From contig NC_133301.1 of NCBI RefSeq assembly GCF_005239225.2, positions 6,163,157-6,227,156 on the forward strand: a stretch of 64,000 nucleotides of DNA, written 5' to 3'. Below, one piece after another: positions 1 to 64,000 of this stretch. Within the stretch, counting starts at the first letter, position 1. Every line of letters begins with the position of its first letter. A program made the translations under genes and the position numbers. The stretch comes from Populus alba (Eukaryota; Streptophyta; Magnoliopsida; Malpighiales; Salicaceae). The notes below the pieces were generated by a model. It was not told the DNA's origin. It ran no database searches and worked only from the letters and a program-made list of their open reading frames with translations.

Positions 1-660
1 TATTGGCCCAAAGCTTGTTACATGGGTTAAGGAGAAAAGCTTAAGGGAATCAAACATTGCACTATCTACGTATCAGTATCTGCAACCCGAGTTGTTAAGC
101 TCGTAGGGGTGTCTCAACACCTAATGCCCTAAGACCAACTGGTCTGAGAGTCATTAGCCTAAAACTCGTTACATGGGTTAAAGATACATTGTGTTTTAAG
201 TTGTATGTGTATATAAATAAAATAAAAAAATAAAAATAAAAGAAGAAGAAAGAAAAAAAAGAAAAAAAAGTAATAATAATAATAATCCAACCCAAGGAAG
301 TTCACCCTAAACATTTGAACATAATGTTGTTTTCTTCCAACAAAAGCCCCATCATCTATGTTTTCATATATTGAGCACATAAAAAGAAGGTTTATTAATA
401 TCTTGTTTAAGAAGTATGAAGCAGGAATATAAATTTAATTAGAGTTTGTTTATCTGGATAGATTAATGGAAGTTGAATGATGAATGCCTTGCTTTGTGGA
501 ACTTGCAAATTGTTTCTCTATTTTAACGCTTTTGATTACTAGGGACTAGTAATAAGCTGGTTGGGGGGTGTGATTAGTACTTAAAAGTGCATGTTTATCA
601 AGGTTTTATATCATCATTTTGCACTTGAAGTATCAATAACTCCTTAACTAAAGCATGTTT
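1..660 (+). mobile_element. 3' end of an Athila-like LTR retrotransposon (Athila-A), truncated
   Basis: This stretch matches 23280-23930 of the complete element Athila-C almost base for base. It holds the untranslated region downstream of the LOG gene, then a polypurine tract at 556-570 (gctggttggggggtg), then the first ~90 bp of a 3' LTR starting tgattagtac at 571. The rest of the element lies off the left edge. At about 660 the LTR stops abruptly and joins an oppositely oriented LTR of the same family. No coding sequence is present; the A-rich runs at 217-270 are low-complexity. Confidence 0.85.
84..179 (+). other. Candidate structured RNA module, downstream copy (Athila-A)
   Basis: 96-nt copy of the module described at 23363-23459. 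All stems seen there can form, except that one G of the CCC/GGG helix is A here (gagag instead of gggag). The last 28 nt of the upstream copy are at positions 1-28. Confidence 0.55.
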
Positions 661-1437
661 TAATGAAAGCAAAACATAAGCAATACAAAGAGAGAAAGCA
701 AGAGCATGATCTTGATCTGGAAACCAAGATGCCTCAATACATGGTAAGTGCCTCCTTTTATAGGCCAAAATTTGGAACTATTGATTTGTTGGCTAATTGA
801 TGAGTGGGTGGCCACATCTTGACTTGGTAACAATCCTTATCTTCTTGTCTGAACAAGACGTCATTTCTAACATCATAATTTGCCCAGAATCCTCAGGAAT
901 GTTCTAGGAAATTGTCTCAGCTTTCCAACAAAAAAAAGATGAGGTCATTTGGACTTCTAGAACTCAAGATATGGGCTGAACACTAAATAGTGTCTGGGTT
1001 GCAGGACAGCTTCGGACTTCTTCGTTGTTCCTTCAATTTGGACTTTAAAACGACCTTTTTAAATCTTGGGATCCTCATGAAAGTTTTAGGCCTTTGTCTT
1101 ACCTTTCCATCCATATAAAATGGACCGAAATCCGAGATCTAGAGCTCCAGATATGATCCAATTACCGAGCAATGTTCCGGTTTGGACTGCACCGGCATCT
1201 CTTTTCTAAGTTTGGCCATCTCTTTGTCCTTTCACTTTTAATACTTAAACTCATCAATCAATCCTTTCATTTATGTGATAGGCCTACATTTAAGATGAGC
1301 ATTTACCATAAATTAAGGTATCTTATAGTATCAAACTTGTTATTATAAAACATGTTTTAGTTAAGGAGTTATTGATACTTCAAGTGCAAAATGATGATAT
1401 AAAACCTTGATAAACATGCACTTTTAAGTACTAATCA
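661..1437 (-). repeat. Truncated 3' LTR of Athila-B
   Basis: Reverse complement of about the first half of the Athila LTR (compare 16874-17650). Its outer edge, ctaatca at 1431-1437, abuts the polypurine tract. The other end is cut at ~661, so roughly 800 bp (the 3' half, including R/U5) is missing. The LTR TATA box is present in reverse at about 757-764 (ttttata). Confidence 0.85.
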
Positions 1438-1731
1438 CACCCCCCAACCAGCTTATTACTAGTACCTAGTAATCAAAAACGTTAAAATAGAGAAACAATT
1501 TACAAGTTCCACAAAGCAAGGCATTCATTATTCAACTTCCATTAATCTATCCAGATAAACAAACTCTCATTAAATTTATATTCCTACTTCATATTTCTTA
1601 AACAAGATATTAATAAACCTTCTTTTTATGTGCTCAATATATGAAAACATAGATGATGAGACTTTTGTTGGAAGAAAACAATATTATGTTTAAATGTTTA
1701 AGGTAAACTTTCTTGGGTTGGGATTATTATT

Positions 1732-1735
<4 letters not shown>

Positions 1736-1786
<51 letters not shown>

Positions 1787-1787
1787 G
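1736..1787. repeat. (TA)n microsatellite
   Basis: About 50 bp of near-perfect TA dinucleotides, replacing the A/G-rich tract found at this place in Athila-A and Athila-C. Confidence 0.95.
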
Positions 1788-1817
1788 CACATACAACTTA
1801 AAACATAATGTATATTT

Positions 1818-1913
1818 AACCCATGTAACAAGTTTTCGGCTAATGACTCCCAGACCAGTTGGTCTTAGGGCATTAGGTGTTGAGACACCCTTACGAGCTT
1901 AGTAACTCGGGTT
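1818..1913 (-). other. Candidate structured RNA module, downstream copy (Athila-B)
   Basis: 96-nt version of the module at 23363-23459, read on the minus strand. The inner stem with loop AACT and the CTAATG/CATTAG stem are intact. One base of the P2 helix becomes a G-U wobble (acttg instead of actca). Confidence 0.55.
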
Positions 1914-1968
1914 ACATATACTGATACGTAGATAGTGCAATGTTTGATTCCTTTAAGCTTTTCTCCTT

Positions 1969-2064
1969 AACCTATGTAACAAGCTTTGGGCCAATAGCTC
2001 CCAAGTCAGTTGACTTTAGGGTATTAGGTGTTAAAACACCCCTTCGGGCTTAATTGCTTAGGTT
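1969..2064 (-). other. Candidate structured RNA module, upstream copy (Athila-B)
   Basis: 96-nt version of the module at 23211-23307. The closing helix reads AACCT/AGGTT here instead of AACCT/GGGTT, which turns a wobble into a Watson-Crick pair. Confidence 0.55.
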
Positions 2065-2666
2065 AGGGAGGCTACGAAACCAAACTTATCCATGTTTTTA
2101 TTATCATCAATACTATCATTTTTTTTTTTTGCAAATTATATACTATCCCTTTCCCTTAGTTGTTACCTTCAACAAAAGAACATAAATAATGTAATAATCC
2201 AATGTGCAACCCACAATCATATGTTAAAGTGTGTGTGTGAAAATGAAGGTTTAATAATACTTGTTAAATGAGTATATGAGCAGAATCAAGTAATAACAAT
2301 GAGAGAGTTTGTAAACCTGAATATTTCAAGAAGTATTATGATAGACCTTGGTAATGATACTTACTAAGATGCGTCTCTAGAGTCAATAAAATTGACTCCA
2401 TACTCTGCCATTCTAACAACAATTTTGTCAAATGGTTTTAGTAATAGCAAAAACAGTTAGCAAGTTAGGTTTTTTTTTTTTAAATACTACCCTCTCCCCC
2501 CAACCAAAACGAGACATTGTCCTCAATGTCCTAAGGTAGAAAGATAGAGTATAGAAGACACGACCTGAAACAGCGAAGAATGACAAACCTGAAACACACT
2601 TCAACAAACATAAGAAATAACAAAACAAAATAATATGCTATTAATAAAACCAAAAGACACAAGGTT

Positions 2667-3320
2667 TCACAGATGAAGGCTCAAATCTAATCTAAGCTTT
2701 TTACGGCTTTTCTTAGGTGACCAATCTAGGCGACTCATGCAGGGATCAATGACAGGGATGAAAGATTGTAGTTGGTCAATCAATTGTTCAGCAGTAACAG
2801 CAGAGATTATGATTTTTCGTGCTGAAGATGTTAGAAATTCCTGTTCCACAGCTTGATCAAGGAAAGACAACAACTTATCATAAAAACCATTAACATTTAA
2901 CAAACCTATAGGTTTATGGTGAATGTGCAGTTGGGCCCATGATGAAATATGAAAGATCTCTTCCAATGTGGCCAGACCACCTGGTAAGGCAATGAAGGCA
3001 TCAACATGGCTAAACATGGCGTTCAGTCGATCAGACATAGTTGGGACCTGTAGTTCCTCTTCAATTGTTTTTCCAATGATGTCCCCATTTGCTAAAGCTT
3101 TGGGGACAACCCCCAAAACTTGACTGCCTCCTAAAAATGCAGCCATTGACACACCTCCCATTAACTTAAGGCTGCCTCCCCCATACACTAAATGAATCTT
3201 TCTCTCAGCTAGTACCTGACCAAGATGATTTGCTTATTCTAAAAACTCTTTTTCTTTCCCAGGACTGGATCCACCGAAAACACAAATATTTCTTATGTGA
3301 TGACTTGAGGAACCTGCCAT
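2667..3320 (-). pseudogene. LOG-like: LOG-type cytokinin riboside 5'-monophosphate phosphoribohydrolase, broken copy
   Basis: Same 217-codon, intron-free gene as the intact copy at 21911-22564. Two lesions inactivate it. Codon 29 (Ser in Athila-C) is a TAA stop at 3234-3236, and the catalytic motif PGGLGTLEE reads PGGLATLEE. The frame downstream of the stop is open to the end (about 188 codons). LOG enzymes hydrolyse cytokinin nucleotides to free cytokinin base plus ribose 5-phosphate in the cytosol; this copy is unlikely to do so. The start is at 3320, by alignment with Athila-C. A TATAAA in reverse lies ~70 bp upstream of the start, as in Athila-C. Confidence 0.88.
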
Positions 3321-3564
3321 TTCTACACACTTCTATATTTGATGAATGTATGGGATGAGTAGAAATGCAAGGAAGGAAGAGAAGAATTTATAGATGAAAA
3401 ATTGAAAATGCAATCATACCACCTATATGTAGGCCAGCTGTAGTCTCACACACTCTCTCTCTCTTTATTAATTATTTATTTTGAAAAAGCATGTATGTAC
3501 AGGTAGTTGTGATTGTGGCTCACATCTTCCCTTGGTTTTATGTCCAAGAACGGCTTAAACGCCC

Positions 3565-4113
3565 TTATGGGTCCGGGATAGGCTTCCCATCCAGTTTTCT
3601 TAAAAACTGGCAAACAGGGTCTTTTCTAGTCAGATTCCTAAGACTAAGTCGATTATGTTCTTTATGGAATTGTGGCCATAAATCATGAATTACACGATGC
3701 ACATCTCTACTAGGATGCGTCTCAAGGGTCAACAAAAGATTATCTAAAGACCCCTTACTCAAGCCATCCTTAATGAATTGTATTTTATCTTCATGGTTTG
3801 CAGATATCATTCCTAAAGAACGACAAGTCGCATTACAAGTCCATTTGACACATCTGTGACAGACTTTCAGTCGTTTTGCACGACGTTTCTTTGCAAAAGT
3901 GCTTTTACCTGTTCCAGGCATGTGTGAAATGAAAGAATTGGAGGACTCACCTGATAATCGAACCTTTGCTTCAATCAGCCAATGAATATCTTCAGGAATT
4001 CCATGATTCATTAACAACCTCAATCTTGCACACCTAGCATGTCAAATTTTTGTAATCGCATTTGAAGGCAGAGCGGGAAAATACCTTTTCAACTTTTCAA
4101 GAGTGGTGTCCAT
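3565..4113 (-). pseudogene. ORF-X: small basic cysteine-containing ORF of the Athila family
   Basis: Starts at ATG 4113 (MDTTLEKLKRYFPALP) and ends at the TAA at 3565, about 182 codons. There is one in-frame TGA near codon 24; downstream the frame is open for 152+ codons. A basic run (STFAKKRRAKRLK) precedes four cysteines spaced C-x2-C-x4-C-x3-C (CHRCVKWTCNATC), which suggests a zinc-binding nucleic-acid-binding module. It lies between integrase and LOG. Remnants occur at 21463-21659 and 38107-38634, so it belongs to the element family and is not a chance ORF. I do not recognise it. By layout alone (basic cluster plus Cys cluster) it resembles the cysteine-rich nucleic-acid-binding proteins of some plant RNA viruses; that is a weak inference. 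Confidence 0.6.
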
Positions 4114-4316
4114 TTTCAAAACAGAATTGGAGACGAGATTCAAAGAAGGGAGAAAGAGCTGAGAATTGTACAAATATATACAGATATCAGTTATTTGGGA
4201 AACTGAAAGAACCGACTTAAGTCATGGAGTACCATTATCCGCCATTTGACCAGGGTGAAAGAGAGATTAGCAAAACAATAGATACAACAAAACACAAAAC
4301 AATGTGAGAAAAAGAA

Positions 4317-5228
4317 TCAATCTTTATATACAGGATCACTCAATTTAATAGAGTCATTTTCAACCGAAAAATTGTCAAAATAAACTTTCAAACGATGCCC
4401 ATTTACCTTGAAAACATTGTCATTCTTTGGATTCTCAATAGCACATGCCCCATATAGATACACATGTTTCACAATAAAAGGACCGCTCCATCTTGATCTT
4501 AGTTTTCCAGGAAATAAATGGAGTCGAGAATTATAAAGCAAAACTTTTTGACCAACATTGAATGTTTTTCTCAGTATTTTCTTGTCATGAAACTCTTTAA
4601 TTCTTGCTTTATGAATTTTTGAATTGTCATATGCATCATTTCTTATTTCCTCAAGCTCATTTATTTGCAATTTTTGCAGCTGACTAGCATCATCAAGGTT
4701 TGAATTGAAAGCTTTAATAGCCCAATAAGCTTTATGTTCAATTTCCACAGGCAAGTGACAAGGTTTTCCATAGACTAGTCTATAAGGTGACATACCTAAT
4801 GATGTTTTATAAGCAGTTCGATAAGCCCAAAGCGCATCATTAAGTCTTAAAGACCAGTCTTTCCTATTAGGGTTCACTGTTTTCTCCAAGATTTGTTTGA
4901 TCTCCCTATTAGCAAGCTCTACTTGTCCACTTGTCTGAGGGTGATAAGGGGTGGCAACTTTGTGTGTGATTCCATATTTCTTCATCAAAGAAGCAAATGG
5001 CTTGTTGCAGAAATGTGTTCCACCATCACTTATTATGGCTCGAGGGATTCCCTATCGACTTAAAATATTGTCTTTCAAAAACTTTATCACTATTTTGTGA
5101 TCATTGTTTCGACTTGGAATTGCCTCTATCCATTTTGAAACATAATCTACTGTAACTAATATGTACACGAAACCAAATGATGGAGGAAATGGACCCATGA
5201 AATCTATACCCCAACAGTCAAAGATCTC
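4317..5228 (-). pseudogene. Athila-B integrase, catalytic core and C-terminal part
   Basis: Reads from the first catalytic Asp ([12 protein letters not shown]) through the second (ISDGGTHF) to the Glu region ([17 protein letters not shown]) and the C-terminal GPF motif ([13 protein letters not shown]). One in-frame TAG lies at about 5052, just upstream of the second catalytic Asp; 4317-4988 is open (223 codons). The 5' part of the gene continues at 12923-13150, on the far side of CRM-1. Type: Ty3/gypsy integrase (DDE), which inserts the cDNA in the nucleus. Confidence 0.88.
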
Positions 5229-6206
5229 TAATGCGAACCTCGTGATCACGTGGTCACGCAAAGACACTAATTCCCGGAAAGCCAAGTAAATCAGGTTTGA
5301 TAGGAGTGTGACACAAAGATAACTTGTACCTAGGCACCAGCACTATTGGAAACGAAAAACCCCCACCCAACGAATATAGATTCGCGAACGAGAAGTATAA
5401 GGATGACGCCACGAAGCCAGTTGTTCTTCGATAAGTCGTTTTCAATTCTTTAGAGAACCAAGGAAGGAAGATTAACCCACCAACACACAAGTGCTGCAAA
5501 GAAGTTTATTGATCTAAAAATTGCGTAACCTTACATGTTTGGTTATGCCTCTATTTATACTGACTCTAGACTTAAAGAAACCCTAATGGACCCCCCTTAG
5601 GTGGACTTATATGAAGCCCACTTACAATTGACCCAAATAGGTAATAATAACCCAAAAACTAAGAAGAAAATAATAAAAATAATAAAAATCCGAAAATTAC
5701 CATCCTAAATATGCTAGAATCAAATTTGTGTTGCTGCCCCCTTTCCTTTGATGTCCTTGATTAGCTTGGATAAATTTCCTCCTTTTTTGCTGATTTAATT
5801 ACTTTCCTTCCTATGTTAGGAAAAGCATTAAATAGTCCTCCTCTCTTTAGGAATAAGATATGGCCAACTTCCTTACTTAATTAGGAGAATAAATTGCTGG
5901 CTTTTTATCCTTTTAGCATTAGGAAATAAAACAAGCCTAACAAGGCTGGTATTGGGCCGGACATATCAACCCCTTGTTCCACATGAATTGGGCTCTTCTT
6001 GGACATGAACTAGATGAATTAAAGGCTGTTCTTCATGCTCCTTAAATGTCCCAAGCCCTTCTAGGTCCATCTTGCTCCATAAGTTCTAAACAAGCCCATT
6101 CAATGCTTCTTTAAGCTTCTTTGCCCTAGCTCTTGTGATTGGCCCAATTGGCACCTCCAATGGATCATTGGCATGATTATGCTTGGTGTTGGGCTGATCC
6201 CCATCA
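5229..6206 (-). repeat. 3' LTR of CRM-1
   Basis: Bounded by taatgcgaac (canonical TGATGCGAAC mutated at base 2) and ccccatca. It contains the C-terminal codons of pol (6086-6206). Confidence 0.9.
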
Positions 6207-9200
6207 TCCCCTCTCTCTTCAAAAGGATTCAACCTCGAATCATCGCCTACATCAAACAAAGTAAGATCAGAAACATTAAAGGTAGCACTAACACCATACT
6301 CACCTGGCAAATCAACTTTATAAGCATTGTCATTGATCCTCTCAAGGATCTGAAATGGCCCATCTCCTCGTGGTTGTAGCTTTGATTTCCTATGGGCCGG
6401 AAATCTCTCCTTGCGCATATGTACCCAAACCCAATCGCCGGGCTGAAAGACAACATGTTTGCGCCCCTTATTGGCTTTGGTCGCATACACACAATTCCTC
6501 CTTTCAATCTGTTGCCGCACACTCTCATAAAGTGTCTTCACCACCTGTGCTTTACGATTACCATCCAAACTAACCCTTTCATCAATAGGCAAAGGAATTA
6601 AATCCATTGGAGTTAAAGGGTTAAACCCATACACAATTTCAAATGGTGAAAATTCAGTAGTAGAGTGCACACTACGATTATATGCAAACTCTATAAATGG
6701 CAAACAATCTTCCCAATTCTTTAAGTTCTTTTGAATGACAACACGCAAAAGTTGTGTTAAGGTCCTATTAACTACTTCGGTTTGTCCATCTGTTTGGGGG
6801 TGACAAGTAGTTGAAAACAACAGTTTAGTACCCAATTTTCCCCATAACACCTTCCAAAAATAGCTAAGGAACTTAACATCTCTATCAGAAACAATGCTCT
6901 TAGGGACCCCGTGAAGTCGTATTATCTCCCTAAAGAACAAATCAGCAATGTTAGTGGCATCATCGGTTTTATGACATGGAATAAAGTGTGCCATCTTTGA
7001 AAACCTATCAACAACTACAAAGATTGAATCCCTACCCCGTTTTGACCTAGGTAAACCTAAGACGAAATCCATCAAAATGTCTACCCATGGCTCCATAGGT
7101 ACAGGTAAAGGGGTGTACAAGCCATGTGGTTGAGTCCTAGACTTTGCTTTCCTACAAGTTATGCATTTATCACATATGCGCTGCACATCCCTTTTCATTT
7201 TAGTCCAATAAAAATGCTCATGCAACACATCCAAAGTCTTAACAACACCAAAATGCCCCATCAAACCTCCCCCATATGCTTCACGTACAAGCAATTCACG
7301 CATAGAACTTAATGGAACACACAATCGACTCTCTTTAAACAAATACCCATCAAGTCTATAAAACTTCCCAAAAGCCGAAGTTTCGCAAGCATTGTAAACA
7401 TTAGCAAAATCACTATCATCCTTGTACAATTTTTTTGTGTGTTCAAATCCTAGAAATCTAGCATCCAAAGTAGATAAAAGAACATACCTGCGCGAAAGTG
7501 CATCAGCCACAGTGTTTTCTTTTCCTTGCTTATACTTGATCACATACGAAAATGTTTCAATAAATTCCACCCATTTGGCATGTCTCCTACTCAACTTACC
7601 TTGCCCTTTCAAGTGCTTCAATGATTCATGATCAGAATGTATCACAAACTCCTTGGGCCACAGGTAATGCTGCCACGTCTCTAGAGTTCTTACCAAGGCA
7701 TAGAGCTCCTTGTCATATGTAGGGTAATTCAAAGCTGCCCCATTAAGTTTTTCGCTGAAATACGCAATGGACCTTTTATCCTGCATTAACACAGCTCCTA
7801 TACCAATACCTGACGCATCACATTCAACTTCAAAAGCTCTCGTAAAGTCTGGCAAAGCTAAAACAGGTGCCGAACAAAGTTTATCTTTCAACAAATTAAA
7901 AGCCTTATCCTGTTCATCATTCCATTTGAATCCAACAGACTTTTTAACAATTTCAGTTAAAGGTGCAGCAATAGTACTAAAATCCTTCACAAACCTTCTA
8001 TAAAAACTCGCAAGTCCATGAAAACTCCTTACCTCACTTACCGATTTTGGTGTAGGCCAATCCTGGATGGCCTTAACTTTCTCCTTGTCCATCTCGATAC
8101 CCTGCGCAGTTACGACTTAGCCAAGAAACACAATTTTTCCCATACAAAAGGTACACTTCTTAAGATTAGCATATAATTGCTCACTACGCAACACACTAAG
8201 TACATTACGCAAATGATCAAGATGCTCATTTAAGTTTTTGCTATAGATCAAAATGTCATCAAAATACACAACAACAAACTTACCTATAAACGCACGCAAT
8301 ACATGATTCATTAAACGCATAAACGTGCTAGGCGCGTTCGTAAGTCCAAACGACATGACTAACCATTCATACAACCCATGCTTAGTCTTAAATGCAGTTT
8401 TCCACTCATCACCCTCTTTCATCCTAATCTGATGGTACCCACTTTTTAGATCAATCTTAGAGAAAATACATGATCCATGTAACTCATCTAGCATGTCATC
8501 AAGCTTAGGAATAGGATGTCGATACTTTACCGTTATGTTATTAATGGCACGACAATCAACACACATCCTCCATGTTCCATCCTTTTTAGGCACAAGTAGC
8601 ACTGGCACAACACAAGGACTCATACTCTCACGAATGTAACCCTTCATCATCAACTCATCTACTTGCCTTTGAAGCTCCTTTGTCTCCTCGGGGTTGCTTC
8701 TATAGGCTGGACGGTTAGGAATCGAAGCTCCGGGCACAAGGTCAATTTGATGTTCAATCCCCCTTAATGGTAGTAATCCATTAGGGATGTCTTCAGGAAA
8801 TACATCATCAAACTACTGCATCAAAGAAATAGCCACACTAGGAATAGCAGAATCAAGATCGTTAGTGTTAAAATAAGCCTCCTTATACACAAGTAAGATC
8901 ATTGGCTTATTAGTGAAAAATGCAGATCTGATTTGAGATCCTTTTGCATAAAAATTAGGTTGTTTCTTTAATTTTTCCACACTACTATCATCACACAAGC
9001 TTACTTTCTTCACTCCTCGGTTCTTACCTCCACTCTCAACCGGTTTAATTAATGATTTAGGTTTAGCCGAATCTGATGGTTTTCTCTCACCATTGTCCTC
9101 ATGTGAATTTTCACTCTTCCCATACTCACATTCTTTTTTTAATTTGATTTGATCATCATAAACTTGTTTTGGAGAAAGAGGTACAAGAGTGATGGTTTTA

Positions 9201-9727
9201 CCATCCTTTACAATAGTGAACCTATTTCTAAACCCATCATGAATCGCTTTCCGATCAAACTGCCATGGACGCCCCAAAAGTAAGTGACTAGCATGCATTG
9301 GGACTACATCACACAAAATCTCATCAGAATACTTCTCAATAGCAAACGCAATCAAAACCTGCTTAGTAACCCTCACTTCACCACATTCATTCAACCATTG
9401 CAATCTATAAGGCCTCGTATGCTTAATACAACTCAGATTCAATTTCTTCACAAGGGTATCACTAGAAACATTAGCACAACTACCTCCATCAATTATCATG
9501 CTACATACCTTGTTTTGGATATGACATCGAGTGTGAAATATATTTTCCCGTTGCTGATCTACATCATCTTCTTTGATTTGCATGTTCAGCGCACGCCTTA
9601 TAACCAAGGCCCCTCCCTCAACAGGATATGCAATCTCCTCATCACTACAATCCACCAAAGGTGGCATCTCTTCACTTTCAGATTTGTCACTTTCAAATTC
9701 AACCTCCCTATTGTCTCTTGTAAGCAT
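6086..9727 (-). pseudogene. CRM-1 pol: protease, reverse transcriptase, RNase H, integrase
   Basis: Order on the minus strand: aspartic protease with IIDGGS (~9500), reverse transcriptase with [28 protein letters not shown] and the YFDD box (8117-8737), RNase H (ECDASG... HSDHESLK), integrase HHCC zinc finger (GHFG... CDKCITC), DDE core ([32 protein letters not shown]) and a C-terminal [18 protein letters not shown] module. Two in-frame stops interrupt it: TAG near 8813 and TAA near 8118. The remaining 668 codons to 6086 are open. The last ~39 codons, with [11 protein letters not shown], lie inside the 3' LTR. In other LTR copies this frame runs further (to ...SCGTRG), so the stop at 6086 is probably a third nonsense change. 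The chance of function is low. Confidence 0.9.
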
Positions 9728-9730
9728 AAC

Positions 9731-10911
9731 TCTTTGGTTTGGACACTAAGATGCAATGTGCCCCTTCCCTAAACACTTTAAGCATTTAATATCTCTATCA
9801 CGATTAGGTTGATATTCAGATTTACCTTTCCCATCCGTATGAGTATCCTTTTTGGCCTTAGGTGGTTCGGCCCTTGCATAAGGCTTTGGTTGGGCAGCCC
9901 CCTCTATCTTAAAATTCAGCCTCCATATTGAGAAAGATGATGCCGAATTGGTCTGAAAACGTGTACTGACCCTTCTCTTTATTTGCCTCTCCACCTTCGT
10001 TGCCATATGGACCATGTCCTCCAATTCCACACAATGTTGTAATTATACAACATTCGCAATGTCTCTATTCAGCCTATTTAGAAATCTAGCCATAGTAGCT
10101 TCCCGATCCTCAATCACATTGGCCCGAATCATGGCGATCTCCATCTCCTTGAAATACTCATCCACAGACCTAGAACCTTGATTCTAACCCTGCAATTTCA
10201 GATACAAATCTCTATAATAGTGGTTAGGCACAAATTGCCTTCTCATCAACACTTTCATCTCCTCCCACGACACTACCGGCCTCTCTCCACTCCTCCTTCT
10301 ACTAATAACATTCTGATCCCACCAAATCAGTGCATAATCCGTGAATTCGATGACAACCAATTTCACTTTCTTTGCCTCCGAATAGTTATGGCAATCAAAA
10401 ATCCAATCCACCTTTTTCTCCCACTCCAAATATGCCTCGGGATCGTTTTTACCTTGAAAAGAAGGTATTTTCAATTTGATAGTATCCAAATCACCATCTA
10501 AATCAGCATGTCCCCCAACACCACATAAATTTTCCCTTTGGCCTAATTGGCCCCTAGTTCTATTCTCAAAACCCCTTCGGTTTCTAGGCTGCTGAAAACC
10601 TTTCCGATAGCCTATGGCCTCATCCTCAAAACCACCATCACCAATATCATCAACGGCCTCCTCAAAATCCTCATAATCAGCCCACCGTGGCCTTTCGGCC
10701 TACTGCACTGTTTTCTTTTCGGTTCAGCCCCAAGCTTCCTCACATTTTGGGTGCTTGTACCAGCCTCGTTACCACGTTTCTCCACCCTATCAAGTCTGTC
10801 ACACACGTTTCCCATCACAAAATTCATCCTCTCAATCATTTGTGTCATGGCTTGCATTTGGAACGTAAGTTCTCCCTCGGGATGGGGTGGTCTGTTGTTT
10901 TGATCTAACAT
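9731..10911 (-). pseudogene. CRM-1 gag with CCHC zinc knuckle
   Basis: Starts at 10911 (MLDQNNRPPHPEGELTF). It includes the capsid-type segment [20 protein letters not shown] (10184-10489) and a zinc knuckle [14 protein letters not shown] near 9750-9800. It is broken by a frameshift between ~10490 and 10690 and by nonsense codons after LQG, after NVV and after HIAS. Gag would form the cytoplasmic particle that packages the element RNA; the frame is continuous with pol in intact relatives. Confidence 0.85.
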
Positions 10912-11093
10912 GATAATACCTGCAAAAATTGGTCAGTGGTAAAACAAAAAAAAAAATCCTCATGTCGCTCGTGTTTCACTCAAACACTCTGAATGTCCTC
11001 ACACGCTTACACATCTCGTCTCACCTTCTTACGGTTCTTGCGAAACTGAAACCAACACCAAATAAAACCAACTCGGCAGCGCAATCCAGATAT

Positions 11094-11138
<45 letters not shown>

Positions 11139-11920
11139 CTCAAGAAGCAATAAAAACCAGAAAACAAGCAAAACAAAACTGCGATGATAGTCTCGCGAGT
11201 AGCAAGCGAGTCTATTCGAAATATGAACGAAACTGAAGACTCGAATAAAAAAAAAAACAGAAACAAAATATGAAAAATGATGAAACAACACCTAGATATG
11301 TTGGATATGATGAAAATAAACTGTAAGAAATGAAAGCAACAGAAAGAAAGTGAATTTCAAAAGTTGACGCAAAACAGACTCGTTTACGACGAGTTAAGTC
11401 CGGATCTGGAACCTAAAGTCAATGATGTCCAATTGAGCTAAAATTTCAGATATAGTGCTCTACCAACCCAAATAGACAGAATATAAAGTTTTAGCAACTT
11501 ACGATAAGGTTTGATAGACTGACGCAAAAACGTTAAGAATCAGACCTAATTAGACCCGAATTTGAAACCCAAAGTAAACGATATCCAATTGACCCAAAAA
11601 TCAATATGTGGTGCGATTAGGGTCCCAGTAATAAGAGAATCAAATTTGAGCTCATTCTGAGTTGATTTGGTTAAATTTTCCTTTGTTTAGTTTTCTACGG
11701 CAGAAACAAACGAATGACTTTTTTTTTTGTTTTCCTTTTTTTATTTATTTTTTTTATGCCACTGATATATTTTGGTCAGGAAAAAAACGAAATAACTTTT
11801 TTTTTTCTAATATGATACCAAATCAAGAGAAGAAATTGGACACTATGAAATTATATTTTTTTTGCGGAAACAACAAGAAACGAAAATCTCAGAAGGATAT
11901 AACCTGATTAATGGAGCCAA
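10912..11920 (-). other. CRM-1 untranslated leader
   Basis: About 1 kb between primer site and gag. It shows no coding signal and matches the leader of CRM-3 (58841-59856). It contains a (TA)n tract at ~11091-11136. Confidence 0.75.
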
Positions 11921-11932
11921 GCTCTGATACCA
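11921..11932 (-). other. Primer binding site, initiator tRNA-Met (CRM-1)
   Basis: On the minus strand it reads TGGTATCAGAGC, complementary to the 3' end of plant initiator tRNA-Met, two bases inside the 5' LTR. Confidence 0.92.
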
Positions 11933-11934
11933 AA

Positions 11935-12922
11935 TGATGCGAACCTCGTGATCACGTGGTCACACAACCCACACGTAAAGACACCAATTCCCGGAAAGCC
12001 AAGTAAATCAGGTTTGATAGGAGTGTGACACAAAGATAACTTGTACCTAGGCACCAACACTATTGGAAATGAAAAACCCCCGCCCAACGAATATAGATTC
12101 GCGAACGAGAAGTATAAGGATGACGCCACGAAGCCAGTTGTTCTTCGATAAGTCGTTTTCAATTCTTTAGAGAACCAAGGAAGAGAGATTATCCCACCAA
12201 CACACAAGTGCTGCAAAGAAGTTTATTGATCTAAAAATTGTGTAACCTTACATGTTTGGTTATGCCTCTATTTATACTGACTCTAGACTTAAAGAAACCC
12301 TAATGGACCCCCCTTAGGTGGACTTATATGAAGCCCACTTACAATTGACCCAAATAGGTAATAATAACCCAAAAACTAAGAAGAAAATAATAAAAATAAT
12401 AAAAATCCGAAAATTACCATCCTAAATATGCTAGAATCAAATTTGTGTTGGTGCCCCCTTTCCTTTGATGTCCTTGATTAGCTTGGATAAATTTCTCCTT
12501 TGTTGCTGATTTAATTACTTTCCTTCCTATGTTAGGAAAAGCATTAAATAGTCCTCCCCTCTTTAGGAATAAGATATGGCCAACTTCCTTACTTAATTAG
12601 GAGAATAAATTGGTGGCTTTTTATCCTTGTAGCATTAGGAAATAAAACAAGCCTAACAAGGCTGGTATTGGGCCGGACATATCAACCCCTTGTTCCACAT
12701 GAATTGGGCTCTTCTTGGACATGAACTAGATGAATTAAAGGCTGTTCTTCATGCTCCTTAAATGTCCCAAGCCCTTCTAGGTCCATCTTGCTCCATAAGT
12801 TCTGAACAAGCCCATTCAATGCTTCTTTAAGCTTCTTTGCCCTAGCTCTTGTGATTGGCCCAATTGACACCTCCAATGGATCGTTGGCATGATTACGCTT
12901 GGTGTTGGGCTGATCCCCATCA
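11935..12922 (-). repeat. 5' LTR of CRM-1
   Basis: 988 bp, bounded by tgatgcgaac and ccccatca. It carries the near-palindromic block next to the primer site (see findings) and a copy of the C-terminal pol codons. Confidence 0.92.
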
Positions 12923-14852
12923 ATCTCAATGACAAGAATAGGATTTAAAGGCATCATGTGACGTTTTGAAATAGATCCCAATTTTTGATAATTTTCATAA
13001 GTCTTGCAGAATGCATGTGAGTCCTTGAACATGGTGGGCTAGTAAAATCCACTTTGTAAGATTTTGGCAGTTGTCTTTCTTGATGAGAAATGACCCCCAC
13101 ATGCCTCAGAATGAAAAAATTTAATGACATTACTTACCTCATTGTCAGGAATGCATCTTCAAAATATTTGATCAAGACAATATTTGAATAAATAAGGGTC
13201 ATCCCAATAAAAGTTCTTCACTTCGTTCAAGAACTTTCTTTTGTCTTGGGTACTCCAATGAGTTGGCAATTGTCTTGAAACAAGAAAATTAACAATATTA
13301 GCAAACCAAGGCATCGTAGAAACGGAAAGTAAAAATTCATCGGGAAAGTAGTCATCGATTGGTGTGATGTCAGATTTCGAATTTGTTGTCAATCTTAACA
13401 AATGATCTGCAACAACATTTTCGGTGCCTTTCTTGTCTTTGATTGTGATATCAAATTCTTGAAGTAACAAAATCCACCGCACCAATCTAGTCTTAGAATC
13501 TTTCTTAGAAAGAAGATATTTCAATGCTGCATGATCACTAAAAACAACAACAGGTGAGCCAACAAGATAAGATCTGAATTTATCACAAGCAAATACTACT
13601 GCAAGTAATTCTTTTTCAGTGGTGGTGTAATTCATTTGAGCACTATTGAAAGTTTTACTTGCATAGTAAATCACATAAGGTTTCTTATCTTTTCTTTGTC
13701 CCAAGACAGCACCCACGGCATAATTACTAGCGTCACACATTATTTCAAAAGGTAATGACTAATCAAGAGGTTGAATGACAGGAGCAGAAGTAAGCAAGTT
13801 TTTAAGTTTAACAAAGGCTTCTTCACAATGTTCAGTCCATTCAAAAATATTATCCTTTGTTAGAAGGTTACTCAAGGGCTTAGATATTACACTAAAATCT
13901 TTGATGAACCTTCTGTAAAAACCAGCATGTCCTAAGAATGATTTAACATCCTTAACAGATTTTGGTGTTGGTAAGTTGGCAATTATCTTGATTTTAGATT
14001 TATCAACCTCAATTCCTTTCGATGAAACGATGTGATTGATACAATGCCGTTTGTTACCATAAAGTGACATTTTTCCCAATTCAGTACAAGATTCTTTTCT
14101 TCACACCTGCTCAAAACCTTTTCTAAGTTAGTCAAACAATCACCAAATGAATCACCAAAAACAGAAAAATCATCCATAAAAATCTCAAGAAAACATTCAA
14201 CCATATCACTGAATATGCTAAGCATGCATCTTTGAAACGTGACTGGTGCATTACATAATCCAAAAGGCATCCTTCGATATGCAAAAGTACCAAATGGACA
14301 TGTGAAAGTAGTCTTCTCTTGCTCTTCCAATGCAATTTCAATTTGATTGTAACCTGAATAGCCATCTAGGAAACAATAAAATTCATGACCTGCAACTCTT
14401 TCTAGGATTTGATCCATGAAAGGTAAAGGGAAATGATTTTTTCTAGTCATTGAATTAAGTTTCCTATAGTTAATGCACATGCGCCAACCAGTAACAGTCC
14501 TAGTTGGAATTAACTCATTTTTCTCATTTGTTATCACAGTGACTCCAGACTTTTTGGGTACAACTTGGGTAGGACTTACCCATTTGCTGTCAGAAATAGG
14601 ATAAATGATTCCATTATCTAGAAGCTTAATGACTTCATTTTTCACTACTTCTTTCATATTAGGATTAAGCCTTCATTGCATTTCTCTAGAGGGTTTAGCA
14701 TTTTCCTCCAAATAAATCCTATGTGTGCAAATCAAAGGGCTAATTCCTTTTATGTCAGCTATGGTCCATCCTAATGCATTTTCAGAGTCTGTAATAACTT
14801 ACCTTCTTGATGTGCATTAAGTTTGGAAGAGATTATTACCGGAAAAGTTTCA
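12923..14852 (-). pseudogene. Athila-B pol: reverse transcriptase, RNase H, integrase N-terminus
   Basis: Minus-strand order: reverse transcriptase (13759-14800; SKWVSPTQVVPKKSG, GWRMCINYRKLN, catalytic IFMDDFSVFG), RNase H (13159-13740; [26 protein letters not shown]), and the integrase zinc-binding domain (HSEACG... YENYQK, ~12930-13150), which would continue at 5228 if CRM-1 were removed. A frameshift at ~14040 separates the RT palm from the thumb/connection, and nonsense codons occur in the zinc-finger region. The 5' side ends at ~14852, where an unrelated LTR fragment begins, so protease and gag are absent. Confidence 0.87.
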
Positions 14853-15403
14853 AAATCCTTTTCTTATAAGGATTCCTTATTCATCCTAACTACACAAGGA
14901 AAGAAGGGCTGGTGGTATTTAATGACAGATTAGTTATTTTTATTATTTTCTTTAATGTTTGGTCTTAATTAAAACTTTGTTTTGAGCTAGGGTCCAAGGC
15001 TTGTTTGGATCAGGTTATGGGCTTTTTCAGTTTAGAGTTTTGGGCCAGTTTTGAGTGGACCTCATATAAGTCCACATAAGGGGTCCATTAGGGTTAACTT
15101 TTCAAGAACTATTTAAACTCATGTAAGCCACAATTTCGGCAGCTTTGATGATTATTATTCTGAATTTTTCAGTTTTAACGTGTGAGAGTGATTCTTGCAT
15201 TCTTCAGTTCCTGAACGAACTGAATCTGACTTATTGAAGATTAACTGGCTTTGTGGCGTCATTCTACTCATTCCAATAGTGTTGGTGCCTTGGGGCAGGT
15301 TTCCATTGTGTCGCACTCATATCAGACCTATTTCGGCTTTCCGGGATTAGATCTCAATCTTGATTGTGGGTTGCGTGACCACGTGATCACGAGGTTCGCA
15401 TCA
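14853..15403 (+). repeat. CRM-type LTR fragment fused into Athila-B
   Basis: Plus-strand 3' part of a CRM-type LTR, ending gaggttcgcatca at 15403. It matches 44830-45284, and its 5' portion resembles the older LTR at 47382-48320. Neither a primer site nor the start of the LTR is present. On both sides it joins Athila-B sequence abruptly. Confidence 0.85.
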
Positions 15404-16359
15404 AGAAATTAATGAGAACTTTGAGATGAAAGATTAATGTAAGGATTAAACAACGATAAAAATAAATGTCAAGGTTAGAGGATCCACTAATGGTACTTCA
15501 AACAAGTATAGTATAAACTCTTATTACTCAATTGGAAAACACACATAAAGGAGGTTCCAATCAGATTATAAATTGTTAACATGATTACATTAGTTATCTT
15601 ATTCGAATAAAGCTAATACTTGTAAATGTTGGCAGTCATTCATGATTATAACTTATGTTAACAACAAATCAAGTTCCTTTCATAGCTCAGGTGTCGGTTA
15701 TACCATACAGTATGGGCTATGAAAGTGCCAAGTACTTGTTGTACCAAGTGTTATACAACATAAATCTAGATTAACCATTTAACAAGCAAAGTATTAAAAG
15801 TGAACAAGATAACAAATATAAAACATGTTAGTATCCAACGTTAAGGTCCATGTTAAGTTTATATTATACTTATTCTTACACCATTAGGGTACCCTTTTCA
15901 CCTTGACATAATTAACTTAGCTAAACATAATGAAAGAAAGAAACATAAATGAACAAGATAAGAACATAAATGAGAAAGAAGTTAACTAAGTAAAGGAAAG
16001 GAAATGAAGTGCATAAACTTGATATTAATGAAAGAAAAACATAAGCAATACAAAGAGAGAAAGCAAGAGCGTGATCTTGATCTGGAAACCAAGATGCCTC
16101 AATACATGGTAAGTGCCTCCTTTTATACGCCAAAATTTGGAACTATTGATTTGTTGACTAATTGATGAGTGGGTGGCCACATCTTGACTTGGTAACAATC
16201 CTTATCTTCTTGTCTGAATAAGACGTCATTGCTAACATCATAATTTTCCCAGAATCCTCAGGAATGTTCTAGGAAATTGTCTCAGCTTTCCAACAAAAAA
16301 AAGATGAGGTCATTTGGACTTCTAGAACTCAAGATATGGGCTGAACACTAAATAGTGTC
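15404..16359 (-). repeat. Truncated 5' LTR of Athila-B
   Basis: Minus-strand LTR segment matching 34690-35560 of Athila-D. Both ends are lost: it begins at agaaattaatgag and stops at aatagtgtc, next to satellite sequence. The LTR TATA region is mutated (ttttatacgcc in reverse). Confidence 0.87.
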
Positions 16360-16873
16360 GAATCTAAACCTTTTGAGCCGGTACTCGGGTATGTCGTTGG
16401 CATTGCCGGACCGGAGGTCATCGTCGTATAGTAGCAATTTCACGCTGCTCCATGGAAAACAACCTACGAAAACTCATCAAAACATTTGAGCGCGATCTAG
16501 CGGTCGAATGTAAAGTTATGGACCTTTTGAGCCGGTACTCGGGTCTGTCGGTGGCATCGCCCCACAATAGGTCATCGTCGTGGACTAGCAATTCCACTCT
16601 ACTCCATGGAAAAAAGCCTATGAAAACTCATCAAAACATTTCAGCGTGATCTAATGGTCGGATCTAAAGTTAGGGACCTTTTGAGCCGATACTCGGGTCT
16701 TTTCGGTGGTATCTCCCGACCGGACGTCATCGTCGCGGACTAGCGATTGCACACTACTCAATGGAAAACAGCCACCAAAAACTCATCACAACATTTGAGC
16801 GCGATCCAACAGTCGGATCTAAAGTAATGGACGTTTTGAGCCAGTACTCGGGTCTGTCGGTTGCATCGCCCCA
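16360..16873. repeat. 154-bp satellite, left part of array
   Basis: About 3.3 monomers of the same satellite as 25462-34372, separated from it only by the Athila-C insertion. The last five bases, CCCCA (16869-16873), are the target-site duplication. Confidence 0.93.
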
Positions 16874-18477
16874 TGATTAGTACTTAAAAGTGCATGTTTA
16901 TCAAGGTTTTATATCATCATTTTGCACTTGAAGTATCAATAACTCCTTAACTAAAGCATGTTTTATAATAACAAGTTTGATATTATAAGATACCTTAATT
17001 TATGGTAAATGCTCATTTTAAATGCAGGACTATCACATAAATAAAAGGATTGATTGATGAGTTTAAGCATTGAAAGTTAAAGGACAAAGAGATGGCCAAA
17101 CTTAGAAAAGAGATGTCGGTGCAGTCCAAACCGGAACAGTGCTCGGTAATTGGCTCATATCTGGAGCTCTAGATCTCGGATTTAGGTCCATTTTATATGG
17201 ATGGAAAGGTAAAACATAGGCCTACAACTTTCATTTGGACACCAAGATCTAAGAAGGCCGTTTTCAAGTCCAAAATATAGGAACAACGAAGAAGTCCGAA
17301 GCTGTCCTGCAGCCCAGACACTATTTAGTGTTCAGCCCATATCTTGAGTTCTAGAAGTCCAAATGACCTCATCTTTTTTTCGTTGGAAAGCTGAGACAAT
17401 TTCCTAGAACATGCCTGAGGATTCTGGGCAAATTATGATGTTAGCAATGACGTCTTGTTCAGACAAGAAGATAAGGATTGTTATCAAGTCAAGATATGGC
17501 CACCCACTCATCAATTAGTCAACAAATCAATAGTTTCAAATTTTGGCCTATAAAAGGAGGCACTTACCATGTATTGAGGCATCTTGGTTTTCAGATCAAG
17601 ATCATGCTCTTGCTTTCTCTCTTTGTATTGCTTATGTCTTGCTTTCATTAATATCAAGTTTATGCATTTCATTTCCTTTCCTTAGTTCTCATTTATGTTC
17701 TTATCTTGTTCATTTATATTTCTTTCTTTCATTATGTTCAGCTAAGTTAATTATGTCAAGGTGAAAAGGGTACACTAATGGTGTAAGAATAAGTATAATA
17801 TAAACTTAACATGGACCTTAACGTTGGATACTAACATGTTTTATATTTGTTATCTTGTTCACTTTTAATACTTTGCTTGTTAAATGGTTAATCTAGATTT
17901 ATGTTGTATAACACTTGGTACAACAAATACTTGGCACTTTCATAGCCCATACTGTATGGTATAACCGACACCTGAGCTATGAAAGGAACTTGATTTGTTG
18001 TTAACATAAGTTATAATCATGAATGCCTGCCAACATTTACAAGTATTAGCTTTATTCGAATAAGATAACTAATGTAATCATGTTAACAATTTATAATCTG
18101 ATTGGAACCTCCTTTATGTGTGGTTTCAATTGAGTAATAAGAGTTTATATTATACTTGTTTGAAGTACCATTAGTGGATCCTCTAACCTTGACATTTATT
18201 TTTATCGTTGTTTAATCCTTACATTAATCTTCCAACTCAATGTTCTCATTAATTTCTTCCTTCTCTTCTTTATTGTTATTATTATTATTATTATTATTAC
18301 TATTACTACTACTACTTATCGTTAATATTATTATTGTTGTCGTTGTTGTTGTTATTGTGTTTGTATTTATAATTTATACAATTAACCTCTCTGTGGTTCG
18401 ACCCCGGTCTTGCCGGGTTATTTATTACTTCGACACTCCTGCACTTGGGAGAAGACATCAAGCTTTTGGTCGTGTCA
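16874..18477 (+). repeat. 5' LTR of Athila-C
   Basis: 1604 bp, TG...CA ends (tgattagtac...tcgtgtca). Its 3' part holds a trinucleotide-rich tract (18270-18355) and a GC-rich hairpin CCCGG-TCTTG-CCGGG near 18403-18417. Confidence 0.95.
17549..17556 (+). promoter_or_regulatory. LTR TATA box
   Basis: TATAAAAG in the context ggccTATAAAAGgagg, conserved in the 3' LTR at 24520-24527 and, in reverse, in Athila-B and Athila-D LTRs. It is the likely Pol II promoter for the genomic RNA; transcription would start ~30 bp downstream. Confidence 0.7.
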
Positions 18478-18483
18478 AGTTTT

Positions 18484-18500
18484 TGGCGCCGTTGCCGGGG
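18484..18500 (+). other. Primer binding site, tRNA-Asp (Athila-C)
   Basis: TGGCGCCGTTGCCGGGG, complementary to the 3' end of plant tRNA-Asp (CCCCGGCAACGGCGCCA), six bases after the 5' LTR. This primer is usual for the Athila lineage. Confidence 0.93.
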
Positions 18501-18704
18501 AGGTAAATTCTTGTATAAATTATAATATTTATTTTATTTTCTCTTTTCACTTTTAATTTTATTTAACTTTTGTTTCTTTTGTTTTCTTTTTTATTCTCTT
18601 TTCTTTTCTTCCTTTTATTCTCTTTTTTTTACACGTGCATGAGAGTTTGGTCACGTACATTAAGTGGTCGACTTTGTAGGGTATCTTCATCATTTTCAGA
18701 AAAT

Positions 18705-21548
18705 ATGGCCGAAGAAGATAATCAATCGCTTCATAATGAGAATAATGAGAATAACCGTATGAGAACACTTAGAGATCACATGAATCCCACAAGAACAAGT
18801 GCACCCTCATGCATAGTTTTCCCTCCTGATGCATCTCATTTTAATTTTAAGTCAGGCATTATTCAAACTTTTTACCATCTTTTTCATGGCTTAGACTTAG
18901 AAAATCCATACTTGCATTTAAGGGAATTTGAGGAGGTCTGTAATACCTATAATGACTCAAATTGTAGCATGAACACCATTCGATTAAAGCTTTTTCCTTT
19001 TTCATTAAAAGATAAAGCTAAAACATGGCTACAAAATTTGAGACCAGGATCCATTCGTGCTTGAGATGATATGCAACAACAATTTTTAAAGAAGTTTTTT
19101 CCGTCTCATAGAACAAACTCTTTCAAAAGACAAATCATCACTTTCACTCAAAAGTCAGGAGAAACATTTTACCAATGTTGGGATAGGTATCGAGATTTGC
19201 TTAATACTTGCCCACATCATGGTTTTGAAACATGGAGATTGGTTTCACATTTTTATGAAGGTTTAACACCTAGAGATAGGCAAATGGTTGAATTGATGTG
19301 CAATGGAACCTTTGAAGATAAAGACCCTAATGAAGCAATGGAGTACCTAGACTTGCTAACCGAAAATGCTCAAAATTGGGACACCACAGGTACTTATGAG
19401 GCACCAAGTAAAACTCAACCTCATACATCTAGTGGAGGTATGCACAACCTTAGGGAAGATCATGACCTTCAAGCCAAGTTTGCATCTTTAGCTAGAAAAG
19501 TCGAAGCACTTGAATTAAAAAAGAGTGGTCAATTAAAATCTGTTCAGGACATTGTGTGTCAAATTTGTGAAACCAAGGAACACTCAACAAATGATTGTCC
19601 AACTTTGCCTTCTTTTAAGGAATGCCTCCATGAACAAGCCCATGCTTTAAACAATTTCCAAAGACCCAACCATAACCCATACTCACAAACGTATAACCCT
19701 GGTTGGAGAAATCACCTAAATTTCAGTTGGAAGAGTGATAGCAACAATGCACAAACTTCACAGCCACCATTTCAAGCACACCATAATTTTCAAAATTCTC
19801 ATGGATATGCACCTCCTTATGCTCCACCTCCTAGAAGAAATTTTGAGGAAACATTGCATGCATTCATTGAAAAGCAGGAGACAATCAACACTCAACTTGC
19901 TCAAAGCATGACCGATTTTAAAGATGCTCTTGCAAAATTAACATCTGCTCTCAGTTTCCAAGAGAAAGGTAAGTTTCCATCTCAACCACAACAAAATCCA
20001 AAGGGGCAATACAATGCAAATGCAAGTAGTTCTGGAAGCCAACATATGGATCAAGTCAAATCAGTCATCACTCTTCGTAGTGGTAAGGTTATTGAAAAAC
20101 CCATTCTTGAACCTTGTGAGAAAGATGATGAGTCTATCTCTGAGGGTAAGGAAGGGGTTGAACCTGAACATTGCAAAGAAAAGGCTGATTCCCCGCCAAC
20201 ACTTCCATTTCCTCATGCCATGACCAAACAAAGGAAAGTCAATCACAACTCTGAAATCTTTGAAACTTTCAAACATGTAAGGATCAATATACCTTTGTTA
20301 GATGCTATTAAACAGGTTCCTTCCTATGCTAAATTTTTGAAAGATCTGTGCACCGTGAAGAGAAAACTGAATGTGAAAAAGAAAGCCTTTTTAGCCGAAC
20401 AAGTAAGTGCCATTCTTCAGAACAATAATGCTTTGAAATATAAAGACCCTGGTTGTCCTACAATTTCTTGCTTTATTGGAGAACATAAAATTGAAAGAGC
20501 CTTACTTGATCTTGGAGCTAGTGTGAATTTACTTCCATATTCAGTCTTTCAAAGTCTCAATCTAGGTGAGTTAAAACCAACTTCTGTAACTCTTTTACTC
20601 GCCGATAGATCTGTAAAAGTTCCTAGAGGAATAATCGAAGATGTGTTAGTACAAGTCGATAAATTCATTTATCCTGTGGATTTTATTGTCTTGGACACGC
20701 AACCTGTTGAAGCATGTAATTCATTTCCTATTATTTTAGGACGTCCGTTTCTTGCAACTTCTAATGCATTGATTAATTGTAGGAATGGACTCATGAAGTT
20801 ATCTTTTGGAAACATGACATTGGAGATGAATATTTTCAACATTTGCAAGCAACCTGGAGATGATAATGATTTACAAGAAGTAGATCTTATTGAAGAATTA
20901 GTTCATGATCAACTTGAATCTACTTTGAGTAAAATTGAGTTGGATGAATCTGAAGATTTGCAAATGATTTATTCTCAGGAAGAAATCATATATGAAAAAG
21001 GCACCAAAAATATTGATGCTGATCTTGTGTCAAAAGTGACAACAGATTTGACATCTGACATCCCACCAATCGATGATTACTCTCCTGACAAATCTTTACT
21101 TTCTCTTAGTTCAATGCCTTGGTTTGCTAAAAATATCAATTTTCTTGCAACAGGAGATTTGCCAGCTCACTTGAGTATCAAAGACAAAGGAAAGTTTTTG
21201 AATGAAGTGAAGAACTTTTATTTGGATGACCCTTACTTATTCAAAAATTATCCTGATCAAATATTTCAAAGATACATTCCCGACAATGAGGTAAGTAGTG
21301 TCATTAAACTTTGTCATTCTGAGGCATGTGGGAGTCATTTCTCGTCGAAAAGGACGATTGTAAAAATCTTACAATCTGGATTCTATTGGCCCACCATGTT
21401 CAAAGACACACATGTGTTCTGGAAAACTTGTGAAAATTGTCAAAAGTCAGGATTTATTTCAAGACATAAGGAATCTTTAGATAATCTTTTATTGACTTTT
21501 GCAACATATCTTGGTGGCAATGTGCATTGTGCATTTCATGACTTATGA
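18705..21548 (+). pseudogene. Athila-C gag-protease fused in frame to RNase H tail and integrase N-terminus
   Basis: Starts at ATG 18705 (MAEEDNQSLHN). One TGA at 19062-19064 replaces the Trp codon seen in Athila-D; after it 825 codons are open to 21548. Numbering from 19071: gag capsid region, zinc knuckle C-x2-C-x4-H-x4-C (residues 163-176, CQICETKEHSTNDC), a Pro/Gln-rich linker, and an aspartic protease with LLDLGAS (Asp ~480). Around residue 640 the frame jumps to the end of RNase H (KGTKNIDADL), then to the integrase zinc finger (HSEACGSHF... CENCQK) and then to ORF-X sequence. RT, most of RNase H and the DDE core are gone, yet the reading frame is kept across both deletions. With the single TGA suppressed or absent, this would give a Gag-protease polyprotein. 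Confidence 0.85.
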
Positions 21549-21659
21549 CTCCATTTTCCTAAAGAACATGCTTGACTTAGTCTTGGGAATCTGACTAAAA
21601 ACGACCCTGTTTGCCAGTTTTTAAGAAAACTGGATGGGAAGCCTATCCCCGACCCATAG
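21463..21659 (+). pseudogene. ORF-X remnant (C-terminal third)
   Basis: Matches the C-terminal part of 3565-4113 (KESLDNLLLTF ... DPVCQFLRKLDGKPIPDP, TAG at 21657). The first part, including the cysteine cluster, is deleted, and a frameshift lies near 21545. Confidence 0.75.
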
Positions 21660-21910
21660 AGGGCGTTTAAGCCGTTCTTGGACGTAAAACCAAGGGAAGA
21701 TGTGAGCCACAATCACAACTACCTGTACATACACATGCTTTTTCAAAATAAATAATTAATAAAGAGAGAGAGAGAGAGAGTGTGAGACTATAACTGGCCT
21801 ACATATAGGTGGTATGATTGCATTTTCACTTTTTCATCTATAAAGTCTTCTCTTCCTTCCCTTCATTTCTACTCATCCCATACATTCATCAAATATAGAA
21901 GTGTGTAGAA
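21660..21910 (+). promoter_or_regulatory. Putative internal promoter and leader of LOG
   Basis: TATAAA at 21839-21844 lies 67 bp before the LOG start codon and is followed by a pyrimidine-rich stretch (cttctcttccttccc) with no ATG before 21911. A (GA)n run is at ~21763-21780. The TATAAA is kept in Athila-B; Athila-D has TATTAAA. Arrangement and spacing fit a plant Pol II core promoter. This is inference from sequence only. Confidence 0.5.
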
Positions 21911-22564
21911 ATGGCAGGTTCCTCAAGTCATCACATAAAAAATATTTGTGTTTTCGGTGGATCCAGTCCTGGGAAAGAAAAAGAGTTTTTAGAATCAACA
22001 AATCATCTTGGTCGGGTACTAGCTGAGAGAAAGATTCATTTAGTGTATGGGGGAGGTAGCCTTGGGTTAATGGGAGGTGTGTCAATGGCTGCATTTTTGG
22101 GAGGCAGTCAAGTTTTGGGGGTTGTCCCCAAAGCTTTAGCAAATGGGGACATCATTGGAAAAACAATTGGAGAAGAACTACAGGTCCCAACAATGTCTAA
22201 CCGACTGAATAACATGTTTAACCATGCTGATGTTTTCATTGCCTTACCAGGTGGTCTGGGCACATTGGAAGAGATCTTTCATATTTCATCTTGGGCCCAA
22301 CTGCACATTCACCATAAACCTATAGGTTTGTTAAATGTTAATGGTTTTTATGATAAGTTGCTGTCTTTCCTTGATCAAGCTGTGGAACAAGAATTTCTAA
22401 CATCTTCGGCACGACAAATCATAATCTTTGCTGCTACTGCTGAACAATTGATTGACCAACTACAATCTTTCATCCCTGTCATTGATCCCTGCATGAGTCG
22501 CCTAGATTGGTCAACTAAGGAAAGCCGTAAAAAGCTTAGATTAGATTTGAGCCTTCATCTGTGA
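21911..22564 (+). CDS. LOG-like: LOG-type cytokinin riboside 5'-monophosphate phosphoribohydrolase, intact, carried by Athila-C
   Basis: 217-codon uninterrupted ORF, close to the usual 200-245 aa of plant LOG proteins. Motifs in order: KNICVFGGSSPGK (10-22), nucleotide/phosphate-binding YGGGSLGLMGG (46-56), conserved Arg98 (TMSNRLNNMF), PGGLGTLEE (113-121) with Glu121, WAQLHIHHKPIGLLNVNGFY (118-140 region) and a basic C-terminus. The Arg and Glu match the catalytic pair of the family. Members cleave N6-substituted cytokinin riboside monophosphates to the active free base and ribose 5-phosphate in the cytosol. Plant LOG genes normally have several introns; this copy has none, so it was probably captured from RNA. 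The start is the first ATG after the TATA box and is conserved in Athila-B and Athila-D. It lies where Athila elements have an env-like ORF. An unusual point is GGSS in place of the common CGSS near the N-terminus. Activity is not proven. Confidence 0.93.
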   Translation: MAGSSSHHIKNICVFGGSSPGKEKEFLESTNHLGRVLAERKIHLVYGGGSLGLMGGVSMAAFLGGSQVLGVVPKALANGDIIGKTIGEELQVPTMSNRLNNMFNHADVFIALPGGLGTLEEIFHISSWAQLHIHHKPIGLLNVNGFYDKLLSFLDQAVEQEFLTSSARQIIIFAATAEQLIDQLQSFIPVIDPCMSRLDWSTKESRKKLRLDLSLHL

Positions 22565-22697
22565 AACCTTATGTCTTTTGGTTTTATTAATAGCATATTA
22601 TTTTGTTACTTCTTATGTTTGTTTAAGTGTGTTTCAGGTTTGTCATTGTTCGTTGTTTCAGGTGATGTCTTCTATACTCTATCTTTCTACCTTCGAA

Positions 22698-22739
22698 CAT
22701 TGAGGACAATGTCTCGTTTTGGTTGGGGGGAGAGGGTAG
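22698..22739 (+). other. Hairpin plus internal purine tract (second polypurine-like tract)
   Basis: Hairpin CATTG-AGGA-CAATG (22698-22711) is followed by ggttggggggagaggg (22721-22736). The tract resembles the LTR-adjacent polypurine tract at 23828-23842 and is conserved in Athila-B (~2497-2535) and Athila-D (~37083-37120). It may be a second plus-strand primer or a relic of an older 3' end. Confidence 0.5.
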
Positions 22740-22745
22740 TACTTC

Positions 22746-23102
22746 AAAAAAAAAAAAAAAAAAAAACTAACTTGCTAACTGTTTTTGCTATTATTAAAAC
22801 CATTTGACAAAATTGTTATTAGGATGGCAGAGTATGGAATCAATTTTATTGACTCTAGAGACGCATCTTAGTAAGTTTCATTACCAAGGTCTATCATAAT
22901 ACTTCTTGAAATATTCAGGTTTACAAACTCTCACATTGTTATCACTTGATTCTGATCATATACTCATTTAACAAGTATTATTAAACCTTCATTTTTCACA
23001 CACACACTTTAACATATGATTGTGGTTGCACATTGGATTATTACAGTAATTATGTTCTTTTGTTGAAGGTAACAACTAAGGGTAAAGGATATTATATAAT
23101 TT

Positions 23103-23153
<51 letters not shown>
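22746..23153 (+). repeat. Poly-A tracts in the Athila-C 3' region
   Basis: Runs of 21 A (22746-22766) and 49 A (23105-23153) flank ~340 bp of AT-rich non-coding sequence. Athila-B and Athila-D have shorter A runs at the same places (read as T runs on the + strand). Confidence 0.9.
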
Positions 23154-23155
<2 letters not shown>

Positions 23156-23210
23156 AGATAGTATTGATGATAATAAAAACGTGGATAAAGTTTGGTTTCG
23201 TAGCCTCCAT

Positions 23211-23307
23211 AACCTAAGCAATTAAGCCCGAAGGGGTGTTTTTAACACCTAATACCCTAAAGTCAACTGACTTGGGAGCTATTGGCCCAAAGCTTGTTAC
23301 ATGGGTT
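23211..23307 (+). other. Candidate structured RNA module, upstream copy (Athila-C)
   Basis: 97 nt. Helices, numbered from the first base: 1-5 with 93-97 (AACCT/GGGTT), 6-9 with 82-85 (AAGC/GCTT), hairpin 26-30 with 34-38, 39-44 with 70-75 (CTAATA/TATTGG), 45-47 with 64-66 (CCC/GGG), and 50-54 with 59-63 (AAGTC/GACTT, loop AACT). It aligns without gaps to 23363-23459; six base pairs differ by a change on both sides. It lies between LOG and the polypurine tract, so it is in the genomic RNA and possibly in the 3' UTR of a LOG mRNA. Confidence 0.65.
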
Positions 23308-23362
23308 AAGGAGAAAAGCTTAAGGGAATCAAACATTGCACTATCTACGTATGAGTATTTAC

Positions 23363-23459
23363 AACCCGAGTTGTTAAGCTCGTAGGGGTGTCTCAAACAC
23401 CTAATGCCCTAAGACCAACTGGTCTGGGAGTCATTAGCCTAAAACTCATTACATGGGTT
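23363..23459 (+). other. Candidate structured RNA module, downstream copy (Athila-C)
   Basis: 97 nt, same fold as 23211-23307 but with AACCC/GGGTT, GAGT/ACTC, CTAATG/CATTAG, CCC/GGG and AGACC/GGTCT (loop AACT). The pair changes at 6:85, 9:82, 44:70, 51:62, 52:61 and 53:60 are compensatory relative to the upstream copy. Confidence 0.65.
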
Positions 23460-23827
23460 AAAGATACATTGTGTTTTAAGTTGTATGTGTATATATATAT
23501 AAAAAAAAAAAAGAAAAAAAAAAGAAGAAAAAAAAAAGAAAAAAAAAGTAGTAGTAATCCCAACCTAAGGAAGTTCACCTTAAACATTTGAACATAATAT
23601 TGTTTTCTTCCAACAAAAGCCCCATCATCTATGTTTTCATATATTGAGCACATAAAAAGAAGGTTTATTAATATCTTGTTTAAGAAATATGAAGCAGGAA
23701 TATAAATTTAATGAGAGTTTGTTTATCTGGATAGATTAATGGAAGTTGAATGATGAATGCCTTGCTTTGTGGAACTTGCAAATTGTTTTTCTATTTTAAC
23801 GCTTTGATTACTAGGGACTAGTAATAA

Positions 23828-23842
23828 GCTGGTTGGGGGGTG
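23828..23842 (+). other. Polypurine tract of Athila-C
   Basis: gctggttggggggtg immediately before the 3' LTR; expected primer for plus-strand DNA synthesis. The same sequence occurs at 556-570 and, in reverse, at 1438-1452 and 36011-36025. Confidence 0.85.
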
Positions 23843-25461
23843 TGATTAGTACTTAAAAGTGCATGTTTATCAAGGTTTTATATCATCATTTTGCACTTGA
23901 AGTATCAATAACTCCTTAACTAAAGCATGTTTTATAATAACAAGTTTGATATTATAAGATACCTTAATTTATGGTAAATGCTCATTTTAAATGCAGGACT
24001 ATCACATAAATAAAAGGATTGATTGATGAGTTTAAGCATTGAAAGTTAAAGGACAAAGAGATGGCCAAACTTAGAAAAGAGATGTCGGTGCAGTCCAAAC
24101 CGGAACAAGTGCTCGGTAAATTGGCTCATATCTGGAGCTCTAGATCTCGGATTTAGGTCCATTTTATATGGATGGAAAGGTAAAACATAGGCCTACAACT
24201 TTCATTTGGACACCAAGATCTAAGAAGGCCGTTTTCAAGTCCAAAATATAGGAACAACGAAGAAGTCCGAAGCTGTCCTGCAGCCCAGACACTATTTAGT
24301 GTTCAGCCCATATCTTGAGTTCTAGAAGTCCAAATGACCTCATCTTTTTTTTGTTGGAAAGCTGAGACAATTTCCTAGAACATTCCTGAGGATTCTGGGC
24401 AAATTATGATGTTAGCAATGACGTCTTGTTCAGACAAGAAGATAAGGATTGTTATCAAGTCAAGATATGGCCACCCACTCATCAATTAGTCAACAAATCA
24501 ATAGTTCCAAATTTTGGCCTATAAAAGGAGGCACTTACCATGTATTGAGGCATCTTGGTTTTCAGATCAAGATCATGCTCTTGCTTTCTCTCTTTGTATT
24601 GCTTATGTCTTGCTTTCATTAATATCAAGTTTATGCATTTCATTTCCTTTCCTTAGTTCTCATTTATGTTCTTATCTTGTTCATTTATGTTTCTTTCTTT
24701 CATTATGTTCAGCTAAGTTAATTATGTCAAGGTGAAAAGGGTACACTAATGGTGTAAGAATAAGTATAATATAAACTTAACATGGACCTTAACGTTGGAT
24801 ACTAACATGTTTTATATTTGTTATCTTGTTCACTTTTAATACTTTGCTTGTTAAATGGTTAATCTAGATTTATGTTGTATAACACTTGGTACAACAAATA
24901 CTTGGCACTTTCATAGCCCATACTGTATGGTATAACCGACACCTGAGCTATGAAAGGAACTTGATTTGTTGTTAACATAAGTTATAATCATGAATGCCTG
25001 CCAACATTTACAAGTATTAGCTTTATTCGAATAAGATAACTAATGTAATCATGTTAACAATTTATAATCTGATTGGAACCTCCTTTATGTGTGGTTTTCA
25101 ATTGAGTAATAAGAGTTTATATTATACTTGTTTGAAGTACCATTAGTGGATCCTCTAACCTGACATTTATTTTTATCGTTGTTTAATCCTTACATTAATC
25201 TTCCAACTCAAAGTTCTCATTAATTTCTTCCTTCTCTTCTTTATTGTTATTATTATTATTATTATTATTACTATTACTACTACTACTATTGTTATTATTA
25301 TCGTTAATATTATATTATTGTTGTCGTTGTTGTTGTTATTGTGTTTGTATTTATAATTTATACAATTAACCTCTCTGTGGTTCGACCCCGGTCTTGCCGG
25401 GTTATTTATTACTTCGACACTCCTGCACTTGGGAGAAGACATCAAGCTTTTGGTCGTGTCA
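23843..25461 (+). repeat. 3' LTR of Athila-C
   Basis: 1619 bp, TG...CA ends. It is nearly identical to 16874-18477; most length difference is in the trinucleotide tract near 25250-25330. TATA box at 24520-24527. Confidence 0.95.
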
Positions 25462-28400
25462 CCCCACTAGAGGTCATTGTCATGGACTAGCATTTCCACG
25501 CTACTCCATGGAAAAAAGCCTACAAAAACTCATCAAAACATTTGAGTGCGATCCAACGGTCGGTTCTAAAGTTACGGACCTTATGAGCCGGTACTCGGGT
25601 TTGCTGTGGCATCTCCCGACCAGATGTCGTCACCGTGCAGTAGCGATTCCACTCTACTCCATGGAAAATAGCCTAAAGTTATGGACCTTTTGAACCAGTA
25701 CTCGGTTCTTTCGGTGGCATTGTGCGACCAGACATCATCGTCAAGGAGTAGCGATTCCACGCTACTCCATGGAAAACAGTCAACAGAAACTCAATAGATT
25801 TGAGCGCGATCCAACGGTCGGTTCTAAAGTTACGGACGTTTTGAGATGGTACTCGACTTTGTCGGTGGCATCTCCCGACCGCAAGTCGTCATCGTGCAGT
25901 AGTGATTCCACGCTACTCCGTGGGAAACAACCTACAAAAAATCCTCTAAAGATTTGAGCGTGATCTGACGGTCGGATCTAAAGTTATGGACCTTTTGAGC
26001 CGGTACTCGAGTCAGTGGTGGCATCGCCCCACAGGAGGTCGTCGTCGTAGAGTACCGATTCCACGCTACTTCATGGAAAACAGCCATCGAAAACTCCTCA
26101 AAACATTTGAGCATGATCCCACAGTCGGATCTAAAGTTATGAAGCTTTTAAGCCGGTACTCGGGTCTGTTAGTTGCATTGCCCTATCGAAGGTCGTCATC
26201 GTGGAGTAGCGATTTCATGCTACACCATGGAAAATAGCCTACAAAAACTCCTCAAAATATTTGAGCGCGATCTAATGGTCGGATATAAATTTAAGGACCT
26301 TTTGAGCCGGTACTCGGGTATGTAGGTGGCATCGCCCCACAGGAGATTGTCGTCATGGAGTAGCGTGAGCGATTCCACGCTACTCCATGGAAAACAACCA
26401 TCGAAAACTCCTCAAAATAGTTGAGCGCGATCCAACGGTCGGGTCTAAAGTCATGGACTTTTTGTGCTGGTACTCGGGTCATCTCAGTGGCATCTCCTGA
26501 CCGTACATCGACGTCGTGGAGTAGCGAGTCCACGCTACTCCATGGAAAACAGCCACCGAAAACTCCTCACAACATTTGAGCGCGATCCAACGGTCGAATC
26601 TAAAGTTATGGACCTTTTGAGCCGGTACTCGCGCCTGTCGATGGCATCGCCCGACCGGAGGTCATCATCGTGGAGTAGCGATTCCATGCTACTCCATTGA
26701 AAACAGCCTACAGAAACTCCTCAAAAGATTTCAGCGCGATTCAACGGTTGGATCTAAAGTAATGGACCTTTTGAGCCGGTACTCGGGTCTATCGATGGCA
26801 TCGCCTGACCAGAGGTCGTTTTCGTGGAGTAGCGTTTCCACGCTACTCCCTGGAAAACAACCACCAGAAACTCCTCAAAACATTTGAGCGCGATCCAGCT
26901 ATCGGATCTAAAGTGATGGACCTTCTGAGCCGGTACTCGGGTCTGTTGGTGGCATAGCCCTACCGGACGTCGTCGTCGTGGAGTAGTGTTTCCACGCTAC
27001 ACCATGGATTTGAGCGCGATCCATCGGTTGGATCTAATGTTATGGACCTTTTGAGACGGTACTCGGGTTTGCCGTTGGCATCGCCCCACAGGAGGTCGTC
27101 GTCGTGGAGTAGCGATTCCATGCTACTCCATGGAAAACAGCCATCGCAAACTCCTCAAAACATTTGAGTGCGATCCAACAGCTGGATATAAAGTTATGGT
27201 CCTTTTGAGAAGGTACTCGGGTCCGTTGGTGGCATCGCCCGACCGGACGTCGTCGTCGTGGAGTAGCGATTCCACGCTACTCCATGGAAAACAGCCACTA
27301 AAAACTCCTCACTACATTTTAGCGCGATCCAACGATTGGATCTAAAGTTATGGACTTTTTGAGCCGGTACTGGAGTCTGTTGGTGGCATCGCCAACTAGA
27401 CGTCGTCATCGCGGAGTACCGATTCCATGCTACTCCATGGAAAACAGCCACCAAAAACTCCTCACAACAATTGAGCGCGATCCAATGGTCGGATCTAAAG
27501 TTATTGACCTTTTGAGCCGGTACTCGGGTCTGTCCGTGGCATCGCTAGACTTGAGGTCATCGTCGTAGAGTAGCAATTGCACGCTATTCCATGGAAAACA
27601 ACATATAGAAACTTGTCAAAAGATTTGAGCGCGATTCAACGGTCGGATCTAAAGTTATGGACCTTTTGAGCTGGTAGTCAGGTCGTGTCGGTGGCAGCGC
27701 TCAAAAATACATCGTTGTCCAGGAGTAGGGATTCTACGCTACTCCATGGAAAATAGCCTACGGAAACTCCTCAAATGAGTTGAGCGCGATGCAACGGTCG
27801 GATATAAAGTTATGGACCATTTGAGCCGGTACTCGGGTCGTATGGTGGTAGTGCTCGACCAGACGTCGTCGTCGAGGAGTAGCGATTCTATGCTACTCCA
27901 TTGAAAATAGCCTACGGAAACTCCTCAAAAGAGTTAAACGCAATCCAACGGACAAATATAAAGTTATAGACCTTTTGAGCCGGAACTTGGGTCGTGTCGA
28001 TGGCATCGCCCGACCAGACGTCGTCGTTGTGGAGTACCGATTCCACATTACACCATGGAAAAAAGCCTATGGAAACTCCTCAAAATATTTGAGTGCGATC
28101 CAACGGTCGGATCTAAAGTTATGCACCTTTGAGCCGGACCTCGGGTCTGGCGTTGGTATTGCCCGACCGGACGTCGTTATTGTGGAGTAGCGATTCCACG
28201 CTACTCCATGAAAAACAGCCTATGGAAATTCATCAAAACATTTGAGTGCGATCTAACAGTCGGATGTAAAGTTATGGACCTTTTAAGCCGGTACTCGGGT
28301 CATGTCGGTGTCCACGCGCGACCGGACGTCGTTGTCATGGAGTAGCGATTCCACGCTACTCTATGGAAAACAGCCTACGGAAACTCATCCAAACATTTGA

Positions 28401-31400
28401 GTGTGATCTAACGGTCAGATGTAAAGTTATGGACCTTTTGAGCCGGTACTCGGATCGTGTCAGTGACAGCGCGCGACTGGACATCGTTGTCGTGGATTAG
28501 TGATTCCACGATACTCCATGGAAAACATCCTATGGAAACTCCTTAAAAGATTTGAGGGCGATCCAACGGTCGAATCTAAAGTTATGGATCTTTTGAGCCG
28601 GTACTCGGGTCTGTCAGTGGCATCGCCCCACAGGAAGTCATCGTCGTGGAGTAGCGATTCCACGCTACTCCATGGAAAATAGCCTATGGAAACTCATCAA
28701 AACATTTTGAGAGCGATCCAATGGTCGGATCTAAAAAATAGTTATGGACCTTCGGAATTTGATGCCTATACTCGGGTCGCGTCGAAGTGGCAGCGACCGA
28801 TTGGACGTCGTCGTCATCGTGTAGCGATTCCACGCTACTCCCTGGAAATTAGCCACCGGAAAATCCTCAAAAACATTTGACAGCGATCCAACTGTCGGAT
28901 CTAAAGTTATGGGCCTTTTGAGTTGGTACTAGGGTCTATCAGTTGCATCGCCAAACCGGAGGTTGTCGTCGTGGAGTAACGATTCCACGCTACACCATGG
29001 AAAACAGCCTACAAAAACTCCTCAAAACATTTGAGTACGATCTAACGGTCGGATATAAAATTATGGACCTTGTGAGCCGGCACTCGAGTCTGTTGGTGGC
29101 ATCGCCCCACATGAGGTTGTTGTCATGGACTAGCGATTCCACGCTACTCCATGGAACACAACCTACAGAATCTCCACAAAAGATTTGAGCGCGGTCCAAC
29201 AGTTGGATCTATAGTTATGGAACTTTTGAGCCGGTACTCAGGTCTGTCGATGGCATCGCCCGATCGGAGGTCGTCGTCGTGAGTACCAATTCCACGCTAC
29301 TCCATGGAAAAATGCCTACGGAAACTCCTCAAAAGATTTAAGTGCGATACAACAGTTGTATCTAAAGTTATGGACATTTTGAGACGGTACTAGGGTCTGT
29401 CAATGGCATCGCCCGACCAGAGGTCGTCGTTGTGGAGTAGCGATTCCACGCTACTCCATGGAAAAAAGCCTACGAAAACTCATCAAAACATTTGAGCGCG
29501 ATCTAACGATCGCATCTAAAGTTCTGGACCTTTTGAGCTGGTACTCGGGGTCGTGTCGGTGGCAACACGTGACCGGACGTCGTTGTCGTGGAGTAGCGAT
29601 TCCACGCTACTCTATGGAAAACAGCCTACAGAAACTCATCAAAACATTTGAGTGTGATCTAACGGTCAGATGTAAAGTTATGGACCTCTTAAGTCGGTAC
29701 TCGGGTCGTGTCGGTGACAACGCGCGACTGGACATCGTTGTCGTGGATTAGTGATTCCACGATACTCCATGGAAAACATCCTATGGAAACTCCTTAAAAG
29801 ATTTGAGGGCGATCCAACGGTCGGATCTAAAGTTATAGAACTTTTGAGTCGTACTCGGGTGTGTCCTTGGCATTGCCCAACAAGAGGTCGTCGTCGTGGA
29901 GTAGCGATTCCATGCCATTCCATGGAAAACAGCCTACAAAAACTCCTCAAAAGATTTGACCGCGATCCAACGGTTGGATCTAAAGTTATGGTCCTTTTGA
30001 GCACGTACTCGGGTCTGTCCGTGGCATTGCCAGACTTGAGGTCGTCGTCGTAGAGTAGGAATTCCACGCTATTCCATGGAAAACAACATACAAAAACTCC
30101 TCAAAAGATTTGAGTGCGATCCAATGGTCGGATCTAAAGTTATGGACCTTTTGAGCAAGTTCTCGGGTCATGTCGGTGGCAGCGCTCAACCAGACATCGT
30201 TGTCGAGGAGTAGAGATTCTACACTACTCCATGGAAAATAGCCTACGGAAACTACTCAAAAGAGTTGAGCGCGATCCAACTGTCGAGTATAAGTTATGGA
30301 CCTTTTAAGCCGGAACTCGGGTTGTGTCGGTGGCAGATCTCGACCAGACGTCGTCGTCGAGGAGTAGCAATTATATGCTACTCCAAGGAAAATAGCCTAC
30401 GGAAACACTTCAAAAGAGTTGAGCGCGATCCAACGGTTGGATATAAAGTTATAGACTTTTTTATCCGGTACTCGGGTTTGTTGGTGGCATCGCCCGACCA
30501 GACGTCATCGTCGTGGAGTAGCGTGTAATTCAAAAACTACTCACAACATTTGAGTGCGATCCAACGGTCGGATCTAAAGTTATGGACTTTTTGAGCCGGT
30601 ACTCGGGTTTTTCGTTGGCGTCGCCCGACCGGACGTCATCATCGTGGAGAAGCAATTCCACGCTACTCTATGGAAAACAGCCACCGAAAACTCCTCACAA
30701 CATTTGAGCGCGATCCAACGGTCGGATCAAAAGATATGGACCTTTTGAGCCGGTACTCGGGTCTGTCCGTGGCATCGCCCGAATGGAGGTCGTCGTCGTG
30801 GAGTAGCAATTCCACGCTATTCCATGGAAAACATCCTACAGAAACTCCTCAAAAGATTTGAGCGCGATCCAACTGTCGAATCTAAATTTATAAACCTTTT
30901 GAGCTAGTACTCAGGTCGTGTTGGTGGCAGCGACCGACCGGACGTTGTCGTCGTGGTGTAGCGATTCCACGCTACTCCATGGAAAACAACCACTAGAAAC
31001 TCCTCAAAACATTTGAGCGCGATCCAACAATCAGATCTAAAGTTATGGACCTTTTGAGCTGGTACTCGGGTCTGTCCGTGGCATCGCCCGAATGGAGGTC
31101 ATCGTCATGGAGTAGCAATTCCACGTTACTCCATGGAAAACAACCTACAGAAACTCCTTAAAAGATTTAAGTGCGATCCAAGTTATTGACCTTTTGAGTC
31201 GGTACTCGAGTCTGTCGGTGGCATCTCTCGACCGGAGGTCATCGTCGTGGAGTAGCGATTCCATGCTACTCCATGGAAAACAACCTACAGAAACGCCTCA
31301 GAAGATTTAAGCGCGATAAAACGATCGGATCTAAAGTAATGGACCTTTTAAGCCGGTACTCGGGTCTGTCGGTGGCATCGCCCTACTGGACATCGTTGTC

Positions 31401-34372
31401 GAGGAGTAGCATTTTCACGCTACACCATTGAAAACAACCTACAAGAACTCCTTAAAAGATTTGAGCACGATCTAACGGTTGGATCTAAAGTTATGGACCT
31501 TTTGAGACGGTACTCGGGTCTGTCAGTGGCATCGCCCCACAGGAGGTCGTTGTCGTGGAGGAGCGATTCCACGCTAGTCCATGGAAAATGGCCTACGAAA
31601 ACTCATGAAAGCATTTGAGCGCGATCCAACGGTTGGATATAAAGTTATGGAACTTTTGAGCCGGCACTCCGGTCATGTAAGATCCACATCGGCGGGTGAG
31701 GGGTGTGTTGATGGCCTTATAAGTGGTGTTGGTTGCCAACTTGTTATATGCGTTTTGGGGCGTCAGACTCAAAAATGGGCTCGCGTCACCAGGAACAAAA
31801 CCGTGAGGGTGGTAAGGGACCAAAGCGGATAATTTTATGGCAAGTTGGGCCGGGCCATTACAGGTCATGTCGGTGCCATTGCTTGACCGTAGGTTGTCGT
31901 CGTGGATTAGCGATTCCACGCTACTCCATGGATAACAGCCACCGGAAACTCCTCACAACATTTGAGTGCGATCGAACGGTCGGATTTAAAGTTATAGATC
32001 TTTGGAGCCGGTACTCGAGTCTGTTGGTGGCATCGCCCGACCGGAGGTTGTCGTCATGGAGTAGCGATTCCATGCTACTCCATGGAAAACAACCTACAGA
32101 AACTCCTCAAAAGATTAAAGCGCGATCCAACGGTCGGATCTAAAGTAATGGACCTTTTGAGTCGGTACTCGGGTCTGTCGGTGGCATCGCCCCACAGGAA
32201 GTCGTCGTCAAGGAGTAGTGATTCCACGCTAGTCTATGGAAAATGACCTATGAAAACTCATCAAAAAATTTGAGGGTGATCCAACGGTCAGATCTAAAGT
32301 TATGGACCTTTTGAGCCGGTACTCGGGTCAGTCGGTGGCATCGCCCCACAGGAGGTCATCTTCGTGAAGTAGCGATTCCACTCTACTCCATTGAAAGAAG
32401 CCTATGGAAACTCATCAAAACATTTGAGCGCGATCCAACGGTCAGATCTAAAGTTATGGAACTTTTGAGTCGGCACTCCGGTCATGTCGGTTGCATCGCC
32501 CGACCGTAAGTTGTCGTCGTGGAGTAGCGATTCCACGCTACTCCATGGAAAACAGCCACTAGAAACTCCTCACAACATTTAAGTGCGATCGAACGGTAGG
32601 ATCTAAAGTTATAGACCTTTTGAGCAGGTACTCGAGTCTGTCTGTGGCATTGCCAAACCGGATGTCGTCGTCGTGGAGTAGCGATTCCATGTTACTCCAA
32701 GGAAAATAGCCTACAGAAACTCCTCAAAAGATTTAAGCGCGATCCAACGGTCGGATCTAAGGTAATAGACCTTTTGAGCCGCTACTCGGGTTTGTCGGTG
32801 GCATTGCCCGACCGGAGGTCATCGTCTTGGAGTAGCGTTTCCACGTTACTCCTAGGAAAACAGCCACCGAAAACTCCTCAAAACATTTGGGAGCGATCCA
32901 ACTGTCGGATCTAAAGTTATGGACCTTTTGAGGCGGTACTCGGGTCTATTGGTGGCATCGCCCCACAGGAGGTCATCGTCGTGGAGTAGCGATTCCACGC
33001 TAGTCCTTGGAAAATGGCCTACGACAACTCATCAAAACATTTGAGTGCGATCCAACGATCAGATCTAAAGTTATAGACCTTTTGAGCCAGTACTCGGGTC
33101 TGTCGGTGGCATTGCCCCACAGGAGGTCGTCGTCGTGAAGTAGCGATTCCACGCTACTCCATGGAAAACAGCCATCCGAAACTCCTCACAACATTTGAGG
33201 GCGATCCAACGGTGGGATCTAAAGTTATGGATCTTTTGAGCTAGTACTCGAGTTTGTCGGTGGCATCGCCCGACCGTAGGTCATCGTCGTGGAGTAGCGA
33301 TTCCACGCTATTCAATGGAAAACAGCCTTCAGAAACTCCTCAAAAGATTTGAGCGCGATCCAACGGTCGGATCTAAAGTAATGGACCTTTTGAGCCGATA
33401 CTCTGGTCTGTCGGTGGCATCGCCCAACCGGAGGTCGTCGTCGTGTATTAGCGATTCCACACTCCATGGAAAGCATCCTACAAAAACTCATCAAAACATT
33501 TGAGCGTGATCTAACGGTCGAATCTCAAATAATGGACCTTATGAGCTGGTATTCGGGTCATGTTGGTCGCATCACGGGACCGGACATCGTCGTCATGGAG
33601 TAGCGTGGAAACTCTACTCCATGGAAAATAGCCTACGGAAACTCCTCAAAAGAGTTGAGCGCGATCCAACGGTCGGATCTGAAGTTATGGACCTTTTGAG
33701 GCGGTACTCTAGTCGTGTCCGTGGCATCGCGTGACCGGACGTCTTCGTCGTGGATTATCGATTCCACACTACTCCATGGAAAGTAGACTACAAAAACTCC
33801 TCAAACGATTTGAGCGCGATCTAACAGTCGGAGCTAAAGTTATGTACCTTTTAAGCCGGTACTCGGGTCGTGTGGGTGGCATCGCTCGACCGGACATCGT
33901 CGTCATGTATGGAAAATAGCCTACGGAAACTCCTCAAAATAGTTGAGCGCGATTCAACGATCGTATCTAAAGTTTTAGAACTTTTGAGGCGGTAATCCTG
34001 GTAGTGTCGGTGGCATCACCCGACTGGACGTCGTCGTCGTGGAGTAGCGATTCCACGTCGTCGTCGTGGAGTAGCGATTCCACGCTACTCCATGGAAAAC
34101 AGCCACCGGAAACTCAAAAGATTTTTGCACGATCTAAGGGCGGATCTAAAGTTATGGACCTTTTAAGCCGGTACTCGGGTGGGGTTTGTTGGTGGCATCA
34201 TCCGACCGGAGGTTGTATTCATGGTGTAGCGTTTCCAGGCTACTCCATGGAAAACAGCCTACGGAAACTCATCAAAACATTTGAGCATGATCTAACGGTC
34301 GGATCTCAAGTAATGGACCTTATGAGCCGGTACTCGGGTCCTGGCGGTGGCAGTGCTCGACCGGATGTCGTC
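25462..34372. repeat. 154-bp tandem satellite array
   Basis: About 58 head-to-tail monomers of ~154 bp (e.g. gagttggtac at 28920 to gagccggcac at 29074), moderately diverged, with single-base and short indel differences. Recurrent landmarks in each monomer are gagccggtactcggg, a GTC-rich segment, then the inverted repeat TGGAGTAGCG-ATTCCA-CGCTACTCCA and tttgagcgcgatcca. Two monomer subtypes differ at ccccacaggagg versus cccgaccggacg. A 31-bp local duplication is at 34034-34095. The array is interrupted by a solo LTR at 31676-31862 and ends at the LTR of Athila-D. The array is GC-richer than its neighbours. Confidence 0.95.
31676..31862 (+). mobile_element. TRIM-like solo LTR (187 bp) in the satellite
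   Basis: TGTAAGATCCACATCGG...GGGCCATTACA, with TG...CA ends (TGTAA/TTACA inverted termini), flanked by the direct repeat GGTCA (31671-31675, 31863-31867). It contains a TATA-like ccttataag. The GATCCACATCGG start and GGCCCGGCCCAAC end (reverse strand) recall small non-coding plant TRIM LTRs. Orientation and family are uncertain. Confidence 0.75.
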
Positions 34373-36010
34373 TGACATGACCAAAAGCTTGATGTCTTCT
34401 CCCAAGTGTAGGAGTGTCGAAGTAATAAATAACCCGGCAAGACCGGGGTCGAACCACAGAGAGGTTAATTGTATAAATTATAAATAACAACGCAACAATA
34501 ACAATAATAACGATAATAATAACAATAGTAGTACTAGTACTAGTAATAATAATAATAATACTCAGTACGTGGCGTTGTTATACCTGAGAATGATCTAAAA
34601 GATCGGGTCACAGGTTTCCAGCCTATATACTGAGTTTATGAACAAATAACAACAACAACAACAACAACAACAACACTAATAAAGAAGAGAAGGAAGAAAT
34701 TCATGAGAACTTGAGTTGAAAGATTAATGTAAGGATTAAACAACGATAAAAATAAATGTCAAGGTTAGAGGATCCACTAATGATACTTCAAACAAGTATA
34801 GTATAAACTCTTATTACTCAATTGGAAACCACACATAAAGGAGGTTCCAATCAGATTATAAATTGTTAACATGATTACATTAGTTATCTTATTCGAATAA
34901 AACTAATACTTGTAAATGTTGACAGGCATTCATGATTATAACTTATGTTAACAACAAATCAAGTTCATTTCATAGCTCAGGTGTCGGTTATACCATACAG
35001 TATGGGCTATGAAAGTACCAAGTATTTGTTGTACCAAGTGTTATACAACATAAATCTAGATTAACCATTTAACAAGCAAAGTATTAATCATGTTAAGTTT
35101 ATATTATACTTATTCTTACACCATTAGGGTACCCTTTTCACCTTGACATAATTAACTTAGCTAATATAATGAAAGAAAGAAACATAAATGAACAAGATAA
35201 GAACATAAATGAGAAAGAAGTTAACTAAGTAAAGGAAAGGAAATGAAGTGCATAAACTTGATATTAATGAAAGCAAAACATAAGCAATACAAAGAGAGAA
35301 AGCAAGAGCATGATCTTGATCTGGAAACCAAGATGCCTCAATACATGGTAAGTGCCTCCTTTTGTAGGCCAAAATTTGGAACTATTGATTTGTTAATTAA
35401 TTGATGAGTGGGTGGCCACATCTTGACTTGGTGACAATCCTTATCTTCTTGTCTGAACAAGACGTCATTGCTAACATCATAATTTGCCCAGAATCCTCAG
35501 GAATGTTCTAGGAAATTGTCTCAGCTTTCCAACAAAAAAAAGATATGGGCTGAACACTAAATATTGTCTGGGCTGCAGGACAGCTTCGGACTTCTTCGTT
35601 GTTCCTTCAGTTTGGACTTTAAAACGGCCTTTTTAAATCTTGGGCTCCACATGAAAGTTGTAGGCCTTTGTCTCACCTTTCCATCAATATACAGTGGACC
35701 TAAATCCAAGATCTAGAGCTCCAGATATGATCCAATTACCGAGCAATGTTCCGGTTTGGACTGCACCGACATCTTTTTTCTAAGTTTGGCCATCTCTTTG
35801 TCCTTTCACTTTCAATACTTAAACTCATCAATCAATCCTTTTATTTATGTGATAGGCCTGCATTTAAGATGAGCATTTACCATAAATTAAGGTATCTTAT
35901 AGTATCAAACTTGTTATTATAAAACATGCTTTAGTTAAGGAGTTATTGATACTTCAAGTGCAAAATGATGATATAAAACCTTGATAAACATGCACTTTAA
36001 GTACTAATCA
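34373..36010 (-). repeat. 3' LTR of Athila-D
   Basis: 1638 bp, tgacatgacc...gtactaatca in plus orientation. It carries a 76-bp block (34560-34635) that is absent from the Athila-C LTRs. Its outer edge directly adjoins the satellite. Confidence 0.93.
34560..34635. repeat. 76-bp inverted-repeat-bounded block inside Athila-D LTRs
   Basis: Begins ACTCAGTA and ends TACTGAGT (8-bp inverted termini), inside a trinucleotide-rich tract. A second copy is in the 5' LTR at about 44328-44407, and Athila-C has no such block. It could be a tiny MITE-like insertion inherited through LTR replication. Confidence 0.5.
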
Positions 36011-36381
36011 CACCCCCCAACCAGCTTATTACTAGTCCCTAGTAATCTAAAGCGTTAAAATAGAGAAACAATTTGCAAGTTTCACAAAGCAAGGCATTCA
36101 TCATTCAACTTCCATTAATCTATCCAGATAAACAAACTCTAATTAAATTTATATTACTGCTTCATACTTCTTAAACAAGATATTAATAAACCTTCTTTTT
36201 ATGTGCTCAATATATGAAAACATATATGATGGGGCTTTTGTTGGAAGAAAACAATATTATGTTCAAATGTTTAAGGTGAACTTTCTTGGGTTGGGATTAT
36301 TATTATTATTACTCTTTTTTTTCTTTTTCTTTTTTTTATTTTATTTATATACACATACAACTTAAAACACAATGTATCTTT

Positions 36382-36477
36382 AACCCATGTAACGAGTTTT
36401 AGGCTAATGACTCCCAGACCAGTTGGTCTTAGGGCATTAGGTGCTGAGACACCCCTACGAGCTTAACAACTCGGGTT
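36382..36477 (-). other. Candidate structured RNA module, downstream copy (Athila-D)
   Basis: 96-nt copy of the module at 23363-23459; the AACCC/GGGTT, CTAATG/CATTAG and AGACC/GGTCT helices are kept. Confidence 0.55.
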
Positions 36478-36532
36478 GCAGATACTGATACGTAGATAGT
36501 GCAATGTTTGATTCCCTTAAGCTTTTCTCCTT

Positions 36533-36628
36533 AACCCATGTAACAAGCTTTGGGCCAATAGCTCCCAAGTCAGTTGACTTTAGGGTATTAGGTGTTAAAA
36601 CACCCCTTCGGGCTTAATTGCTTAGGTT
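36533..36628 (-). other. Candidate structured RNA module, upstream copy (Athila-D)
   Basis: 96-nt copy of the module at 23211-23307; the AACCT/GGGTT, AAGC/GCTT and AAGTC/GACTT helices are kept. Confidence 0.55.
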
Positions 36629-37258
36629 AGGGAGGCTACGAAACCAAACTTATCTACGTTTTTATTATCATCAATATTATCATCATTTTTTTTTTTTACA
36701 AATTATATACTATCCCTTACCCTTAGTTGTTACCTTCAACAAAAGAACATAAATAATGTAATAATCCAATGTGCAACCCAAAATCATATGTTAAAGTGTG
36801 TGTGTGAAAATGAAGGTTTAATAATACTTGTTAAATGAGTATATGAGCAGAATCAAGTGATAACAATGCGAGAGTTTGTAAACCTGAATATTTCAAGAAG
36901 TATTCTAATAGGCCTTGTTATGAATATTGCAAATAACCATTAGAAATTTTTTACCAAGATGCATCTCAAGAATAATTCCTCTTTACTCTGCCATCCTAGT
37001 AATAACAGTTTTGCCAAATGGTTTTTTTTTTAAAAAACAAAAACAGTTAGTTGGTAAGTTTTTTTTTTTTTTAAACTACTACCCTCTCCCCCCAACCAAA
37101 ACGAGACATTGTCCTCAATGTCCTAAGGTAGAAAGATAGAGTATAGAAGACATCACCTGAAACAGCGAACAATGACAAACCTGAAACACACTTAAACAAA
37201 TATAAGAAGTAACAAAACAAAATAATATGCTATTAATAAAACCAAAAGACACAAGGTT

Positions 37259-37908
37259 TCACAAATGAAGGCTCAAATCTAATCTAAGCTTTTTACGGCT
37301 TTCCTTAGCTGACCAATCTAGGCGACTCATGCAAGGATCAATGACAGGGATGAAATATTGTAGTTGGTCAATCAATTGTTCAGCAGTAGCAGCAGAGATT
37401 ATGATTTGTCGTGCTGAAAATGTTAGAAATTCCTGTTCCACAGCTTGATCAAGGAAAGACAGTAACTTATCATAAAAACCATTAACATTTGACAAACCTA
37501 TAGGTTTATGGTGAATGTGCAGTTGGGCCCAAGATGAAATATGAAAGATCTCTTCCAATGTGCCCAGACCACCTGGTAAGGCAATGAAGGCATCAGCATG
37601 GCTAAACATGGCGTTCAGTCGATCAGACATTGTTGGGACCTGTAATTCCTCTCCAATTGTTTTTCCAATGATGTCCCCATTTGTCAAAGATTTGGGGACA
37701 ACCCCCAAAACTTGACTGCCTCCTAAAATGCAGCCATTGAAACACCTCCCATTAACCAAGGCTGCCTCCCCATACACTAAATGAATCTTTCTCTCAGCTA
37801 GTACCTGACCAAGATGATTTGCTGATTCTAAAAATCTTTTTTCTTTCCCAGGGCTGGATCACCGAAAACACAAATATTTCTTATGTGATGACTTGAGGAA
37901 CTTGCCAT
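37259..37908 (-). pseudogene. LOG-like: LOG-type phosphoribohydrolase, frameshifted copy
   Basis: Aligns with the intact 217-codon gene at 21911-22564. The C-terminal ~155 codons are open and keep Arg98 and PGGLGTLEE, but short deletions around 37690-37780 and 37850-37860 shift the frame in the N-terminal GGGSLGLMG region, so no full protein can be made. The start ATG is at 37908. The TATA box region reads TATTAAA. Confidence 0.88.
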
Positions 37909-38106
37909 TTCTACACACTTCTATATTTGATGTATGGGATGAGTAAGAAGAAAATGAAGGGAATTTAATAGATGAAAAAGTGAAAATTGTAGGCCAGCTG
38001 TAGTCTCACACTCTCTCTCTTTATTTATTTATTTTGACAAAGCATGTATGTACAGGTAGTTGTGATTGTGGCTCACATTTGGTTTTACGTCCAAGTTAAA
38101 CGCCAT

Positions 38107-38634
38107 CTATGGGTCGGGGATAGGCTTCCCATCCAGTTTTCTTAAAAACTGGCAAACAGGGTCTTTTTTAGTCAGATTCCCAAGACTAAGTCGATCATGT
38201 TCTTTATGGAATTTTGGCCATGAATTACACAATGCACATCTCCACTAGGATGCGTCTCAAGGTCAACAAAAGATTATCTAAAGACGGCCATCCTTAATGA
38301 ATTGTATTTATCTTCACGGTTTGCAGATACCATTCCTAAAAAACGACATGTCGCATACAAGTCCATCTGGCACATCTGTGACAGACTTTCAGTCGTTTTG
38401 CACGACGTTTCTTTGCAAAGTGTTTTTTACCTGTTCCAGGCATGTGTGAAATGAAAGAATTGGAGACTCACCTGATAATCAGACCTTTGCTTCAATCAGC
38501 CAACGAATATCTTCAGGAATTTCATGATTCATTAACAACCTCAATCTTTCACACCTAGCACGGTAAATTTTTATAATCGCATTCTGAGGCAGAGCGGGAA
38601 AAATACTTTTTCAATTTTTCAAGAGTGGTGTCAT
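38107..38634 (-). pseudogene. ORF-X remnant (Athila-D)
   Basis: Nucleotide match to 3565-4113 over its whole length, including the basic run and cysteine cluster region (~38370-38450), but with many 1-4 bp deletions, so no long frame remains. It ends at the same PIPDP-stop motif. Confidence 0.75.
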
Positions 38635-38838
38635 TTTCAAATGAGAATTGGATGGGAGATTCAAAGAAAGAAGAAAGAGTAGAGATTGCACAATTATACA
38701 CAGATATCAGTTATCATGGGAAACTGAAAGAAGACTTAAGAGTCACGGAGTACCGTTATCCGCATTTGACCGGGGTGAGAGAAACTAGCAAAACAAAAGA
38801 TACACCAAAACAAAGACAAAACAATGTGAGAAAAAGAA

Positions 38839-41421
38839 TCAATCTTTATATACAGGATCACTCAATTCAGTAGAGTCATTTTCAACTGAAAAATTGTCAA
38901 AAAAACTTTTCAACCGATGCCATTTACTTGAAAACATTGTCATTCTTTGGATTCTCGATATCACAGCCCCATATGGATACACATGTTCACATAAAAGGAC
39001 CATCCATTGATCTTAGTTTTCAAGAAATAATGGAGTCGAGAATTATAAAGCAAGACTTTTTGACCAACATGTCATGAAACTCTTGATTCTTGGAATTTCC
39101 ATTCTAATTTCCTCAAGCTCATTATTTGCAGCAGCTGAGCAATCAATGTTTGAATTGAAAGCTTTAATAGCCCAATAAGCTTTTGTTCAATTTCCACAGG
39201 CAAGTGACAAGGTTTTCCATAGATTAGTCTATAAGGTGACATACCTAATGATGTTTTATAAGCAGTTCGATCACCAAAGTGCATCATTAAGTCTTAAAGA
39301 CGAGTCTTTCCGATTAGGGTTCACCGTTTTCTCCAAGATCTATTTGATTCTATTAGCAAGCTCTACTTGTTCACATGTTTGAGGGTGATAAGGGGGTGGC
39401 AACTTTGTGTGTGATTCCATAATATTTCAAAATGGCTTGTTGCAGAAATGTTCACCATCATTTATGGCTCGAGGGATTCCAAAATCGACTCAAAATATTG
39501 TTTTAATCACTGTTTTTGTGATCATTGTTTCGACTTTTAATCTACTGGTTAATATGTACACGAAACCAAATGATGGAGGAAATGTCATCCCAATGAATAA
39601 GATTATCAAAGATCTCATTTTTGAAATAGATCTCAACTTTTGACAATTTTCAAAGTCTTGCAATGCATGTGAGTCTTTGAACATGGTGGGCCAATAAAAT
39701 CCACTTTTGTAAGATTTTGCAGTTGTCTTTTTGATGAGAAATGACCCACATGCCTCAGAATAACAAAATTTAATGACACTACTTATCATTGTCAGAGAAT
39801 GCATTTCGAAAATATTTGATCAGGACAATATTTGAATAAATAAGGGTCATAATAAAAGTTCTTCACTTCGTTCAAAGAACTTTCTTTTGTCTTGGGTACT
39901 CCAATGAGCTAGCAATTGTCCTGAAACAAGAAAATTAACAATATTAGCAAACCAAGGCATCGTACAAACAGAAAGTAAAGATTCATCGGGAAAATAGTCA
40001 TCGATTGATGTGATGTCAGATTTTGAATCTGTTGTCAATCTTGACAAATGATCTGCAACAACATTTTCGGTGCCTTTCTTGTCTTTGATTGTGATATCAA
40101 ATTCTTGAAGTAACAAAATCCACCGCACCAATCTAGCCTTAGAATCTTTCTTAGAAAAGAAGATATTTCAATGTTGCATGATCACTAAAAACAACAACAA
40201 TAGGTGAGCCAACTAGATAAGATCCTGAATTTATCACAAGCAAATACTACTGCAAGTAATTCTTTTTCAGTGGTGGTGTAATTCATTTGAGCACTATTTA
40301 AAGTTTTACTTGCATAGTAAATCACATAAGGTTTCTTATCTTTTCTTTGTCCCAAGACAGCACCCACGACATAATCACTAGCGTCACACATTATTTCAAA
40401 AGGTAATGATCAATCAGGAGGTTGAATGACAGGAGCAAAAGTAAGCAAGTTTTTAAGTTTAACAAAGGCTTCTTCACAATGTTCAGTCCATTCAAAAATA
40501 TTATCCTTTGTTAGAAGGTTACTCAAGAGCTTAGATATTACACTAAAATCTTTGATGAACCTTCTGTAAAAACCAGCATGTCCTAAAAATGATCTAACAT
40601 CTTTAACAGATTTTGGTGTTGGTAAGTTGGCAATTAACTCGATTTTAGATTTGTCAACCTCAATTCCTTTCGATGAAACAATGTGACCAAGTACAATGCC
40701 GTTTGTTATCATAAAGTGACATTTTTCCCAATTGAGTACAAGATTCTTTTCTTCACACCTACTCAAAACATTTTCGAAGTTAGTCAAACAATCATCAAAT
40801 GAATCACCAAAAACAGAAAAATCATCCATAAAAATCTCAAGAAAATGTTCAACCATATCACTGAATATGCTAAGCATGCATCTTTGAAACGTGGCTGGTG
40901 CATTACATAATCCAAAAGGCATCCTTCAATATGCAAAAGTACCAAATGGACATGTGAAAGTAGTCTTCTCTTGATCTTCCAATGCAATTTCAATATGATT
41001 GTAACCTGAATAGCCATCTAGGAAACAATAAAATTCATGACCTGCAACTCTTTCTAGGATTTGATCCATGAAAGGTAAAGGGAACTGATCTTTTCTAGTC
41101 ATAGAATTAAGTTTCCTATAGTCAATGCACATGCGCCAACCAGTAACAGTCCTAGTTGGAATTAACTCATTTTTCTCATTCGTTATCACAGTGACTCAGA
41201 CTTTTTGGGTACAACTTGGGTAGGACTTACCCATTTGCTGTTAGAAATAGGATAAATGATTCTATTATCTAGAAGCTTAATGACTTCATTTTTCACTACT
41301 TCTTTCATATTAGGATTAAGCCTTCGTTGCATTTCTCTAGAGGGTTTAGCATTTTCCTCCAAATAAATCCTGTGTGTGCAAATCAAAGGGCTAATTCCTT
41401 TTATGTCAGCTATGGTCCATC
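38839..41421 (-). pseudogene. Athila-D pol: reverse transcriptase, RNase H, integrase
   Basis: Minus-strand order: RT (40410-41386; VSPTQVVPKKS, GWRMCIDYRKLN, IFMDDFSVFG, FYRRFIKDFS), RNase H (39847-40391; [29 protein letters not shown]), integrase zinc finger (~39650-39830) and DDE core to C-terminus (38839-39640). RT is almost intact apart from a frameshift near 41189. The integrase part is heavily damaged by short deletions, and much of the catalytic core (first Asp to HPQTSGQ) is missing or scrambled. The RT sequence supports the Athila assignment. Confidence 0.87.
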
Positions 41422-43904
41422 CTAATGCATTTTCAGAGTCTGTAATAACTTACCTTCTTGATGTGCATTAAGTTTGGAAGAGATTATTACCGGAAAAGTT
41501 TCATTTTCTCCCAAAAATGAGAATTTGAGATTAAATGGTAACGACTTCAATTCAGGTTTTAATGGTTGAACACTTGAAGGTATGGGCTCAATTGATCGTG
41601 GTGGCAATTCTTCAATTTGTGGTCTCCAATTGCATGCCTTTGATTCCTGAAAGTAGACCATTTGTAAATCATCAGATTCATCAATCTCAGTTTCACTGGA
41701 AGTGGTTTGAAATTGATCATGAACTAATTTTTCAATAAAGTCCACTTCCTGTAAATCATTATCATCTCCAGGTTGCTTGTAAATGTTGAAAATATTCATC
41801 TCCAATGTCATGTTTCCAAATGATAGCTTCATCAGTCCATTCCTACAATTAATCAATGCATTAGAAGTGGCAAGAAATGGACGTCCTAAAATGACAGGAA
41901 TTGAATTACATGCTTCAACAGGTTGTGTATCCAAGACAACAAAATCTACAGGGTAAATGAATTTATCAACTTGTACTAACACATCCTCAACTATTCCTCT
42001 AGGCACTTTTACAGATCTATCGGCAAGTAAAAGAGTTATAGAGGTTGGTTTTAACTCACCTAGATTGAGACTTTGAAAGACTGAATATGGAAGTAAATTC
42101 ACACTAGCTCCAAGATCAAGTAAGGCTATTTCAATTTTATGTTCTCCAATAAAGCAAGAAATTGTAGGACAACTAGGGTCTTTATATTTCAAAGCATTAT
42201 TGTTTTGAAGAATGACACTTACTTGTTCGGCTAAAAAGGCTTTCTTTTTCACATTCAGTTTTCTCTTCACAGTGCACAAATCTTTCAAAAATTTAGCATA
42301 GGAAGGAACCTATTTAATAGCATCCAACAAAGGTATATTGATCCATACTTGTTTGAAAGTTTCAAAGATTTCAGAGTTGTGATTGACTTTCCTTTGTTTG
42401 GTCATGGCATGAGGAAATGGAAGTGCTGGTGGGGAATCAACCTTCTCTTTGCAATGTTCAGGTTCAACCCATTCCTTAGCCTCAGAGATAGACTCATCAT
42501 CTTTCTCACAAGGTTCAAGAATGGGTTTTTCAATAACCTTACCAATACAAAGAGTGATGACTGATTTGACTTGATCCATGTGTTGGCTTCTAGAACTACT
42601 CGCATTTGCATTGTATTGCCCTTTTAGATTTTGCTGTGGTTGAGATGGAAACTTACCTTTCTCTTGGAAACTAAGAGCAGATGTTAATTTTGCAAGAGCA
42701 TCTTTAAAATCTGTCATGCTTTGAGCAAGTTGAGTGTTGATTGTCTCCTGCTTTTCAATGAATGCAATGTTTCCTCAAGATTTCTTCTAGGAGGTGGAGC
42801 ATAAGGAGGTGCATATCCATGAGAATTTTGGAAATTATGGTGTGCTTGAAATGGTGGTTGTGAAGTTTGTGCATTGTTGCTATCACTCTTCCAACTAAAA
42901 TTTGGGTGATTTCTCCAACCAGGGTTATACGTTTGTGAGTATGGGTTATGGTTGGGTCTTTGGAAACTGTTTAAAGCATGGGCTTGTTCATGGAGGCATT
43001 CCTTAAAAGAAGGCAAAGTTGGACAATCATTTGTTGAGTGTTCCTTGGTTTCACAGATTTGACACACAATGTCTTGAATAGATTTTAATTGACCACTCTT
43101 TTTCAATTCAAGTGCTTCAACTTTTCTAGCTAAAGATGCAAACTTGGCTTGGAGGTCATGATCTTCCCTAAGGTTGTGCATACCTCCACTAGATGTATGA
43201 GGTTGAGTTTTACTTGGTGCCTCATAAGTACCTGTGGTGTCCTAATTTTCAGCATTTTCGGCTAGCAAGTCTAGGTACTCCATTGCTTCATTAGGGTCTT
43301 TATCTTCGAAAGTTCCATTGCACATCAATTCAACCATTTGCCTATCTCTAGGTGTTAAACCTTCATAAAAATGTGAAACCAATCTCCATGTTTCAAAACC
43401 ATGATGAGGGCAAGTATTAAGCAAATCTCGATACCTATCCCAACATTGTTAAAATGTTTCGCCTGGTTTTTGAGTGAAGGTGATGATTTGTCTTTTGAAA
43501 GAGTTTTTTCTGTGAGACGGAAAAAACTTCTTTAAAAATTGTTGTTGCATTTCATCCCAAGCACGAATGGATCCTGGTCTCAAATTTTGTAGCCATGTTT
43601 TAGCTTTATCTTTTAATGAAAAAGGAAAAAGCTTTAATCGAATGGTGTTCATGCTACAATTTGAGTCATTATATGTATTACAGACCTCCTTAAATTCCCT
43701 TAAATGCAAGTATGGATTTTCTAAGTCTAAGTCATGAAAAGATGGTAAAAGTTGAATAATGCCTGGCTTAAAATTAAAATGAGATGCATCAGGAGGGAAA
43801 ACTATGCATGAGGGTGCACTTGTTCTTGTGGGATTCATGTGGTCTCTAAGTGTTCTCATACGGTTATTCTCATTATGAAGCGATTGATTATCTTCTTCGG
43901 CCAT
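41422..43904 (-). pseudogene. Athila-D gag and protease
   Basis: Starts at ATG 43904 (MAEEDNQSLHN). Gag runs through RAWDEMQQQFLKKFFPSHR (a Trp codon where Athila-C has TGA), zinc knuckle CQICETKEHSTNDC (~43030-43075) and a Pro-rich linker. The protease carries LLDLGASVNLLPY (~42090-42130). Nonsense codons follow GETF (~43450), AEN (~43240) and DAIK (~42310), and a frameshift lies at ~42765. The frame then stays open to 41422, beyond the protease, into a linker that Athila-C has lost. Gag makes the particle; protease matures it. Confidence 0.87.
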
Positions 43905-44113
43905 ATTTTCTGAAAATGATGAGGATACCCTACAAAGTCGACCACTTAATGTACGTGACCAAACTCTCATGCACGTGTAAGAAGACAATAAAAGGAAGAA
44001 AAGAGAATAGAAAAAAAAAGAAACAAAACAAAACAAAGAAAACAAAAGTTAGATAAAATGAAAAGTGAAAAGAGAAAATAAATTAAATATTATAATTTAT
44101 ACAAGAAATTAGC

Positions 44114-44131
44114 TCCCCGGCAACAGCGCCA
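44114..44131 (-). other. Primer binding site, tRNA-Asp (Athila-D)
   Basis: On the minus strand TGGCGCTGTTGCCGGGGA, one mismatch to the tRNA-Asp complement seen in Athila-C. Confidence 0.85.
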
Positions 44132-44137
44132 AAAACT

Positions 44138-44572
44138 TGACACGACCAAAAGCTTGATGTCTTCTCCCAAGTGCAGGAGTGTCGAAGTAATAAATAACCC
44201 GGCAAGACCGGGGTCGAACCACAGAGAGGTTAATTGTATAAATTATAAATAACAACGCAACAATAACAATAATAACAATAATAATAACAATAGTAGTACT
44301 AGTACTAGTAAATAATAATAATAATAATACTCAGTACGTGGCGTTGTTATACCTGAGAATGATCTAAAACATCGAGTCACAGGTTTCCAACCTATATACT
44401 GAGTTTATGAATAGATAATAATAATAATAATAATAACAACAACAACAATAATAAAGAAGAGAAGGAAGAAATTAATGAGAACTTTGAGTTGAAAGATTAA
44501 TGTAAGGATTAAACAACGATAAAAATAAATGTCAAGGTTAGAGGATCCACTAATGGTACTTCAAACAAGTAT
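44138..44572 (-). repeat. 5' LTR of Athila-D, truncated
   Basis: First 435 bp (plus orientation) of the LTR, matching 34373-34800. It is cut where the CRM-2 LTR begins. Confidence 0.92.
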
Positions 44573-46870
44573 TGATGCAGACCAGCCCAGAAACACTAGC
44601 AAGGACCCATTACATGTTCCAAATGGACCAATGACTCGGTCCAAGACAAAGACATTGAAAGACGCATTGAATGCATTGGTTTTGAAGGTTTCCACCAAGT
44701 CAGAATTGGAAGGTCCATTGGAGTATCAAGAGGAGATCCTAGTACATCTTATCCATGTGCAAGAGGGGTCCAATACAACCTTATTTGGGCCATGAGATAA
44801 GGGCTTTATTTTATTTTGTTAGCTACAACCCAAGGCTTGTTTGGGCTTAATTCATACTTTGTTTTAAGCTAGGATCCAAGGCTTGTTTGGATTAAGTTAT
44901 GGGCTTTTCATTTTAGGGTTTTAGGCCAGTTTTGAGTGGACCTCATATAAGTCCACATAAAGGGTCCATTAGGGTTAACTTTTCAAGAACTATTTAAACT
45001 CATGTAGGCCAAAATTTCGGCAGCTTTGATGATTATTATTCTGAACTTTTCAGTTTTAACGTGTGAGAGTGATTCTTGCATTCTTCAGTTCTTGAACGAA
45101 CTGAATCTGACTTATCAAAGATTAACTGGCTTCGTGGCGTCATTCTACTCATTCCAATAGTGTTGGTGCCTTGGGGCAGGTTTCCATTGTGTCACACTCA
45201 TATCAGACCTATTTCGGCTTTCCAGGATCAAATCTCAATTTTGATTGTGGGTTGCGTGACCACGTGATCACGAGGTTCGCATCAGTTGGTATCAGAGCTA
45301 GGCTCCGAAACAAGGTCATATCATTCTGTTATTTTCGTTTTTTTTAGTGTCCCTTAAGTTTTTCAGTGTTTGCATCCATCTTCTTGTTCTTCGTATCTGT
45401 GTCATCTAAGCAAAAAAAAAAAAAAAAAATTATATTTCATCTTGTTACTGTCTCTAATCATATCAGTTTGTTAAAAAGAAAAAAAAATCAGAAAGAAATA
45501 GAGAAAAGAGTGATTAGTTGAAATTTGAAGGATCATTCAATTTTTGCCGCAGAAAACACAAATCTCTCAGAATCAATTTAAACTTCATATTCAGTCTATT
45601 GGGGGTGGGATCGCATGATATATCAAAGTTGGGCTTATTCTGATATTATTTGCCTGAGGTTTTAATTCGAGTTTCAATTCTGCCGCAAAACACTACTCTT
45701 AGTGAACCCTAGGTAAAACACATTGGAATCTATTGAAATTCATATTCTGAGTACTGGGTGTGCGATCGCACCACATATTAAATTTGGGATTATTTTGATA
45801 TCGGTTTCTGGAGGTTTTAAATGGAGGTTCAATTCTGCCGCAAACCATACAAGGGGTTTGGGTACCTAGACATTATAGAACGACCTATAAATTGATTTTT
45901 GGTGTTTTCATAGTATTGTAATACTAAATATTGAATTTGAGGTCATTTCAAGATCGTTTGGTCTGGGTTTCAATTTTGTTACGTAAAATTGCGTAATAGG
46001 TTAGATTTGCCTCAAGTTTCAAAACATGATCTTTGCTGTTTAGTTTTGTCCAAATAATTTTTTTTCTGCTATATTTTGATTATCTAGGAGTCAAGTAATT
46101 GTTTTCTTAACACTCACTTCTGTTTTATTTCGTGTCTTCGTTTCGTCCACAATTCGTACGAATTTGCATTGCTACTCGCAAAATCGTAATCCTAGTTTTG
46201 TTTTGCTTTGTTTTCAGTATATTTATTGATTCTTGAGTCTGAAAATTATATTTAGAGTGCGCTGCGAAGGCTATTGACTTTGATTTGTTGATTTCAGTTC
46301 CTAAAGAACCAAAAGAAAGTAAGTTGTGAGGTAAAAGGCGTAGAGAGCTTAATAGAGTGAAAAGCCTTAATTTTTGTTTTGTGTGATACATGAGAGGTGT
46401 GAGGATATATTTTGTGCTACTAACCAAATTTTACAGATTCAAAGAATGTCTGAAAACAACGAATCAGCGACACAAAACGTTGACGTAGCTTTCCAATTGC
46501 GATCCATAGGCCAGCAATTTGAGCTGTTGTCTAGGACGTACAAGGATCTGAAAGATGAGGTGAATTCGATTAAGCAACAGAATAGTGGGGCTGATCGCCG
46601 GGGAAATACGGTCCATATGGCGGCACGGAATGTCAGATCTGATTTTGAAGAGTTTGTTGATGAAAATGTAGATGGGGGTGAAGATGACTATGATTTTGCA
46701 TCAGCTGGCCAAGGAATCAGGTCTGGACCGAACAGGGCTAGGAGGAATGTGAATTTCCGTGGCATGAGCACTTATGACGATATGGATGGGGACTTGGACA
46801 CCATTAAACTGAAAATTCCTAGCTTTCAAGGCAAAAATGATCCGGAGGCTTATTTGGAGTGGGAGAATAA
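44573..46870 (+). mobile_element. CRM-like element (CRM-2), truncated after the start of gag
   Basis: 5' LTR 44573-45284 (tgatgcagacc...gttcgcatca), initiator tRNA-Met primer site at 45287-45298 (TGGTATCAGAGC), a ~1.1 kb leader (45299-46445) without coding signal, then the beginning of gag. At 46870 it joins a reversed LTR fragment of the same subfamily; protease, pol and 3' LTR are absent. The LTR contains an ORF ending ...GSNTTLFGP (44529-44795), which corresponds to the C-terminal pol codons (GPMTRSKTKTLKDALNALV). Confidence 0.88.
46446..46870 (+). pseudogene. CRM-2 gag, N-terminal part
   Basis: ATG 46446 (MSENNESATQNVDVAFQLRS), about 142 codons. It has a coiled-coil-like N-terminal stretch (QQFELLSRTYKDLKDEVNSI), an acidic linker and the start of the capsid-like domain ([19 protein letters not shown]). 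It is cut by the joined LTR fragment; the remaining capsid and the zinc knuckle are missing. The sequence is open and little mutated. Confidence 0.82.
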
Positions 46871-47078
46871 GGTTGTATTGGACCCCTCTTGCACATGGAT
46901 AAGATGTACTAGGATCTCCTCTTGATACTCCAATGGACCTTCCAATTCTGACTTGGTGGAAACCTTCAAAACCAATGCATTCAATGCGTCTTTCAATGTC
47001 TTTGTCTTGGACCGAGTCATTGGTCCATTTGGAACATGTAATGGGTCCTTGCTAGTGTTTCTGGGTTGGTCCGCATCA
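46871..47078 (-). repeat. Reversed CRM-2-type LTR fragment
   Basis: 208 bp, reverse complement of the first part of the LTR at 44573; ends gtccgcatca at 47078. The joint with gag shares the bases aataaggt. Confidence 0.88.
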
Positions 47079-47381
47079 TCCCTAACGGACCCCACTTAGG
47101 TGGACTTATATGAAGCCCACTTACAATTGACCCAAATAAGTAATAATAACCCAAAGATTAAAAACAAAATAATAAAAATCCAAAACTTATCATCCTAAAT
47201 ATGATAGAATCAGATTTGTCACCGTTAAGAAGTCCCAAATAAACTAGGAGAAATCTGATTTGAAAAATTTATGTTGCTGCCCCCTTTGATGTTCTTGATT
47301 AGCTTAGATTTCCTTATTTAACTTGGACAAATAAGAAAACAAATTTCCTTCTTTGTTGATTTAATTACTTTCCTTTCTAGA
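47079..47381 (-). repeat. Reversed CRM-1/CRM-3-type LTR fragment
   Basis: Matches 12295-12545 of the CRM-1 LTR (ggaccccacttaggtgg... tttaattactttcc) with insertions; both ends are truncated. Confidence 0.82.
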
Positions 47382-48320
47382 TGATGCGAACCTTGTGATC
47401 ACATGGTTACGCAACCTACAATCAAGATTGAGATTTGATCCCGAAAAGCCGAAATAGGTCTGATAGGAGTGTAACACAATGGAAACCTGTGCCAAGGCAC
47501 CAACATTATTGGAACGAGTAGAATGATGCCATGAAGCTAGTTAATCTTCAATAAATCTTATTCAATTCGTTCAAGAACTGAAGAATGCAAGAATTACTCT
47601 TATACGTTAAAACTGAAAAATTCAGAAGTAATAATCATCAAAGGCTGCTGAAATTTTGGTTACATGAGTTTAAATAGTTCTTCAAAAAACTAACCCTAGT
47701 GGACCCCTTACGTGAACTTATATGAGGTCCACTCAAAAACTGACCCAAAACCCTAAACTGAAAAGCCCCTAACTTAATCCAAACAAGCCTTGGATCCTAA
47801 CTGAAAACAAAGTATTAATTAAGCCCAAATATGAAAGAAAATAATAAAAATAACTAACTTGTTATTAAATACCACCAACGTTTCTTTCCTTTTGTAGCTA
47901 GGATGAATAAGGAATCCTTATAAGAAAAAGACTCTGAAACATTAATGAATCCTTGCCACACTTGGATATTATATTGCAGCTCATTAAAAATCCTTGTGGA
48001 ACTAGGAAATTCCCAAAACAAGCTCCCACATCCTTGTAGGAAAAGAATCATTGCCAAATAGGAAGTCCACAAGTCAAAAGGAAGTAAATAACAGAATTCA
48101 TATACCCTGTTCGGACCTATATTGCAAGTCCTTTCTGAACGTGGATTCACCTGAAAATGTACCCCAACATAGACAAACACCTCTGGAATCTTCTAGTAAA
48201 GTTTCAACTTGATCCAATAGTTGGATTTGAAGTTATGCTCAATAGTGTTAAAACTAAATGGTGTAAACTTTTAGTCCAAAATCCAAATCTGACCTTGCTT
48301 GGTTCGTATTACAAGGCTGA
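47382..48320 (-). repeat. Older CRM-related LTR, reverse orientation
   Basis: Begins tgatgcgaaccttgtgatcac (LTR 3' end in reverse), shares its first ~480 bp with the CRM-2 LTR and then diverges into sequence that matches 53050-53650 in opposite orientation. The far end is not clear. Confidence 0.75.
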
Positions 48321-50029
48321 ACCATATCACCTCCTTTTACAAATTATCTTTTGAATGGTGGAAATGTTTATTGCTACCAATCTGGCCTTTTGATTTCTCA
48401 ATTTGACTCTTCAGCCCACTCAAGTTTTGCCATGTGTTTGAGATGTATGATTGCCTCAGCTCACTTCTCTTCATCACATCAGCCTGCTCGGGTTTTGCCC
48501 ATGTGAACAATGTGTTGGATCACTTTTTTATTACATAGCTTAGACCTTTAGGCAATAAATGAAGCGTTGTTTAGTTAATCATTTTTTGAGAAGTGACAAA
48601 TGTTTTTAGCCATGATGTTACCCCCTGATCGAATGATGTACCCTAATTTGTGATATTCTTGCACCAATGTCCACTCAATAATTATTTTGGTAAATAAGCG
48701 GTGTTCCATTACTTTCACTTCATAAAGGAGTTCATTAAATCATTTGTTGTCAATGACAGTTGCAAATTGCCCCCAATTAATGCATTCATAACATTTTTCA
48801 TGTACCATAGATATTCTCGCACCATTTGTCCACTCACTTTGATAGAGAAACGACACTCTATTACTCTCATTTTCTAAAGGAGTTCATCAAATCATTTGTT
48901 GTCAATGATCTTTGCAAATTTCCCCCAACTAATGTATTCATGTGAGTCAGGTATCATAACCATCATTCAAAGGGTAAACCATAATTTTAGAGATAAAGAT
49001 GCCCCCCAAGTGTAGCATTACTCTCAATCGCTGATGGAGTTTATCAAATCATAAACTGTTCTTAAACAACATTATCCTCAAATAATCTAGTCGTGCTCAT
49101 TCTCCTATTCGTTAGCAAGAGGCATTTGTCATCACCAGACGTTATTCATAGTTTCAATGGATTTCATCGAATCATTATTTGATTATGCGCTTCTTTGCCT
49201 TTAGTTAATCTAGATATTATTTGTTATCCTTATTAGAATCTACTACATTGTCTCCCAGCTGCTTAACTTTTCAAGGATGACTTGTAAGAAGTGTTTAATG
49301 ACTTTTTTGTTTAAACATGTTTTTTGTTTAGGAATCAACTTGTAAATTTCAAGAATCATGTACATTTAAGTCCAATTGTTGCAACGAAATCATAAGATGT
49401 AATTTTAAAAGTGTTTTCTTTAGCTGCAATCCCAAGATATGTCATTTTACACTAAAATGCATCTTTGTGCCTTTTTTAGTTGTTGAGAATTGATAAGGTA
49501 AAAGTTGAGAAAAAAGTGTTAACTCAAAGTTGAGTTATCCATGGCTTAAATGAGTTTTTGCATTTTGAAAACAAAACTTTTCCCAATGTAAGCTTAAAAA
49601 TTTTTTATATTAAATCTATCTTAATGAAAAAGATGATTTGGTCTAATGAATGTAGATGATGAGGTGACCTATTTTATGAGTTTCGAAGTAAGAAACTTGA
49701 GTGAAAACTCGAGGTTTTAATAAGGAAAATTTGACTCTTTTTTAGCACTTATTTTATCAACATAAATAATGAAGAGTAGTTTTGTTTGTAATGTCATGAT
49801 TCTTGTGAAAATGTTTTTTTGCATTTTAAAAACATCATTTATTGATTCAATTTGCTTTATTGTTTGATTAAAAAAGACTTTTACATGCATGTAATGAGGC
49901 TATGACTATTGGCTATAAAAGAAAAAGATTTGCAGGCCTAAAAAGTGTTTCAAGGTTTGAAAAACTCAGGATCACGGCCATTATGCCTTTCAATCTTCTT
50001 TTCTTTCATATTTAGTTGCCTTCCTTTAA
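48321..50029. other. AT-rich intergenic sequence, no gene seen
   Basis: No credible coding frame. It contains a degenerate tandem repeat (48640-49040, units ~155-160 bp, landmark gcacca-tgtccactca and tcatttgttgtcaatga). Nothing else is recognised. Confidence 0.6.
48640..49040. repeat. Degenerate ~157-bp tandem repeat
   Basis: The segments starting near 48650 and 48805 share 'cttgcaccaatgtccactca / tctcgcaccatttgtccact' and 'aatcatttgttgtcaatga'; a third, weaker unit begins ~48960. Confidence 0.6.
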
Positions 50030-51000
50030 CCCATCAACGTTGACAGAACCCAGCACATCATTATTCAGATCTGAAACACCTTGAGAATCCTAGTAGTTGG
50101 CTTGAATAACATGAGAACTAGCTCCACTAGAGTTTTTTTCTGGGTGACCTTCATTATCAGCTTGCCTGCCTTATATCAGAATACCGAGAGAACTTCGTAC
50201 CATGGCTATATAGCATTTCCTGGAGCTCTATCCTTAAGTTAGGTCCAGATTTAACGTCTTTGTTCTTTCCAAAATTAAAGCTAATTATTGGCACAAATTC
50301 CACAGCTCTTGGCTTAGAGTTGAACCAAACCCAACCACCATCTCTAATTAAACCATGAAGATCTTTGTTTTGAGCAGTATATTGAAAATCGAGTTTAGGA
50401 TTTCCCTAAACAACACCTTCTTCTTGCTAGCATTAATGCTTGCCTCTAATTTGACCTTTTCTGTCTTACCACGCCATCCACATTGCCAGCATTAAATTCT
50501 TGCCTCTAATTTGATTTTGAATCCACTAGATGACAAGACCCAACTTCCCCATAATGAATCTTCATTCCCATGCCTTCCTTCAACACATCAACGTTGATAG
50601 AACGGACATTATTCAGATCTGAAACACCTTGAAAATCCTGGTAGTTGGCTCGAATAACCTGGGAATCAGCTCTAGTAGAGTTTTTCTCTAGGTGACCTTC
50701 AGTATCACCTTGCTTTATATTAGAATACCGAGAGAGCTTTGTACCATGACTATGCAGCATTTCTGGAGCTCTATCCTTAAGTTATGTCCAGATTTAACGT
50801 CTTTGTGCTTTCCAAAATTAGAGCTAATTATTGGCATAGATTCCACAGCTTTTGGCTCTTCAACCAAACCCGAACATCCCCTATTATACCATGAAGATCT
50901 TTGTTTTAGACCGTGCCAAGAGCATCATATTGACAATCGAGTTTGGGATTTCCCTGAGCAACACCTTCTTCTTGTCCTGTGATTGTGGAGACATCGGCGT
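50030..51000 (-). pseudogene. Duplicated remnant of an unrecognised coding sequence
   Basis: Two ~480-bp direct copies (about 50035-50450 and 50583-50960) share tcagatctgaaacacctt, gagtttt-tct-ggtgaccttca and further blocks. On the minus strand the second copy has an 84-codon open stretch (50506-50760) with a protein-like composition (SDLNNVRSINVDVLKEGMG). Numerous stops elsewhere. I cannot assign a family; a non-LTR retrotransposon or gene fragment are both possible. Confidence 0.4.
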
Positions 51001-53046
51001 AAGTGACCAATGTAGTCGAAACCTTACTGGACACTACAACCGCAGTACTCATTTGAACAGGCCACATCTGCATCCAGGTTAACCAAACCTCCCTTCTCTG
51101 CATCGTTTTACTTCTTTTCCGCAACAGAAGAACACAATGACCCGAGCATGGATGCACACAAGGACTAGAAAACGAGATCTTAATCATATATAGCAAGTAG
51201 CCTAATGCAGTAGAAAACAAGGAAAAACAAATCATAATCAGATGCAATAAGAAACAAATCATATATAGATGATCATAAAGGAAGAAGATAAAACAGGGTC
51301 ATTTTTTAGAGGAAGGGGAAGCATACTTTCTCAATGAAGTGACTCTATTTGCTTACATGTTTATTTTATTACATGCGCTATTCAGCCTTGAGGTCATCAT
51401 CTTTCAAAGGAAAAGATTCCTATATATTTTATCTTTTTTCTTTTCTTATGTTTACCTTTTTCCCCTTATTAGTATTATAACTAGGAAAATTTTCATCTAT
51501 GCACTCTAGCTAGTCTCAAGCCATGACACGAGGGAGTTGAATGGGAGGTAGCTCATGTTAGCAACATAATGATGACTCTACGAGGGATATATTTTTTGGG
51601 TTAAGCTTTGTATACATATCACAACCTTGAATAGAATTTGTTCTATAGGATTGTACCTCTGTATCCTTTAACATATCACAAGCATCATTTCTGGTTTATG
51701 CTCTTATGTTTATGTGATTGTACTTCTGTATCCTTAACTTGTGTGTTATGTCGTGCATGTCATATTGCAAATTATTCATATATATTGTGTTGTGTATTTG
51801 GAAGTGACCTTTTTATATTATTATTTTTTTAATTGATATGTAATCATTCCTTACACACACTCATAATACACGATCTTTTTCACATATTGCCCCTCTTTAT
51901 AGAGGAAGTAGTGGATTTTTGATGGACTTGTTCCCAAGCCAGAGCTCATGACACTTCAAACCTCCTAAAAACTTGCAAGTTTGAGATAGTTGCATCAATA
52001 AAGCTTTGGCCCAATCCATATCTATCTCTCTTGTCTAGTGTAGTTCATGACTACTCGAGTAAATAGACCTTTAGCGATCTAGAGTTTACTTGATCACTTA
52101 AACAAGCCAATTCCAAAATTTAAGATTTCCTACCTATATTAGGGCATAATGGGCAGGACATATATGGTTAAAACATTGATTAAACTAGTTGGTCATGATG
52201 TTTCGAGTGGATGATCAAAAAAACCCAATAATACTACGAGACATCATTTTATGTTTATTTGCTTTACAAATTCTCTTGGTTGTTATTTAATGGTGAAATA
52301 TGGCCCCTTTATAATCTAATCCCTTTCTAAAAACTACTCAAATTAGGAGAACCATTAACATAATAATGGAAAAGATTTTTAAAGTTTGCCTACTTGAACA
52401 AGCTTTCCAGTTCCTTTCCATGAAGATGTGTTATAAGAAACCCCAAGATGTCTCAAAGAACAACCTTCCTTGCAACTTAGTCCCGATGCTATAAAGTACC
52501 TTTATCCTCGGCCTCGTAACACCAGGAAGTAAATTGTGCCTCTTTCAAGTTTTGATATGCTGAAGCCCCTCAAGTATTCGATTGGGAAGGGATAAAAAGG
52601 ACCATAAATCATCTAGAGACATGCCAAAGGATGGCATTGAGTAAATAAGAATGAGATGGTCGCAAATTCTTAGAGAAGTTAAAGGGTATCCTTAGCTATA
52701 AGTTTAGAAACAAGAAGTTTTTAGAAGAAGCCTTCACATATATCTCTTTCATTGATAAGGAGTTGTTTTCTAAGTGCTTAGAATACATCGATAACTTCAT
52801 GTTGAAGTTACTCGTTATCCAAGAGCAATACTTCCAGCACTCAAATTTGCCTCCTTGAGCTCTAACACAATATACGGTTGCTAATGTGGATATAAAGAAA
52901 TCGGCATGAGTGGCTTTCAAGCATAACTAACATCGATATATGTTTCATAAAAAGCCTCACTTTGAAGAACAAATAAAGAGATTCTCAAAGGATATCTTAG
53001 AATATCCTTTGAATTCTAATGGATTCATTGAGATACCAAAGACCCT
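51001..53046. other. AT-rich sequence, no gene recognised
   Basis: Short ORFs only (none above ~120 codons) and none with a recognisable motif. 52430-52990 reads weakly protein-like on both strands but is full of stops. No RNA gene, terminal repeats or tandem array seen. Confidence 0.55.
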
Positions 53047-54720
53047 GATACAATTCAAGTAAGGTTAGATTCAGATTTTGGGGTAAAAGTTTCTATCGTC
53101 TAGTTTTATACTATTGCACATAACTCCAAATCAAACCGTTGGATTGAGCTGAAACTTTACCAGAAGATTCCAGAGATATTTTTCTATATTGGGGTAAAAT
53201 TTAAGGTGACTCAAAGCTTGAAAGGCCTTGCAATATTAAAACAGACGGTATGAATTTTGTTATTTACATCATATTTGGTAAGGATCCTTTTCCTACAATG
53301 ATTTGATAACTTGTTTTAAGAATCTCCTAGCTCTACAAGGATCTTTAATGGGCTGCATAGTTTCAAAGTGTGGTAAGGATTCATTAATATTCCAAAATTC
53401 TTTTCTTACAAAGATTCCTTATTCATCATAGCTACACAAGAAAAAAAAAATAGCTGATGGTATTTAATGACAAATTGGTTTTTAGGATCATCGAGCAGCA
53501 TTATAGACTATAAATAAAAGCCTTATATCAAACTTGTATTATTTTCTTTTCTTATTCTCTTCTCATAGCAATATAGGGAATATGAGTTTTATTTTTATTA
53601 TTTCAGCTATAAACCAAGGCTTCTTTTAGCTTAATTAATACTTTTTTTTAGCTAGAATACAAGGGTTGTTTGGCTACCTTTATGGGTTGAATTGACCTAC
53701 TTACAAAATTGACCTATAACCTACACTATCAGATTTTGTTAAAACCTTATTTTTTGTAAATCAAGTTTTCATATTTTGGGGACTATACTGTGATACGAAT
53801 TACTCAATAACATAACCCACAACACCAAAGGATTTATTAGAAATGCTAATTAGACTAATCACACGATCAAGGTCAAAGAAGCCTTATGATGTATTCAATG
53901 AGTTTATTTAGAGTGTTTGGGACAAGACGAGTTTCAAGAAAGCCCAATTAAGCTTTATGATAACAAGTGATGATCAAATCTTAATCAATTTAATATGTAT
54001 GAAAGAGGGGCCTGATCCATCTAAAAATGGGCCTAATTAAGTGTTTCCATGTGTTTTATTAACTTTATATTAGCAAAGGTGTCCTTATTGTGTGTGAAGC
54101 CATTTATGCCAACAAAGGAGTTCATATTGGATAAGTTTGACAACTCAATAGTTTTTATGTAATATGTAAAGAAAGTCAGCAAGGAGTCTGTGTCCTATAA
54201 GAAAAGTAAAGGGTAGTAGGAAGTTTATTTGGAAAGATTTCATTATCATCCAAGGACATTAGAGATGGTTTTGTGCTTATTTCTTCAATTGCCTAGTTTT
54301 ATTCTAATAAGCATAACTTTTAATCCAACTGTTGGATTAGACTCAAAGTTTGTCAAAAGATTCCAAATGCCTTGTTTTATATAAGGTTAAAATTTCATAT
54401 TGGTGAAACATTAGAAAGGCATTATGATAAGGTCCAAAAGCTACTATGTAGAATCTGTATTACTTTCCTAGTTGATTTAGAATTTTTTTTTCTATTTTAT
54501 TTAGAATTTTTTTTTATTATTTTTACAACCTTGTTTAGGATGTTTTTACCTATTATAAATAGGGTTGTTTAATTGTCTTGTTCATGATTCTATAATAGTT
54601 TTGTGTTTAGGTTCAAGTAAACATTGTGTCAAGATTTTATCAACCAAATCTGATTTTAGCTTTCTTAGGTTTGTTTTTTCTTGTATGTATGTGGTTGTTC
54701 TTACCTTGCGGGTTCACATC
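53047..54720 (+). repeat. Old CRM-related LTR sequences, forward orientation
   Basis: 53047-53660 matches 47850-48320 in reverse complement. 54160-54720 repeats the same theme (taatccaactgttggatt) and ends cgggttcacatca, followed by a decayed primer site (attagcatcaaaataaggctc). It probably comprises two overlapping old LTRs; boundaries are approximate. Confidence 0.65.
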
Positions 54721-55472
54721 AATTAGCATCAAAATAAGGCTCTAAAATCAGATTATATCCTTTTTTATCTTTAAGTTTTCATTTTTGTTTAGTGTTCTTT
54801 CTTCAAAACTGATTGTGGAAAAAAAAAAAAGGTCTTTGAATTTCATTACTATCAAAAGAAAGTTAGTATCTCATATAAGAAAAAAAAATGAAATAAAAAA
54901 AAATGATTATGTTGTAAGCTTGAAATTACAAAAGATTGAATTCAAGAACTAAGAGATATACATCTCCAATCTCATTTTCTTTGGTTTTTATTTTATTTTT
55001 TAGTGTCAAATCTTGATTTTAAGGTTATTTGGACATTCAAGAAAACAAAGGTAATTCTTTTTTTGGATAAAGTAAGTATATTAACCAAAAAGTAACAAAA
55101 CAACAACATAACAAAGCTCGAATAGGAAACAAAACCCGCCTAACCTAAAACAAAAAACAAACATGAAATAAAAGGGGCATACACAGGAGAAAGGTAGAGA
55201 GGACATGCCCTCAAAACCTAAACAAGAATTAAATCACCTAGAATAAAAAATATCATAAGAAAAAACCCTGCAGAATATGAAGCATTCTATTAGTATACAA
55301 GGAGGCCATATTACAAAAACGATTAACTTTAGAAACAATACATTTAAATGATATCACTATAAACAACCAAAACATTATAAAGAGCCTTACCATGGAGCTG
55401 AGAATTCCTCAACCTCCAAATTTAGTATATAGCTAACATCAATCTAATTATCAAAGATTTATGAGAGGTACC
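54721..55472 (+). other. Decayed retrotransposon leader and unrecognised sequence
   Basis: Begins with a degenerate initiator-Met primer site and an A/T-rich leader like that of CRM-2 (45299-46440). From ~55060 the sequence is A-rich without recognisable features. Confidence 0.5.
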
Positions 55473-55630
55473 TAATGCGAACCTCTTGATCACATGGTCA
55501 AGCAACCCCCAACAAAGATGATATTTCCTAAAAAAAACTAAAAAATCAGGTTTGAGAAGTGTGACACGATTAAAATGTCTCAATGCACCATCATTATTAG
55601 AATTGAATTGAATGACACTACAAAGCCACT
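55473..55630 (-). repeat. CRM-related LTR end fragment, reverse orientation
   Basis: taatgcgaacctcttgatcacatgg... matches the 3' end of CRM LTRs (in reverse) for ~155 bp and stops where the CACTA terminus begins. Confidence 0.75.
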
Positions 55631-57830
55631 CACTACCAGAAATTTGCTAAACACCAACGGAATCCCCGACAGAATATTTCTGTCAGTATTTTTTGGTCGA
55701 AATTACTGACGAAATATTTCCGTCCGTAATTCGGTCGGTAATTACCGATGGAATTACGGACGGAAAGTTTAGAATTAATGAAAAAAGGGCGGGTACATTT
55801 TGGCAGGTGATTTTTCCGACAAAATCACCGACGGATTGAAAACCTGGGACCTATACGGGTGACGTGACCAGTTCACCGTCAAAAATACCGATGACATCAC
55901 CGACGGATTTGAAAGGCCAGATTCGTACGGGTGACGTGACCAGTGCACCGTCAAAAATACCAACGGAATCACCAAGGGATTTGAAAAGCAGGTCCGTGCG
56001 GTGACATGTCAATTTCCCGTCAGAATTACCGACGGAGTCACCGACGTATTCACCGACGATGTTATTCCATCGGTGAGCCCGTCGGAAAAAGTGAATATAT
56101 GGCCGCCCTACCGGCACTCTCCTCCCCCATTTCTCCTTCTTCTTCCTAATCCTAAGTCTCCCCATCTGCAAATAACCAGCCCCCCCTCGCCCCCAAACAA
56201 AAATCTTTCTCATCTCAGCAGTTGTATTTCTTGAAGTTTTGTGGTTACAACATCCGTGTTCTGATTTACCGACGGATTTTATCAATTTTTATAAGTAATT
56301 CTATCTTTTTAAATTTTAACATTTAAATGTCAATTTTATTGTTTTTTTAGTATATGTATTTTTGTTAGTAGATGTACATGTTTTATTGTTATTTCTCAAA
56401 CAAACTTGCAGTTTATGAATGTATAATTTTATACCTGTTATGGTTTGTTTTAGATTTTGTAAGATTGTATTTGTTTGTAAATTGTTAAAACTTTGTGGAA
56501 TTACCGAATTACATGTTATGTTTTGAAATAATTAATAGCTTGCTTAATGGGTCCGTTTTAAGTTTTATCAATGGTATTGCAGAGTGGTAATTTCTGTTAA
56601 TTTATATATATTAATTTGTATGGACGTTGATAAATGATAATAAATATTTAATATTTATGAGAAGTTGTGATTGGTTTGTTGGATAATCTCGAGGTAAAGT
56701 AATATATTTCCAAGTTTATTTACCTAACTTAGTTAATTAATATATACATGATGTCATCATAATTTTATAGAGGTTCGATATAAGTCATGGATGATCGTTC
56801 ATGGATGTATCTAGATTCACCCCAAGGATTGCGGAGGATGGATTATTGTAACGGGATTCAGGGTTTTATTATTTTCGCAACATCTATTCCTAGAAATTTT
56901 ACTAGAGGCGGTATTAGGTGTCCATGCAGGAAGTGTCAAAATAAAAAGTATTTGCATCCAGATGTTGTAATGATGCATCTTTTACACAAAGGGTTTATGG
57001 AGGATTACGAGTGTTGGTATGCACATAGAGAGGTATTTGTTAGTAATAGGAGAATGGGAGAAACAGTGGTTGGGTCAACTTCTAGTGCTAGCAACGTGCA
57101 TGAAGCGGCAAATGACAACACTAATCCTTACAGAAACATGGTTATGGATGCAATGAGAATGAATCAAGGTAATGTTAGTCAATGTCTAATCGTAGAAGAA
57201 GAACCTAATGCAGAGGAAGCTAGGTTTTTTGATTTGTTGAAAGATTCTGACGAACCATTATGGGATGGCTGCACAAAACCACAGTAAATTATCGGTCGTG
57301 GCACAGGTGTTCACCATCAAGTCAGATCACGGGCTGAGTGAGGCCTAGTATGACAAAATTATTGATTGGGAAAGAAGCATTTTACCTGAAGGGAACAAGC
57401 TCAAAGAGAACTTCTATGCTGCGAAGTCCATGATGAAACCCCTCGGTTTAGGATACTAGAAAATTGACATGTGCCCTAACTTCTGCATGTTATACTACCT
57501 TGAAAATGCTGAGATGACCGAGTGCATGACATGCAGGCATTCCCGTTACAAACCCAAAACTGGCAAGGGAAAGACTCTAGTGGTGTATAAAAAACTTAGA
57601 TATTTCTCTATCACACCTAGACTGCAGAGGTTATTCATGTCACGAAGGACTGCTGAGCACATGACATGGCACCAAACATATGATGCAGTTGATGGTGTGA
57701 TGGTGCATCCTTCTGACGGCGAAGCGTGGAAACGCTTTAACAGTGTGCATCCTGACTATTCAGCTGAATCAAGGAATGTCCGTCTTGGGTTATGTACAGA
57801 CCGATTCAACCCATTTGGGTCCTTTGCTGC
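55631..57830 (+). mobile_element. CACTA (En/Spm) DNA transposon, 5' part
   Basis: Terminus CACTACCAGAAAT at 55631, followed by ~440 bp of subterminal repeats built on accgacgg / ccgtcggt in both orientations. These include a ~73-bp tandem unit (gggtgacgtgaccagt at 55856 and 55929). A non-coding leader runs from 56290 to 56786, then TNP2-type transposase. The element is cut at 57830 by CRM-3, so the other terminus is outside the window. Confidence 0.88.
56787..57830 (+). pseudogene. TNP2-type CACTA transposase, N-terminal part, broken
   Basis: ATG 56787 opens 166 codons with the transposase-associated domain: W-M-Y, a C-P-C-x2-C cluster (IRCPCRKCQNKKYL), HLLHKGFMEDYECWY. A stop at 57285 and frameshifts between 57288 and 57468 separate it from the next TNP2 segment (57469-57830; MCPNFCMLYYLENAE, CMTCRHSRYKP, FMSRRTAEHMTWHQ, HPSDGEAWKRFNSVHP, RLGLCTDRFNPFGSFAA). 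After this point the catalytic region is displaced by the CRM-3 insertion; the apparent continuation of the ORF (DADQPNTKRN...) is LTR sequence. The family cuts and pastes CACTA elements in the nucleus. Confidence 0.88.
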
Positions 57831-58826
57831 TGATGCGGATCAGCCCAACACTAAGCGTAATCATGCCAACGATCCATTGGAGGTGCCAATTGGGCCAATC
57901 ACAATAGTTAGGGCAAAGAAGCTTAAAGAAGCATTGAATGGGCTTGTTCAGAACTTATGGAGCAAGATGGACCTAGAAGGGTTTGGGACATTTAAGGAGC
58001 ATGAAGGACAGCCTTTAATTCATCTAGTTCAGGTCCAAGAAGAGCCCAATTCATGTGGAACAAGGGGTTGATATGTCCAGCCCAATACCAACCTTGTTAG
58101 GTTTGTTTTGTTTCCTAATGCTACAAGGATAAAAAGCCAGCAACTTATTATTCTCCTAATTAAGTAAGGAAGTTGGCCATATCTTATTCCTAAAGAGGGG
58201 AGGACTATTTAATGCTTTTCCTAACATATGAAGGAAAGTAATTAAATCAGCAACAAAGGAGGAAATTTATCCAAGCTAATCAAGGACATCAAAGGAAAGG
58301 GGGCAGCAACACAAATTTAATTCTAGCATATTTAGGATGGTAATTCTCGGATTTTTATTATTTTTATTATTTTCTTCTTAGTTTTTGGGTTATTATTACT
58401 TATTTGGGTCAATTGTAAGTGGGCATCATATAAAGTCCACCTAAGGGGGGGTCCATTAGGGTTTCTTTAAGTCTAGAGTCAGTATAAATAGAGGCATAAA
58501 CAAACATGTAAGGTTACGCAATTTTCATATCAATAAACTTCTTTGCTGCACTTGTTGTGTGTTGGTGGGATAATCTCCCTTCCTTGGTTCTCTAAAGAAC
58601 TGAAAACAACTTATCGAAGAACAACTGGCTTCGTGGCGTCATCCTTATACTTCCCGTTCGCGAATCAATATTCGTTGGGTGGGGGTTTACGTTTCCAATA
58701 GTGCTGGTGCCTGGGTACAAGTTATCTTTGTGTCACACTCCTATCAAACCTGATTTACTTGGCTTTACGGGAATTGGTGTCTTTGTGTGTGGGTTGCGTG
58801 ACCACGTGATCACGAGGTTCGCATCA
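57831..58826 (+). repeat. 5' LTR of CRM-3
   Basis: 996 bp, tgatgcggatcagccc...gaggttcgcatca. It encodes the pol C-terminal extension ([20 protein letters not shown] ... SCGTRG, stop at 58069). The near-palindrome CGTGACCACGTGATCACG is at 58797-58814. Confidence 0.93.
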
Positions 58827-58828
58827 TT

Positions 58829-58840
58829 TGGTATCAGAGC
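58829..58840 (+). other. Primer binding site, initiator tRNA-Met (CRM-3)
   Basis: TGGTATCAGAGC two bases after the LTR end. Confidence 0.93.
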
Positions 58841-59073
58841 TTGGCTTCATTAATCAAGTTATATCCTTCTGAAATTTTCGTTTCATATTGTTTCCGCAGA
58901 AAAAAAAAATTCCTTAGTGTCCAATTTCTTCTTCTCTTGATTTGGTATCATATAAAAAAAAAGGGTTATTTCATTTGGTTCCTGACCAAAATATATCAGT
59001 GGCATAAAAAAAATAAGAGAGAAAAAAAAAAGAAAAAAAAAGTCATTCAATTAGGCATTCGTTTGTTTCAGCC

Positions 59074-59120
<47 letters not shown>

Positions 59121-59856
59121 AAAGGAAAATTTGACCAAATCAAGTCAGAATGAGCTCAAATTTTATTTTGTTATTACTGGGACCCTAATCGCACCACATA
59201 TTGATTATGGGGTCAATTGGATATTGTTTACTTTGGGTTTCAAATTCTGGTCTAATTAGGTCTAATTCATAACGTTTTTGCGTCAGTCTATCAACCCTTA
59301 TCGTAAGTTGCTCAAATTTCATATTCTATCTATTTGGGTTGGTAGATCACTATATCTGAAATTTTAGCTCAATTGGACATCATTGACTTTAGGTTCCAGA
59401 TTAGGACTTAACTCGTCGTAAACAAGTCTGTTTTGGGTTAACTTTTGAAATTCGCTTTCTTTCTATTGTTTTCGTTTCTTGCCATTTATTTTCATCATAT
59501 CCAACATATTTGGGTGTTGTTTCATCATTTTTCATATTTTGTTTCTGTTTTTTTTATTCGAGTCTTTAGTTTCGTTCATATTTCGGATAGACTCACTTGC
59601 TACTCGCGAGACTATCATCGCAATTTTGTTTTGCTTGTTTTCTGGTTTTTATTGCTTCTTGAGTCATATATATAGATATATTTGGATTGAGCTGCCAAGT
59701 TGGTTTTATTTGGTGTTGGTTTCAGTTTCGCAAGAACCGTAAGAAGGTGAGACAAGAGGTGTGAGCGTGTGTGGACATTAAGAGTGTTTGAGCGAAACAC
59801 GAGCGACGTGAGGATAATTTTTTTTTTACCACTAACCAATTTTTGCAGGTATTATC
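58841..59856 (+). other. CRM-3 untranslated leader
   Basis: About 1 kb, homologous to 10912-11920. It contains A-rich low-complexity runs (~59020-59115, including a ~38-A tract). No gene seen. Confidence 0.75.
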
Positions 59857-61112
59857 ATGTCAGATCAAGACAACACGAAGGAGAACTTACGTTCCAAATG
59901 CAAGCCATGCACAGACTTGATAGGGTGGAGAAACGTGGTAATGAGGCTGGTACAAGCACCCAAAATGTGAGGAAGCTTAGGGCTGAACCGAAAGCAAACA
60001 GTGGCAGTAGGGCCGAAAGGGCAAGGTGGGCTGATTATGAGGATTTTGAGGAGGATGTTGATGATATTGGTGATGGTGGTTTTGAGGATGAGGCCATAGG
60101 CCATCGGGAAGGTTTTTGGCAGCCTAGAAACCGAAGGGATTTTGGGAATAGAACTAGGGGCCAATTCGGCCAAAGGGAAAATTTCCGTAGTTAGATGGTG
60201 ATTTGGATTCTATCAAACTGAAAATACCTGCTTTTCAAGGTAAAAATGATCCCGAGGCATATTTGGAGTGGGAGAAAAAGGTGGATTGGATTTTTGATTG
60301 CCATAACTATTCGGAGGCAAAGAAAGTGAAATTGGTTGTCATCGAATTCACAGATTATGCACTGATTTGGTGGGATCAGAATGTTATTAGTAGAAGGAGG
60401 AGTGGAGAGAGGCTGGTAGTGTCGTGGGAGGAGATGAAAGTGTTGATGAGAAGGCGATTTGTGCCTAACCACTATTATAGAGATTTGTATCTGAAATTAC
60501 AGGGTTTAAATCAGGGTTCTAGGCCCGTGGATGAGTATTTCAAGGAGATGGAGATCGCCATGATTCGGGCCAATGTGATTGAGGATTGGGAAGCTACTAT
60601 GGCTAGATTTCTAAATGGGCTGAATATAGACATTGCGAATGTTGTAGAATTACAACATTGTGTGGAATTGGAGGACATGGTCCATATGGCAACGAAGGTG
60701 GAGAGGCAAATAAAGAGAAGGGGCAGTACACGTTTTCAGACCAATTCGACATATCTTCCTCAATATGGAGGCCGAATTTTAAGACAGAGGGGGCTGCCCA
60801 ACCAAAGCCTTATGCAAGGGCCGAACCACCTAAGGCCAAAAAGGATACTCATACGGATGGGAAAGGTAAATCTGAATATCAACCTGCTCGTGATAGAGAT
60901 ATTAAATGCTTTAAGTGTTTAGGGAAGGGACACATTGCATCTCAGTGTCCAAACCGAAGAGTTATGCTTACAAGAGACAATGGGGAGGTTGAATCTGAAA
61001 GTGACAAATCTGAAAGTGAAGAGATGCCACCTTTGGTGGATTGTAGTGATGAGGAGATTGCATATCCTGTTGAGGGAGAGGCCTTGCTTATAAGGCATGC
61101 GTTGAACATGCA
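59857..61112 (+). pseudogene. CRM-3 gag, broken
   Basis: ATG 59857 aligns with the CRM-1 gag start, but short deletions shift the frame (the MTQMIERMNFVMG region is lost). A TAG follows ENFRS at ~60194. 60203-60922 is open and contains the capsid-like region ([20 protein letters not shown] ... [20 protein letters not shown]); a frameshift near 60760 moves to the frame with the zinc knuckle [14 protein letters not shown] (~60907-60950) and the acidic linker SESDKSESEEMPPLVDCSDEE. Gag is interrupted at codon Met (61110-61112) by the solo LTR. Confidence 0.86.
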
Positions 61113-61824
61113 TGATGCGAACCTCGTGATCACGTGGTCACGCAACCCACAATCAAGATTGAGATTTGATCCCGGAAAGCCGAAATAGGTCTGATATGAG
61201 TGCGACACAATGGAAACCTGCCCCAAGGCACCAACACTATTGGAATGAGTAGAATGACGCCACGAAGCCAGTTAATCTTTGATAAGTCAGATTCAGTTCG
61301 TTCAAGAACTGAAGAATGCAAGAATCACTCTCACACGTTAAAACTGAAAAGTTCAGAATAATAATCATCAAAGCTGCCGAAATTTTGGCCTACTTGAGTT
61401 TAAATAGTTCTTGAAAAGTTAACCCTAATGGACCCTTTATGTGGACTTATATGAGGTCCACTCAAAATTGGCCCAAAACCCTAAAATGAAAAGCCCATAA
61501 CTTAATCCAAACAAGCCTTGGATCCTAGCTTAAAACAAAGTATGAATTAAGCCCAAACAAGCCTTGGGCTGTAGCTAACAAAATAAAATAAAGCCCTTAT
61601 CTCATGGCCCAAATAAGGTTGTATTGGACCCCTCTTGCACATGGATAAGATGTACTAGGATCTCCTCTTGATACTCCAATGGACCTTCCAATTCTGACTT
61701 GGTGGAAACCTTCAAAACCAATGCATTCAATGCGTCTTTCAATGTCTTTGTCTTGGACCGAGTCATTGGTCCATTTGGAACATGTAATGGGTCCTTGCTG
61801 GTGTTTCTGGGCTGGTCCGCATCA
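61113..61824 (-). mobile_element. Solo LTR of the CRM-2 subfamily
   Basis: 712 bp in reverse orientation (tgatgcgaac...gtccgcatca), flanked by the 5-bp direct repeat ATGCA (61108-61112 and 61825-61829). No internal sequence, so it arose by LTR-LTR recombination after insertion. Removal restores the CRM-3 reading (ALNM|QIKENDVDQQ), as in uninterrupted CRM-1. Confidence 0.95.
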
Positions 61825-64000
61825 ATGCAAATCAAAGAAAATGATGTAGATCAGCAACGGGAAAATATATTTCACACTCGATGTCATATCCAAAACAAGG
61901 TATGTAGCATGATAATTGGTGGAGGTAGTTATGCTAATGTTGCTAGTGATACCCTTGTGAAGAAATTGAATCTGAGTTGTATTAAGCATACGAGGCCTTA
62001 TAGATTGCAATGGTTGAATGAATGTGGTGAAGTGAGGGTTACTAAGCAGGTTTTGATTGCGTTTGCTATTGGGAAGTATTCTGATGAGATTTTGTGTGAT
62101 GTAGTCCCAATGCATGCTAGTCACTTACTTTTGGGGCGTCCATGGCAGTTTGATCGGAAAGCGATTCATGATGGGATTAGAAATAGGTTCACTATTGTAA
62201 AGGATGGTAAAACCATCACTCTTGTACCTCTTTCTCCAAAACAAGTGTATGATGATCAAATCAAATTAAAAAAAAAAAAAGAATGTGAGGATGGGAAGAG
62301 TGAAAATTCACGTGAGGACAATGGTGAGAGAAAACCATCAGATTCGGCTAAACCTAAATCATTAATAAAACCAGTTGAGAGTGGAGGTAAAAATCGAGGA
62401 GTGAAGAAAGTAAGCTTGTGTGATGATAGTAGTGTGGAAAAATTCAAGAAACAACCTAATTTTTATGCAAAAGGATCTCAAATCAGATCTGCATTTTTCA
62501 CTAATAAGCCAATGATCTTACTTGTGTATAAGGAGGCTTATTTTAACACTAACGATCTTGATTCTGCTACTCCTAGTGTGGCTGTTTCTTTGATGCAGGA
62601 GTTTGATGATGTTTTTCCTGAAGACATCCATAATGGATTACCACCATTAAGGGGGATTGAACATCAAATTGACCTTGTGCTTGGAGCTTCAATTCCTAAG
62701 CGTCCAGCCTATAGAAGCAACCCCGAGGAGACAAAGGAGCTTCAAAGGCAAGTAGATGAGTTGATGATGAAGGGTTACATTCGTGAGAGTATGAGTCCTT
62801 GTGCTATGCCAGTGCTACTTGTGCCTAAAAAGAATGGAACATGGAGGATGTGTGTTGATTGTCGTGCCGTCAATAACATAACGGTAAAGTATCGACATCC
62901 TATTCCTAGGCTTGATGACATGCTAGATGAGTTACATGGATCATGTATTTTCTCTAAGATTGATCTAAAAAGTGGGTACCATCAGATTAGGATGAAAGAG
63001 GGTGATGAGTGAAAAACTATATTTAAGACTAAGCATGGTTTGTATGAATGGTTAGTCATGCTGTTTGGACTTACAAACGCGCCTAGCACGTTTATGCGTT
63101 TAATGAATCATGTATTGCGTACGTTTATAGGTAAGTTTGTTGTTGTGTATTTTGATGACATTTTGATCTATAACAAGAACTTAAATGAGCATCTTGATCA
63201 TTTGCGTAATGTACTTAGTGTGTTGCATAGTGAGCAATTATATGCTAATCTTAAGAAGTGTACCTTTTGTATGGAAAAAATTATGTTTCTTGGCTATGTC
63301 GTAACTGCACAGGGTATCGAGATGGACAAGGAGAAAGTTAAGGCCATCCAGGATTGGCCTACACCAAAATCGGTAAGTGAGGTAAGGAGTTTTCATGGAC
63401 TTGCTAGTTTTTATATAAGGTTTGTGAAGGATTTTAGTACTATTGCTGCACCTTTAACTGAAATTGTTAAAAAGTCTGTTGGATTCAAATGGAATGATGA
63501 ACAAGATAAGGCTTTTAATTTGTTGAAAGATGAACTTTGTTCGGCACCTGTTTTAGCTTTGCCTGACTTTACGAGAGCTTTTGAAGTTGAATGTGATGCG
63601 TCAGGTATTGGTATAGGAGCTGTGTTAATGCAGGATAAAAGGCCCATTGCGTATTTCAGCGAAAAACTTAATGGGGCAGCTTTGAATTACCCTACATACG
63701 ACAAGGAGCTCTATTCCTTGGTAAGATCTCTAGAGACGTGGCAGCATTACCTGTGGCCCAAGGAGTTTGTGATACATTCTGATCATGAATCATTGAAGCA
63801 CTTGAAAGGGCAAGGTAAGTTGAGTAGGAGACATGCTAAATGGGTGGAATTTATTGAAACCTTTCCGTATATGATCAAGTATAAGCAAGGAAAGGAAAAC
63901 ATTGTAGCTGATGCACTTTCACGCAGGTATGTTCTTTTATCAACTTTGGATGCTAGACTTCTAGGATTTGAACACACAAAAGAATTGTACAAGGATGATA
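61825..64000 (+). pseudogene. CRM-3 pol: protease, reverse transcriptase, RNase H (partial)
   Basis: Protease region 61830-62200 has IIGGGS where CRM-1 has IIDGGS, so the catalytic Asp is lost. Reverse transcriptase (62690-63300) has [28 protein letters not shown] and [12 protein letters not shown]. One TGA at 63010-63012 replaces the Trp of GDEWKT. The rest is open to the window edge through RNase H ([31 protein letters not shown]). Integrase lies beyond the window. Few lesions, but at least two are disabling. Confidence 0.9.

Follow-up and report, generated by a model that had tools for sequence, protein, structure and literature searches.

A duplicated, covarying fold near the 3' LTR of a poplar LTR retrotransposon is probably a structured, cis-acting RNA repeat

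In our study, two tandem 97-nt modules (M1 and M2) of an LTR retrotransposon were found to have a fold that covaries within the window, the whole stretch of 64,000 nucleotides of Populus alba DNA that was analysed, and these modules are probably a structured, cis-acting RNA repeat of the element. Every module copy analysed comes from this one 64-kb window. In a young element, a compact RNA that is duplicated and covaries close to the 3' LTR would offer a definite sequence for the export, stability or packaging signals of plant elements. Moreover, the cargo genes next to the modules, LOG and a carlavirus-type NABP, are unusual.

The host element, C, carries M1 at 23211..23307 and M2 at 23363..23459, both on the forward strand, between its LOG open reading frame (ORF) and its 3' LTR. 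The two modules align without gaps over 97 nt with the same pairs, and they differ at 24 of 97 positions, where a preliminary description of this DNA had given about 25. The relatives of C within the window are A (at the window edge), B and D. Full module copies are located on the reverse strand in B (M1 at 1969..2064, M2 at 1818..1913) and D (M1 at 36533..36628, M2 at 36382..36477) and on the forward strand in A (M2 at 84..179). The earlier count of seven full copies in four elements was upheld, and a truncated eighth was added to it: at 1..28 (forward strand) only the 3' end of M1 of A is left inside the window. A search of the window by nhmmer returned the seven copies, the truncated eighth (E 8.5e-5) and two more matches at E 5.5 and 7.4. 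With the covariance model run on the window with filters off, the seven copies scored 109-116 bits and the other nine rows 9.6-14.6 bits (best E 0.48), the truncated eighth copy having 11.0 bits and E 4.3; no further convincing module copy was seen in the window by this model, the next score being 14.6 bits. Exact module patterns had no match in viral and genome (bacterial, archaeal) contig collections, and blastn against plasmids and phages gave no relatives, all of these being collections which say little about plants.

Element C spans 16874..25461 on the forward strand, as judged from its LTR pair, flanks, the surrounding satellite and Pfam matches, and its target duplication is CCCCA. The 5' LTR (16874..18477) and 3' LTR (23843..25461), both forward and placed by LTR alignment, show 98.6% identity with 5 mismatches and 6 gap openings in 1620 columns. 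A primer-binding site, TGGCGCCGTTGCCGGGGA, directly follows the 5' LTR and is presumably of the tRNA-Asp type. A polypurine tract, GGTTGGGGGG, adjoins the 3' LTR at 23831..23840 on the forward strand, and a second polypurine-tract-like copy with the same sequence lies at 22721..22730, also forward. Pfam matches to gag and integrase-zinc domains are present in the long ORF, together with an aspartyl-protease match slightly below the curated cut-off. From the domains of this ORF, element C is read as Ty3/gypsy; the features of that group found in it are the LTR pair, target duplication, polypurine tract and gag and integrase-zinc domains. The placing of the modules in the 3' region of the internal part of an LTR element, as first described, is upheld by the LTR pair and the Pfam matches. 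Elements B, C and D each have two polypurine-tract-like copies (on the reverse strand starting at 2505 and 1449 in B, and at 37097 and 36022 in D), with an AGTANTT stretch after each and the modules in between. An A tract (23105..23153, forward) has 49 A in C, 12 in B and 12 in D. The insertion target of C is a 154-bp tandem satellite array of about 9 kb (25448-34372 and 16368-16873).

In module numbering, the helices of the proposed fold are P1 (1-5:93-97), P2 (6-9:82-85), P2b (16-18:74-76), P3 (25-28:36-39), P4a (41-44:70-73), P4b (45-47:64-66) and P4c (50-54:59-63). Double changes had been named at 6:85, 9:82, 44:70, 51:62, 52:61 and 53:60, and switches between wobble and Watson-Crick pairing at 5:93 and 40:74; all of them are present, and a seventh double change was found at 18:74. 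Fifteen of the 24 changes are at paired positions of a 29-pair structure, where they make up seven double changes plus a single one, from U.G to C-G. When changes are placed at random, these 29 fixed pairs, a structure picked after viewing both modules, receive at least seven doubles at P = 9e-5, and the double changes keep P = 0.000175 without the three adjacent apical pairs. RNAalifold shuffles allow for such a choice of structure, because each shuffle is refolded. For M1 and M2 of C, RNAalifold gave -27.05 (z -5.0), a value as good in 0 of 2000 column shuffles, and in a repeat run 1 of 1000 shuffles folded as well. The structure returned by alifold contains 8 double changes (null mean 1.9, maximum 6), and its pairs 10:33 and 11:32 are double-changed and lie outside the consensus used. 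Transitions account for 21 of the 24 changes between the two modules, and since two transitions in the same Watson-Crick pair can never break it, the evidence is that both partners change together. The loop AACT and the CCC/GGG helix, described as invariant, are so in both modules of C, but among the seven copies one CCC/GGG pair is broken in M2 of A.

A further helix, P0, was identified two bases beyond each module, as CUCC/GGAG in M1 (23205..23208 with 23310..23313, forward) and GUAUNU/ANAUAC in M2 (23355..23360 with 23462..23467, forward). The offset and the pairing of P0 are common to M1 and M2 and the letters are not; such a common flanking helix is met in shuffled flanks at P = 0.028. 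One P0 pair of M2 varies among the orthologous copies: A and D have C-G, B has A-U and C has U.G, and A and D differ from B by a double transversion. Because P0 sits outside, the structural unit exceeds the 97-nt module of the preliminary description. With P0 included, alifold on the sense strand reached z -7.04 in C, -6.87 in D and -8.55 in B, with 0 of 1000 shuffles in each. In the seven-copy alignment with P0, for which 4 of the 6 M2 P0 pairs were counted, a standard pair is present in 223 of 224 cells, and both partners have changed in 11 of 32 pairs, where the cells are not independent events and the main covariation is a single contrast, M1 against M2. After a shift of the partners by 1-3 columns, standard pairs make up 23-46% of the cells, and no more than one pair has a double change. 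When this alignment was shuffled, 0 of 500 shuffles reached its number of paired cells, its number of doubly changed cells or its covariation score; the count of double-changed pairs was matched in 10 of 500 and the number of pair types in 499 of 500. The pipeline was also run on 60 satellite-repeat pairs (113-nt windows with 18-36 differences), which gave a mean z of -1.19, a minimum of -4.73 and at most 3 double changes, in comparison to z -6.9 and 10 double changes for the modules.

The consensus fold lies above the single-sequence minimum by 6.3 (M1) and 9.3 (M2) kcal/mol, and the pair probability of P2 is about 0.01, in context too. In comparison to shuffles, the isolated M1 has no unusual stability (z -0.56 to -1.19 in three copies), and the isolated M2 is moderately stable (z -2.11 to -2.72 in four copies). 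The consensus may be either stabilised by tertiary contacts or a protein, or wrong in parts. By pair probability in the isolated modules of C, the safer helices are P1, P3 and P4c in M1 and P3, P4a and P4c in M2. A pseudoknot between UUAAGC of M1 and the spacer, considered by eye, was rejected, as a counterpart after M2 was not seen.

The conservation of the modules was analysed by counting variable columns among B, C and D, excluding gap columns and A-rich tracts. There are 1 of 96 variable columns in M1, 7 of 96 in M2 and 79 of 906 in seven flanking non-coding stretches pooled. M1 was found to be conserved against the pooled flanks (Fisher P = 0.0023), and also against the flanks minus 22565-22867, in part of which the alignment of D is poor (P = 0.008), against LOG (45 of 650 variable, P = 0.012) and against the right arm of the enclosing inverted repeat taken with the LTR start (37 of 621, P = 0.026); the comparison with the right arm alone (11 of 206) gave P = 0.06. 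M2 shows no measurable constraint against the flanks (P = 0.40), and the joint value for M1 and M2 is P = 0.019.

Element C is the youngest of the three datable copies, since it has the fewest LTR mismatches (5 in 1620 columns, against 7 in 335 and 15 in 435 for overlapping LTR pieces of B and D, respectively). In comparison to D, it is without the D stretches 41644-40090, the site of an RT match, and 39599-38284, which comes after the integrase zinc domain. A loss of most of the integrase from C was considered and dropped, as ORF 4317-4988 had no Pfam match. The NABP ORF remains in C only as the portion from B 3757 onward, the zinc-finger part being gone, and the LTRs, polypurine tract, LOG and both modules are all retained. 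A recent move of C, probably helped in trans, with the modules kept, fits a cis signal as a single case. The retention may also be due to chance, because other non-coding DNA is kept in C as well.

These observations are best explained, with about an even chance in our judgement, by the modules being a conserved and duplicated structured RNA that acts in cis on the genomic RNA through a protein, for export, stability or packaging. Each module would form a three-way junction, in which the P3 and P4 hairpins stand on a stem of P0, P1, P2 and P2b. Lying in the 3' non-coding stretch of a putative Ty3/gypsy element, the modules would be present in its genomic RNA. The two modules then most likely serve, in cis and post-transcriptionally, as a pair of binding sites for a protein of the host or of the element, and the bound protein would promote export, stability or packaging of the genomic RNA. 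Known transport elements (CTE, RTE and MTE) recruit the NXF1 export pathway. We infer the sense RNA, the cis action and the step affected, all three. The points in favour of a transport or packaging role, as suggested in the preliminary description, are limited to the 3' position, the duplication and the retention in a deleted copy.

By size and copy number, the nearest analogue of the modules is the DR of Rous sarcoma virus, which is located in the 3' part of the genome. Both repeats measure about 100 nt and occur twice close to the 3' end, a resemblance in size and location that says nothing of homology; the virus is an animal retrovirus whose DR flank a captured oncogene, whereas the poplar modules stand side by side. 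In the available text of a review, the 115-nt DR repeats flank src and have effects on cytoplasmic accumulation, RNA stability and packaging, and these effects are called pleiotropic and contradictory (PMC3856414). The RTE of IAP and the MTE of MusD are likewise structured cis elements of LTR retrotransposons, for the export of full-length RNA, but they belong to mouse elements; the recent review that describes them, in the portion available, states that the export of plant LTR-element RNA has not been studied directly (PMC12786077). Sireviruses also have several polypurine-tract copies and an inverted repeat upstream of the 3' LTR, but they are Ty1/copia elements, for which the accessible part of the paper describes no tandem folded modules (PMC2829016). 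No description of the modules themselves was found in searches of the open-access literature, apart from preprints, that covered Populus elements, LOG capture, carlavirus-type proteins, transport elements, tandem repeats and RNA structure in plant retrotransposons. An ENE or dENE is defined by a U-rich internal loop between two stems, for a triple helix, and by eye such a U-rich loop is absent from the seven module copies. The ENE of Arabidopsis Evade resembles the modules in being a structured 3' UTR RNA of a plant LTR element, and it promotes RNA stability and mobility, according to the accessible text (PMC12501189).

The Rfam check proposed with the preliminary description was run on 23151-23520 up to E = 10 and gave no convincing family; the sole match is mir-965, on the other strand between the modules (E = 6.3, with 13.9 bits where the cut-off is 43). 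A tRNA search on the modules found nothing convincing. The idea of a new structured RNA agrees with the conserved fold and with the lack of a convincing Rfam match, and has to be amended in that the unit, with P0, is larger than the 97-nt module. It is unlikely, in our view, that the modules are instead a structured RNA captured elsewhere, or one transcribed antisense, which the element carries along without using it. The antisense alifold is as strong (z -6.44, -7.45 and -8.02 with P0 and -5.66 without it), in both modules of C the antisense would allow P2b a length of seven pairs, and the region is a patchwork of LOG ORF, A tracts, inverted repeat and two polypurine-like copies. On the other hand, neither Rfam nor the tRNA search gave a convincing match, M1 is conserved among the elements, and the 32 consensus pairs in the sense reading contain 4 G.U cells against 1 A.C cell, which leans slightly to sense for a consensus that was itself selected on the sense strand. 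When M1 is folded together with a long outer stem (23177..23352, forward), z is -3.49 for sense (0 of 200 shuffles) and -0.92 for antisense (37 of 200). For M1 with this stem, sense is clearly preferred in C (0 of 150) and weakly in D (20 of 150), and no preference is present in B (49 of 150); M2 does not prefer sense in A, B, C or D (38 to 138 of 150). The sense strand is preferred here only because the genomic RNA is that strand.

Both modules are enclosed by what is treated as a long decayed inverted repeat, with its left arm at 22868..23070 (forward) and its right arm at 23577..23782 (reverse). The arms have 65% identity over 215 columns, and their score is 37, where 300 shuffles reached 19 at most. 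In C they fold more stably as sense RNA, and this strand difference was reached in 0 of 60 shuffles. Pairs common to both strands include 5 G.U against 4 A.C cells (7 against 9 in the arm alignment), and in the same pairs one element pair is changed on both sides, with one element unpaired there. No sign of selection on RNA pairing was found in the arms by G.U against A.C cells and double changes, and a grand foldback as a functional RNA was rejected on this balance and these changes, which show no RNA-level selection. The location of the modules inside this repeat, and the equal folding of the two strands, would be in line with a fold at the DNA level, where template switching makes one hairpin arm a copy of the other and matched changes arise without RNA selection. 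The three adjacent double changes (51-53:60-62) could be a single event of this kind. We regard this origin as quite unlikely, as the changes at 6:85, 9:82, 18:74 and 44:70 are scattered (the P of 0.000175 given above), and as the inverted repeat itself has one (sense) or two (antisense) double-changed element pairs, a weak comparison since its copies differ much less.

Tandem repeats of 8 to 100 bp which adjoin the 3' LTR, between pol and the LTR, are described for Retand elements in the available text of a study that counts arrays of at least three copies and whose main text is without the term 'secondary structure' (PMC11963269). Arrays are frequent at that place in Tat/Retand elements according to the same text (PMC11963269), and the modules could in principle be an ordinary tandem repeat of this sort with no RNA function. 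Such an explanation is distinctly improbable for modules that occur in two copies only and whose covariation exceeds that of all 60 satellite-repeat pairs.

The LOG ORF of C (21911..22564, forward, 217 aa, Pfam PF03641) is of the LONELY GUY type, a cytokinin-activating enzyme type. Among B, C and D its reading frame is intact in C only; the ORF of B (2667-3320, reverse) has a premature stop and that of D (37259-37908, reverse) one stop plus frame breaks. The LOG protein of C has 95% identity with a Populus alba protein, and 7809 of 7998 scored candidates in the protein search are relatives. Among the 120 matches listed there are eight named Populus entries and one from Xanthoceras (63%), and the remaining ones listed are mostly JGI or ENA entries with 80-95% identity. 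Gypsy elements that carry LOG-type (YgdH) domains have already been published for Citrus and Populus trichocarpa (PMC9289625). The short intergenic stretch upstream of LOG (21548-21911) contains a GA microsatellite and, by eye, a TATA-like ATCTATAAAG, and is perhaps a LOG promoter.

Upstream of LOG, element B has an NABP ORF (3565-4023, reverse) with matches to Viral_NABP (E 1.3e-7) and Carla_C4 (E 2.5e-6). These are carlavirus-type nucleic-acid-binding proteins, so that a virus-type zinc finger, encoded in B at 3861-3823, is present within a plant Ty3/gypsy family. In the NABP protein search 590 of 630 scored candidates are relatives, and among the 120 matches listed there are five named Populus entries and one from Xanthoceras, many of the matches being of 182 aa. 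LOG, NABP and RT protein queries gave no relatives in the viral contig collection, which says little about plants. The NABP is a thinkable protein partner, because the export of the genomic RNA of Cer1, an LTR element of C. elegans, needs an element-encoded protein, as reported in the text available (PMC10309623). A system like Rev and its response element, with the NABP from fuller relatives attaching to the tandem modules so as to transport, protect or package the genomic RNA, and with deleted copies such as C, which keep the modules, being carried along in trans, is nevertheless a very improbable version of the protein-mediated reading.

A ribozyme or riboswitch had been left open in the preliminary description, and a self-cleaving ribozyme or riboswitch of a class new to Rfam, to which the compact junction and some conserved unpaired stretches might belong, is extremely improbable, as the families held by Rfam, those of self-cleaving ribozymes included, are unmatched in 23151-23520 up to E = 10 apart from the opposite-strand mir-965 match (E = 6.3), and as 9 of 39 unpaired and 15 of 58 paired positions are changed, about equal proportions and unlike a catalytic core.

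Two further features of the window concern the wider element family. At 660-662 the opposite-facing truncated LTRs of A and B meet, forming a rearrangement breakpoint. The whole window at the Rfam 15 gathering score gave 4 matches, every one to MIR2912, a microRNA reportedly treated in a Populus paper. They lie at 956-1111, 17200-17355, 24171-24326 and 35541-35673, all within LTRs of this element family, and because 4 of 4 matches in the window fall in LTRs, the MIR2912 family looks retrotransposon-derived.
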